Part shown: positions 1-49,696 of the stretch, in pieces
How positions within the stretch are numbered: the stretch's first letter is position 1
Layout: every line of letters begins with the position of its first letter
Assembly: GCF_018524365.1 (NCBI RefSeq)
Contig: NZ_JAEKFT010000033.1
Span: forward strand, 1 to 49,696
Origin: Denitromonas iodatirespirans
GTDB lineage: Bacteria > Pseudomonadota > Gammaproteobacteria > Burkholderiales > Rhodocyclaceae
Direction of reading: 5' to 3'
DNA: 49,696 nucleotides
The notes under the pieces: model-generated
Told to the model about the DNA's origin: nothing
The model's input: only the letters and a program-made list of their open reading frames with translations
Databases searched by the model: none
Program-made: the position numbers and the translations under genes

Positions 1-606
1 GAGCCTGTCTTCGGGCCAGCGCAGGCTGTCGGCGAACAGGCGCATGCGGTGCCCGGCGGGGGCCGCTTCGTCCTCTTCGATGCACCAGCCGATGCCCTCT
101 TCGGCCAGCAGGCGCGAGACGAAGGCGAAATCCGATTCCCGGTACTGCACACAATAGCTGCGGATGCGCGCGTCCGAGAGAAACCCGGTCACTTCCGCGC
201 TCCACTGCCACGCGGCCTGTTCGCGGTAGCTGGAAAACACAGTCTCGACAATCTCGATCACGCTCTTGTCCTGGAAGACGCGGTTGTGCCGGCCGCGCGA
301 GAGCAGCCAGGTCCAGGGCACCAGAGTCAGGCGGTAACGGCAGAAGCCGCCGTCGGCGCCGAGCTTGAGCGCGGCGCGCACCAGGGCCGAGCGGCCCGCG
401 CGGCTGCCGTCGGAGAGCGTGCTGTGCAGCGTGACCGTCTGGCCGAGCAGGGCTTTGAGTTCGATGAAGGCGTCGGTCGAGAGCAGGTCGACCACCAGCT
501 CGAAGCCCGCCGAGAGCGCCTCAGTCCCCCACCACGCTTCGACCGGCAGATCGAACGGCGCGTCGCGCCAGGTGAGCGCGAACAGGCGGGTGTCGGAGGT
601 GAACAT
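1..606 (-). CDS. vgrG: Type VI secretion tip protein VgrG, N-terminal 202 residues (partial)
   Basis: VgrG trimers form the spike of the type VI secretion needle and carry effectors out of the cell. The gene reads off the left edge, so only the gp27-like N-terminal part is visible. Recognisable family features are the stretch RYRLTLVPWTWLL near residue 95, then NRVFQDKSVIEIV and, near residue 155, YCVQYRESDFAFVSRLL followed by EEGIGW. The ATG at 604-606 is preceded by an AAGGA ribosome site about 9 nt upstream. A predicted promoter lies just upstream, so the gene can be expressed apart from the membrane-protein gene 121 bp away. The C-terminal OB, needle and DUF2345 regions are outside the window. 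It is a different gene from the VgrG fragment at the right edge. The family call is strong. Confidence 0.93.
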   Translation of the reverse strand, partial: MFTSDTRLFALTWRDAPFDLPVEAWWGTEALSAGFELVVDLLSTDAFIELKALLGQTVTLHSTLSDGSRAGRSALVRAALKLGADGGFCRYRLTLVPWTWLLSRGRHNRVFQDKSVIEIVETVFSSYREQAAWQWSAEVTGFLSDARIRSYCVQYRESDFAFVSRLLAEEGIGWCIEEDEAAPAGHRMRLFADSLRWPEDRL

Positions 607-637
607 GGGGCGGTCCTTGCAGCCGTGACGGGTAGCG

Positions 638-665
638 ATTCTACAGTCATAAATGACATTGGCAA
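638..665 (-). promoter_or_regulatory. Predicted promoter of vgrG with an internal palindrome
   Basis: On the minus strand TTGCCA (665-660) and TAGAAT (643-638) are 16 nt apart, a good sigma-70 arrangement. The spacer contains the perfect 12-bp palindrome GTCATTTATGAC, a position where a bound protein would block RNA polymerase. The untranslated leader would be about 25 nt and includes the vgrG ribosome site. Inferred from sequence only. Confidence 0.5.
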
Positions 666-727
666 GGAAAAATTTTCAGGTGAAGGCCGATGTGCCTGAC
701 GACCAGCAGCGATAGGCCCGTTCCAGC

Positions 728-2371
728 TCACGCCGCCCGGCACAACTGGCGCAACAGCGCCGGCAACGCTGCCGGACCACCGTCATATCGATGCAGCGCC
801 ACCGCCGCTGGGCTGCCGGCGCGGTTCGGCGAGTCGGCCGGCAGCGTGTGCCAGGCGTCGGCCAGCGTGCGCTGCAAGAAGCGCTCATCGGTGCGCTCGT
901 CGACCAGCAACACGCAGCGCGACAACGGCACATGGTGCGCCAGGTAGGTGAGCTCGTGCACGCAGCCGGCATGGGCGGCGCTGAAGCTGCGCAGGTCCAT
1001 CAGCACCCGGTCGCCATCGCGCACCAGGGCGGCCAGCACGCGCTGCCAGCTGTCGGCATGGCAGAAGAAATTGTTGATGCGGTAGAGGCCGTCGCGGTCG
1101 GGCAGGCGGTCGCGCGCGGCCAGCCGCTCGCCCAGCGACGCGGTGTCGGCAACGAAATGGCGGGCCAGCCGGCCGCTCAGGAAATCCAGCAGTTGGTGCG
1201 GCTGCAAGGTGCTGAGCGCCAGGTCGGGGCCGGTGATCAGCTGCAGGCTGCCGACATGGCGCCAGTGCCGCGCCAGCGCATCGAACAAGCGGTCGCTGTG
1301 CCGGCCGAGCGAAAACACCCGCAGATAGGTCAGCCCGCGCCCCGCCGGCGGCGCCGGGCAGCGGCGGGTGAGGCAGCGGCCGGCCAGCTTGTAGGCGCCG
1401 AAGGCCAGCAGCGGCACCGGCGCCCAGGCCAGGCCGGCGGGCGCGTAGTACATGGCGTAGATGCCGGCGAAGTAGAGCCACAGCGCATCGCGCGCCAGGC
1501 TGCGGTCGTTGAGGGTCTTGGCCAGGTAGGCGCGGCGCACCCGGCCGAGCAGCCAGGCGCCGAGCGCCATGAAGGCCAGCAGCGCCAACAGCAGCAGCGC
1601 CGGCACGATCACCGCCACCGACAGCCCGCTGGCCACGGCGAGCGCCACCGCCAGCGCGCTGCCGCGCTCGGAAAAGAGCCACAGCCAGACCATGACGCAG
1701 CCGGCGGTGGCGACGGTCATCAGCGCCAGCAGCAGCGGGCCGACGGCACGCAGTCGGCGGCTCAGGAAGATGAGCAGCACGAGAGTCGGTACGGCATTGG
1801 CCACCGACCAGGCATAGAGCACGGCAACCGGCGTGATCGCCACGCGCAGGGCGGCGACGTCTTCAGGGTTCGGCGGGGCGAGCAGCGCCACCCCGGTGTA
1901 GATCAGCAGCGGCAGAAAATACGCCGCCAGCAGCGCCGCGCCGCCGCGCCAGCCGGCCGGGCAGTGGATCGCCGCGGCCAGCACCAGCGGCCAGGCGTAG
2001 CCCCAGGCGAACAGCGCCACCTGCGCCGGCGCACGCAGCATGGGAAAGGCCAGCCACAGCGCGGTCGTCATCACCGCCACGGCGGCCAGCCCGGCCAGGG
2101 CATCGCGCCCCAGCGCCTGCCATGGCCGGTGCAGCACATGCTGGCAACACGCGGTCGCATCGTCCGGCGCGGTGGCCTCGGGCCGAACCGGGGCAGCGGT
2201 TTCGTCGGCCCCGGCCGGAAAGCCGCCGACGCTCTCGGCCATGGCTTGCAGCACGCGCCGCCGATAGCGCCAGCGCACGCCGAGGGCGATCAGCAGCGAC
2301 AGCGCCGAGGCCAGCGCGATGATCAGCAGCAAGGCCACCGCCAGCAGTTGCGGGGTAAGGGCCTGGATCAC
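728..2371 (-). CDS. Multi-pass membrane protein with a soluble C-terminal domain of unknown function
   Basis: The 547-residue protein has an N-terminal membrane helix (about residues 5-30) and a series of hydrophobic helices to about residue 330. A soluble domain follows (about 345-545). This tail alternates short hydrophobic strands with polar loops: LTYLRVFSLG, then LQLITGPDL, then YRINNFFCHADSW, VLMDLRSF and CVLLVDERTDERF. That pattern suggests a Rossmann-like or TIR-like alpha/beta fold, but this is inference and the family is not recognised with certainty. The GTG start lies one base after the stop of the upstream DUF1579-like gene, so the two are probably translationally coupled. vgrG follows on the same strand. 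A link to type VI secretion is possible from position only. Confidence 0.75.
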   Translation of the reverse strand: MIQALTPQLLAVALLLIIALASALSLLIALGVRWRYRRRVLQAMAESVGGFPAGADETAAPVRPEATAPDDATACCQHVLHRPWQALGRDALAGLAAVAVMTTALWLAFPMLRAPAQVALFAWGYAWPLVLAAAIHCPAGWRGGAALLAAYFLPLLIYTGVALLAPPNPEDVAALRVAITPVAVLYAWSVANAVPTLVLLIFLSRRLRAVGPLLLALMTVATAGCVMVWLWLFSERGSALAVALAVASGLSVAVIVPALLLLALLAFMALGAWLLGRVRRAYLAKTLNDRSLARDALWLYFAGIYAMYYAPAGLAWAPVPLLAFGAYKLAGRCLTRRCPAPPAGRGLTYLRVFSLGRHSDRLFDALARHWRHVGSLQLITGPDLALSTLQPHQLLDFLSGRLARHFVADTASLGERLAARDRLPDRDGLYRINNFFCHADSWQRVLAALVRDGDRVLMDLRSFSAAHAGCVHELTYLAHHVPLSRCVLLVDERTDERFLQRTLADAWHTLPADSPNRAGSPAAVALHRYDGGPAALPALLRQLCRAA

Positions 2372-2372
2372 C

Positions 2373-2897
2373 TCAGCGGCGGCGCACGGCGGTGGCGTCC
2401 TGGTCGAGCAGCACCGAGCCCTTCCAGTCCTTGACGACGGTCTGGCAGTGGCGGGTGTTGCGGTCCGGGAAGGTGCAGTGGCTGCGGTAGGAGATCGGCA
2501 GCGAGGGCGGATTCTCCCAGCTCAGGGTGCGGCGCCGGGCATCCCAGCTGCCGGGGGCCAGGTAATACCACGCCCCGGTGGAGGAAAAGATCCAGAACGG
2601 ATAGCCCTGGCCGGGCGCGTCATAGGTGGCGATGACGATGTCGCGCGTGCCGTCGGATTTGACGCCGCTGTCGCCATGCAGGAAGTGGCCGTCCAAGTCC
2701 CAGCGGTAGTTCTCGGTGTAGGTGACCACCAAGGCCTGAGGCGCACGCACCTTGACCGTGACCGCCCAGGTGCCGACGAACTGGTCGAGCACCGCCAGCT
2801 CCGGCGCCGGTGGCCCCGCGGCCGACACGGTGCCGGCGGCCGCCAGCAGCGCACCGACCCATTGCATCGCCCTTGTCTGTTTTCGCCACTCGCGCAT
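2373..2897 (-). CDS. Secreted DUF1579-like (lipocalin-type) protein
   Basis: A 174-residue protein with a signal peptide (MREWRK, a hydrophobic stretch, then a likely cleavage after VSA) and a mature domain resembling the DUF1579/lipocalin-like beta-barrel proteins: LDQFVGTWAVTVKVRA at its start, then YRWDLDGHFLHGDSG. Two cysteines near the end (SHCTF and RHCQT) may form a disulfide in the periplasm. The start at 2897 was chosen because GGGGAGG lies 7-8 nt upstream; a start 33 nt further out would add residues that spoil the signal peptide. The stop is one base before the start of the membrane-protein gene, so they form one transcript. Its molecular function is unknown. Confidence 0.7.
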   Translation of the reverse strand: MREWRKQTRAMQWVGALLAAAGTVSAAGPPAPELAVLDQFVGTWAVTVKVRAPQALVVTYTENYRWDLDGHFLHGDSGVKSDGTRDIVIATYDAPGQGYPFWIFSSTGAWYYLAPGSWDARRRTLSWENPPSLPISYRSHCTFPDRNTRHCQTVVKDWKGSVLLDQDATAVRRR

Positions 2898-2987
2898 GGC
2901 ACCGCCTCCCCGGCGCCACACACACGGCACCTGATGCTGACGGTTTCACCATAGCGGATCGTTCCCGCGGCGCAAGCGCCGGGCAGG

Positions 2988-4004
2988 TTACACGCGCAGC
3001 AACACGACCTTCAGCGGCGGGTTGTCGTCGGGGCTGGGGAAATCGGCTTCCGGTTCGATCCACTCGAATTCGCGCACCGGCCGGCCGATCTTCTTGGCGC
3101 TGCGCTGGAGCTGGTCGAGCCACGCGTCGCGCGCCACCTGGGCCACGTTGTTGCAGCAGATCAGCGTGCCGCCCTCGGCCGTGGTGCGCAGCGCGAGGTT
3201 GAACACCGCCGGATAGTCCTTGACCAGATCGACCACGCCGAACGGGCTCTTGGCATAGCGCGGCGGGTCGAGGAAGACGATGTCGAACTGCCGCGTTTCG
3301 AAGGGCGGGAAGGGCGGCATGCGCTTGCCGCGCACCATCGTCGCCTGCCCCTGGCCGGCCAGCTGGCGTAGCGCGGGGAAGACATCGCTCTTGACGAAAC
3401 GCACGCGGATCGGCAGATCGTTGAGGCGGGCGTTGTCCTTGCCCACCCGCAGGCTCGACTCCGAAAAATCGATGTTCACCACGTGTTTCGCCCCGGCCTT
3501 GGCGGCAGCCACGCCGACGCCGCAGGTGTAGGCAAACAGGTTGAGCACCGACTTGCCCTCGGCCTCGGCCATCACCCGCCGGCGCGCGGCGCGCAGGTCG
3601 AGGAACAGCCACGGGTCCTGGCCCTCGTGCCGGCCCTGGAAGGCGTAGCTCACGCCCTGCTCGGAGAAGGTGCGCGGCAGCGCCGCCGCGTCAGCCGACA
3701 CGCCCTCCAAGGCGTTGGCCACGCGGGAGTTGGCGGCGCTGCGGTCATTCCAGATGACGGTCAGGCCGGGCATCGCCTCGGCGTAGAAGGCGGTCAGCTC
3801 GGCCAGCTGCGCCTCCGACAGGCGCTGGTGGAAGGTCTGTACCAGCAAGGCGTCGCCATAGCGATCGACCGTCAGGCCGGGGGCGCCTTCCACACTGCCG
3901 TGGAACACCCGGTAGGCATCCGTGTCCTCCGCGGCCAGGCGTTCGATGAGCGGCGCGCGGGTACTCAGCGCGGCGGCGAGGAGGTCGGACAGGGCGGGGA
4001 GCAT
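2988..4004 (-). CDS. Class I SAM-dependent methyltransferase, RlmI-like (probable 23S rRNA cytosine methyltransferase)
   Basis: The 338-residue protein has the arrangement of RlmI/RlmK-type RNA methyltransferases without an obvious N-terminal PUA domain. The SAM-binding motif is VLNLFAYTCGVGVAAAKAGA, followed by an acidic residue in VVNIDFSE. The substrate motif is FLDPPRYAKS, and TLICCNNVAQ supplies cysteines where m5C enzymes carry a catalytic cysteine. The start at 4004 is used because the N-terminal extension available further upstream is low-complexity and unlike the family. No good ribosome site is seen. The likely role is m5C modification of large-subunit rRNA, by family. It is transcribed away from the neighbouring sensor kinase. 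Confidence 0.82.
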   Translation of the reverse strand: MLPALSDLLAAALSTRAPLIERLAAEDTDAYRVFHGSVEGAPGLTVDRYGDALLVQTFHQRLSEAQLAELTAFYAEAMPGLTVIWNDRSAANSRVANALEGVSADAAALPRTFSEQGVSYAFQGRHEGQDPWLFLDLRAARRRVMAEAEGKSVLNLFAYTCGVGVAAAKAGAKHVVNIDFSESSLRVGKDNARLNDLPIRVRFVKSDVFPALRQLAGQGQATMVRGKRMPPFPPFETRQFDIVFLDPPRYAKSPFGVVDLVKDYPAVFNLALRTTAEGGTLICCNNVAQVARDAWLDQLQRSAKKIGRPVREFEWIEPEADFPSPDDNPPLKVVLLRV

Positions 4005-4031
4005 GGCGGACGCCGGCGGGAATCGACCCCC

Positions 4032-4066
4032 ATGATAGCCCGTCGGGCCCGCCGGGCTGGAAAAAA
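4032..4066 (-). promoter_or_regulatory. Possible promoter of the methyltransferase gene
   Basis: The minus strand shows a T-run followed by CC (4066-4059), 21 nt of very GC-rich DNA and TATCAT (4037-4032). The same layout with the same 21-nt spacing occurs upstream of the DbpA gene at 16470-16503. The putative -10 lies 27 nt before the ATG. The pairing is observed; the promoter role is inferred. Confidence 0.3.
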
Positions 4067-4162
4067 CCGCTGCCGAGTCGCCGATCGGTACGCCGAAAGG
4101 ATGAGCCCCCCTTCCGCGACACGCCATCACACACCTCGAAAAATTGCCACGAGGGTGAAATT

Positions 4163-4197
4163 TATTACCCCATTAGTAATACAGCAAACAGTAATAT
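4163..4197 (+). promoter_or_regulatory. AT-rich control region with inverted repeat upstream of the hybrid kinase
   Basis: TATTAC (4163-4168) and GTAATA (4176-4181) form a perfect inverted repeat with a 7-nt gap. A third GTAATA copy follows at 4191-4196 and contains the -10-like TAATAT (4192-4197). The hexamer ends only 6 nt before the GTG at 4204, so a transcript from it would have almost no leader. No convincing -35 is present, which would fit activation by a bound regulator. Confidence 0.35.
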
Positions 4198-4203
4198 TAG
4201 ATC

Positions 4204-8123
<3,920 letters not shown>

Positions 8124-8127
<4 letters not shown>

Positions 8128-9083
8128 ACGCGCCGCGCGCGACCCCCGCATCGCCGCTGCTCGCGCTGCCCGAGCGCCCGCGCCTGCTGGTGGTGGACGA
8201 CCAGCCGATCAACATCCGGGCGCTCTACCAGATGTTCCGCACCGACCACGAGGTGTTCGCGACCACCTCCGGCCAGCAGGCGCTGGCGATCTGCCAGGAC
8301 GTCGCCCCCGACCTGATCCTGCTCGATATCGAGATGCCGCACATGGACGGGCTGGAAACCTGCCGGCGCCTCAAGGCCGATCCGGCCACCGCGGACATTC
8401 CGGTCATCTTCATCACCGCCCAGTCGGAGCCGGCCGACGAAACGCGCGGCCTGAACGCCGGCGCGGTCGACTTCATCTCCAAACCGGTCAACCCGGCGGT
8501 GGTCCGTGCCCGCGTCAAGACCCACCTGACGCTCAAGGCACAGAGCGACCTGCTGCGCTCGCTGGTGTTCATCGACGGCCTGACCGGCGTGGCCAACCGC
8601 CGCCGCTTCGACGAGGCGCTGCAGGTCGAATGGCAGCGTTGCCGGCGCAACCAGCTGCCGCTCACGCTGTTGATGATCGACATCGATCACTTCAAGCACT
8701 ACAACGACCGCTACGGGCATCCGGCCGGCGACGCCTGCCTGCAGCGGGTGGCCGCCTGCCTGAAGGCCCGCCTGGGGCGCGCCCACGATCTGGTGGCGCG
8801 CTACGGCGGCGAGGAGTTCGCCTGCCTGATGCCCGAGTGCGACCTGGCCGCCGGCCACGCCAAGGCCGCCGAACTGCGCGAGGCGGTCATGGCGCTGGCC
8901 ATCCCCCACGACCGCTCGCCCACCGCCGGCGTCATCACCATCAGCCTGGGCGTGGCCTCCCGGGTCCCGGACGGCCCGGACGGTGCCGCCGCCCTGGTGC
9001 AACACGCCGACGCCGCGCTCTATACCGCCAAGCACGAAGGACGTAACCGCGTCTGCGACGTCCCGGGCGAGAGCGCGTCATAG
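8124..9083 (+). CDS. Response regulator diguanylate cyclase (REC-GGDEF)
   Basis: A 319-residue cytoplasmic protein with a receiver (LLVVDDQP near the start, phospho-acceptor in LILLDIEMPHMDG, conserved lysine in ISKPV) and a GGDEF domain. The active-site motif is an intact GGEEF in ARYGGEEFACLMPE. The inhibitory site RxxD (RAHD) lies the usual five residues upstream, so product inhibition by c-di-GMP is expected. It makes c-di-GMP from two GTP when phosphorylated, as in PleD/WspR-type proteins. The ATG overlaps the stop of the hybrid kinase gene (ATGA), which makes the kinase the likely partner. The downstream DUF3079 gene is convergent with 19 bp between. Confidence 0.95.
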
Positions 9084-9102
9084 CACGGCGCGCTGGCGCC
9101 CT

Positions 9103-9309
9103 TCAGCCCGCCGACGGATCCTTGGGCGGATCGTCGACCTCCAGCCCCCAGTCGCCGTACTGATACCAGTCCTCGCCGAGCATCTCGGCCGGGTGCTGGG
9201 TGCGCCCCGAGCCGTTGCCGCACATCAGGGCATCGGCGGCGCAATACTTGTCGCAGCCCCAGCAGATGCGCTCGGGATGCTTGGGATGGAGCGGAAATTT
9301 CTTGGCCAT
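9103..9309 (-). CDS. DUF3079 domain protein
   Basis: A 68-residue cysteine-containing protein beginning MAKKFPLHPKHPERICWGC. This is the conserved start of DUF3079, a small family of beta- and gammaproteobacteria. Four cysteines (ICWGCDKYC and LMCGNG) could bind a metal ion. The start at 9309 is taken because family members begin at this MAKK; an extension of 11 residues upstream is possible but unlike the family. It lies 8 bp downstream of the globin GGDEF-EAL gene on the same strand, so the two may share a transcript. Function is unknown. Confidence 0.85.
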   Translation of the reverse strand: MAKKFPLHPKHPERICWGCDKYCAADALMCGNGSGRTQHPAEMLGEDWYQYGDWGLEVDDPPKDPSAG

Positions 9310-9317
9310 GTCGATTT

Positions 9318-11525
9318 CTACCGGATGGGCGTGGCCAGCCACGCTTCGAGCGCCGCTGCAGTCAGCGGCCGCGCGAACAGGAACCCCTGCAGCACGTCGC
9401 AGCCGATGTCGGCCAGGAAGCGGCGCTGAGCCTCGGTTTCCACCCCCTCGGCGACCACCGACAGGCCGAGCCGGCGCGCCAGCGTCACCACCGCCTCGGC
9501 CACCGCGGCCTCGGTCTCGGCCTCGGGCAGGCGGTGGACGAAGCTGCGGTCGAGCTTGAGCACGTTAAGTGGCAGCTTGCACAGGGTGGCCAGCGAAGAG
9601 TGGCCGGTGCCGAAGTCGTCCATGGCGATCTGCAGGCCCTGGCGGCGCAGGTGCTGCAGCGCCTCGGCGGCATCGGCGGGATGCTGCATGGCGGCGCTTT
9701 CGGTGATTTCCAGTTCGATCCATTCGGCCGGCGCGCCGGCCTCGGCGAGGATGGCCTCGATCCGCCCGGCCAAGCCGGCGTCATGGAACTGGCGCGCCGA
9801 CAGGTTGACCGCCACCCGCGGCACGGCAATGCCGCGCCGGCGCCAGTCGACCATCTGCCGCGCCGCCTCGGCCAGCGCCCACTCGCCCAGTTCGGCAATG
9901 ATGCCGACCTCCTCGGCGATGGGGATGAAGTCCAGCGGCGAGACCGTGCCGCGCTCGGGATGCTGCCAGCGCAGCAGCGCCTCGACGCCGGCCAGGCGGC
10001 CGTCGGCCGCATGCACCTGGGGTTGATAGACCAGCATCAGTTGCCCGCGCGCCACCGCGCGGCGCAGGTCGGTCTCCAGCGCCAGGCGCTGGCTGGCGCG
10101 GCGGTTCATGGCCTCGTCGTAGAAGCGCCAGGTGTTGCGCCCGGCCGCCTTGGCCGCATACATGGCGGCATCGGCATTACGCAGCAGGGTGTCGGCATCG
10201 GCGCCGTCGTCGGGGCACAGGGCGATGCCGAGGCTGGCCGCCACGTCGATGTCGCGCCCCTGGGCGGCGACCGGCGGTGCCAGTTCGGCCAGCACGCGGC
10301 GCGCGATGCCGGCGGCGCGCTCGGCACAGCCAGCCCCTTCGACGAGGATCACGAACTCGTCGCCGGCCAGCCGCGCCAGGGTGTCGGCGTTGCGGCACAC
10401 CGCCGCCATGCGACGCGCCACCTCGACCAGCACCGCGTCGCCGGCGCCATGGCCGAGGCTGTCGTTGATCAGCTTGAAGCGGTCCAGGTCGACAAAGCAC
10501 AGCGCGAAGCCGTCGCCGCGTTCGGCCCGGGCTAGCGCCTGGGCCAGGCGGTCGTCAAACAGGCTGCGGTTGGGCAGGCCGGTGAGCGTGTCGTAGTGGG
10601 CCAGGAAGGCCAGCTGGGCCTCGGCATCCTTGCGCGCGGTGACGTCGTTGAGCACGCCGACATAGTGCGAGACGCTGCCGGCATCGCTGCGCACCGGGGC
10701 GAGGAACAGCTCGATCCACTGCTGCGAGCCGTCGGCGCGCTGGCGCGACAGGGTGGTGTAGCCGTTGCGCCCCTCGGCGATGGCGGCGCGGATCACCGCC
10801 AAGCCGTCGTCGGCGCCGGTGCACAGGCAGGGGCGGCCGAGCAGTGCGCCGGGGGCGATGCCGAGCGTGCTCGCCACGGCGGCATTGGCGTAGATGAGCC
10901 GGTAGTCGGGCGGCGCGGCGGCGGCGATGAAGACGCCGTTGACGCTCGACTCGATGGCCCGGTCGCGCAGCGCGATGGCGCGCTTGTCGGCATGGATGTA
11001 GGTGTCGAGCGTGAGCCCGAGGTCGAGCATGACGACCTTGAGCAGCGCGTCGAAAGCCGGCAGGAAGGCTTCGGCCTCGCCGCCGGTGGCCCGCCAGGTA
11101 GCGCGCAGCATGTCGGAGAGGTATTTGCGAAAGGCGCCGACATACCACTTCGGCGTCAGCCCGATGCGCGCGTGGGTCATGCCGACACGCAGCCGCCCGG
11201 CCACATAGGCTTCGCCGTAGTCGCCCTCGATCAGGCTGTCGAAGTAGCGGCCGTGGGCCTGCTTGAGGCGGGCCACGGTGGCCGCGTCGGGCAGCAGCGC
11301 GGCCAGCTCGGGCAGCTGGCGCAGGTAGGCGTAGAAGCCGTCGGCAAAGCCGTGCTGGGCGCCGGCGAGGCGGTCGCGGATGGCGCGCAGGCAGTCGGCA
11401 TCGGCCTCGGTGAGTTCGAGAAAGGCCTTGCGCGCAGCGATCTCGGCCGCGTCGATGTGCATTTCGGCGGCCACGCTGTCGACCTCGACCGGGGCCAGCG
11501 CCGCCGTTTCGCCATGGCAGCCCAT
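9318..11525 (-). CDS. Globin-coupled sensor with PAS, GGDEF and EAL domains
   Basis: A 735-residue soluble protein. Residues about 25-180 match globin-coupled sensors: H118 in GMTHARIGLTPKWYVGA is the likely proximal haem ligand, so it should sense O2, NO or CO. A PAS domain follows (about 190-310), then GGDEF (about 315-475) and EAL (about 490-735). The GGDEF signature is degenerate (AGDEF), so cyclase activity is doubtful. The EAL signature is complete (EALLRW, NLSARQF, EITES, DDFGTGHSSL, LKLDRSF, AEGVET), so c-di-GMP breakdown is the likely output. The start overlaps the stop of the chemoreceptor gene (TGATG; a GTG 3 nt earlier is an alternative). The two are translationally coupled, which suggests linked control of taxis and c-di-GMP. 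Confidence 0.92.
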   Translation of the reverse strand: MGCHGETAALAPVEVDSVAAEMHIDAAEIAARKAFLELTEADADCLRAIRDRLAGAQHGFADGFYAYLRQLPELAALLPDAATVARLKQAHGRYFDSLIEGDYGEAYVAGRLRVGMTHARIGLTPKWYVGAFRKYLSDMLRATWRATGGEAEAFLPAFDALLKVVMLDLGLTLDTYIHADKRAIALRDRAIESSVNGVFIAAAAPPDYRLIYANAAVASTLGIAPGALLGRPCLCTGADDGLAVIRAAIAEGRNGYTTLSRQRADGSQQWIELFLAPVRSDAGSVSHYVGVLNDVTARKDAEAQLAFLAHYDTLTGLPNRSLFDDRLAQALARAERGDGFALCFVDLDRFKLINDSLGHGAGDAVLVEVARRMAAVCRNADTLARLAGDEFVILVEGAGCAERAAGIARRVLAELAPPVAAQGRDIDVAASLGIALCPDDGADADTLLRNADAAMYAAKAAGRNTWRFYDEAMNRRASQRLALETDLRRAVARGQLMLVYQPQVHAADGRLAGVEALLRWQHPERGTVSPLDFIPIAEEVGIIAELGEWALAEAARQMVDWRRRGIAVPRVAVNLSARQFHDAGLAGRIEAILAEAGAPAEWIELEITESAAMQHPADAAEALQHLRRQGLQIAMDDFGTGHSSLATLCKLPLNVLKLDRSFVHRLPEAETEAAVAEAVVTLARRLGLSVVAEGVETEAQRRFLADIGCDVLQGFLFARPLTAAALEAWLATPIR

Positions 11526-12631
11526 CACGCCGCCCGGCCCGGCCCTTGGGCGAGGATCCGCTCCATGCCGGCCATCACCGTCAGGTTGGCTTCCTCCATG
11601 CGCGTCAGTGCATCCAGCGCGCCCGGCGCGTCACCGGCCAGGTAGCGCTCCACCGCGCGGCGGGCGTAGTCATGCACCGCCTTGTGCGGCGCTTCCATCT
11701 CGCGGTAGCCGGGCATGTTCGAGAAGGTCTCGCGCCCGTCACCCTCGTAGTACCACTGGCCCAGGCGGCATTGCGTCTCGTCCGGCACGTCGCCCGGCTT
11801 GAGGTCCGAGAGGCCGAGCAGCACCTTGTACACCTCGAGCTTGAGCGTCAGCTCCTCGACGTTGGCCAACTCGGCGCTGGCGATGCGCGAGGAACTGGCG
11901 ATGGTGCTCTGCATCATCTGCGACAGCCCCAGCAGGTGCTGCATGCTGCGCATGGCCGCCTCGCTCTCGGCGCTGTGGCTGGCGGCGTTGCCGGCGCCCA
12001 CCTCCATGATCTTGCGGGCATTGCCGGTCTCCTGCTGGATGCCGGTCACCAGTGTGCCGATCTCGGTGGTGGCCTTGGCGGTGCGTTCGGCCAGCTTGCG
12101 CACTTCGTCGGCCACCACCGCAAAGCCTCGCCCGGCCTCGCCGGCGCGCGCCGCCTCGATGGCCGCGTTGAGCGCCAGCAGGTTGGTCTGCTCGGCGATT
12201 TCCTTGATCAGCTGGACGATGCCGCCGATCTCGCCGGCGCGGCGCGACAGGTCCTCGACGCTCGCGCCGGCCACGCTGATGCGCTCGAACATGGCGTGCA
12301 GGTTGGCGGCGATCTGCTCGAAGGCGGCGCGGTTGGCGTCGGACTCGGCGGCCGCGGTCAGCGCCATGGCCGAGTCCTCGCCCAGCTGCGCGGAGAGCCC
12401 GGCGAAGGACTGGCGGATGCCGGCCAGCGACTGGCCGAAGCGCGGGATGTTGCCGGTCACCCCGTCGAGCAGCGCCTGGCGAGCGGCCATCGCCTGCTGC
12501 TGCGCCTGCGTCTCGGCCAGGCGCGCCTCGGCGTCGGCCAGAGCGCCTTCGAGGGCCGCCGTCCGTGTCTTCAATGCGCTGTTTTCGGCCTGCGCCTCGG
12601 CCAGTGCCTGTTTTGCCTTGAACCCGAACAT
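11525..12631 (-). CDS. Soluble methyl-accepting chemoreceptor with a C-terminal CZB-like domain
   Basis: A 368-residue protein without membrane helices. An N-terminal coiled coil (about 8-50) leads into the chemoreceptor signalling hairpin, with the conserved tip [20 protein letters not shown] and [18 protein letters not shown]. The C-terminus (about 265-365) resembles the CZB zinc-binding domain, with [10 protein letters not shown] and APHKAVHDY. The usual first zinc-ligand histidine seems to be replaced ([12 protein letters not shown]), so zinc binding may be altered. CZB receptors of known function sense zinc or hypochlorous acid. GGTGAGGAG lies 6-8 nt before the ATG. The gene is coupled to the globin GGDEF-EAL gene downstream. 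Confidence 0.9.
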
Positions 12632-12779
12632 GCTGACTCCTCACCGGCCCCACGGCCTAAAAGTTGAGTAATTTACTACGGTATTCGGGTTCGCTGCATT
12701 GATACCGATCAACGGCTGGCCGGCGCCGCGCAACGGCCACGCCATGCCTCGCCTGCGCCGTCCCGGGCCACTAGGAGCA

Positions 12780-12820
12780 GTGGACATTTATCCAACGCGA
12801 TCCGTCGGAGAAATGTCCAC
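12780..12820. promoter_or_regulatory. Inverted repeat in front of the YgjP-like gene
   Basis: GTGGACATTT (12780-12789) and AAATGTCCAC (12811-12820) are perfect 10-bp arms separated by 21 nt. A -10-like TAGAAT sits just downstream at 12827-12832 and the next gene starts at 12862. The right arm would lie between -35 and -10, so this may be an operator for a dimeric or looping regulator. There is no T-run, so it is not a normal terminator. Confidence 0.45.
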
Positions 12821-12861
12821 AGCCGCTAGAATCACGGCCTCAGCCTGCCCGCCGCCTTGCC

Positions 12862-13404
12862 ATGCGACCGAAGCCCCCGCCCGATTACCTCGCCGGCTAT
12901 CCCGCCGCGCTGGTCGCGCAGGTCACCGACCTGATCGCCTCGGCGCAGCTCGGCCCGGCCTTGCGCCGCAAATACCCCCGCGCCCATGAGGTTCGCACCG
13001 ACAAGGCGCTGTACGACCATGTGCTCGAGCTCAAGAACACCTGTCTGCGCAACGCCCCGCCGCTGAGCAAGGTGGCCTACGACAGCAAGCTGAAAGTCAT
13101 TGCCCAGGCGCTGGGCACGCACACCGCCATCTCCCGGGTGCAAGGCGGCAAGCTCAAGGCGAAGCGGGAGATCCGCGTGGCGACGGTGTTTCGCGACATG
13201 CCGCCCGAGTTTCTGCAGATGATCGTGGTGCACGAGCTGGCGCACCTGAAGGTGCGCGACCACGACAAGGCCTTCTACCAGCTGTGCCAACACATGGCGC
13301 CGGCCTACCACCAGTGGGAGTTCGATACGCGGGCCTATCTGGCGTATCTGGCCGCGGGCGGCACGCCGCTGTGGTCAGCGGCCAGCGATCCGCCGCCGGC
13401 CTGA
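12862..13404 (+). CDS. YgjP-like zinc metallopeptidase domain protein
   Basis: A 180-residue cytoplasmic protein of the YgjP/DUF45 metallopeptidase family. The zinc motif HELAH lies at residues 124-128, followed by LKVRDHDKAFYQLC with a third likely ligand at H134. The C-terminus beyond residue 165 is a short variable tail. Substrates of this family are unknown. The ATG is preceded only by pyrimidine-rich sequence, with no strong ribosome site. An inverted repeat and a -10-like hexamer lie upstream. The gene is convergent with ppk2, 8 bp apart. Confidence 0.85.
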   Translation: MRPKPPPDYLAGYPAALVAQVTDLIASAQLGPALRRKYPRAHEVRTDKALYDHVLELKNTCLRNAPPLSKVAYDSKLKVIAQALGTHTAISRVQGGKLKAKREIRVATVFRDMPPEFLQMIVVHELAHLKVRDHDKAFYQLCQHMAPAYHQWEFDTRAYLAYLAAGGTPLWSAASDPPPA

Positions 13405-13412
13405 GGCCGCCC

Positions 13413-14345
13413 TCAATACACCGCCGGCACGAACATTTCGTCCGGCACCGGGTGGCGGATGTAGTTGGTGTTGTACACCCGCGCCGGCAGTTCGACCTGT
13501 GCGCGCTCAACCTCACCGTAAGGCACCTGGCTGAGCAGGTGGTGGATGCAGTTGAGCCGCGCGCGCTTCTTGCCGCCGGGCTGGATCACCCACCATGGCG
13601 CCTCGGGGATGTGGGTGCGCTCAAGCATGATCTCCTTGGCGATGGTGTATTGCTCCCAGCGCCGGCGCGATTCCATGTCCATGGGGCTGAGCTTCCACTG
13701 CTTGAGCGGATCGTGGATGCGCATCTGGAAGCGGCGGTTCTGCTCGTCGTCGGTGACCGAGAACCAGTATTTGACGAGGATGATGCCGGAGCGCGTCAGC
13801 ATCTTTTCGAACTCGGGCACCGAGCGGAAGAATTCTTCGTACTCCTCGTCCGAACAGAAACCCATGACACGCTCGACGCCGGCGCGGTTGTACCAGCTGC
13901 GGTCGAACAGCACGATCTCGCCGCCGGCCGGCAGGTGGGTGACATAGCGCTGGAAGTACCACTGCGACATCTCGCGCTCGCTCGGCGCCGGCAGCGCGGC
14001 CACCCGGCACACGCGCGGGTTGAGGCGCTGGGTGATGCGCTTGATGGCACCGCCCTTGCCGGCGGCATCGCGCCCCTCGAACAAGACCACCAGCTTGAGC
14101 TTGTGGTGCACCACCCAGTCCTGCAGCTTGACCAGTTCGCCCTGCAGGCGCAGCAGTTCCTGGAAGTACAGCCGGCGGTCCATGTCCCGCTCGGCGCTGT
14201 CGGCGCCGGCCGTGTCGTGCTCGAGCAAGGCCTCCATGCGATAGTCGTCGAGCTCCATCTCGAGCTCTTCGTCGAAGCTGTCGAGCAACTCGTCATGCAG
14301 GTGGGGGTCGCGACCGACATCGCGCGCAAAACTGTCGGAACTCAT
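13413..14345 (-). CDS. ppk2: Polyphosphate kinase 2 family protein
   Basis: A 310-residue PPK2 protein. Walker A is GRDAAGKGG at residues 91-99, and Walker B/lid residues are in IVLFDRSWYNR with D148. The C-terminal QPGGKKRARLNCIHHLL is also typical. PPK2 enzymes transfer phosphate between polyphosphate and nucleotides, making GTP/ATP or phosphorylating NDP/NMP. Which class this belongs to cannot be told from the visible motifs alone. An acidic N-terminal extension (about residues 15-45, rich in E and D) precedes the catalytic core. GGAG lies upstream of the ATG. It is a single gene, convergent with the YgjP-like gene. Confidence 0.93.
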   Translation of the reverse strand: MSSDSFARDVGRDPHLHDELLDSFDEELEMELDDYRMEALLEHDTAGADSAERDMDRRLYFQELLRLQGELVKLQDWVVHHKLKLVVLFEGRDAAGKGGAIKRITQRLNPRVCRVAALPAPSEREMSQWYFQRYVTHLPAGGEIVLFDRSWYNRAGVERVMGFCSDEEYEEFFRSVPEFEKMLTRSGIILVKYWFSVTDDEQNRRFQMRIHDPLKQWKLSPMDMESRRRWEQYTIAKEIMLERTHIPEAPWWVIQPGGKKRARLNCIHHLLSQVPYGEVERAQVELPARVYNTNYIRHPVPDEMFVPAVY

Positions 14346-14415
14346 AGGGGAATTCTCCGGCCCGGGGGACAGCTACGATGATAACCGCCCGGATAAGTTC
14401 CGAATATGACGCCCG

Positions 14416-14913
14416 CTATCGCCGCATCTTGCAGCGCTTGCCCTCGTACTCGTGGCGGTGCAGCACATAGGCCTTGCCGTTGAAGCGCTCGACCGGAAAG
14501 CAGAAGCCCGGCCCGCCGATCTGGATGTCGGGCCAGCCGCCCACGCCGCGGGTGTCGAGGAAGATCGGCATGCCGATGGCCGCGGCCATCTGCCGCCAGC
14601 GCCCGTCGGCCTGCTGGCTGATGACCCAGTAGCCGGTGCCGGCCATGCCGTAGCAGTAGGTGCCGCCCTCGGTGATGACCGCTTCGGGCCGGCCGTCGCC
14701 GTTGAGGTCGAGCACCTGGTCGATGCGCCCGGGGGTGTAGGTCGGTGTGCCGGGGTCGTCGCAGCCGCTGCGCCACTGGCCGCCGCGCTGGGTGAAGCCG
14801 GCGGCCTTGAAGGCCGCGGCCTGGTCGGCGGCGGAGAGCGCCGCTGGCGCGCCGATGACCGGCGCCGAGCCGGCCGCCAGGGCCAGCATCACGGAACAAA
14901 CGATTCTGCGCAT
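14416..14913 (-). CDS. Secreted protein with an FG-GAP/VCBS-like calcium-loop segment
   Basis: A 165-residue exported protein with a signal peptide (MRRIVCSVMLALAAGSAP, cleavage near VIGA) and a mature part containing DLNGDGRPEAVITEGG. This DxNxDG loop is typical of VCBS/FG-GAP repeats and calcium binding. Four cysteines (SGCDD, TYCYG, GFCFP and KRCKM) probably form disulfides. GGAGG lies 5 nt before the ATG at 14913, which decides against the ATG 12 nt upstream. It stands alone between ppk2 and dbpA on the same strand. Function is unknown. Confidence 0.75.
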   Translation of the reverse strand: MRRIVCSVMLALAAGSAPVIGAPAALSAADQAAAFKAAGFTQRGGQWRSGCDDPGTPTYTPGRIDQVLDLNGDGRPEAVITEGGTYCYGMAGTGYWVISQQADGRWRQMAAAIGMPIFLDTRGVGGWPDIQIGGPGFCFPVERFNGKAYVLHRHEYEGKRCKMRR

Positions 14914-15053
14914 GGTGGCCTCCATCGGTCGCCGCTCGGGGATCCGATCCCAGCCTAGATGGCGGCTCGCGCGCGGGCAAGGCGCTTTTTTGCCGCCGCG
15001 GCGCGCGTTGCGCGCAGCGCCCACGCCCGGGATGCCAGACGTGCCACGAGCGC

Positions 15054-16463
15054 TCAATCGGCCAGTGCGCGCACCTTCACCGACTTGCCCTTGACCTTGC
15101 CGCGCGAAAGCCGGCGCACCGCCTCGTCGGCGATCTCGCGCAGCACGGCCACATAGGTGCTCTGGTCGGTGACGGTGATCTTGCCGACCTGCTCGCGGGT
15201 GAAGCCGGCTTCGCCGGTGAGTGCGCCGAGCACGTCGCCGGGGCGGATCTTGTCCTTGCGCCCGCCGAGGAGCTGCAGCGTCACCATCGGCGGCACCAGG
15301 GGCGCGTCGTTGCCGCTTTGCAGCGACCCGAGGGTATGCCATTCGGGCTCGCTGTCCATCGCCTGCGCCAACGCGCCCACCCGGCGCCGGTCGGCCGGGC
15401 TGCACAGGCTCAGCGCCCAGCCGTCCTCGTCGCCGCGACCGGTGCGGCCGATGCGGTGGATGTGCACCTCGGGGTCGGGCGTCATGTCGACATTGATCAC
15501 CGCTTCGAGCTGCGGGATGTCGAGCCCGCGCGCCGCCACGTCGGTGGCCACCAGCACCGAGCAGCTGCGGTTGGCGAACTGGATCAGCACCTGGTCGCGC
15601 TCGCGCTGCTCCATGTCGCCGTTGAGCGTGAGGGCGTGAAAGCCCTGCGCCTGCAGCAGCGCGACCAGGTCGCGGCATTGCTGCTTGGTGTTGCAGAAGG
15701 CCAGTGTGCTGACCGGGCGGTAGTGCTTGAGCAGCACGCCGACTGCCTGCAGGCGCTCCTCGTGCTTGATGTCGTAGAAGCGCTGGCGGATCTTGCTGCC
15801 GGCGTGTTGTTCGGTCAGCGTCACCGTCTGCGGGTCGCGCAGGAAACGCCCCGCCAGCTCGGCGATGCCGGGCGGATAGGTGGCAGAGAACAGCAAGGTC
15901 TGGCGCTTGGCCGGGCAATGGCTGGCGACGTACACGATGTCGTCATGAAAGCCCATGTCGAGCATGCGGTCGGCTTCGTCGAGCACCAAGGTGTTCAGCG
16001 CGTCGAGCGCGAGGCTGCCGCGCTCGAGGTGGTCCATGATGCGCCCCGGCGTGCCGACCACGATGTGGGCGCCATGCGCCAGGCTGTCGCGCTGCGGACG
16101 CATGGTGGTGCCGCCGCACAGGGTCAGCACCTTGATGTTGTCCTCGGCGCGGGCCAGGCGGCGGATCTCCTGCGCCACCTGGTCGGCCAGCTCTCGCGTG
16201 GGGCACAGCACCATTGCCTGCACCGCGAAGCGGCGCGGGTTGAGCCGGGTGAGCAGGGGCAGCGCGAAGGCGGCGGTCTTGCCGCTGCCGGTCTTGGCCT
16301 GGGCGATGAGGTCATGGCCGGCCAGCGCCAGCGGCAGGCTGGCGGCCTGGATCGGCGTCATGCGCAGGTAGCCGAGCTGGGCCAGCGTGGCCTGCAAGGC
16401 GGGCGACAGGGGCAGGTCGGTGAAGGGGGCGGTGGTGTCGGCGGTCGGGGCGATATCGGTCAT
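15054..16463 (-). CDS. dbpA: ATP-dependent RNA helicase DbpA
   Basis: A 469-residue DEAD-box helicase. Motifs seen are the Q motif (TPIQAASLPLAL), Walker A AKTGSGKT (56-63), PTRELA, VLDEADRMLD, LFSATYP, VATDVAARGLDIP and HRIGRTGRGDEDG. The C-terminal 75 residues match the DbpA RNA-binding domain (KIRPGDVLGALTGEAG, then VGKITVTDQSTYVAV). In E. coli, DbpA binds hairpin 92 of 23S rRNA and acts in 50S assembly. The ATG at 16463 is preceded by GATAAT only 6 nt away and has no ribosome site, so the mRNA may be leaderless. Confidence 0.95.
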   Translation of the reverse strand: MTDIAPTADTTAPFTDLPLSPALQATLAQLGYLRMTPIQAASLPLALAGHDLIAQAKTGSGKTAAFALPLLTRLNPRRFAVQAMVLCPTRELADQVAQEIRRLARAEDNIKVLTLCGGTTMRPQRDSLAHGAHIVVGTPGRIMDHLERGSLALDALNTLVLDEADRMLDMGFHDDIVYVASHCPAKRQTLLFSATYPPGIAELAGRFLRDPQTVTLTEQHAGSKIRQRFYDIKHEERLQAVGVLLKHYRPVSTLAFCNTKQQCRDLVALLQAQGFHALTLNGDMEQRERDQVLIQFANRSCSVLVATDVAARGLDIPQLEAVINVDMTPDPEVHIHRIGRTGRGDEDGWALSLCSPADRRRVGALAQAMDSEPEWHTLGSLQSGNDAPLVPPMVTLQLLGGRKDKIRPGDVLGALTGEAGFTREQVGKITVTDQSTYVAVLREIADEAVRRLSRGKVKGKSVKVRALAD

Positions 16464-16469
16464 GGCCGG

Positions 16470-16503
16470 ATTATCCCGCCTCGCGCGCGCCGCGCCGGAA
16501 AAA
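16470..16503 (-). promoter_or_regulatory. Possible promoter of dbpA, positioned for a leaderless transcript
   Basis: On the minus strand TTTTTCC (16503-16497), 21 nt of GC-rich DNA and GATAAT (16475-16470) repeat the layout seen at 4032-4066. With the usual 6-7 nt from -10 to start of transcription, RNA would begin at the A of the dbpA ATG. Confidence 0.35.
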
Positions 16504-16531
16504 TCTTGTGCGTCGTGCCAAACGGCAACGC

Positions 16532-17035
16532 TCAGCCGTTGCGCTGCGCCTTGCGCCGACGTGCGGCGGCCGCATGGCGCCACCCCGCCGCGCGCTTGGC
16601 GGCCGCTTCGGCAGCCTTGGTCTTGGGCATCAGGAGGTTGCGGCCGGTGCCGGTTTTCGAGGCCTTGTGCGCCTGGATCGCCGCATAGACCACCTCCGAG
16701 GTCAGCACCACGGCCGGATGGTCGTCCGCCTGCGGATAGCCGGCGAGGTCTTCGCGAATGCTGTCCACCTTCTCGTCCGCGCTCGCCTTCTTGGGCAGGC
16801 CGACCACCAGCTTCTCGCCCTCGGCGCTCAGCACATAGCCACCGTCACGCTCGACGATCAGGCCGTGCGCGGAGAGGCGAGCAACCGCATCGATCAGCTT
16901 GAGCGGCGGCGGGATTGCGCCTTCGAGGATCAGATCGAGCGCGGCGACGATGCCGACAAGATCGGCCGCGCGGCGCTTGGACGCCATCAGGGTGGCCAGG
17001 AGGAGCGGAGCATCGGTATCACGGAAGGGGTGCAT
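16532..17035 (-). CDS. Hypothetical protein with basic C-terminal tail
   Basis: A 167-residue cytoplasmic protein of no recognised family. The first two thirds look helical and could form a winged-helix-like fold (DAPLLLATLMASKRRAADLV, then LIDAVARLSAHGLIVERDGG and YVLSAEGEKLV). The last 45 residues are alanine-, lysine- and arginine-rich, ending AAARRRKAQRNG, and could bind nucleic acid. The start at 17035 was chosen over longer options because the upstream extension is low-complexity. It lies between dbpA and a small lipoprotein gene on the same strand, with gaps of 68 bp and 118 bp. DNA binding is inference. Confidence 0.65.
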   Translation of the reverse strand: MHPFRDTDAPLLLATLMASKRRAADLVGIVAALDLILEGAIPPPLKLIDAVARLSAHGLIVERDGGYVLSAEGEKLVVGLPKKASADEKVDSIREDLAGYPQADDHPAVVLTSEVVYAAIQAHKASKTGTGRNLLMPKTKAAEAAAKRAAGWRHAAAARRRKAQRNG

Positions 17036-17153
17036 CGAAAGACCTTTTACACGGGCGGCGAACCGCATCACCATCGGGGGCCGGGCGGTGCCGCCCCCTG
17101 CAAGAGCGCCAGTGTAATGGTTTGCGCCGCCAATGCCGCGACCGTCAATCGCC

Positions 17154-17357
17154 TCAGCGCCCGGCTGGTCGCATCGCCGAACCCGGCGGGCAGCGCGCAT
17201 TGCCGGGCAGCGGCGGCGCCGGGTCCTGCGGACACGGGCGAACGCAGGCGGACGAGCCATCGCAGGCCGCTACGGCCAGGCCGGCACCGGCGTGGCGCAG
17301 ATCGAGCGTGTCGCAGCCGGCCAGCAGCAGGGCGCAAAGCGCAAACAGGCATTTCAT
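17154..17357 (-). CDS. Small lipoprotein
   Basis: A 67-residue protein beginning MKCLFALCALLLAGCDT. The lipobox LLAGC puts the lipidated cysteine at residue 15. The mature part is short, proline-rich and contains several cysteines (AACDGSSACVRPC). The ATG overlaps the stop of the upstream HTH regulator gene (ATGA). This coupling, together with the clear lipobox, is the main support for a real gene. Function is unknown. Confidence 0.6.
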   Translation of the reverse strand: MKCLFALCALLLAGCDTLDLRHAGAGLAVAACDGSSACVRPCPQDPAPPLPGNARCPPGSAMRPAGR

Positions 17358-17575
17358 GACAGGGAGTCCTCGTCGGTGTGATAGGCCAGCAGGTCGCCCG
17401 GCTGGCAGTCCAGGTACTGGCAGATCTTCGCCAGCGTCTCGAAGCGCACGCCGCGCACCTTGCCCTGCTTGAGCAGCGACAGGTTGGCCTCGGTGATGCC
17501 CACATGCTCGGCCAGATCCTTGGATTTGACCTTGCGACGGGCCAGCATGATGTCGAGTTGAACCACGATCGGCAT
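17354..17575 (-). CDS. Cro/CI-type helix-turn-helix regulator (YozG-like)
   Basis: A 73-residue protein that is almost all HTH domain. It starts MPIVVQLDIMLARRKVKSKD, with the recognition region near LAEHVGITEANLSLLKQGKV, and ends in LDCQPGDLLAY, as in the small YozG-type XRE regulators. These are commonly encoded beside DUF2975 membrane proteins, as here: the DUF2975 gene ends 17 bp upstream. The regulator probably controls its own operon, by analogy with this gene pair. Its stop overlaps the start of the small lipoprotein gene. Confidence 0.9.
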   Translation of the reverse strand: MPIVVQLDIMLARRKVKSKDLAEHVGITEANLSLLKQGKVRGVRFETLAKICQYLDCQPGDLLAYHTDEDSLS

Positions 17576-17592
17576 GTGTGCTTGCGCCCGCC

Positions 17593-18156
17593 TCAGACGA
17601 AGGACTCGTTCTCTTCGGCCAGCGACCGCCCCTGGCCGATGACCGCCGCCATCAGCCACACCATGCCGGCGAATAGCAGCATGAACACCTCGTTGGAGCC
17701 CACGCCGATCGCCAGTTGACGCATGCCGGGCGGATTGTTGACGGTAAGCACCACCGACAGCACCGTGCTGCTCAGCATGCCGACCGCCACCGAGGCCGCG
17801 ACCCGGCCGGCGAAGCGGCGCAGATAACCGGTCGACTCGGCCACGAACACCCGCCCCGCGGCAAACAACCGAAAGCACCGGCGCGCCTGCACCAGCCCCG
17901 ATACCAGGAGCGCCACCGGCAACAAGGTGAGCATGCCGCCGAGTGCACGCTGCCAGGGCATGAGCGGCGCCATCACGGCGTCGGCCGACAGGTTGACCTG
18001 CCGCGCCAGTTCGACCGGTTCGGCCAGCCACCAGTACAGCAGCACGGTTGCCGGCAGGCCCCAGATCAGCACCAGGCAGACCGCCGCCAGCACACGGCTG
18101 GTGCGCTGGATGCGGCGGGTGGCGTCGGCAGCGGCGGAAGCGCGGACGGGCGGCAT
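17593..18156 (-). CDS. DUF2975 membrane protein
   Basis: A 187-residue inner-membrane protein with four predicted helices (about 25-45, 75-95, 120-142 and 155-177). It follows the DUF2975 pattern with a short N-terminal cytoplasmic part. GGAGG lies 6 nt before the ATG at 18156, which decides against the longer frame. It is the first gene of a three-gene operon with an HTH regulator and a small lipoprotein. The DUF2975/XRE pairing is widespread, but its biological role is not established. Confidence 0.85.
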   Translation of the reverse strand: MPPVRASAAADATRRIQRTSRVLAAVCLVLIWGLPATVLLYWWLAEPVELARQVNLSADAVMAPLMPWQRALGGMLTLLPVALLVSGLVQARRCFRLFAAGRVFVAESTGYLRRFAGRVAASVAVGMLSSTVLSVVLTVNNPPGMRQLAIGVGSNEVFMLLFAGMVWLMAAVIGQGRSLAEENESFV

Positions 18157-18188
18157 GACAGACCTCCAGAGACGTGCGTTCGCGATAC

Positions 18189-18215
18189 TGTATATCAGCA
18201 ATTAATTTCTGTAAA
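18189..18215 (-). promoter_or_regulatory. Predicted promoter of the DUF2975-HTH-lipoprotein operon
   Basis: In an AT-rich island the minus strand has TTTACA (18215-18210) and TATACA (18194-18189) separated by 15 nt. The spacing is shorter than ideal. The DUF2975 start is about 33 nt downstream of the -10. Confidence 0.4.
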
Positions 18216-18297
18216 ACAATAATTTTTTGCCAACCGCTGACGCTCCGTTGAGCGGCGGAACGCCCCAATGGCTGCAACACGCCCCCGGCGCCCGACG

Positions 18298-18322
18298 AAA
18301 AAAAGCCCGGCATCTGCCGGGC
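18298..18322 (-). terminator. Rho-independent terminator of ilvA
   Basis: GCCCGGCA and TGCCGGGC form a perfect 8-bp stem with a 2-nt loop (18305-18322). A run of seven T residues follows on the minus strand (18304-18298). It lies 22 bp after the ilvA stop. Confidence 0.92.
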
Positions 18323-18344
18323 GGGTGTCGGTCGGTTGCGCCGT

Positions 18345-19865
18345 TCAACCGAGGAACAGGCGATAGGCCGGGTTGGCGGTTTCGTCCACGTATTCGTAAC
18401 CGAGCCGGTCGAGGAAGGCCTGGAAGGCGGCCTTGTCGGCGGGCGGCACCTGCATGCCGACCAGCACGCGGCCGGAATCCGAGCCGTGGTTGCGGTAATG
18501 GAACAGCGAGATGTTCCAGTCCGAGCGCAGGTTGGTGAGGAAATTCATCAGCGCGCCCGGGCGCTCGGGAAAGATGAAGCGGTAGATGACTTCGTCTTCG
18601 GCCTGTGGCGCGTGGCCGCCGACCATGTAGCGCACATGGCTCTTGGCCATCTCGTCGTCGGTCAGGTCCATGCAGGGCAGGCCGTCGGCCACCAGGCTGG
18701 TGACCAGCGCGCGCGACTCCTCGCGGTTATGCACCGACACGCCGACGAAGATGTGCGCCTCGCGGCTGTCGGCGTAGCGGTAGTTGAACTCGGTGATGTT
18801 GCGATTGCCCAGCAGGCCGCAGAAGCGCTTGAAGGAGCCGGGCTGCTCGGGGATGCTGACCGCCAGCACGGCCTCGCGCTGCTCGCCGACCTCGGCGCGC
18901 TCGGCGACGAAGCGCAGGCGGTCGAAGTTCATGTTGGCGCCCGAGGCAATCGCCACCAGCGAAGCGTCGCGCAGGCCCTCGCGCTCAGCATAGGCCTTGG
19001 CGCCGGCCACCGCCAGTGCGCCGGCCGGCTCGAGGATCGAGCGGGTGTCCTCGAACACATCCTTGATGGCGGCGCAGATGGCGTCGTTGTCGACCCGGAT
19101 CATCTCGTCCACATACAGCTGGCACAGGCGGAAGGTCTCCTCGCCCACCAGCTTGACCGCCGCGCCGTCGGCGAACAGGCCGACCTGGTCGAGCTCGACC
19201 CGCCGGCCGGCGGCCAGCGATTGCGTCATGGCGTCTGCGTCCACCGCTTCGACGCCAATGATCTTGATCTCCGGGCGCACCCGCTTCACATAGGCCGCAA
19301 TGCCGGCGATCAGCCCGCCGCCGCCGACACAGCAGAAGATGGCCTCGATCGGCTTGGGATGCTGGCGCAGGATCTCCATGCCGATGGTGCCCTGCCCGGC
19401 GATCACCTCCGGGTCATCGAAGGGATGCACGAAGGTCAGACCCTCGGCCGCTTCGAGCTCCTTGGCATGGGTGTAGGCCTCGGAGAAGCTCTCGCCGGCC
19501 AGCACCACCTCGCCGCCGCGGCGGCGCACCGCGTCGACCTTGATCAGCGGCGTGGTGGTCGGCATCACGATCACCGCGCGCACGCCCATCTTCTGCGCCG
19601 ACAGCGCCAGGCCTTGCGCATGGTTGCCGGCCGAGGCGCACACCAGGCCGCGTGCCAGCGCTTCGGGCGGCAGCTTGGACAGCTTGTTGTAGGCGCCGCG
19701 CAGCTTGAAGCTGAACACCGGCTGCAGATCTTCGCGCTTGAAATAGATGCGGTTGCCCGTGCGCGCCGACAGGCTGGCGGCAAAATCGAGTGGCGTTTCA
19801 ATGGCGGCGTCGTACACCTGCGCGTTGAGGATGCGTTCAAGATAGTCAGGGTGCGCGGCGCTCAT
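18345..19865 (-). CDS. ilvA: Threonine ammonia-lyase, biosynthetic
   Basis: A 506-residue PLP enzyme that converts L-threonine to 2-oxobutanoate and ammonia, the first step of isoleucine synthesis. The PLP lysine is K54 in FSFKLRGAYN. The phosphate-binding loop is VGGGGLIAG, and SAGNHAQG is also present. Two C-terminal ACT-like regions (AVLAVSIPEQPGSFKRF and YRFIFPERPGALMNFL) give the long, isoleucine-regulated biosynthetic form rather than the short catabolic TdcB form. The ATG at 19865 matches family N-termini. It is a single-gene unit ending in a strong terminator. No T-box or leader peptide was seen upstream. Confidence 0.97.
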   Translation of the reverse strand: MSAAHPDYLERILNAQVYDAAIETPLDFAASLSARTGNRIYFKREDLQPVFSFKLRGAYNKLSKLPPEALARGLVCASAGNHAQGLALSAQKMGVRAVIVMPTTTPLIKVDAVRRRGGEVVLAGESFSEAYTHAKELEAAEGLTFVHPFDDPEVIAGQGTIGMEILRQHPKPIEAIFCCVGGGGLIAGIAAYVKRVRPEIKIIGVEAVDADAMTQSLAAGRRVELDQVGLFADGAAVKLVGEETFRLCQLYVDEMIRVDNDAICAAIKDVFEDTRSILEPAGALAVAGAKAYAEREGLRDASLVAIASGANMNFDRLRFVAERAEVGEQREAVLAVSIPEQPGSFKRFCGLLGNRNITEFNYRYADSREAHIFVGVSVHNREESRALVTSLVADGLPCMDLTDDEMAKSHVRYMVGGHAPQAEDEVIYRFIFPERPGALMNFLTNLRSDWNISLFHYRNHGSDSGRVLVGMQVPPADKAAFQAFLDRLGYEYVDETANPAYRLFLG

Positions 19866-19983
19866 CGGAAAAGCCTGTGGATTCAAGGGAAACGTGCACG
19901 GTAGCAGGGCATGGCGCAGCGCGGCAAGGCACAATCCGGCCTCGGATGCGAGACAATCCCCCACCCCCCATCGACGAACCCTC

Positions 19984-20406
19984 ATGGAACTACTGACCTG
20001 GCTCGACCCCGGCCCCGATGCCGGCCTCGGCGCGGTGTTCGTCGCCAGCTTCCTGGCCGCCACACTGCTGCCCGGCGGATCGGAAATCGTCTTTGCCGGC
20101 TTTGTGCAGCTGCATCCCGACCAGGCCTGGCCGGCATTGGCGCTGGCCGCCGTCGGCAACACCCTCGGCGGCATGACGACCTATGTCATGGCGCGGGCCA
20201 TCCCGCACGCTGCCACGCCGCCACGCGCCGCCTGGATCGAACGCCACGGCGCCCCGGTATTGCTGCTCGCCTGGGCGCCGGTGATCGGCGACGCGCTGTG
20301 CGCCGCCGCCGGCTGGCTGCGCCTGCCGCCGATCGCCTGCGCCGTCTGGATGGGCCTCGGCAAGCTCGCGCGCTACGGGCTGATCCTCGCCGGCATGACG
20401 CTATAG
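19984..20406 (+). CDS. YqaA-family (DedA-like) small membrane protein
   Basis: A 140-residue inner-membrane protein with an N-terminal reentrant-type segment (AVFVASFLAATLLPGGSEIV) and further helices. The features GNTLGGMTTYVMAR and LLLAWAPVIGDALCAAAGWLR are those of YqaA/DedA-like proteins of the VTT superfamily. Members are linked to lipid scrambling or membrane homeostasis, but the role of YqaA is not established. The gene is divergent from ilvA, with a 118-bp shared upstream region. Confidence 0.85.
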   Translation: MELLTWLDPGPDAGLGAVFVASFLAATLLPGGSEIVFAGFVQLHPDQAWPALALAAVGNTLGGMTTYVMARAIPHAATPPRAAWIERHGAPVLLLAWAPVIGDALCAAAGWLRLPPIACAVWMGLGKLARYGLILAGMTL

Positions 20407-20588
20407 CCCGCACACCCTGGAGACACGGGCGCAAGCAGCCGATCCGCGTCACTGGCTTGGCACGCTGACATGAATCCCGCCACAATCCGGCTCGCCATTC
20501 GCCCGTCCCGGTGAAAATGCCGGGCCGGAACCGCGCTACAGTGACGGCCAGATCCCCCGGCCGCATCCACACACGCAAGGACCCGACC

Positions 20589-20939
20589 ATGTCGCTCACC
20601 CGCTTCGGCACCACCGCTCGCTATTCCGACATCGTGGTGCACAACCACACGCTATACACGGTCGAGGTGCCCGCCAGCATCGACACCAACATCGAGACCC
20701 AGACCAGCGAGATTCTCGGCAGCATCGACCGCCTGCTGGCCCAGGCCGGCAGTGACAAGTCGCGCATCCTGATGGCCACCATCTACCTCACCGACATGGA
20801 CGACTACGCCGGCATGAACGCCGTCTGGGATGCCTGGCTGCCCGCCGGCACCGCGCCCTGCCGCGCCTGCGTTCAGGTGGCCGCGCTGGCGCAGACCGGC
20901 TGGCGAATCGAGATCGCGCTGACCGCCGCGGTCGACTAG
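20589..20939 (+). CDS. RidA-family protein
   Basis: A 116-residue YjgF/YER057c/UK114 protein. The body of the domain is recognisable: VHNHTLYTVEVP, then IDRLLAQAGSDKSRILMATIYLTDMDDYAGMNAVWD, then PAGTAPCRACVQVAALA, with the ligand-binding arginine in PCRAC. Related RidA enzymes hydrolyse reactive enamine/imine intermediates made by PLP enzymes such as IlvA. ilvA lies about 0.7 kb away on the other strand, a suggestive though not operonic neighbour. AAGGA precedes the ATG. This belongs to one of the Rid subfamilies rather than clearly to archetypal RidA. Confidence 0.9.
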   Translation: MSLTRFGTTARYSDIVVHNHTLYTVEVPASIDTNIETQTSEILGSIDRLLAQAGSDKSRILMATIYLTDMDDYAGMNAVWDAWLPAGTAPCRACVQVAALAQTGWRIEIALTAAVD

Positions 20940-21004
20940 GCGCAAGCCCGCCACGGCCCAGCCGGATTGCAGTAAATTAGCGTGTCGTGTCCGGGTATGC
21001 CGAG

Positions 21005-21508
21005 ATGACACCGCCCCCCGTGCTCACCCCTGCGCTGGCCGATTTCGTCACCAGCCACCTGTCGATCCACATCGCCGCCAGCGACGCGCGGGGCATCGCC
21101 ACGCTGGTGCGCGGCCTGGGCTGTCGGCGCGACCCGGCCGACCGCGACCGGCTGCGCCTGCTGGTCGCCGGCCCGCAGGCCGAGCCGGTGCTGCGCTGCC
21201 TGGCCGCCAACGGCCGGATCGCAGCGGTGTTCAGCGAGCCGGAAAGCCATCGCACCGTCCAGCTGAAGGGGCGCGATGCCGGCCCCTGTGCGCCCGACGC
21301 CGCGGATGCGGCCTTCCTCGCCCCCTACACCGACCGGCTGGTCGCCCGTCTCGCCACCCTCGGCACGCCGGAGCCCTTCGTGCGCACCTTGCTGGCCTGC
21401 CCGGTCGAGGATCTGCGGGTCATCCGCTTCACGCCCGACGAAGTCTTCGGCCAGACACCCGGACCGCAAGCGGGCCAACGCCTGAGCGCCGGCAGCGCCG
21501 TGCCATGA
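21005..21508 (+). CDS. Pyridoxamine 5'-phosphate oxidase-like split-barrel protein
   Basis: A 167-residue protein resembling the FMN-binding split-barrel family: SIHIAASDARGIATLVRGLGC near the start and AANGRIAAVFSEPESHRTVQLKG in the middle. A true PNPOx role in vitamin B6 synthesis is unlikely because the PdxH signature is absent. The ATG at 21005 is used; a GTG 18 nt upstream is possible. The end overlaps the next gene by 4 bp (ATGA), and the second protein starts with a related domain, so the two products probably work together. Confidence 0.75.
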   Translation: MTPPPVLTPALADFVTSHLSIHIAASDARGIATLVRGLGCRRDPADRDRLRLLVAGPQAEPVLRCLAANGRIAAVFSEPESHRTVQLKGRDAGPCAPDAADAAFLAPYTDRLVARLATLGTPEPFVRTLLACPVEDLRVIRFTPDEVFGQTPGPQAGQRLSAGSAVP

Positions 21509-22866
21509 GTCCGGCCCTCACCCTCGACACCCTGCGCAACTGCCTGGAGGGCATCGTCCCGGCCGGGCTGGCCACCTGCGCGCCCGACGGCACGCCCAAC
21601 GTCACCTACGTGTCGCAGCTGATGTACGTGGACCCGGAGCATGTGGCGCTGTCCTTCCAGTTCTTCAACAAGACGCGCGAGAACATCCTGGCCAATCCGC
21701 ACGCCACCGTGCTGATGATGGACCCGGACACCGCCGCCCGCTACCGGCTGAGCATCCGCTACCTGCGCACCGAAACCGCCGGCCCGCTGTTCGAGCGCAT
21801 GAAGGCCACGCTGGCCGGCATTGCCTCGCACACCGGCATGGCCGGCGTGTTCCGTCTGCGCGGCGCGGACATCTACCGGGTGCTGGCGATCGAGGCGGTG
21901 CCGGGCCGGCAGCTGCCGCCACCGGTCGCGCGCGCTCCGCTGTTGCCGGCGCTGCGCCGCAGCGTCGACGCCCTGAGCCGCTGTCGCAGCCTGGACCAGC
22001 TCATCGACACGCTGGCGCAGTGCCTGGAACGCCAATTCGGCATCGACTACCAGATGCTGCTGATGGCCGACGAGGCCGGCCATCGCCTGTACATCGTCGC
22101 CAGCCGCGGTTATGCCAGCTCGGGCGCCGGCGCCGAGATTCCCTACGGTGTCGGCGTAATCGGCGTGGCGGCACGCGAGCAGGCACCGATCCGCATCATC
22201 TTTCCGGCCGCCGAGTACGCCTACAGCCGCGCCATCCGCGAGCAGCTCGAAGGGGGCGAACTGGCCGAGCAGCTCGAAGCCGCCATCCCCCTGCCCGGCC
22301 TGCCCGACCCGTCCAGCCAGCTCGCCGTGCCGGTGCTCGCCGGCGACCGCCTGATGGCCGTGCTGTATGTCGAAAGCGACCAGCTGTGCCGTTTCGACTA
22401 CGACATGGAAGACGCGCTGGTGGCCCTGTGCGCCCTGCTCGGCCCGAGCATGTGCGCCCTGCAGTCCGAGGCCCTCGACGACGACGGCACGCCGGCCCTG
22501 CCGGCGCAGCCGCCGCCCGACGCCGCCGCGCCGCCGCTGCGGGTGCGTTATTTCGACCAGGACGGCAGCCTCTTTCTCGACGACACCTACCTGATCAAGG
22601 GCGTGGCCGGCAGCATTCTGTGGACCCTGCTGCAGGATCACCAGATGCTGGGGCGCTGCGAGTTCTCGAAACGCGAGATGCGCCTCGACGCCCGCCTGCG
22701 CCTGCCCGAGGTGTGCGACAACCTCGACGCGCGGCTGATCCTGCTCAGCCGCCGGCTCGAAGACCGCCAGGCCGACCTGCGCATCGAGAAGGCCGGCCGC
22801 GGCCGCATCCGCCTGGTGCTGTCGCGACCGGTCAGCCTCATCGCCGGCAGCGCTCAGGCGGCCTGA
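21505..22866 (+). CDS. Split-barrel flavin-binding, GAF and winged-helix-like fusion protein
   Basis: A 453-residue cytoplasmic protein with three parts. Residues about 5-135 are a PNPOx-like split barrel (GLATCAPDGTPNVTYVSQLM, then VALSFQFFNKTRENILANPH). Residues about 155-320 form a GAF-like domain (LDQLIDTLAQCLERQFGIDY, then AVPVLAGDRLMAVLYVES). Residues about 345-440 look like a winged helix (VRYFDQDGSLFLDDTYLIKG, then FSKREMRLDARLRLP and DNLDARLILLSRRLED). The layout suggests a flavin- or small-molecule-responsive regulator, but DNA binding is inference. It is coupled to the upstream split-barrel gene. The 3' end overlaps the convergent hemerythrin gene by 13 bp. Confidence 0.75.
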   Translation: MSPALTLDTLRNCLEGIVPAGLATCAPDGTPNVTYVSQLMYVDPEHVALSFQFFNKTRENILANPHATVLMMDPDTAARYRLSIRYLRTETAGPLFERMKATLAGIASHTGMAGVFRLRGADIYRVLAIEAVPGRQLPPPVARAPLLPALRRSVDALSRCRSLDQLIDTLAQCLERQFGIDYQMLLMADEAGHRLYIVASRGYASSGAGAEIPYGVGVIGVAAREQAPIRIIFPAAEYAYSRAIREQLEGGELAEQLEAAIPLPGLPDPSSQLAVPVLAGDRLMAVLYVESDQLCRFDYDMEDALVALCALLGPSMCALQSEALDDDGTPALPAQPPPDAAAPPLRVRYFDQDGSLFLDDTYLIKGVAGSILWTLLQDHQMLGRCEFSKREMRLDARLRLPEVCDNLDARLILLSRRLEDRQADLRIEKAGRGRIRLVLSRPVSLIAGSAQAA

Positions 22867-23546
22867 CGCAGAGCGGCGTCGAGCCGCTGCACGCCTTCGG
22901 CCCCCAGGCGCGGCCGCAAGCTCACCAGCAGATCGTCGAAGGCCGCCGCCGGCAACTTGGCGCGCAGCGGCGCCAACATCGCCAGCCGTTCGGCCGGACG
23001 CATCGCCGGGATCATCCACCCCATGGCCAGGCGCATGTCCGCCGGCGACAGCCCGGCCACGATGCGCTCGTGCAGCCCGAGGATCTGTGCATCGCTCAGC
23101 CCGGCCCACAGGATCTCGTTGTGCTCGGTTTCCTCCAGGTACATATGCAGCAGGTTCTCGCCGACAAACGCGCCGAACTGCCGGTACAGCCGCGCCGCGG
23201 CACGGGCGCGGGCCGGCCCGCGCGCATCGCGCAACTCCTCGCCCAGATGCCCCAGCAACTGCAGGCTGGCCGCGTGATCGGCATGGTCGTGCGCGGCGCG
23301 GCGGGCGCTGCCCGGCTGCAAGGCCTCGAGCGCCGGATGGATCACCTGGTCTTCATGGGTCAGGTGATCGCGGCACAAGCCGATCAGCACCTGCAGCGCG
23401 GCCAGCGCCTCGATCACTGCCGTCTCGTCATCGGTATCGAGCCGACCGAGTTCGGTCAGCACCTCGCCCATGAACAGGCGCAGCCCCTTGTGGATGCCGT
23501 GGTAGAGGTCGGGACGCTCGGGGGTGATGGAACGCAGGAATCGCAT
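22854..23546 (-). CDS. Hemerythrin-like domain protein
   Basis: A 230-residue, mostly helical protein. Its N-terminal 150 residues carry histidines and acids in hemerythrin spacing: YHGIHKGLRLFMGEV, then HLTHEDQVIHPALE, then AHDHADHAASLQLL and EETEHNEILW. These would hold a di-iron centre that binds O2 or NO. The C-terminal 75 residues are helical without a known motif. GGAGGAG precedes the ATG. It is encoded 14 bp downstream of a periplasmic cytochrome c gene, so an oxygen- or NO-related redox function is plausible. No signal peptide was seen, so it should be cytoplasmic. Confidence 0.8.
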   Translation of the reverse strand: MRFLRSITPERPDLYHGIHKGLRLFMGEVLTELGRLDTDDETAVIEALAALQVLIGLCRDHLTHEDQVIHPALEALQPGSARRAAHDHADHAASLQLLGHLGEELRDARGPARARAAARLYRQFGAFVGENLLHMYLEETEHNEILWAGLSDAQILGLHERIVAGLSPADMRLAMGWMIPAMRPAERLAMLAPLRAKLPAAAFDDLLVSLRPRLGAEGVQRLDAALRQAA

Positions 23547-23560
23547 GGATGTTCTCCTCC

Positions 23561-24058
23561 TCAGTGCTTGCCCGCGGCGCTGGCAACCCGGGTCGGCGGC
23601 TGCGGCACGAAGACGAAATGCGCGGTGGGGATCGGCGCGCCCGGCGGCAGGGCACCCGGTGCCGCCACACCGGCCGGGCCGAGGGCGCGCAGGTAGGCGT
23701 AGATCGCGCGCAGATCCGTGTCGCTCATGGCTTTCAAGGCCGGCCACGGCATCGGCGGCAGGCCGCCGGCACGGGCCCGGGCCAGCCAGTCGCGCTCGCT
23801 CATGCCGGCGGCCGACAGGCGCAGGTTGGCCGGATAGCTCACGCCCCACGGGCCGCTGAAGCCGACATTCATGCCGGTCAGCCGGTCGGCCTCGGGCACC
23901 GCCCCGCCCGACTCGGCGAATCCGGCGGTGTGACAGCCGTTGCAGTCGGCCACTTCCACCAGGTAGCGGCCACGCGCCACCGCGTCTGTGGCGTCGGCCA
24001 GGGCCGGCAGGCTGCTGCACAGCGCGGCGGTCAGGATCGCTTGGGTAAACCGTTTCAT
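23561..24058 (-). CDS. Periplasmic mono-haem cytochrome c
   Basis: A 165-residue exported protein with a signal peptide (MKRFTQAILTAALCSSLPAL, cleavage near LADA) and one haem c site, CNGCHTAG. The likely distal methionine is in the PPMPWPALKAMSD region. After the SDTDLRAIYAYLRAL helix the tail is proline-rich. It resembles small electron-carrier cytochromes of dehydrogenase systems. GGAG precedes the ATG at 24058, which rules out the ATG 12 nt upstream. It is the first gene of a two-gene unit with the hemerythrin-like protein. Confidence 0.88.
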   Translation of the reverse strand: MKRFTQAILTAALCSSLPALADATDAVARGRYLVEVADCNGCHTAGFAESGGAVPEADRLTGMNVGFSGPWGVSYPANLRLSAAGMSERDWLARARAGGLPPMPWPALKAMSDTDLRAIYAYLRALGPAGVAAPGALPPGAPIPTAHFVFVPQPPTRVASAAGKH

Positions 24059-24099
24059 GCTGGACTCCATCGATTGATTCGAGTGGCCAGCTTACGAAG

Positions 24100-24124
24100 G
24101 CGGCAGGCCTGCCGCTCTTAAGAG
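24100..24124. promoter_or_regulatory. Two adjoining perfect palindromes upstream of the cytochrome c operon
   Basis: A perfect 16-bp palindrome built on GCGGCAGG and its complement (24100-24115) is joined to the perfect 10-bp palindrome CTCTTAAGAG (24115-24124). They lie 42-66 bp before the cytochrome c start on the minus strand. They may be an operator or a structured 5' leader. No clear -35/-10 pair could be assigned next to them. Confidence 0.4.
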
Positions 24125-24308
24125 TTGCATCAGCAAAGCTTCAAATTTTGCTAAAGGCGAAAACACGCGGGACACGGGGCGGATCGGCCGCAGATATGCG
24201 TCGAAAATCAAAGCCTTGTTGGAAAGAGGGGTATCGATTGGGGCTGCATGGTGCACCGCAGTTCGATAGAATGCATCGTTTCCCCCCACCCCACCGCCAG
24301 ACACGCCG

Positions 24309-27300
24309 ATGACCCAGCGCCTGCGAGAGATTCCCTATAACTACACCTCGTTCTCCGACCGCGAGATCGTGATCCGCCTGCTCGGCGAAGAGAGCTGGCA
24401 GGTGCTCGACGCCCTGCGCAGCGAGCGCGTCACCGGCCGCTCGGCGCGCATGCTCTACGAGGTGCTCGGCGACATCTGGGTGGTGCAGCGCAACCCCTAC
24501 CTGATGGACGACCTGCTGGCCAACCGCGACCGCCGCGCTGCGCTGGTCGGCGCATTGCGCCACCGGCTCAACGAGATCGACAAGCGGCGGGTCGATTCGC
24601 AGGCCGAGGATGAGGATCGCAGCGGCAAGGTCGAGCAACTGGTGCGCGCCGCACGCGAGGCGGTGGCGCGCTTCGAAGTGCAGTTCCAGGAAACCCTCGA
24701 CCTGCGCCGCCAGGCCACCCGCGTGCTGTCGCGCCATACCCGCAAGGACAACATCTGCTTCGACGGCCATGCGCGCGTCTCGCATGTGACCGACGCCACC
24801 GACTGGCGGGTCGAGTACCCCTTCGTGGTGCTGTACCCGGACACCGAGGCCGAAATCGGCCATCTGGTGCGCGACTGTATCGAGCTGGGCCTGACCATCA
24901 TCCCGCGCGGGGGCGGCACCGGCTACACCGGCGGCGCCGTGCCACTGGATGCGCGCTCGGTGGTGATCAACACCGAAAAGCTGATCGACATCGGCCCGGT
25001 CGAGGACAAGGTGCTGCCCGGCCTCGACGGCCCGATGCGCGAACCCTACGCCACCATCCGCACCAGCGCCGGCGTGGTCACCGCGCGTGTGGCCGAAGCG
25101 GCGACGGCGGCCGGGCGCGTGTTCGCGGTGGACCCGACCTCGGCCTCGGCCTCCTGTGTCGGCGGCAACGTGGCGATGAACGCCGGCGGCAAGAAGGCCG
25201 TGCTGTGGGGCACCGCGCTCGACAACCTGGCCTGGTGGAAGATGGTCACGCCGGACGGCACCTGGCTGGAGGTCGAGCGCCTCGACCACAACTTCGGCAA
25301 GATCCACGAGCAGGAGGTGGTGCGCTTCCGCCTCAAGCGCTTCGACGCCTCGGGCACCAAGCCGCTGGGCGAGGAAATCCTCGAAATGCCCGGCGCGGCC
25401 TGTCGCAAGGACGGCCTGGGCAAGGACGTGACCGACAAGTTCCTCGGCGGCCTGCCGGGCGTGCAAAAGGAAGGCACCGACGGCATCATCGTCGCCGCGC
25501 GCTGGGTGCTGCACAAGATGCCGCCGGTGACCCGCACGGTGTGCCTGGAGTTCTTCGGCCAGGTGCGCGAAGCGGTGCCGGCCATCGTCGAGATCACCGA
25601 CTACTTCAAGCCCGGCGGCGAAGGCCACGGCCTGGGCGTGCAGCTGGCCGGCCTGGAGCACCTCGACGAGCGTTACGTGAAGGCGGTCGGCTACACCACC
25701 AAGGCCAAGCGCCACGGTCGGCCCAAGATGGTGCTGGTGGGCGACATCGTCGGCGCCGACGAAGACGCGGTGATGAAGGCCGCCTCGAGCGTGATCCGCA
25801 TGACCAACGCGCGCGGCTCGGAGGGTTTCATTGCCGTCTCCGACGAGCAGCGCAAGAAGTTCTGGCTGGACCGCTCGCGCACCGCCGCCATCTCGCGCCA
25901 CACCAACGCCTTCAAGATCAACGAAGACGTGGTGATTCCGCTGCCGCGCATGGGCGACTACTGCGACCACATCGAGCGCATCAACATCGAGCTGTCGACA
26001 CAGAACAAGCTCGCCCTGTGCGATGCGCTGACCGAGGTGCTGCTCGGCGACCTGCCGCTGCACGCCCATGATGCCGACATCGACCCGGCCGAGATCATCG
26101 GCGACCGCCGCCAGGCCGCGCTCGACTACGTGTCGCGCGTGCGCACCCGCTGGCAGTGGCTGCTCAATCACCTCGACACCCCGCTGGCCGAGGCCGAGGC
26201 GCGCTTCGACGAGTTCGGCATCGTTGCCGGCGAGCTGACCAACACCGCGACCGACCCGGTGCTCTTCCACCGTCTGCAGGACTACTCGGTGCGCACCTCG
26301 TGGAAGAACGAGCTGCGCGCCCGCCTGGTCAAGATCTTCGACGGCGACGTGTTCCGCCCGGTGCGCGAAAAGATCGACGCCACCCATGCGCAGGTGCTGC
26401 GCGGCCGCCTCTTCGTGGCCCTGCACATGCATGCCGGCGACGGCAACGTGCACACCAACATCCCGGTCAACTCCGACAACTACGCCATGCTGCAGACCGC
26501 CAACGAGACGGTGGACCGCATCATGGCCATCGCCCGCGCGCTCGACGGCGTGATCTCCGGCGAACACGGCATCGGCATCACCAAGCTCGACTTCCTCACC
26601 GATGAGGAAATGGCCAGCTACTGGACCTACAAGCAGAAGGTCGACCCCGAAGGCCGCTTCAACCGCGGCAAGCTGCAGCGCGGCGCCAACCTCGACCGCG
26701 CCTATACCCCCAGCTTCGGGCTGATGGGCCACGAGTCGCTGATCATGGAGCAGACCGAGATCGGCGAGATCGCCCACGACATCAAGGACTGCCTGCGCTG
26801 CGGCAAGTGCAAGCCGGTGTGCTCCACCCATGTGCCGCGCGCCAACCTGCTCTACAGCCCGCGCAACAAGATCCTGTCCACCTCGCTGCTGGTCGAAGCC
26901 TTCCTCTACGAGGAGCAGACCCGCCGCGGCGTGTCGCTGGCGCACTGGGCCGAGTTCGAAGACGTGGCCGACCACTGCACCATCTGCCACAAGTGCGAGA
27001 AGCCCTGTCCGGTGGATATCGACTTCGGCGATGTCTCGGTCAAGATGCGCAACCTCTTGCGCAACCAGGGCAAGAAGTCCTTCAACCCCGGCAAGGCGGC
27101 CGCCATGGCCTTCCTCACCGTCAAGGACCCGGCGACCATCAAGCTGATGCGCAAGGGCATGATCGAGTGGGGCTACAAGGCGCAGCGCTGGGCGCACAAG
27201 GCCGCCCGCTCGCTCGGCCTGATCCAGTCGCAGGTCACGCAACCGCCGGCCACCTTGCACAAGGCACCGATCAAGGCGCAGGTGATCCACTTCATCAACA

Positions 27301-28199
27301 AGCCGATGCCGGGCAACCTGCCCAAGCGCACCAGCCGCGCGCTGATGGACATCGAGGACGACAAGGTCATCCCCGTCATCCGCAATCCGCAGGTGCCGGC
27401 CGAGCAGTCCGAGGCGGTGTTCTATTTCCCCGGCTGCGGCTCCGAGCGCCTGTTCAGCCAGGTCGGCCTGGCCACCCAGGCCATGCTCTATCACGTGGGC
27501 AGCACCACCGTGTTGCCGCCGGGCTACCTGTGCTGCGGCTATCCGCAGACCGCCGCCGGCGAGGAAGACAAGGGCCAGAAGATCACCACCGACAACCGCG
27601 TGCTCTTCCACCGTGTCGCCAACACGCTCAACTACCTCGACATCAAGACCGTGGTGGTGTCCTGCGGCACCTGCATGGATCAGCTGATGAAATATCAGTT
27701 CGACAAGATCTTCCCCGGCTGCCGCCTGATCGACATCCATGAATACCTGATGGAAAAGGGCGTCAAGCTGGAGGGCATTACCGGCCAGAAGTACATGTAC
27801 CACGAGCCCTGCCATGCGCCGATGAAGATCTACTCGGGCATCAAGGTGGCCAACGAGCTGATGGGCACGCGGGTCGACCTCAACGACCGCTGCTGCGGCG
27901 AGTCGGGCACCCTGGCCGTGGCACGGCCGGATGTGTCCACCCAGGTGCGCTTCCGCAAGCAGGAAGAGATGGAAAAGGGCGCCGCCGCGCTGCGCGAGGG
28001 CGATGCCGACGCGCAGGTGAAGATCCTCACCTCCTGCCCCAGCTGCCTGCAGGGCCTGTCGCGCTACGCCAACGACGGCGGCGGCATCGAGGCCGACTAC
28101 ATCGTGGTCGAGATCGCCAAGCACCTGCTCGGCGACAACTGGCTGCCCGAGTATGTCGACCGCGCCAACCACGGCGGCATCGAGCGGGTGCTGCTGTGA
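24309..28199 (+). CDS. DUF3683 FAD/FMN-linked oxidoreductase with iron-sulfur and CCG domains
   Basis: A 1296-residue fusion of four parts. First is an N-terminal DUF3683 region (about 1-150). A GlcD-like FAD-binding half follows ([18 protein letters not shown], then [20 protein letters not shown]) with its C-terminal oxidase cap. The next part is a dicluster ferredoxin domain with C828 onward ([11 protein letters not shown]) and C890 onward ([12 protein letters not shown]). Last is a GlpC/HdrB-like C-terminal half with CCG motifs ([36 protein letters not shown] and CPSCLQGL). Related enzymes oxidise 2-hydroxy acids such as glycolate or D-lactate and pass electrons to quinone; the substrate here is not known. 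The gene is monocistronic with a strong terminator. TAGAAT at 24267 is a possible -10. Confidence 0.93.
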
Positions 28200-28245
28200 A
28201 CGCCCGCCGCTGAAGCGCTGACCGCCTCAGCCACCCATCCCGCCA

Positions 28246-28272
28246 GGGGCCGCGATCGCGGCCCCTTTTTTT
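28246..28272 (+). terminator. Rho-independent terminator of the DUF3683 oxidoreductase gene
   Basis: A perfect 20-bp palindrome (28246-28265, arms GGGGCCGC/GCGGCCCC around GATC) is followed by seven T residues (28266-28272). It lies 47 bp after the stop. Confidence 0.93.
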
Positions 28273-28340
28273 GTTTTGTGCGGAACGCCGCCCCGGGCTT
28301 TCGGAATGCCAAATACCTCACACAAGGGCCGCCTCAGTCT

Positions 28341-28383
28341 ATGACTTTAGTCATGTATGTTGAATAGCTCACGGTCGTAGAAT
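28341..28383 (+). promoter_or_regulatory. Palindromic site and -10 of the ThDP/citrate synthase-like operon
   Basis: ATGACTTTAGTCAT (28341-28354) is a perfect 14-bp inverted repeat with a 2-nt centre. TAGAAT (28378-28383) is a good -10. Start of transcription near 28390 would put the palindrome centre at about -42, over a -35 region that has no consensus. That is the usual place for a class II activator. It also lies 141 bp after a terminator, so the operon below has its own control. The regulator is unknown. Confidence 0.55.
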
Positions 28384-28419
28384 CGCGCCTGAACTACCGT
28401 GCGCAGCGAAACAACCCAG

Positions 28420-28468
28420 GGCTCTTTCCATGACGTGCTTATACGACGTTTGGCTAGGAACAAGAGCC
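28420..28468 (+). ncRNA. Possible stem-loop in the 5' leader of the ThDP operon
   Basis: GGCTCTT (28420-28426) and AAGAGCC (28462-28468) are perfect 7-bp arms around 35 nt in the predicted 116-nt leader. The stem can be extended by TCC/GGA with a 2-nt bulge. It may affect mRNA stability or translation. It matches no riboswitch class that I recognise. Confidence 0.25.
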
Positions 28469-28505
28469 ACTCTGAACATGACACGTTACAAGGACTGACA
28501 CACCC

Positions 28506-30281
28506 ATGGATCGCCCGAATCCTGCCGCCTTCATGCGGCCCGAAGACACCCACAAGCAGCCGGACGTCGCCGATCTGATCGTCGCCCACCTGGAACAGAT
28601 CGGCGTCGAGTACGTGTTCGGCGTCCCCGGCGGCGCCATCGAACCGATCTACAACGCGCTCGCCCGCAGCGCCCGCCGCAACGGCCCGCGTGTCATCACC
28701 ACGCGCCATGAGGCCGGCGCCGCCTACATGGCCGAAGGCTATGCGCGCGAGAGCGGCCGGCTCGGCGTGTGCATCGCCACCTCCGGCCCCGGCGCCACCA
28801 ACCTGATCACCGGCGTCGCCTGCGCCCACGACAACGGCATCCCGCTGCTGGCCATCACCGGCCAGCCCAAGCTGACCGCCTTCGGCCGGCGCGCGCTGCA
28901 GGAATCGGGCTGCACCGGCGTCAACACGCTGGGCATGTTCCGCCACTGCACCGGCTACAACACGCTGCTGTCCCATCCGGAACAGGCCGAGCCGAAGATC
29001 GTCAGCGCGCTCGCCTATGCCTTCCAGAACCGCGGCGCCGCCCACCTGACCATCCCGGTGGACATCCAGCGCAGCGCCGCCCCCGCCGAATGGCAGGGGC
29101 CGGCCAAGGGGCTCCGGCGCATGCTGCGCTCGCCCGCGCTGGTGGACGAAGACGCCGTGCAGGCCGTCTTCGACGCCCTCGGCGCAGCGCGCCGGCCGGT
29201 CTTCCTGCTCGGCGGCGGCGCCGGCGGCGCGGTGGACCTGTTCCTGCAGCTCATCGAGCGTCACGGCGCCGCCTTCGTCACCACGCCGGACGCCAAGGGT
29301 TTCGTGAACCCCGCCCACCCGCTGTATCACGGCGTCTTCGGTTTTGCCGGCCACCCGCAGGCGCGCGAGTTGCTGACGGCCGATCCCGACCTGATCGTCG
29401 CGGTCGGCGTGAGCCTGGGCGAGTGGACCAGCGCCGGCTGGAGCGATGTGCTGCTGAACGATCGCCTGATCCACATCGACAGCCGGGCCGAGCATCTGCA
29501 ACGCTCATCCATGGCACGCCTGCAGGTGTCGGGCAATCCGGTCAGCGTCGCCCACCGCCTGCTGGCGATGGACGCGGCACGCCCCGTCACGCCGGCGCCG
29601 GCGGCCCCTGTGAAGAGCTCACGCCTGCCGGCCACGCCGGCACACATCGCGCCGGGCGTGCGCCCGCAGGTGTTGATGGAAGTGCTCTCCGAGCGCTGCC
29701 CGCCGACCGTCAACTTCGTCGCCGACCCCGGCAACAGCACCGCCTGGGCCATCCACCACCTGGAACTGAACTGTCGCCGCCACCGCCCGGCGAGCGCCGA
29801 TGCTCGCCATCAACGCAACCCGGCGGCCAGCTGGTTGCGCGTACTGATGGACTTCGCCCCCATGGCTTGGGCGATCAGCTGTTCCATCGGTGTCGCACTG
29901 GCACGACGCGGCCGGCCGGTGGTCTGCCTCACCGGCGACGGCAGCTACCTGATGAGTGGCCAGGAAATCACGGTCGCCCAGACCGAGCGCCTGCCGGTGC
30001 TGTTCGTGGTGCTCAACGACGCCTCGCTGGGCATGGTCAAGCACGGCCAGCGCCTGGCCAACGCCGAGCCGATCGGCTTCCATCTGCCGACCATCGACTT
30101 CGCCGCACAGGCCCGCGCCCTGGGCATCGAAGGCATCGCCATTCGTTCGGAAGCCGAACTGGCCGCCCTCGATCTGGTCGGCCTGCTCTCGCGCAACGGC
30201 CCCACGCTGCTCGACGTGCGCATCGACACGGAGCAGGAGCCGCCCATCCGCATGCGCCTCGAAGCGCTGGGGACGGTGTGA
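28506..30281 (+). CDS. ThDP-dependent enzyme of the acetolactate synthase-like superfamily
   Basis: A 591-residue thiamine-diphosphate enzyme with the three-domain layout of the acetohydroxyacid synthase/2-hydroxyacyl-CoA lyase group. The activating glutamate is E69 in TTRHEAGAAYMAEGYAR. The ThDP/Mg motif is GDG at 477-479 with N504 (GDG-X24-N). FGVPGGAIEPIYNAL opens the PYR domain. These enzymes make or break carbon-carbon bonds next to a carbonyl; the substrate cannot be read from the sequence. A role as the main IlvB is unlikely because no small subunit follows. Instead the stop overlaps the start of a citrate synthase-like gene (TGATG), and a second such gene follows. AAGGA lies 11 nt before the ATG. 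Confidence 0.88.
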   Translation: MDRPNPAAFMRPEDTHKQPDVADLIVAHLEQIGVEYVFGVPGGAIEPIYNALARSARRNGPRVITTRHEAGAAYMAEGYARESGRLGVCIATSGPGATNLITGVACAHDNGIPLLAITGQPKLTAFGRRALQESGCTGVNTLGMFRHCTGYNTLLSHPEQAEPKIVSALAYAFQNRGAAHLTIPVDIQRSAAPAEWQGPAKGLRRMLRSPALVDEDAVQAVFDALGAARRPVFLLGGGAGGAVDLFLQLIERHGAAFVTTPDAKGFVNPAHPLYHGVFGFAGHPQARELLTADPDLIVAVGVSLGEWTSAGWSDVLLNDRLIHIDSRAEHLQRSSMARLQVSGNPVSVAHRLLAMDAARPVTPAPAAPVKSSRLPATPAHIAPGVRPQVLMEVLSERCPPTVNFVADPGNSTAWAIHHLELNCRRHRPASADARHQRNPAASWLRVLMDFAPMAWAISCSIGVALARRGRPVVCLTGDGSYLMSGQEITVAQTERLPVLFVVLNDASLGMVKHGQRLANAEPIGFHLPTIDFAAQARALGIEGIAIRSEAELAALDLVGLLSRNGPTLLDVRIDTEQEPPIRMRLEALGTV

Positions 30282-31045
30282 TGAGCGAGCGCATCCATAC
30301 CCGCATCTGGGACGAGTCGCCGGACCCCAGATCGCCGTTTCTCGGACAGAACGTTCGCCTCTTCGGCTACGACTACTACGGCGATCTGGTGGGCCGTGCC
30401 CGTTGGGTGGAGATGCTGTGGCTGCTGTTCACCGGCGAGGCACCGACCCCGGACCAGTCGGCACTGCTCGAACGCCTGGCCGTCGCGCTGGCCAACCCGG
30501 GCCCGCGCGACCCGTCGGTGCACGCGGCCATGTGCGGCGGCGTCGGCGGATCGCCTCCGGCCGCCAGCCTGGTGGCGGCACTGGCCGTCGCCAGCGGAGA
30601 TCACGGCGGCGCCGGCGAACTGCGACGCGCCATGAGCGCCTGGGCGACCGCCGGGGAGGCATTCGATCGCGTCACGGACGCGCTCACCGACCAAGCCGAC
30701 GACACCGGCATGTGGCCCGGCTTCTCGCCCTTGAGCCACCATACCGCGCACAGCGTTCTCGACTGCCTTGCCGCGCTGGGCCGGGCCTCGCTGGCACGCC
30801 GACTCACCTGGCTGCACCAGCACGAGCCATCGCTCTCCGACGCCGCCCGATGCGGCCTGAGCCTGACCGGCGTGGCGGCCGCCGCACTCACCGACCTGGG
30901 CATGGACCTGGATCAGGGCGAGGCGCTGTTTCTGTTGTTGCGCCTGCCCGGCACGCTGGCCCATGCCGTCGAGCAATCGGGCAAGCGCCACAAGCAGTTC
31001 CCGTTTTTCGCCCTCAACGACATCACAAGGAGTGACGACGCATGA
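30281..31045 (+). CDS. Citrate synthase/citryl-CoA lyase-like protein, first paralogue
   Basis: A 254-residue protein covering the small citryl-CoA lyase-type citrate synthase fold. The N-terminal part fits the family (NVRLFGYDYYGDLV, then EMLWLLFTGEAPTPDQSALL). The centre fits the region after the catalytic loop (DPSVHAAMCGGVGG, then LAVASGDHGGAGELRRAM). The C-terminal helix is LLLRLPGTLAHAVEQSGKRH. At the place where family enzymes have DHGP or DHxxN with a catalytic histidine, this protein reads RDPSV, so that histidine seems to be missing. The ATG overlaps the ThDP gene stop (TGATG) and the end overlaps the second paralogue (ATGA). Strict coupling suggests a complex with fixed ratios. The reaction is unknown. 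Confidence 0.78.
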   Translation: MSERIHTRIWDESPDPRSPFLGQNVRLFGYDYYGDLVGRARWVEMLWLLFTGEAPTPDQSALLERLAVALANPGPRDPSVHAAMCGGVGGSPPAASLVAALAVASGDHGGAGELRRAMSAWATAGEAFDRVTDALTDQADDTGMWPGFSPLSHHTAHSVLDCLAALGRASLARRLTWLHQHEPSLSDAARCGLSLTGVAAAALTDLGMDLDQGEALFLLLRLPGTLAHAVEQSGKRHKQFPFFALNDITRSDDA

Positions 31046-31845
31046 GCCGAGTCGATCCGAAAGACTATGAAGCCCGAATCGGCCATGTGACGACCCGTCT
31101 GGGCGGCTTTTTCCCCGGCCACAGCGCACGCGTTCGCGGCCACGACCTGCACGAATTCACCGTCGACAAGCGCTGGTTCGATCTGTATCTGTTCTCGCTG
31201 ACCGGACGCGAGCTTGGCGACAACGAGCGCGACATGCTCGAAGCACTGTGGACCTTCACCAGCTATCCCGATCCGCGCATCTGGAACAACCGCGTCGCCG
31301 CACTCGCCGGCTCGAGCCGTGCCTCCGCCGCGCTGGGCATCGGCGCCGCCATCGCCGTGACCGATGCGGACATCTACGGCCTGGGGCCCTGTCTGGCCGC
31401 CTTCGACTTCATCGGCGCGCATGTCGCCGACTCCGACGAGGCGCTCCTGCAGGCCGCGACCGACAAGCTGCGCCGCGAACGGCGGCTGGGCGGCTACGGC
31501 CGGCCGGTGGTGGCCGAGGACGAGCGGATCGCCCCCACCATGGCCAAGGCGCGGGCCCTGGGCCTCGCCGACGGGCCGCATGTGCGTACCGCTTTCCGCC
31601 TAGACGCGCTGCTCGCCGAAGGCCGCTGGCGGATGCGCATCAATTACGCGGCGCTGTGCTCGGCCCTCCACCTCGATATCGGCCTGACACGCGACGACTA
31701 CGAGTGCATTTTGGCCACCATTTTTCTCGGCGGAATGCCGCCGGTATGGAAAGAACACAACCAGGAAGCGGCGGGCGGGTTGTTTCCGATTCCGGTCGAT
31801 GCCGTGCATTATGACGGTGTCACACCCCGGCGTTGGCCGGACTGA
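31042..31845 (+). CDS. Citrate synthase/citryl-CoA lyase-like protein, second paralogue
   Basis: A 267-residue protein that lines up end to end with the preceding one. RGHDLHEFTVDKRWFDLYLF and SLTGRELGDNERDMLEAL match its N-terminal part. YPDPRIWNNRVAALAGSSRA matches its DPSV region, and ILATIFLGGMPPVWKEHNQE matches its end. The usual catalytic histidine is again replaced (PDPRI). GGYGRPVVAEDERIAPTM stands where citrate synthases have GFGHRVYKxxDPR, with R for H. The usual PNVDFYSG aspartate region reads RINYAALCS. AAGGAG lies 9 nt before the ATG. A heteromer with the first paralogue is the simplest reading. It could be a non-catalytic CoA-binding partner or a new lyase. Confidence 0.78.
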   Translation: MSRVDPKDYEARIGHVTTRLGGFFPGHSARVRGHDLHEFTVDKRWFDLYLFSLTGRELGDNERDMLEALWTFTSYPDPRIWNNRVAALAGSSRASAALGIGAAIAVTDADIYGLGPCLAAFDFIGAHVADSDEALLQAATDKLRRERRLGGYGRPVVAEDERIAPTMAKARALGLADGPHVRTAFRLDALLAEGRWRMRINYAALCSALHLDIGLTRDDYECILATIFLGGMPPVWKEHNQEAAGGLFPIPVDAVHYDGVTPRRWPD

Positions 31846-31891
31846 GGACCCCATGCGGCAAACAGGCCGGGAATGCCCCTGCATTTTCGGC

Positions 31892-31920
31892 TTGGCGCGC
31901 ACATGAAAAAAACATATAAC
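31892..31920 (+). promoter_or_regulatory. Predicted promoter of the TonB receptor-SBP-kinase operon
   Basis: TTGGCG (31892-31897) and TATAAC (31915-31920) are 17 nt apart, close to the sigma-70 ideal. The spacer includes a run of seven A residues. The receptor ATG lies 30 nt downstream. Confidence 0.6.
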
Positions 31921-31949
31921 GTTCGCTTGTGCTTGACTTCGGGGTTTGC

Positions 31950-34049
31950 ATGAAACATTTTCGTGCGCTGATCGTGGGCGGTTCGATCCTCCTGGCGGGC
32001 AGTGCGTCGGCAGCCACCGACGCCTTTGCCGACCCGGACCTGCTGGCCGCCTATGGCGGTACGGACTTCGTGAGCATTGCCACCGGCAGCCGCCAGCCCC
32101 TGCGGCGCGCGCCGGCCGTTGCCAGCGTGGTCACTCGGGACGACATCCTCGCACTGGGCGCGCGCGATCTGACCGAGGCGCTGGCAGGTGTGCCGGGGCT
32201 TCATATCGCCTACTCCAGCCTGGTCTTCAACCCCATCTTCAGTTTCCGCGGCAATTTTTCGCAGTTCAACCCCCAGGTGCTGCTGCTGATCAACGGCATC
32301 CCGATGACCAGCGTCTTCGCCGGCGACCGCGGCAGTGTCTGGGGCGGCATGCCGGTGGACAACATCGAGCGAATCGAAGTCATCCGCGGCCCCGGCAGCG
32401 CGCTCTACGGCGCCGATGCCTTCACCGGCGTGATCAACGTCATTACCCGCAGCCCCAACGATTGGCAGGGCACGGATGTCGGTGTGCGCACCGGCAGCTT
32501 CAACACGCGCGACGTCTGGCTCAATCACGCAGGCACCGCCGGGCCGGTCAAGCTCGGCTTCTATGTCGGCTGGCAAAAGACCGACGGCGACGACCAGACG
32601 ATTGCCTACGACGCCCAGACCGGGCTCGATCGATTGTTCAGTACTCAAAGCTCGCTCGCCCCCGGCCCGATGTCACTCGGCCGGGAGGGACTCGATCTCG
32701 GGCTCGACCTGATCATGGGCGACTGGCAATTGCGCGCCGCCTTGAAAGACTACAAGGATGTCGGGATGGGGGCCGGCGTGGCCAACGCGCTGGACCCGGC
32801 CGGCCGCGGGCGCAATGAGCGGTGGACCGCCGATCTGACCTGGCATCCGCAAGACCTGGCGCCGGACTGGGATGTCACGGTACAGGCCCACTTCCTGCAC
32901 ATGAAGGACTTCTCCGACATCCAGCTCTTTCCGCCCGGCGCCTTCGGCGGCGCCTTTCCCGAAGGCATGCTGGGCCAGCCGGACAAATGGGAGCGCCATG
33001 GCGGTCTGTCGGCCGCCGCGGTGTATACCGGCTGGGCCGACCATCGCGTGCGCATCGGCGGTGGCTACCAGAAGCTCGACCTCTACAAGGTGCGCGAGAC
33101 CAAGAACTACCGCTTCGTCGGACTGACGCCGACGCCACTGCCCGGCGGCCTGACCGAAGTGTCGGCGGAAGACGCCTTCATGCGCCCGCACACCCGCCAC
33201 AACCGCTACCTGTACGCCCAGGACGAATGGAGCCTGTCACGCAACTGGACGCTGACCTCGGGCGTACGCCACGATGCCTACTCCGATTTCGGCCACACCA
33301 CCAATCCGCGCCTCGCCCTGGTGTGGGACGCCGGCTACACGGTCAGTGCCAAGCTGCTCTATGGCCGCGCCTTCCGCGCCCCGTCCTTCGTCGAGCAATA
33401 CAACGTCAACAACCCGATCGCGTTGGGCAACCCGGATGTCGCTCCGGAAAAGATGGAAACCTGGGAAGCCGCCCTGACCTGGCAGCCCGACCAGGACACC
33501 CTGCTGTCGGCCAACCTCTTCCAGTACGCCATCCGCGACACCCTGCGCCAGGTGCCCAACAGCAACCCGACCACCGGGTCGACCGCACAGAACACCGGCC
33601 GCGTGGACGGCAAGGGCCTGGAAGTGGAGTTCAGCTGGCGCGCCGACCCCTCGCTCAAGTTCAGCGGCAACTACGCCTACCAGTACAGCAGCGACCGCGA
33701 GACCGGCAAGAACCCGGGCAACGCGCCCCGCCAGACCGCCTACCTGCGCGCCGACTGGCGTCCCGCCGACGGCTTTGTCTTCACGCCGAGGCTGCGCTGG
33801 GTGGCCGACCGCAGCCGGGAACCGGCCCGTCCCAATCAAACCGCGGACACCCGTTCCCCGCTCTCCGACTACGTCGTCCTCGACCTCACCGTCCGCGCCG
33901 AAAATGTCCTCAAGGATGTAGACCTGTCCTTGACGGTCAACAATGTCGCCGATGCCGCGGCCTACGAGCCCAGCCAATCCCCCGGCCAGCAAGACGACTT
34001 CCCCCTGCCGGGCCGCACATGGCTGCTGTCCGGGACGCTGCGCTTTTGA
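31950..34049 (+). CDS. TonB-dependent outer-membrane receptor
   Basis: A 699-residue receptor with signal peptide (MKHFRALIVGGSILLAGSAS, cleavage near ASA). The plug domain (about 45-165) shows APAVASVVTRDDILALGARD, then LLLINGIPM and IERIEVIRGPGSALYGADAF followed by TGVINVITR. A 22-strand barrel ends in the usual aromatic residue (WLLSGTLRF). The substrate is unknown; many relatives carry siderophores, cobalamin or other large ligands. The start at 31950 places the signal peptide correctly. It heads an operon with a substrate-binding protein 17 bp downstream and a sensor kinase 15 bp beyond that. No TonB box was identified. Confidence 0.94.
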   Translation: MKHFRALIVGGSILLAGSASAATDAFADPDLLAAYGGTDFVSIATGSRQPLRRAPAVASVVTRDDILALGARDLTEALAGVPGLHIAYSSLVFNPIFSFRGNFSQFNPQVLLLINGIPMTSVFAGDRGSVWGGMPVDNIERIEVIRGPGSALYGADAFTGVINVITRSPNDWQGTDVGVRTGSFNTRDVWLNHAGTAGPVKLGFYVGWQKTDGDDQTIAYDAQTGLDRLFSTQSSLAPGPMSLGREGLDLGLDLIMGDWQLRAALKDYKDVGMGAGVANALDPAGRGRNERWTADLTWHPQDLAPDWDVTVQAHFLHMKDFSDIQLFPPGAFGGAFPEGMLGQPDKWERHGGLSAAAVYTGWADHRVRIGGGYQKLDLYKVRETKNYRFVGLTPTPLPGGLTEVSAEDAFMRPHTRHNRYLYAQDEWSLSRNWTLTSGVRHDAYSDFGHTTNPRLALVWDAGYTVSAKLLYGRAFRAPSFVEQYNVNNPIALGNPDVAPEKMETWEAALTWQPDQDTLLSANLFQYAIRDTLRQVPNSNPTTGSTAQNTGRVDGKGLEVEFSWRADPSLKFSGNYAYQYSSDRETGKNPGNAPRQTAYLRADWRPADGFVFTPRLRWVADRSREPARPNQTADTRSPLSDYVVLDLTVRAENVLKDVDLSLTVNNVADAAAYEPSQSPGQQDDFPLPGRTWLLSGTLRF

Positions 34050-34066
34050 GCTGGATCTCTCCATCC

Positions 34067-35101
34067 ATGCGCACCCCCGTCCACTCCCTGCTGGCCGCCG
34101 CCCTCATGCTGCTGGCCGCCGACGCGCCCGTATGGGCCGACAGCGGCCCCTCGCTCGCCCGCATCGAGACGCCGATCTTCCACAACCGCCTCTACACGCT
34201 GGCGGCCAACACCGAAACGATCCTCCCCAGCGCCGAGGCGGGGCGCATTGCCGTGGTCTATCCGGACCTGGGCGAACCCTATCGCAGCGTGTTCCAACAG
34301 ATCCTGTCGGGCATCGAGCTGACCGCCCCTGACCGGGTCGTCAGAGTCGCCCTGAGCAACCCGGAAACCCCCGGGCAACTGGCCGACACGCTCCAGAAGA
34401 ACGGTGCCACGGTGGTGATTGCGCTGGGCCGCCACGGACTGAAGGCCGCCAGCGCGCTGCCGGCCGCCTTCCCCGTGGTCGGTGGCGCGGTGCTCGCCGC
34501 ACCCGACGACGGGCCGGGCGCCACCGCCCTGGTCAGCCTCACCCCCGATCCCCGGCTCCTGTTCCAGCACCTGAAACAACTCGCCCCCTCGGTGCGCCGG
34601 GTGTTCACGGTGTACTCGGCTCGGCAGAACGACTGGCTGATCGCCCATGCGAAAAAGGCCGCCAAGGCGCAGGGCCTGGAGCTGGTGACTATCGAAACGG
34701 ACGACCTGCGCATCGCGCTGCAACGCTTCCGCGAGATCACCGAAAGCGCCGACCCTGCCCGTGATGCCATCTGGCTACCGCAAGACACGGCGGTGCTCGA
34801 CGACCAGGTCGTTTTGCCTTTTGTCCTTCAGCAAGCCTGGGATCGGTCGTTGATTGTCTTTTCCAGCACGCTGGCCCATGTCCGGCGCGGGGCGCTGTTC
34901 GCCCTCTATCCCGACAACATCGACATGGGCCGCCAACTGGCGACCACTGCGCTCGCCCTCGGCAACACCCCGGGCCAGGCCCGCACGGTGCAACCGCTGC
35001 GCGAAGTGCGACTTGCCCTCAACACCCGGACTGCCGGCCATCTCGGCATCACTCTGGAGACTTCGCTGAAAGATGTGGCCCTGCTCTTTCCCGTTCGCTG
35101 A
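34067..35101 (+). CDS. ABC transporter substrate-binding-like periplasmic protein
   Basis: A 344-residue exported protein (signal peptide MRTPVHSLLAAALMLLAADA, cleavage near VWA). The mature part resembles the periplasmic binding fold of the ABC substrate-binding family PF04392/DUF534: RIAVVYPDLGEPYRSVFQQI, then VVIALGRHGLKAASALPAAF and PVVGGAVLAAPDDG, then VRRVFTVYSARQNDWLIAHA. No permease or ATPase gene is present nearby. The gene sits between the TonB receptor and the kinase in one operon, so it may deliver a ligand signal to the kinase rather than feed a transporter. That role is inference. Confidence 0.85.
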   Translation: MRTPVHSLLAAALMLLAADAPVWADSGPSLARIETPIFHNRLYTLAANTETILPSAEAGRIAVVYPDLGEPYRSVFQQILSGIELTAPDRVVRVALSNPETPGQLADTLQKNGATVVIALGRHGLKAASALPAAFPVVGGAVLAAPDDGPGATALVSLTPDPRLLFQHLKQLAPSVRRVFTVYSARQNDWLIAHAKKAAKAQGLELVTIETDDLRIALQRFREITESADPARDAIWLPQDTAVLDDQVVLPFVLQQAWDRSLIVFSSTLAHVRRGALFALYPDNIDMGRQLATTALALGNTPGQARTVQPLREVRLALNTRTAGHLGITLETSLKDVALLFPVR

Positions 35102-35116
35102 CCCGACCGCGACCAC

Positions 35117-38100
35117 ATGCCGAGCCTGACCGCCCGCCTGCGCCGCAGCAGCTTCGGTGCCCAACTGAGCATGACCATCGCCGTCGGGCTGGTCCTGCTG
35201 GCCGTGGTCGCATCGGTCGCCAGCTCGCTGCGCGGCGACCGCCAGATCCGCGAGACGCTGCTGCGCCAGGGCGCCAGCGTGGTCGCCAGTCTGGCCGACC
35301 AGAGCCGCTTGGCGCTGCTGTCGGCGGCGCCCGAGAACGCCGCCGCCGCCATCGACGCCACCCTCTCCTTCCCCGACGTGGTGGCGGTGCAGATGTTCGA
35401 TGCCAGCGGTAAGCTGCTGCTGTCGCGGATCAAGGCCGGGGCGCCCACGCTGCTGCTGCCCGACGTGCCGCGCGACCCCTACGCCGGGACCGCCTCGGTC
35501 GAACTCGAAAACGACGACATCTGGAGCTTTACCGCCACGGTCCAGATCACCCCCGACGCCAATTCGCCGTTCTCCATGGACGAGACACCGCAGATCCAGC
35601 GCCTGGGCATCGTCCGCGTGGTGCAGAGCAAGAGCGTGATCAACGCCCTGCGCACCGACCTGTTCCTCTCCAACCTGGCCATCTCGCTGCTGTTCGCGGT
35701 CTTCTTCGTGGTGCTGGTCGAGATGCTCTCGCGCCGCCTCACCCGCCCGCTGCGCGAGCTGTCCCGCGCCATGTCCTCGGCCATGGCCGGCGAACGGGGC
35801 GTCCGCGCCAAGCTCGACGGCCCGCACGACATCGCCGACATGGAGCATGCCTTCAACCGCATGATGGAAGAGCTCGAAGGGCGCGAGCACGAGCTGATCA
35901 CCGCGCGCGACAGCGCCGTCGCCTACGCGGAGCTCAAGAGCCAGTTCGCCGCCACCGTCAGCCACGAAATCCGTACCCCGCTCAACGGCGTGATCGGCAG
36001 CCTCAACATGCTGCGCGCCAGCCGCCTGCCCGCCAAGGTGCAGCTGCTCACCGAAATGGCCTGGGATTCGGCGCGCCACCTGCTCGACATGGTCAACGGC
36101 GTGCTCGACTTCTCGCGTCTCGAAGCCGGCAAGATCGCGCTCGACGCCCAGCCGCTCGACCTGCGTCAGCTGGTCGAAGACCTGATCGATGCCCTCAGCC
36201 CGCAAGCCTACGAAAAAGGCCTGGAGCTGGGCCACCATATGGCCCCGGACCTGCCCGCCGCCTGGATCGGCGACGCCGACCGCCTCCGCCAGATCCTCAC
36301 CAACCTGCTCGGCAACGCCATCAAGTTCACCGACCGGGGCGAAGCCTGGGTGCGCATCGACCGCAGCGAGATGCCCGGCACCGGCGCCAGCGCCGTGCGC
36401 TTCACGGTCTGCGACACCGGCCCGGGCATCGACCCCGCCCTGCAGGGACGCATCTTCGACTCCTTCACCCAGGGCGACGCCTCCAGCACCCGGCGCCATC
36501 CGGGCAGCGGCCTGGGCCTGGCCATCAGCCGCCAGCTGGTCGAGTTGATGGGCGGCACCATCGCGCTCGACAGCGCCCCCGGCCAGGGCAGCCGCTTCAC
36601 CGTCACCCTGCCGCTGCAGGCCGCCCCGGCTGCCGCGACGCCGCCGCCCGCGCCGATCGCCGCCGGGCTGCGCATCCTGGTGATCGAAGACAGCGCCATC
36701 TGCCGCGACTACCTCGACACCGAACTGGCCCTGCAAGGCGCCCGCACGGTGATCTGCCCCGCCCCCCGGCTGGCCGAGCAGGCCCTCGTCACGCCGGACG
36801 GCGACCCGCTGCCGGTCGACCTGGTGCTGGTCGACGGCGCCGTCGCCGCGGCCGATCTGCAAAAACTGCGCAAGAGCGCCGCCTGCGCCTCGGCACGCTG
36901 GGTGCTCATGGCGCCGCTGGCCCGCTTCGGCGACGAAGACGACCGCTACTGGAGCACCACGCTGGCCAAACCGCTGCGCCGCTCCCGGCTGTCGGGCGTG
37001 CTGCGCCTGCTCGCCGACCCCACGGCCGAGCTGCCGGCCGCCGTGCCCGACGCCGTCGGCAGCTTCAAGGTCCTGGTGGTCGACGACAACCGGACCAACC
37101 AGGTGGTGGTGCGCAGCATGCTCGAGATGCTCGGCCTGACGGTGGAGCTGGCCGGCGACGGCAAGGCCGCCCTCGCCGCCCATGCCCGCGACGGTTGGGA
37201 CCTGATCCTGATGGACTGCCACATGCCCGGCATGGACGGCAACGCCGCCACCCGCGCCATCCGTGAGCGCGAGCAGATCACCGGGCACCACACCCCGATC
37301 ATCGCCATGACGGCCGACACCGAGCGCGACGACATCGCACGCAGCCTCGACGCGGGCATGGACGACCACCTCGCCAAGCCGCTCACCCTCGACACCCTCG
37401 CCGCCACGCTGCGCCGCTGGTTCGACCGGCCCTTTGCCCTGCGCGCCCCGGACGCCACCACCGACGCCCTGGAAACACGCAGCCACATCGTCGACCCGAC
37501 CGTGCTCGAACGCCTGCGCGATGCGCTCGGCGGCGCCATCGACAAGGCCATCGGGCCCTTCCTCGAAGACATGCCGCAGATCCTCGCGGCCCTGCAGACG
37601 GCGGCCACCGCCGGCGACCTGCCGGCGCTCAAGACCAACGCCCATCAAATCAAGGGCGCCGCCGGCAACCTCGGCGCCTGGACCCTGGCACAAAAGGCCG
37701 AGACCCTGGAGCTCGAACTGAACGACCCGGCGCTCGACGCCGTCGGCCTCGCCACCGATCTGTCCGCCGAGTTCAGCCGCGTCGCCACCGCGCTGCGCGA
37801 CTTCCTGCCCGAACCGCTGGCCAACGCCCCCGTCCCGACCGATGCCGAAGCGCGCGTGCTGGTCGTCGACGACGACCGCAGCACCCGCTCCGCCCTGCGC
37901 TATGCCCTCGAACTGAACGGCTTCATGGTGGACGAAGCCGACGCCGGCGCCTCCGCCATCGACCTGGTCGCGCGGCGCAACCCCGACCTCGTCCTGCTCG
38001 ACGCCGTCATGCCCGGCGCCGACGGCTTCGCCACCTGCACCCGGCTCAAGGAGCTGCCGCAGGGCAAGGACATCCCGGTGCTGATGATCACCTCGCTCGA

Positions 38101-39598
38101 CGACCGCCACTCCATCGAGCGCGCCTTCGCCGCCGGCGCCAGCGACTACATCACCAAGCCGCTGCATCTCAACGTCGTCGTCCAGCGCGTGCGCCGCACC
38201 ATCGATGCCAGCCGCTCCGAGCGCCATGTGCGCCACCTGGCCTACACCGACACCCTCACCGGCCTGCCCAACCGCGCGCAATTCCAGGAGCACCTGCAAC
38301 GCCAGCTCGATGCGGCCGCCGAGCACAACAAGCTGCTCGCCGTGCTCTTCCTCGACCTCGACCGCTTCAAGTTCGTCAACGACACGCTCGGCCACGAAAT
38401 CGGCGACCGCCTGCTCAAGACCGTCGGGCGCCGCATCACCCACAGCGTGCGCGCCGGCGACTGCGTGGCCCGCCTGGGCGGCGACGAATTCACCGTGGTG
38501 CTGGAAAACCTCGGCTCGACCACGGTCGCCGCCGCCGTCGCCAAGAAGATCGCCACCGACCTGGCCGAACCCTACGTGGTCGACGGCCACGACATCTTCG
38601 TCACCGCCAGCATCGGCATCGCCCTCTATCCGCGCGACGGCACCGACCTGAGCACGCTGCTGCGCCATGCCGACACCGCGATGTACCGCGCCAAGCACTC
38701 CAAGCACAGCTTCGTTTTCTACGAAGACGCCATGGAGACCAGCGCCAGCGAACACCTGCGCCTCGAGAGCGACCTGCGCCACGCGGTCGAGCGGCGCGAG
38801 TTCGAACTGCACTACCAGCCCGAGATCGATGCCCAGAGCGGCCGCCTGGTCGCCGCCGAAGCCCTGGTGCGCTGGCGCCACCCCACGCGCGGCCTGCTCG
38901 GTCCCAACGAATTCATCCCCATCGCCGAAGAGACCGGCCTCATCCTGCCCATCGGCGAATGGGTGCTGAGCGCCGCCTGCGAGCAACTCAGGTCCTGGCG
39001 TGCCGACGGCCACGGCGTGCGGGTGGCCGTGAACTTCTCCGGCCAGCAGCTGCAGGACGAGCAGATCGCCGCCACCGTCGAACGCGTGCTCGACGAATAC
39101 GGCGTGGTCCCCGACGATCTCATCGTCGAGCTCACCGAAAGCGTCTGGATGGAGCGTCAGGGCGAGGCCATCGACAACCTCTACCGCCTCAAGCGCCTCG
39201 GCATCCGCCTGGCCATCGACGATTTCGGCACCGGCTACTCCTCGCTCAGCTACCTCAAGCGCATGCCGGTCGACATCCTCAAGGTCGACCGCAGCTTCGT
39301 CACCGATCTGGGCGGCGCGTCGAGCGGCGCGGACGCCGACACCGATGTGGCCATCGTGCGCGGCATCGTCGCGCTGGCGCACAACCTCGACCTCGAAGTG
39401 GTGGCCGAAGGCGTCGAAACCCAGGCCCAGCGCGACTTGCTGAAAACCATGGGCTGCGACCTGATCCAGGGCTACCTGATCAGCAAGCCGCTACCCGCCG
39501 AGGCCTTCACCACCCGCTTCCTGCATGACGCGGCCGTCCGGCCGGAAGAGCCGGCCGCACGCTGCGCGGCCAAGAGCCGGCGCAGCGTGCCGGGCTGA
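35117..39598 (+). CDS. Hybrid histidine kinase with receivers, HPt, GGDEF and EAL domains
   Basis: A 1493-residue membrane protein. Two helices (about 17-38 and 188-212) flank a CHASE8-like periplasmic domain, followed by HAMP. HisKA has H283 (VSHEIRTPLN) and HATPase has DTGPGID and GSGLGLAIS. Receiver 1 is divergent (D573 in LVLVDGAV), receiver 2 is typical (D700 in LMDCHMPGMDG), the HPt has H843 (AHQIKGAAG) and receiver 3 has D962 (LLDAVMPGADG). GGDEF is canonical (RLGGDEF) with an RxxD inhibitory site (RAGD) five residues before it. EAL is canonical (EALVRW, DDFGTGYSSL, AEGVET). One polypeptide therefore carries phosphorelay, c-di-GMP synthesis and breakdown. It is the last gene of the operon. 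Confidence 0.93.
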   Translation: MPSLTARLRRSSFGAQLSMTIAVGLVLLAVVASVASSLRGDRQIRETLLRQGASVVASLADQSRLALLSAAPENAAAAIDATLSFPDVVAVQMFDASGKLLLSRIKAGAPTLLLPDVPRDPYAGTASVELENDDIWSFTATVQITPDANSPFSMDETPQIQRLGIVRVVQSKSVINALRTDLFLSNLAISLLFAVFFVVLVEMLSRRLTRPLRELSRAMSSAMAGERGVRAKLDGPHDIADMEHAFNRMMEELEGREHELITARDSAVAYAELKSQFAATVSHEIRTPLNGVIGSLNMLRASRLPAKVQLLTEMAWDSARHLLDMVNGVLDFSRLEAGKIALDAQPLDLRQLVEDLIDALSPQAYEKGLELGHHMAPDLPAAWIGDADRLRQILTNLLGNAIKFTDRGEAWVRIDRSEMPGTGASAVRFTVCDTGPGIDPALQGRIFDSFTQGDASSTRRHPGSGLGLAISRQLVELMGGTIALDSAPGQGSRFTVTLPLQAAPAAATPPPAPIAAGLRILVIEDSAICRDYLDTELALQGARTVICPAPRLAEQALVTPDGDPLPVDLVLVDGAVAAADLQKLRKSAACASARWVLMAPLARFGDEDDRYWSTTLAKPLRRSRLSGVLRLLADPTAELPAAVPDAVGSFKVLVVDDNRTNQVVVRSMLEMLGLTVELAGDGKAALAAHARDGWDLILMDCHMPGMDGNAATRAIREREQITGHHTPIIAMTADTERDDIARSLDAGMDDHLAKPLTLDTLAATLRRWFDRPFALRAPDATTDALETRSHIVDPTVLERLRDALGGAIDKAIGPFLEDMPQILAALQTAATAGDLPALKTNAHQIKGAAGNLGAWTLAQKAETLELELNDPALDAVGLATDLSAEFSRVATALRDFLPEPLANAPVPTDAEARVLVVDDDRSTRSALRYALELNGFMVDEADAGASAIDLVARRNPDLVLLDAVMPGADGFATCTRLKELPQGKDIPVLMITSLDDRHSIERAFAAGASDYITKPLHLNVVVQRVRRTIDASRSERHVRHLAYTDTLTGLPNRAQFQEHLQRQLDAAAEHNKLLAVLFLDLDRFKFVNDTLGHEIGDRLLKTVGRRITHSVRAGDCVARLGGDEFTVVLENLGSTTVAAAVAKKIATDLAEPYVVDGHDIFVTASIGIALYPRDGTDLSTLLRHADTAMYRAKHSKHSFVFYEDAMETSASEHLRLESDLRHAVERREFELHYQPEIDAQSGRLVAAEALVRWRHPTRGLLGPNEFIPIAEETGLILPIGEWVLSAACEQLRSWRADGHGVRVAVNFSGQQLQDEQIAATVERVLDEYGVVPDDLIVELTESVWMERQGEAIDNLYRLKRLGIRLAIDDFGTGYSSLSYLKRMPVDILKVDRSFVTDLGGASSGADADTDVAIVRGIVALAHNLDLEVVAEGVETQAQRDLLKTMGCDLIQGYLISKPLPAEAFTTRFLHDAAVRPEEPAARCAAKSRRSVPG

Positions 39599-39704
39599 GC
39601 GCCGGCCGCGCCGCTCGTCGGGCCGCTGTCGAATTCTCCCAAGTGCCAGCGACTAGGGGGTGAGCGCACCACAGCGCGCCAGCCCACCGCACAAGGAGAC
39701 TCTC

Positions 39705-40838
39705 ATGAGCGCACCCCACCCCGTCCTGCTCATCGCCACCCGCAAGGGCGCCTGGCTGCTTCACGGCGACACCGAGCGCCAGCACTGGCGGCTCGACGGC
39801 CCGCACTTTCTCGGCCACATCATCAACCACCTGGTGCTCGACCCGCGCGACGGCCGCACCCTGCTGGCCGCCGCCTCGACCGGCCACCTCGGCCCGACGC
39901 TGTTCCGCTCCACCGATCTGGGCGCGAACTGGCAGGAAGTGGCGCAACCGCCGGCCTTCGCGCCGGCCGCCGACGGCAGCGGGCGCAGCGTCAAGCACAC
40001 CTTCTGGCTCGAACCCGGCCCGGCCGACGAGCCCGGCGTCTGGTATGCCGGCACCTCGCCGCAAGGCCTGTTCCGCTCGGCCGACGGCGGCGACACCTGG
40101 GCGCCGTTCTCCTGCCTCAACGACGATGCGCAATACCGCGAATGGATGGGCAGCGAGCAGGACGGCACGCCCGACGGCCCCAAGCTGCACTCGATCCAGA
40201 TCGACCCGCGCGACCCGGCCCACCTGTACATCGCCATGTCCGGCGGCGGGGTGCACGAATCCACCGACGGCGGGCGCAGCTTCGCGCCGCTGATCGATGG
40301 CCTGGACGTGGTCGAAGGCTTCCCGCGCGACCAGCCGACCTTCCACGACCCGCACTGCGTGCGCCTGTGCCCCTCACGCCCCGACCGGCTCTACCAGCAG
40401 AACCACTGCGGCATCTACCGCCTCGACCGCCCCGCCACCACCTGGCAGCGCATCGGCGACAGCCTGCCCGAGGCGGTCGGCGACATCGGCTTTCCGCTGG
40501 TGGTGCATCCGCGCGATGCGGACACGCTGTGGGTGTTTCCCATGGACGGCACCGCCGTATGGCCGCGCACCAGCCCCGACGGCCGGCCGGCGGCGTATCG
40601 CAGCCGCGACGGCGGCAACCGCTGGCAACGGCTCGACCACGGCCTGCCCACCGAACAGGCCTGGTGGACCGTCAAGCGCCAGGCCATGTGCGCCGACCTT
40701 GAGGCGCCGCTCGGCCTCTACCTGGGCACCACCAGCGGCGAGGTATGGGGCAGTGCCGACGAGGGCGACAGCTGGACCTGCCTGGCCCGCCATCTGCCCG
40801 AGATCTATGCCGTGACGATCGGCTATCCGCGGGACTGA
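39705..40838 (+). CDS. BNR/Asp-box beta-propeller protein
   Basis: A 377-residue protein with five Asp-box motifs: STDLGANWQE, SADGGDTWAPF, STDGGRSFAPL, SRDGGNRWQRL and SADEGDSWTCL. They mark the blades of a sialidase-type propeller. Catalytic residues of sialidases are not apparent and there is no signal peptide, so a glycosidase function should not be assumed. AAGGAG precedes the ATG at 39705. The MoaD/ThiS-like gene follows on the same strand after a 145-bp repeat element. A BNR protein next to a ubiquitin-like protein is a gene pair I recall from other proteobacteria, without known function. Confidence 0.85.
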   Translation: MSAPHPVLLIATRKGAWLLHGDTERQHWRLDGPHFLGHIINHLVLDPRDGRTLLAAASTGHLGPTLFRSTDLGANWQEVAQPPAFAPAADGSGRSVKHTFWLEPGPADEPGVWYAGTSPQGLFRSADGGDTWAPFSCLNDDAQYREWMGSEQDGTPDGPKLHSIQIDPRDPAHLYIAMSGGGVHESTDGGRSFAPLIDGLDVVEGFPRDQPTFHDPHCVRLCPSRPDRLYQQNHCGIYRLDRPATTWQRIGDSLPEAVGDIGFPLVVHPRDADTLWVFPMDGTAVWPRTSPDGRPAAYRSRDGGNRWQRLDHGLPTEQAWWTVKRQAMCADLEAPLGLYLGTTSGEVWGSADEGDSWTCLARHLPEIYAVTIGYPRD

Positions 40839-40982
40839 GAACTGGTGAAGAAATCGTAGCGAGCAGGGCCGAGTGCAAGGCGCGAGAGCGCGAACGAAGA
40901 GACATATCAACTCGATAGGCGAGGAGAGAGCAAATGAGCAACGCAGCAATCGGCACGCGCAGTAGATTTATTCACCAGTTCT
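40838..40982. repeat. Intergenic repeat copy 1 with 18-bp terminal inverted repeats
   Basis: The left end AGAACTGGTGAAGAAATC (40838-40855) and the right end GATTTATTCACCAGTTCT (40965-40982) are inverted with 17 of 18 bases matching. The inside is purine-rich. A shorter relative lies at 41252-41340 beyond the next gene. It resembles a MITE-like element. It begins on the last base of the BNR stop codon and ends 5 nt before the MoaD-like ATG, so it supplies that gene's upstream sequence. Confidence 0.75.
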
Positions 40983-40987
40983 GAACC

Positions 40988-41245
40988 ATGCGCGTACTCA
41001 TCCCCTCCGCCCTGCACGACTACACCCACGCGCCCTGGGTCGAGGCGCAGGGCGAGACGCTGGGCGCACTGCTCGACGATCTCGACCGGCAGTTTCCGGG
41101 CCTGCGCTTTCGCATGGTGGACGAACAAGGCCACATCCGCCGCCACATGCGCTGCTTCATCGGCGGGGTGCAGATCTTCGCCTTGTCGCATCCACTGGCG
41201 ACGGCCGACGAAGTGCTGATCGTGCAGGCGCTCAGCGGCGGCTGA
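40988..41245 (+). CDS. MoaD/ThiS-like ubiquitin-fold protein
   Basis: An 85-residue protein of the beta-grasp sulfur-carrier family. It has the conserved helix GETLGALLDDLDRQFPGL, the strand FIGGVQIF and the C-terminal QALSGG, whose Gly-Gly end is the site of adenylation and thiocarboxylation in MoaD and ThiS. No MoaE, MoeB or thiazole genes are near, so the sulfur acceptor is not known and the protein is probably not the housekeeping MoaD. There is no ribosome site; the upstream sequence is the end of the repeat element. The gene is flanked on both sides by copies of that repeat. Confidence 0.85.
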   Translation: MRVLIPSALHDYTHAPWVEAQGETLGALLDDLDRQFPGLRFRMVDEQGHIRRHMRCFIGGVQIFALSHPLATADEVLIVQALSGG

Positions 41246-41251
41246 AAACGT

Positions 41252-41340
41252 GTGAAGACATCGTTGCGAGCGAGGTTGGCAACGACGTGAGCGCGTGCGC
41301 AATGCTGCAATCGGCACGCGCCGTCGATTGATTCCCTGGT
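41252..41340. repeat. Intergenic repeat copy 2, shorter and diverged
   Basis: The ends match copy 1 in the same orientation: GTGAAGACATCGTTGCGAGC at 41252 against GTGAAGAAATCGTAGCGAGC, and AATCGGCACGCGCCGTCGAT against AATCGGCACGCGCAGTAGAT. About 50 bp of the middle of copy 1 is missing. The terminal inverted repeat is poor here. Confidence 0.65.
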
Positions 41341-41366
41341 ACCGAGGCGGTCGGCTGGCGGCGCGG

Positions 41367-42752
41367 TTACTGCCCGTTCTCCAGCACCCATTCGAAGGCG
41401 GCCAGATGACACCGGGCGGCCGCCTCCGGCGCCAGCCCGAGACGCGCGCAACCGGCCAGCACGGCCGCGCTGTCGCCGTCGTCCCAGGCGCGGGCCAGGG
41501 CCAGGTAGGGCGCATAGGGGCTGTCGTCGGGCGCCGCGTCGCCCAGTGCCGCGCGCACCGTGGCGCTCATCGGCAAGGTGTCGAGCACCCGCGGCACGGG
41601 CACCTGCAGCACCGTGTCGAGCTGCGACAACATGCCCAGCACGAACAACTCGTCGCGCTGCGACACGTGCAAGGACTCGCCCAGCAACTCCATGAAGCGC
41701 GCCCGCACCAGCGTGGCCTCGCCGCGCACCTCGGTCAGCGCCGCCTTGGGCGCGCCGGCCAGTAGCAGCAGCATCAGCCAGCGATAGAGCGGGCGTCGGC
41801 CGAGCATCAGCAGAGCATGCTCGATCGAGCTGATCGGCGTGGTCATGCCCCAGGCCGCCGCATTCACATAGCGCAGCAGACGATAGGACAGGGCCACGTC
41901 CTGTTTGAGCACGCCGGCCATCTCGCGGATCTCGGCGCCTTGGCGCAGCTGGCTGAGCAACGAAGTGACGCGCAGGCCGTCGGGCGAAAAGCGCCCGCCC
42001 AGGCAAGACGTCCGCGCGCTGACCACCGGACCGGTGATGGCGACACAGCCCATCTGCTGGGCCAGCAACATATCGTCGAGCGTCGGCACATCGAGGGCAC
42101 ACCAGGCCACGCCCGGATACGCCGCCTGCAGGCGCGGTGCATCTATCGCGGCGGCACCGAAGCGCAGCGCCAGGCTGCCCGCCTGCCCGACGAGCGAGCT
42201 CAGCCACGGCCCGTCGTCGCGCGCCTCGAGAAAGACGGCAAAGCCGATCGCCCGCAGGCGGTCGATCGCCTGCCGCGTCGCCGCGCCGGCCGGCTCGCTG
42301 CGGTGGGTCGAATCGAGAATCAGGTTGGCGCCCTGCCCGCCGAGCTGCACCAGGGCCTCGACATCCAGCGCCTCGGCATCGAGTTCGACAAAGAGCTGGC
42401 GACGACGGCGCCAGCCCGGCGACAACGCCGCCACCTGCTGGATCAAGCGCGTATCGCGCATCACCCGCGGCGGTGGGCTGCCGGCGTCGGGCATGTCGGT
42501 GGCCGAGCAGAAGAAACGGTAGCCGAGCGGCTCGGCGCGCGGGCCCACCACGGCCTGCCACATCAACACGCCGCCCGCAGCCGCGAAGGCGTCTGGCAGC
42601 GGCGCAGGCTGTGGCATCGGCGCGGGCGCAGCAGCCGGCGTGGGCACAGCGTGGGGCGTATCGTCCCGCGTCGGCGCCGTCTGCGCTGTCCGTCCCAACC
42701 AATGTCGCAACCAACCCACGAGCGTCCTCGCAATCCCTGTCTGGCTGCCCAT
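41367..42752 (-). CDS. HDOD-domain protein with N-terminal degenerate EAL-like region
   Basis: A 461-residue cytoplasmic protein. An N-terminal linker rich in A and P leads to a degenerate EAL-like region (about 60-255) and then an HDOD domain (about 265-440; LLSQLRQGAEIREMAGVLKQ, then LSYRLLRYVNAAAWG and ISSIEHALLMLGRRPLYRWL). This is the YuxH-type architecture. No EAL catalytic residues are visible, so c-di-GMP breakdown is not expected. HDOD proteins act as signalling platforms. The start at 42752 is a compromise: longer starts exist and no ribosome site distinguishes them. Confidence 0.8.
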   Translation of the reverse strand: MGSQTGIARTLVGWLRHWLGRTAQTAPTRDDTPHAVPTPAAAPAPMPQPAPLPDAFAAAGGVLMWQAVVGPRAEPLGYRFFCSATDMPDAGSPPPRVMRDTRLIQQVAALSPGWRRRRQLFVELDAEALDVEALVQLGGQGANLILDSTHRSEPAGAATRQAIDRLRAIGFAVFLEARDDGPWLSSLVGQAGSLALRFGAAAIDAPRLQAAYPGVAWCALDVPTLDDMLLAQQMGCVAITGPVVSARTSCLGGRFSPDGLRVTSLLSQLRQGAEIREMAGVLKQDVALSYRLLRYVNAAAWGMTTPISSIEHALLMLGRRPLYRWLMLLLLAGAPKAALTEVRGEATLVRARFMELLGESLHVSQRDELFVLGMLSQLDTVLQVPVPRVLDTLPMSATVRAALGDAAPDDSPYAPYLALARAWDDGDSAAVLAGCARLGLAPEAAARCHLAAFEWVLENGQ

Positions 42753-42948
42753 TCTATCGGCACGCCGCCACGCAAACTGAAGCCCCCTGTCTCGCCGGCC
42801 GTTCGGCGCCAACACGTCAGAGCTTGTGTCATGCACTGGCCGGTGTCACCCGATCTGGCTAAGGTGGCAGAGCGACCCGAACATCGCGTTCGGCGGCGGC
42901 TCGACCCGCCCCAGATCAACGCCAGCGGGCGCCAGGACAGGATAGATC

Positions 42949-43371
42949 ATGAATTACGCCGTTTCTCTTTCGGAATGTGGTCGCTTCGTGCATTGCTGCG
43001 TTTCCGACGACATCACCGTCGAGCGGGCCACCCAGTTCACCCGCGACGCCGCCGCCCTGGGCGCCCGGCGCGGGGTGTCGTGCTACCTGTTCGACATGCG
43101 CGGCGCCAGCAACGTGGCCTCGGTGTTCGGCAACTACCAGTTCGCCTATGCCAGCCTGGCCATGATCGGCATGGCACGGACCGACCGGGTGGCGATGCTG
43201 GTCGATGCCGACGACCACTCCCACGATTTTGTCGAAACCGCCGCCCGCAACGCCGGTTACGACATGAAGCTGTTCACCGACCACGAGGCCGCACTCGCCT
43301 GGCTGAAGGCGTCCGCCCAGTGCCAGGCCCGCCCCCAGGCCTCGCCGCCCTGCTCGCCGCGCCAGATCTAG
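42949..43371 (+). CDS. SpoIIAA/STAS-like protein
   Basis: A 140-residue cytoplasmic protein resembling the SpoIIAA-like family (PF11964): VERATQFTRDAAALG, then VSCYLFDMRGASNVAS, then RTDRVAMLVDADDHSHDFVE and LFTDHEAALAWL. The last 20 residues are an unstructured proline/cysteine-containing tail. AGGA lies upstream of the ATG. It is divergent from the HDOD gene. Members are thought to bind membranes or partner proteins; the role is unknown. Confidence 0.75.
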   Translation: MNYAVSLSECGRFVHCCVSDDITVERATQFTRDAAALGARRGVSCYLFDMRGASNVASVFGNYQFAYASLAMIGMARTDRVAMLVDADDHSHDFVETAARNAGYDMKLFTDHEAALAWLKASAQCQARPQASPPCSPRQI

Positions 43372-43515
43372 CAAGCACCGGACGCTCGCCGACCGTAAGC
43401 AATCGACGCGTCGGCCGGTCTATCTCCCCGACAACGCATTCCGCCCGTCGCGGCGGATGCTTCATCGACCCGAGCGCGCCGCCCGCCGGCCCGCTCCTTG
43501 TCCAGGAGAGACCCC

Positions 43516-43980
43516 ATGAAGCCTCACACCCACTCGATCACCGCCGCGCTGCTCGTCATCGGCCTGGGCGCCGGCATGGCCCATGCCGCGGCAGAGCCGA
43601 CCGTAGTGAGCTTGCGCCAGATCGGCTGCCAGTTCCTCGAAAGCGAAAACGGGGTCGACCACGGCTACACGCCGAAGAGCGCCGACGACTGTCGCGAGAT
43701 CAACGCCAAGACCGGCGATCAGCGGCTGGCCAAGGCCAAGGTGCTGAGGCTCAAGCCGGGGCGCACCATCTTCCGTGTCAGCAACGAAAACGTGCCTTAC
43801 GAGCTCGGTTTCTGGGTACGCGGCGACGGCCTCGCCAACCGCGCCCTGCTGCCCAGCGCCTCGGGCGGCGGCCTGGTGACGGGCAAGACGCAGGACTACG
43901 AGATCGATCTCAAGCCGGGCGAGTATGTCTATTCGTGCCCGCTGAACCCAACACCCGACTACAAGCTGGTGGTGCAATAA
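43516..43980 (+). CDS. Exported cupredoxin-like protein
   Basis: A 154-residue periplasmic protein with signal peptide (MKPHTHSITAALLVIGLGAG, cleavage near AHAAA). The C-terminal half reads like a cupredoxin: KVLRLKPGRTIFRVSNENVP, then LKPGEYVYSCPLNPTPDYKL. The cysteine of the copper site is present, but the histidine and methionine that usually follow are not, so type 1 copper binding is doubtful. Two further cysteines near the N-terminus (GCQFL, DDCRE) may form a disulfide. AGGAG precedes the ATG at 43516. A strong terminator follows. Confidence 0.75.
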   Translation: MKPHTHSITAALLVIGLGAGMAHAAAEPTVVSLRQIGCQFLESENGVDHGYTPKSADDCREINAKTGDQRLAKAKVLRLKPGRTIFRVSNENVPYELGFWVRGDGLANRALLPSASGGGLVTGKTQDYEIDLKPGEYVYSCPLNPTPDYKLVVQ

Positions 43981-43997
43981 GCCCCGCCGGGCGCAAA

Positions 43998-44026
43998 AAC
44001 GGGCCGATGAACGGCCCGTTTTTTTT
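43998..44026. terminator. Bidirectional rho-independent terminator
   Basis: AACGGGCCG (43998-44006) and CGGCCCGTT (44012-44020) form a 9-bp stem with a 5-nt loop. Eight T residues close the plus side (44019-44026), and the minus side has five (complement of 43995-43999). It ends the cupredoxin-like gene and also lies 13 bp after the stop of the convergent gene. Confidence 0.92.
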
Positions 44027-44038
44027 GCTGACCAGGTG

Positions 44039-44770
44039 TCAGCGCAGGGATTCGGTCAGCGCATCGGAGAAGGTATCGACGGCGATCGGCAGATAGCCGA
44101 TCACATCGATGTTGCGGTCCTCGTACACATCCTCGCCCGGCCGGGCGGCCTGGCAGCGCGCCATGACCTCGTCACGGTGGCGCAGCAGGCCTTCGATCTG
44201 CGGGCCGTAGAGGCGCAACAGGGCGCTCAGCCAGCGATTGGTCGGCCACGAAGGAAAGGCATGGTCGATCTCGAAACGCGGCAGGATCGCGATCGCCGCT
44301 TCGGCCGGATACCACGACTCATCGGTCACCCAGCGGTTGGTGGTGAACAGGCCCGACGGGTAACCCCAGCCGTCCATCGACACCGCGATCAGGTGGCAGA
44401 TGGCGTCGTCGCCGCTCGGCCGGGGGGCGCTGGCATGCGGCAGCGCCAGCGGCGCCAGCCCCTCGGGAATGCCGGCCGCGCGCACGAAGGTGTGGAAGTG
44501 ACCATGCTCGGCGTCGACGCCGCGGTGCGCATGGTAGTAGTACTGGGCATGGCTGTCGCGGTCGTACACATCGTCTTCGGGGTAGTGCGACATTTCCACG
44601 AACGCCCCGCCGCCGCGCAACACCTCGCCGACCACGTTCAAACCACCCTTGCGCAGCACCCGGTAGCACTCGGCCATATCCCGCGCCGCCGCCTGCATCT
44701 GCAGCCGCCGGGCGCGGGGGATGCTGGCCAGCGCTGGCAGGAAATCGTCCAGTCGAAGCGTCGCAGACAT
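44039..44770 (-). CDS. Uncharacterised protein, possibly DUF6969
   Basis: A 243-residue cytoplasmic protein. Recognisable conserved-looking blocks are MAECYRVLRKGGLNVVGEVL, then HYPEDDVYDRDSHAQYYYHA and EHGHFHTFVRA, then NRWVTDESWYPAE and FEIDHAFPSWPTNRWL. The histidine- and acid-rich middle could bind a metal. It is reminiscent of DUF6969, but I am not sure. GGAGA precedes the ATG at 44770. A GC hairpin lies upstream in its leader. The upstream gene on the strand encodes the NPCAA-repeat cytochrome. Confidence 0.7.
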   Translation of the reverse strand: MSATLRLDDFLPALASIPRARRLQMQAAARDMAECYRVLRKGGLNVVGEVLRGGGAFVEMSHYPEDDVYDRDSHAQYYYHAHRGVDAEHGHFHTFVRAAGIPEGLAPLALPHASAPRPSGDDAICHLIAVSMDGWGYPSGLFTTNRWVTDESWYPAEAAIAILPRFEIDHAFPSWPTNRWLSALLRLYGPQIEGLLRHRDEVMARCQAARPGEDVYEDRNIDVIGYLPIAVDTFSDALTESLR

Positions 44771-44790
44771 GAGCTGTTCTCCAAGACAAC

Positions 44791-44816
44791 GGGCGCCCGC
44801 AGGCGCCCATTTTTTT
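44791..44816 (+). terminator. Terminator-like hairpin on the plus strand, antisense to the minus-strand genes
   Basis: GGGCGCC (44791-44797) and GGCGCCC (44802-44808) form a stem with loop CGCA, followed by A and seven T residues on the plus strand. The genes on both sides are transcribed on the minus strand, where the hairpin sits in the leader just before the ribosome site at about 44782. Direction of action is unclear. Confidence 0.45.
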
Positions 44817-44864
44817 AACTCGCCGTCATGCCGACAATAGCGGCGGCGAACGACGGGGGCAAGC

Positions 44865-45497
44865 TCAGCGTGCCGCGCAGGGGTTCTTCGCGGCACAGGG
44901 ATTTTTCGCCGCACACGGATTCCGGGCCGCACACGGGTTGGGCCTGAAGGTTTTCTGCACCTCGCCTAGATAGGCCACCAGCGCAGCCAGTTCCTTTGAC
45001 TGCCAGTCCAGCGGCTGAGCGGCCATCGGCATCACCATGCACAGCTGCACCATTTCATCGAGGTGGATCTGCGCCATGCCGAAATTGTCCAGGGCCATCT
45101 GCACCGGGTGCGGATAGGGTTGGGCGAAGCTCGCCGCATAGGCCGCGCCGCCGGTGTGGCAGGTATTGCAGGACATCCCGTTGGTCGACAACTTGGGATC
45201 GTTGAACAGGCGCTCGCCCAGCCGGGCATCGCCCTTCATCGGCGTATAGCCCGCCGGACGCATGATGGCCTTGGCCGCACACGGATTGGGAGCCTTGGCC
45301 GCGCACGGGTTGGCCGCGCAGGGATTTTTTGCCGCGCACGGGTTCTTTGCCGCGCATGGATTCCGGGTGGCGGCCTCCTTGCGATCGCGGGCCGAACAGG
45401 GGCTGCACGGGCTGGCCGCCGCCATGCCGCCCAGGGACATCAGACCGGCTGCCAGCAAGGTAGTAGCCAGGACGTGTGATTTCGATGCATCTGCCAT
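44865..45497 (-). CDS. Mono-haem cytochrome c with terminal NPCAA repeats
   Basis: A 210-residue exported protein. After the signal peptide (cleavage near MAAA) there is a cysteine-rich stretch with five NPCAA units (residues 46-76), a small cytochrome c domain with one haem site C110-C113-H114 (SCNTCHTGG) and a C-terminal stretch of four NPCAA units (187-210). Likely distal methionines are in LCMVMPMAAQPLDW. The two repeat arms add eleven cysteines besides the haem site (counting SPCSPC), at a regular six-residue spacing for most. They could bind copper or other thiophilic metals, or crosslink. GGAGA precedes the ATG at 45497. Function is unknown. Confidence 0.85.
   Translation of the reverse strand: MADASKSHVLATTLLAAGLMSLGGMAAASPCSPCSARDRKEAATRNPCAAKNPCAAKNPCAANPCAAKAPNPCAAKAIMRPAGYTPMKGDARLGERLFNDPKLSTNGMSCNTCHTGGAAYAASFAQPYPHPVQMALDNFGMAQIHLDEMVQLCMVMPMAAQPLDWQSKELAALVAYLGEVQKTFRPNPCAARNPCAAKNPCAAKNPCAAR
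44868..44939 (-). repeat. NPCAA-coding tandem repeat, C-terminal block
   Basis: Four 18-bp units encode NPCAA followed by R or K. The units differ at synonymous sites, so the peptide repeat appears to be conserved by selection rather than recent copying. Confidence 0.8.
45270..45362 (-). repeat. NPCAA-coding tandem repeat, N-terminal block
   Basis: Five units encode NPCAA; three follow at exact 18-bp spacing, one lacks the lysine and one has an A-P insertion. The sequence is related to the C-terminal block of the same gene. Confidence 0.8.
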
Positions 45498-45884
45498 GAA
45501 TGTCTCCAGTGTCTCGTTTGTCGGTTGGTGTGGGTGACGCGCACCCCGCTGCGAACACGGCATTCGCCCGGGCTTGAGCATGAGACACTCGCGCACGGGC
45601 ATTCCTTACACCCCGGCCGGCCGCCAGAAAAATTCTGGGCCGGACGCTGTACTGCTGCAGCTTGAACTGGACGAACGGGAGACTACGGCCCCGTCCTGTC
45701 CGGTCGCGCCACCCAGTGCAATGCGCCTCGCCGGCGGTGTCGACGACGACAAGCTGGCGCTCGCCGACCGTCCCCGCATGGCGGACGGAACGGCATCGAC
45801 ACACCCGGAGATAGCTCCTCGTCATATTCATCGCGATGCCCCGGTTATAATCCAGTCCCCCGTTTCCCGATGACGTGAATCTCG
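45498..45884. other. 387-bp intergenic region between divergent cytochrome and lipoprotein genes
   Basis: No credible gene is seen. It holds a hairpin-like inverted repeat CCAGAA-AAA-TTCTGG (45624-45638) inside GGCC-rich flanks. A perfect TATAAT (45846-45851) lies 33 bp before the lipoprotein ATG on the plus strand; no good -35 matches it. The region separates the cytochrome from the type VI-linked pair. Confidence 0.5.
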
Positions 45885-47042
45885 ATGTCACCTCCCTTCA
45901 AGATCGCCACTTTGTTCGCCGCCCTTGCCTTTCTTGGCACCGGATGTGCAAACGCCGATTCAACTCGATTCGTCTACGAACCGTTCGTGCCCGGCGGCAA
46001 GCCCTTTCCCAAGGACGTCGAGCGGCCCGATCTTGCGCTGCCGCTGCCGCCGGGAGCCGTGAGACGCACCAGTGATGGCAATCCGAAGGATGAGAAGAAC
46101 CGCCTTGTCCTGGATGCCGAGTTCCTCAACCGCGCCCTGGATACACCATCACCGCAACCCTGGGTCTGGGAGCGGTATGGGCAGTTTTTCCGGATGGCAA
46201 AGCCCGAAGTCAAAGCGCAGTTCTGGGAGCAGTTCCGCGCCCACCTGCGCCGTGGCGGGCCGCCCGATGCGCAGGAGCTGGCCAGCTTCATCGAACACGT
46301 GAAGAAGAACATGGTGTTCGTCGAAGGCGGCAGCTTCTGGTTCGGGGATTGGGGAGCGCGCGAGGGACAACCCGGTCCGGTCACCGGAGACGACAACAAC
46401 AAACCGCCGCAGCATGTGACGGTGAGCAGCTTTTCGATTTACCGGACGCAGGTGACTTATGGCGACTATGACGTCTATTCGCGCGCGACGGGCGGAAAGT
46501 TCTTGGCGGACGGAGAGAGTATTGTTCTCGAATTCCGCTACCCAGACTATCCAGTATGGAGTTCACGCTGGGATGACGCGAAGAACTACTGCCAATGGCT
46601 GGCCAAGGTCACTGGAGAACCCTTTGATCTGCCCACAGAAACACAATGGGAATACGCCGCAAGGGACGGTGGAAAGGAGATCCATTTTGCAGGTCCTCAT
46701 CCATTCGACTGGGATGCACTGGAACAACTTTTCAAGTCCAACAGGGGACGATCCGCCGGTCTCACAATATCGCTACCCGTTGGTAGCATGCTGTCAGGTG
46801 AACTAGGAATCGCTGATATGTCGGGAGCCGGCCACGAGTGGGTCAACGACTGGTATTCCCAAGACATCTCCGGCCGAAGCGGGTCCGTCGATCCCAAAGG
46901 GCCTGCTCATGGAACCGAGCGTGTTGCCAGACCGGTCTCTGGGGGATTCGAAACTGTCGTCACGCGAAGAGGAAGGGATCCAAACAAACGCCTCGGTCCT
47001 GGATTTCGGTGCGTACTCAATAGCAGAACCGCTTGGCGCTAA
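45885..47042 (+). CDS. Lipoprotein with SUMF1/formylglycine-generating-enzyme-like fold; candidate type VI immunity protein
   Basis: A 385-residue protein. The lipobox LGTGC puts the lipidated cysteine at residue 21. Residues about 140-380 follow the SUMF1/EgtB/PvdO fold: MVFVEGGSFWFGDWG, then HVTVSSFSIYRTQVTYGDYD, then DDAKNYCQWL and LPTETQWEYAARDGG, then GAGHEWVNDWY and PGFRCVLNS. The cysteine pair used by true formylglycine-generating enzymes is absent, so the fold is probably used for binding. The gene is convergent with the VgrG-linked protein, 7 bp apart. Bases 46400-47042 are clearly poorer in GC than the rest of the window, hinting at transfer. The immunity role is inferred from position, lipidation and fold. 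Confidence 0.82.
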   Translation: MSPPFKIATLFAALAFLGTGCANADSTRFVYEPFVPGGKPFPKDVERPDLALPLPPGAVRRTSDGNPKDEKNRLVLDAEFLNRALDTPSPQPWVWERYGQFFRMAKPEVKAQFWEQFRAHLRRGGPPDAQELASFIEHVKKNMVFVEGGSFWFGDWGAREGQPGPVTGDDNNKPPQHVTVSSFSIYRTQVTYGDYDVYSRATGGKFLADGESIVLEFRYPDYPVWSSRWDDAKNYCQWLAKVTGEPFDLPTETQWEYAARDGGKEIHFAGPHPFDWDALEQLFKSNRGRSAGLTISLPVGSMLSGELGIADMSGAGHEWVNDWYSQDISGRSGSVDPKGPAHGTERVARPVSGGFETVVTRRGRDPNKRLGPGFRCVLNSRTAWR

Positions 47043-47049
47043 GGCGCAA

Positions 47050-49230
47050 TTACGTCGTAGTGCCGTGCGCCCACCATGCCCTCTCGTTCCAGGCCACATG
47101 CACCGAGTCTTGCAACTGGTAGGCAAGCTCGGTGTTGCGCATCAAACGATGGCCCGACGTCGGGGCATCCTTGAGCCGAGCATCCAGCGCGGCAACCTGC
47201 ACCTCGCCGAGCATGCGGCTCACGAAGGTCTTGGCTTGAGCGGTATCTGCCACCTTGCTGAAATCCACCGTGGCGTGCTGATAGACGTTCTCAAGCTCCG
47301 TCTTCTGCTCGACACTGCTCAATAGCCATTCAAGGGTTTCCTTGACGTCCAGTTTCATTTGCCGCCACTGCACATCGAACTCGTCCTTCGCTTCCTCCAG
47401 ATCTTTGTTGATCTGACGCAGTTGTTCGAGCAGGTAGCCTTTCACGTTCGCCGAGGCCATTAGCAGGATGTCGTCCGACGACTTGATTGCTTTCAGAAAG
47501 GCTGCTCTGTTGTTTCGAATGAGCAGTCGAAGTTCTTCCGTCATCTCCCTTGCTTCTCGGCCCAAATATGCTGCCAACTCCTTCCCTTCCACGATGGCGA
47601 GCGTGTACATAGCACTGAACGACTCGAAAGCCCGTTCTTCGAAATACTCCAAATTCTGATCCCCCGCCGCGACCACCTGGTGCCGGAACCAGCAGGCGAA
47701 CTCCCAGATGTGCTCGGCGCCGATTTCGGCTGCGATCTTTCCCGACAGCCCCAACCCGACGCAACCCGAGAGCTTGGCGACGATCTTGAACTTGCCGCCG
47801 GTGTAGCCGATGGAGAAGGCCGCGCTGCCGCCGATACCGGCCAGGCCGGCGATCTTCGGCTCGATCAGCGCGAAATCACCAAACTCTTTTGATTCCGGCT
47901 TTTGCCATTGCAGCGCGCCTTTGACCGAGCCTTCGGCCGAGGCGCCGGCAAAGGCAGTGATCTCGGCCTTGGCTCCCGCCTCGGCCTTGATCGCCTTCTT
48001 GTCGTTCACCACCATGCTGCGGCGACCGATCTGGTCGGCGGTGCGCGCGGTGGCGCGGCCCTTGATCTTCTGAGTGCCATTGGCATCAAATTCGACCTCG
48101 ACACCCCCTTCGGCCAGCAGGCTGGCGCCGACCGCGCCATTGACGCCGAGAGTGAAGCTCAGGCGCACATAGCCCATCGGCAGCAGGTCGACGACGGTCT
48201 TGCCGCTCATCAGTTCTTCACGCAGCGCGGGGATGCCCAGGAGTTGCAGCCCTTTGCGATGCGGCAGAAACAGCTTGAAATCGGCCTGCCCTTCGGCGAG
48301 CATCACACCGGCTTCGGCCTTGCCCTTGACCGCCGCCTTGAGCGTCGGCAACTCGCCCTTGAGGATGCCGCCCAGCGAGCCGTCGAAGTTACCTTCGAGC
48401 GCACCGGAAGCGCCCGCGAACGCCCTCAGCACGCGAGCCGATCCGCCATACTCGGCCATGTCGCCCGCCTCTTCGGGCGAGGCGAAATGCGCGTTGTCGT
48501 TGAAGGCCTGTGCAAAATCGGGCATCCATTCGTCTTCGATTTTGGCCAATTCGTGTTCGAGTTTCGCCGTGGTCTTGACCTGCCCCAGTTGCTTGAGCAC
48601 ATCGCCGCGCACGTAGCGCAGCCCCTCGCGCAGTTTCCTGTCGTCCAGGCGCCAGCCCTGGCCTGGCGTGTGGGTCAGAAAGGACTTGAGTTCGGGCTTG
48701 TCGGCGCCGCTCAGCTTGTAGCCGCGCCAGTGATTCCTGACTTTCTGGCTGCGCACGTAGACGAACTTCTTGCCCCGCGGCAGCCCTTGCGGGTTGGTCC
48801 GTGTCGACAGGGGCAGCAGTTCGATCAAGTCGGCACCGGGATTCAAATCGATGCCGTCGAGCGCTTCCTTGGCCTTTTGCCGTGCGGCCGCCTCCTCGGC
48901 AAGCGCCCTGTCGAGCCTGAACGCCAGATGGTGCCGGTCACTGTCGGATGGCGCCCTGTCGCACAGCAGATCGTCTTCCAGTGTCTGCGCCTTGGCGCGG
49001 GCAAGCACCATCTGCGCAATGACGCTCTCGACGACACTGGCGTCGCGCAAGAAGCCCGCCCGGTGTTCCGGCATCACGACGACGATCTCGGCCGTTGCCG
49101 GACGAAAGAACAGCAGCGGTTCGGGTTTGATTTTCGCGACCACCTCCGAACCTTCGGTGCGGTTCATCTGCCCTTCGGCAATCACCCTCATCTGCGGTAC
49201 GCCATCGGCGCCATCAGCATCTCGATACAC
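47050..49230 (-). CDS. VgrG-linked large protein, probable type VI secretion effector
   Basis: A 726-residue protein with no signal peptide. Residues about 1-270 are helical and charged. The middle (about 270-510) is a glycine/alanine-rich run of strands with repeated patterns such as AFAGASGALEGNFDGSLGG, then FTLGVNGAVGASLLAEGGVE, then AFAGASAEGSVKGALQWQ and FSIGYTGGKFKIVAKLSGC. The C-terminus (about 540-725) is long helices. This layout resembles large VgrG-associated toxins of proteobacteria in which the Gly/Ala region could insert in membranes; no enzymatic motif is seen. The GTG start at 49230 has GAGGTG 4 nt upstream. It lies 38 bp downstream of vgrG on the same strand. Confidence 0.75.
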   Translation of the reverse strand: MYRDADGADGVPQMRVIAEGQMNRTEGSEVVAKIKPEPLLFFRPATAEIVVVMPEHRAGFLRDASVVESVIAQMVLARAKAQTLEDDLLCDRAPSDSDRHHLAFRLDRALAEEAAARQKAKEALDGIDLNPGADLIELLPLSTRTNPQGLPRGKKFVYVRSQKVRNHWRGYKLSGADKPELKSFLTHTPGQGWRLDDRKLREGLRYVRGDVLKQLGQVKTTAKLEHELAKIEDEWMPDFAQAFNDNAHFASPEEAGDMAEYGGSARVLRAFAGASGALEGNFDGSLGGILKGELPTLKAAVKGKAEAGVMLAEGQADFKLFLPHRKGLQLLGIPALREELMSGKTVVDLLPMGYVRLSFTLGVNGAVGASLLAEGGVEVEFDANGTQKIKGRATARTADQIGRRSMVVNDKKAIKAEAGAKAEITAFAGASAEGSVKGALQWQKPESKEFGDFALIEPKIAGLAGIGGSAAFSIGYTGGKFKIVAKLSGCVGLGLSGKIAAEIGAEHIWEFACWFRHQVVAAGDQNLEYFEERAFESFSAMYTLAIVEGKELAAYLGREAREMTEELRLLIRNNRAAFLKAIKSSDDILLMASANVKGYLLEQLRQINKDLEEAKDEFDVQWRQMKLDVKETLEWLLSSVEQKTELENVYQHATVDFSKVADTAQAKTFVSRMLGEVQVAALDARLKDAPTSGHRLMRNTELAYQLQDSVHVAWNERAWWAHGTTT

Positions 49231-49268
49231 GCGTCACCTCTGCATACGTTGTTTGGTTCATGGCACGC

Positions 49269-49696
49269 TTACCCGATCAACAACTTGAGCTTCGATTTTC
49301 GCGAGCCTTTGACACGCGGCGCTCTGCCTTCCGAGTCCGTCGTGCCCGATGCCAGCACCTCGCCTCGTTCGTCGACAATCTGGTAGCCAGTCATCGGTAG
49401 CGGATCACCCGACACCTCATCCCGAACGACAAACTGCTCGTCAAACAGCTCGCGCACATGGTCTTGGATGGCCGGATCGCCCCCCTTGGGGAATCTCAGC
49501 CCCGTCACCGACGCGCTGGCCGGCCCGGTCAGATTCTTCATGCTCGCCTTGAGCTTGACCGGCCCCGGGGCGTGCAACTCGATGTTGCCGCCTTCGAGCT
49601 TGAGATAGGCGCCCTTCGCGGTGAGCAGGAGGTGGGTTTTGGCGCTGGCGTGGATGCTGGCGCTAGTGCTGGCGAGAGTGACGGTCTTGTCGGCGG
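49269..49696 (-). CDS. vgrG: Type VI secretion tip protein VgrG, C-terminal part (partial)
   Basis: The gene enters from the right edge. The visible 141 residues begin in the DUF2345-type extension of VgrG (TVTLASTSASIHASAKTH, then LLLTAKGAYLKLEGGNIELH). After a linker (GPASASVTGL) there is a C-terminal domain, FDEQFVVRDEVSGDPLPMTG and YQIVDERGEVLASGTTDSEG, of the transthyretin-like type often used to hold a cognate effector. The gene for the probable effector starts 38 bp after its stop, which supports that pairing. The N-terminal part is outside the window. Confidence 0.93.
   Translation of the reverse strand, partial: ADKTVTLASTSASIHASAKTHLLLTAKGAYLKLEGGNIELHAPGPVKLKASMKNLTGPASASVTGLRFPKGGDPAIQDHVRELFDEQFVVRDEVSGDPLPMTGYQIVDERGEVLASGTTDSEGRAPRVKGSRKSKLKLLIG

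Follow-up and report, generated by a model that had tools for sequence, protein, structure and literature searches.

Arrangement of the locus

The window analysed here, a 49,696 nt stretch from Denitromonas iodatirespirans, carries three genes in the same direction, designated T, A and B. T (28506-30281, forward strand) encodes a 591 aa ThDP enzyme, recognised by three Pfam TPP domains, a PDB search and a catalytic Glu. It is followed on the same strand by A (30281-31045; 254 aa) and B (31042-31845; 267 aa), both encoding proteins assigned to the citryl-CoA lyase fold from profile matches, AlphaFold2 models and residue alignment. The overlaps of 1 bp and 4 bp between these genes described in a first-pass annotation were verified in the sequence: the stop codon of T (TGA, 30279-30281) has one base in common with the start codon of A (ATG, 30281), and A, with its stop codon TGA at 31043-31045, has 4 bp (ATGA) in common with B, which starts with the ATG at 31042. 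At other loci, where start codons were picked by rule, the two genes overlap in 63 of the 72 pairs measured, and are no more than 30 bp apart in 69 of 72.

The start of the unit, originally placed at 28341, has to be moved downstream, as the T frame there is interrupted by stop codons and opens only with the ATG at 28506. Position 28341 instead falls inside a palindrome 5' of T, TATGACTTTAGTCATG (28340-28355), which is a possible operator. Counting the window, 11 of 14 family loci have a palindrome like TATGACTTTAGTCATG ahead of T, with at most three mismatches. As the window, L203 and L213 supplied the consensus, the real test is provided by the other 11 family loci, eight of which match with three mismatches or fewer, L205 and L207 carrying an identical site and hence not being independent. 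Further upstream, at the end of an FAD/FeS oxidase gene, is a consensus match to an intrinsic terminator-like hairpin (28245-28266, forward strand), consisting of a 9-pair GC-rich stem followed by a T run. A sigma-70 scan gave no promoter match, and no RNA elements or tRNAs were detected across the window at the thresholds applied.

Downstream of B, also on the forward strand, are genes for a TonB-dependent outer-membrane receptor (31929-34049), with Pfam plug and barrel domains and belonging to an ORF cluster shared across loci; a periplasmic binding protein of the ABC_sub_bind family (34067-35101; PF04392); and a hybrid histidine kinase in which Pfam identifies receiver, Hpt, GGDEF and EAL domains (35117-39598). 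The series from T through A, B, receptor and binding protein to the kinase/GGDEF/EAL gene therefore runs in one direction, reaching 39598.

Relationships of the encoded proteins

In profile searches, both A and B match the citryl-CoA lyase 6hxp, A over positions 23-243 of 266 (E = 2.4e-27) and B over positions 24-268 of 269 (E = 1.1e-16). The AlphaFold2 models of the two proteins, each with a pLDDT of 93, likewise have 6hxp as their best PDB match in Foldseek (TMq 0.64 for A and 0.81 for B), and the predicted fold of both is of the citrate-synthase, or citryl-CoA lyase, type. The proposal that A and B align with the lyase fold is borne out by these profile matches; their alignment with each other is weak in direct BLASTP (E = 3e-4 over 93 residues). 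The curated NCBIfam citryl-CoA lyase cut-offs are missed by both (A, 70 bits against 261; B, 28 against 245), while the 27 bit cut-off of Pfam Citrate_synt is slightly exceeded by A (30.2 bits) and B is unmatched. In a tree, A and B form two separate groups, both apart from true lyases.

The catalytic triad equivalent to citrate synthase H274, H320 and D375 is complete in 20 of 21 control lyases (20/21, 21/21 and 20/21 for the respective residues), but in none of 78 A rows or 80 B rows of the combined alignment. The three residues are individually found in 36, 1 and 0 of the A rows, and in 1, 0 and 0 of the B rows. In A, the position equivalent to H274 is occupied by His in 36 rows, Tyr in 18 and Phe in 11; the A protein of the window retains this His (the HGG His, in GDHGGAGE), with Pro at the GFGH His and Thr at the NVD Asp. 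The GFGH His is present in a single A row (L020), from which the other two residues are absent. The B protein of the window has Ile at the H274 equivalent, and Arg replaces the GFGH His in 80/80 B rows (81/81 before a 527 aa row was left out of the combined counts, which retain 80 of 81); this position lies outside the pattern PD[PA]R[IL]WCN used to retrieve loci L015-L093, in which that motif is conserved by construction (79 loci being retained from 129 relatives). B also has conserved Arg, Asp, Trp and Asn residues, which together resemble a binding site.

Pro is found opposite the His of the family's DHG motif in 73/78 A rows and 80/80 B rows. The loss of His previously noted, where A and B read x-D-P for the family's D-H, is therefore upheld, but the DHG His is not the H274 of citrate synthase. 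Similarly, the reported absence of the GFGH His and PNVD Asp is correct for B yet is not confined to it, A being alike in this respect (1/78 and 0/78). The check for intact catalytic residues at shifted positions found the complete triad in no A or B row, in agreement with the original description of a citrate-synthase-like pair lacking the usual catalytic residues. In fold and length, A and B resemble both the citryl-CoA lyase of Hydrogenobacter (CCL; 6hxp) and ATP citrate lyase in its lyase module, 6hxp being the best match by both structure and sequence, whereas the His/His/Asp set of those enzymes occurs in no A or B row, B has its uniform Arg, and A and B are linked to T and a receptor. 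An ordinary citryl-CoA lyase was ruled out by the residues, score cut-offs and tree; A and B are probably a heteromeric pair sharing the citrate-synthase fold.

The nearest solved relatives of T are BbmA and CsmA, which came out best in PDB searches with three T proteins. The T protein of the window is just 33% identical to BbmA and 30% to CsmA, although identity to BbmA reaches 44% in a second T subclade. Like these enzymes it has intact ThDP motifs and the catalytic Glu, a residue present in 90/90 aligned ThDP enzymes, window T and outgroups included, and so not specific to type. T, BbmA and CsmA fall on the same side of a branch labelled 97*, with BbmA and CsmA on long branches and the branching order left open. 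An acetolactate synthase was ruled out by score cut-offs and the tree, BbmA and CsmA being closer: against the TIGR00118 cut-off for biosynthetic acetolactate synthases of 538 bits, the T of the window scores 255 bits and three further T proteins 310, 402 and 448 bits. The cut-off of NF035927 (ScyA-related TPP enzymes) is also missed by the window T, at 239 bits against 1000. The initial assignment of T as a ThDP enzyme acting on carbon-carbon bonds is supported. According to PMC12395478, enzymes of the BbmA/CsmA type make alpha-hydroxy-beta-keto acids, and one such ThDP enzyme is paired with an acyl-thioester-using partner in CybE-CybF; PMC7466098 describes a pairing of this kind in CqsB3-CqsB1. 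The likeness of T to BbmA and CsmA is one of sequence.

Distribution and neighbourhood of the unit

Strong matches to A, B and T are found in the identical ten of 398 genomes from the phylum (A, E <= 2.7e-97; B, E <= 1.9e-17; T, E <= 2.1e-88), the next-best matches following after a wide gap (9e-34 for A and 9e-61 for T); up to six A and three T candidates were scored per genome, such that a weaker extra copy could escape this screen. Across 80 loci, B adjoins A in 77 and T is present in 65. For the 15 loci without a nearby T, an enzyme of the T clade, at 44-84% identity, is encoded elsewhere in seven genomes, one or two more hold a short piece of T, and the rest have weaker relatives or nothing. 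The suggestion of an uncharacterised, tightly linked unit is thus sustained, linkage holding in both the genome sample and the loci. T need not share one complex with A and B, however, because 25 of the 66 T genes found in loci lie on the strand opposite A-B, and the gene immediately 5' of A is a TonB receptor in 50/68 loci and T in 10/68. The suggested transfer of a substrate between A-B and T, like catalysis by A-B on CoA thioesters, is conjectural.

By their titles, the carrier loci belong to beta-, gamma-, zeta- and deltaproteobacteria, along with a few others. A plasmid-borne unit was ruled out, B having no match in 72,556 plasmid records. No description of the T-A-B unit was found among the literature titles and abstract openings listed, a search from whose coverage subscription papers are mostly absent.

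A TonB receptor of the same ORF cluster lies within about 10 kb in 73/80 loci, and kinase/c-di-GMP genes within the same distance in 69/80. Among 13 fetched family loci, an ABC_sub_bind-type gene is labelled in 11, a hybrid-kinase-type gene in 12 and both in 11; ORFs were called mechanically, and shadow ORFs mask some genes in the locus maps. The receptor was detected in 43/45 long loci and 0/20 arbitrary stretches from six carrier genomes (G000, that of the window, with G017, G025, G042, G065 and G076), which are not a random sample of carriers, using profiles built from the test loci themselves and so favouring them; two-component or c-di-GMP genes occurred in 6/20 of these control stretches and an SDR gene in 1/20. 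A chance neighbourhood was ruled out by the co-occurrence in 398 genomes and the control stretches. The neighbouring receptor, binding protein and sensor genes extend the unit beyond the three genes first described. As these travel with T-A-B, its likely meaning shifts from a carbon pathway to the making and sensing of a small molecule.

The receptor also bears on two other readings. In one, regarded as unlikely, the locus is catabolic: the receptor and binding protein would detect and import a scarce outside compound, to be degraded by T, A and B. Here A-B would be an altered lyase dependent on CoA, and T either a decarboxylase or a lyase. The ThDP and citrate-synthase folds each include bond-breaking enzymes, the receptor and binding protein genes adjoin those of the enzymes, an ABC-importer ATPase cluster is found in 7/80 loci, and related receptor modules without T-A-B exist in some genomes. 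Against this, neither a permease or exporter nor any further degradation enzyme was recognised among the 18 ORF clusters common to at least five loci (one cluster having no family match), and the lyase residues are absent from A and B. Furthermore, an SDR cluster (15/80 loci) and a sulfotransferase cluster (8/80), possible tailoring enzymes, suit synthesis better, albeit in a minority of loci.

The other reading, distinctly improbable, is of a metallophore cluster making a small hydroxy-acid chelator, the metal complex of which is imported by the receptor while the signalling genes report metal status. TonB receptors mostly import metal complexes; the window's receptor scores best against NCBIfam models of heme, siderophore and B12 types, without reaching the cut-off of any; and several carriers belong to genera of iron oxidisers or metal reducers. 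The carriers Cellvibrio and Colwellia, by contrast, are not known as metal specialists, and no siderophore synthetase or metal transporter was found among the shared ORF clusters. Siderophore clusters resemble T-A-B loci in combining candidate synthesis genes with a TonB receptor, and in the occurrence of receptor-only genomes, but differ in that neither a siderophore synthesis enzyme nor a permease was recognised among the shared ORF clusters of the latter.

A candidate module for biosynthesis and sensing

The interpretation tentatively preferred, at somewhat short of an even chance, is that T-A-B forms the enzyme half of a module for small-molecule biosynthesis and sensing. T would build a hydroxy-keto acid backbone, which A and B would bind or process as a heterodimer, its ligand site anchored by the invariant arginines of B and holding the acid made by T, perhaps along with an acyl-CoA. 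The residues for acyl-CoA enolate formation being gone, any catalysis by A-B would use the keto acid as nucleophile and the acyl-CoA as donor of the acyl group. The product would then exit the cell and return, perhaps with a metal, via the TonB receptor, to be bound by the periplasmic protein and converted by the hybrid kinase into a change in c-di-GMP. LuxPQ is a sensor composed of a periplasmic binding protein and a hybrid kinase, and the window likewise has a binding protein gene adjoining a hybrid histidine kinase gene (34067-39598), differing in the ABC_sub_bind type of the protein, the added TonB receptor and the c-di-GMP output domains. Against this interpretation, no permease or exporter that could carry the compound out of or into the cytoplasm was recognised among the clusters shared by at least five loci, one of which (7 loci) is an ABC-importer ATPase.

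It is conceivable, if somewhat unlikely, that A and B are instead a non-catalytic pair of pseudoenzymes sensing ligands such as CoA esters or citrate-like acids and controlling T or the signalling genes. The missing triad, the signalling genes conserved nearby and the apparent binding site formed by the conserved residues of B are all consistent with such regulation. However, a regulator of signalling alone would not need T, found in all ten sampled genomes with A-B, and the gene most often 5' of A encodes the receptor, not a kinase.

Several observations weigh against a biosynthesis-and-sensing module: two-component and c-di-GMP genes are common, as the control stretches show; SDR and sulfotransferase genes accompany only a minority of loci; T is frequently on the other strand; the variability of the H274 equivalent in A argues against a catalytic role for that residue; and the fork involving the long branches of BbmA and CsmA is open.

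With acetolactate synthase and citryl-CoA lyase as their nearest named families, the T-A-B genes would represent a separate, widespread system easily misread as central carbon metabolism. Should the product of the proposed biosynthesis-and-sensing module be a signal or chelator, c-di-GMP control would have a new chemical input in iron oxidisers, sulfate reducers, cable bacteria and polymer degraders. The citrate-synthase fold would also gain chemistry independent of its textbook residues. A bolder and doubtful extension is that the product belongs to a new class of self-made signal or metallophore, made by T together with a heterodimeric pseudo-citrate-synthase of reversed polarity and converted into c-di-GMP output by the TonB receptor, periplasmic binding protein and hybrid kinase, with receiver-only genomes listening in. 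The link may be looser than that of producer and receiver, because the sensing part also occurs in genomes lacking T-A-B, and the receptor tree contains family receptors only, with no unrelated ones. In that tree, from which receptors whose best single domain match spans 350 residues or fewer were excluded, so that L236-L238 dropped out, the receptors of three genomes lacking T-A-B (L234, L235 and L239) branch among those linked to T-A-B.

A and B as two lyase-fold families lacking the catalytic triad

In the window, a gene for a ThDP enzyme with three TPP-enzyme Pfam domains (T, 28506-30281) is followed by two genes for proteins of the citryl-CoA lyase fold, A (30281-31045) and B (31042-31845). 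The overlaps, of 1 bp between T and A and 4 bp between A and B, agree with the strict coupling described in the first-pass annotation; the start that it gave for the unit, 28341, is non-coding, as stops lie in frame ahead of the ATG at 28506. A narrowly passes the Pfam Citrate_synt cut-off (30.2 bits, against 27), B has no Pfam family match at E<=1, and both score far under the cut-offs of the NCBIfam lyase models. A search of the genome with Citrate_synt at E<=0.001 returned one gene, an ordinary citrate synthase (460 bits), with A not listed, and a genome search found no second copy of A.

AlphaFold2 models of A (pLDDT 93.0, pTM 0.89) and B (pLDDT 92.9, pTM 0.86) both have the citryl-CoA lyase structure 6hxp as their top PDB match (E=3.2e-9 and E=4.3e-10, respectively). 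When 78 A, 80 B and 21 lyase-like control sequences were aligned with 6hxp, the equivalents of the citrate synthase residues H274, H320 and D375 were found in 20, 21 and 20 of the controls, with all three in 20; in 36, 1 and 0 of the A sequences; and in 1, 0 and 0 of the B sequences. The full triad is therefore present in no A (0/78) and no B (0/80), upholding the absence of catalytic residues proposed originally, and the particular histidine then meant, that of the family's DHG motif, is replaced by proline in 73/78 A and 80/80 B. The sole A with the GFGH histidine, from a zetaproteobacterium (L020), lacks the other two triad residues. B has arginine at the H320 position in 80/80 sequences, and most commonly asparagine (42) or alanine (19) at that of D375. 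B also retains Asp77, Arg79, Trp81, Asn83, Arg154 and Arg162; the first four lie within the search pattern used to fetch the loci, and are invariant also in ten B sequences found without that pattern. In a quick tree of 180 sequences, A, B and the lyases form three separate groups (supports 95, 100 and 97), and A and B are thus two old families, each kept separately.

Conservation of the three-gene unit

Searching 398 genomes of the phylum with B gave 12 matches, nine of them strong besides the window. A and T lie inside the same 3.7 kb fetched stretch in all nine strong genomes, ordered A-B-T in four and T-A-B in five; the two weak matches are a lyase-like protein (L012) and, judging by its sequence, an unrelated protein (L013). 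With up to six candidates per genome scored for A and up to three for T, the three genes co-occur in the same ten genomes, A at E<=2.7e-97 and T at E<=2.1e-88. The next A-like matches are at 9e-34 and weaker, ordinary lyases and citrate synthases among them, and the next T match is at 9e-61. As these ten genomes share five genera, they represent fewer than ten independent cases.

A scan of 84,980 species genomes found 129 relatives of B, of which 79 loci were kept. Including the window, A is present in 77/80 loci and T in 65/80. A is missing from L035, where B is at a contig end, L048 and L059. For the 15 loci without a nearby T, a T-clade enzyme is encoded elsewhere in seven genomes (44-84% identity). 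In G410, a contig identified from its length as the A-B contig carries a 71-residue piece of T at its end; G409 has a 42-residue piece, and the other six have weaker relatives (27-28% identity) at most. Once corrected, the initial observation is real, and the unit is conserved; no published description of it was found among the matches listed in a literature search.

Some loci have unusual arrangements or taxonomic labels. L015 (Pseudoduganella namucuonensis) has two full T-A-B copies at 1021-10777, with a sulfotransferase, an SDR and two TonB receptor genes, and L206 (G425:C20:106500-126400), one of the loci fetched from the window's own family, has T and an SDR gene followed by a tandem A-B-A-B-B array at 7377-11879; no gene of this stretch is labelled as a TonB receptor. 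In L065, from a bin titled Klebsiella pneumoniae that is probably mislabelled, T is close to the one in an uncultured gammaproteobacterium (L034). The T of L035, from a bin titled Chloroflexi, is almost the same as the T in a Desulfuromonadaceae bin (L039), likely through contamination or recent transfer. The B of L059, titled Cyclobacteriaceae, is nearest the gammaproteobacterial B of L048.

The ThDP enzyme and a putative chemistry

A-B-linked T, together with T from elsewhere in carriers, is set apart in a tree, with support 97, from 14 further ThDP enzymes encoded by these genomes. The solved proteins nearest the window's T are BbmA (278 bits) and CsmA (246 bits), with 210 bits for the best acetolactate synthase. 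The same two are nearest a gammaproteobacterial T, and a Desulfobacterota-type T scores 456 bits against BbmA and 325 against CsmA, versus 256 for acetolactate synthase. Both fall on the T side of the support-97 branch, at a fork that is unresolved and with both on long branches. A passage of PMC12395478, from 2025, calls CsmA and 'BpmA', here taken to be the BbmA of the PDB, CybE homologues, and gives the products of CybE-type enzymes as alpha-hydroxy-beta-keto acids. In the chemistry proposed for A-B, a keto acid would supply the nucleophile, so residues making an acyl-CoA enolate would not be needed, and the added arginine of B could hold a carboxylate; the loss of the triad from both proteins and the gain of this arginine would fit such a reaction.

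Neighbouring receptor and signalling genes

When the ORFs of the 80 loci were clustered, 73 loci proved to carry a TonB-dependent receptor, 69 kinase or c-di-GMP proteins and 41 a periplasmic binding protein; an SDR is found in 15 and a sulfotransferase in eight. Of the 48 loci that extend 8 kb or more on each side, 46 include T, 46 the receptor, 45 signalling genes and 28 the binding protein. Cluster profiles found the receptor, signalling genes and binding protein in 43, 41 and 27 of 45 loci of at least 20 kb, against 0, 6 and 0 of 20 arbitrary stretches from six carrier genomes, a comparison favouring the test side because these loci helped build the profiles. Directly upstream of A lies the receptor in 50/68 loci and T in 10/68. 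Within the window's family, B is found in 17/150 genomes, the window's included; 13 of the 16 other carriers were fetched, having T (13), the receptor (12), the kinase/GGDEF/EAL gene (12) and the binding protein (11), with the window's gene order retained in about eight on a map with some genes hidden.

A terminator-like hairpin (28245-28266) parts the unit from the preceding gene, and a palindrome (28340-28355) sits 150 bp ahead of T. Palindromes resembling it (up to three mismatches) precede T in 11/14 family loci, the consensus having come from three of these, and 16 were observed across all 80 upstream stretches, versus about three in shuffles.

We infer that the unit, with its unusual enzyme pair, may serve to make and sense a small molecule; the product may be exported, return via the receptor and be read out as c-di-GMP. 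Among the 398 genomes, 17 besides the window's encode relatives of its binding protein, and ten such stretches were fetched, one from a T-A-B carrier (G042). Six of the other nine (G037, G081, G040, G080, G104 and G132) have TonB receptor, binding protein and kinase genes in a row without T-A-B, those of G037 and G081 with GGDEF/EAL genes too; in G163, G070 and G304 the binding protein is present with no receptor labelled in the fetched stretches. The 398-genome searches with A, B and T matched none of the six. The receptors of G037, G081 and G040, the only three to pass the length filter, branch among T-A-B-linked receptors in a tree built without unrelated receptors. This pattern fits that expected of listeners to, or pirates of, a shared compound, and a general sensing module fits it too. 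These six modules (loci L234-L239), with receptor, binding protein and kinase but without T-A-B, would be a broader sensing module in their own right.

Elsewhere in the window, a large fused FAD-linked oxidase with DUF3683, 4Fe-4S and CCG domains (24309-28199) lies directly ahead of T-A-B, and a protein with an FGE-sulfatase (formylglycine-generating enzyme-like) domain is encoded at 45885-47042.
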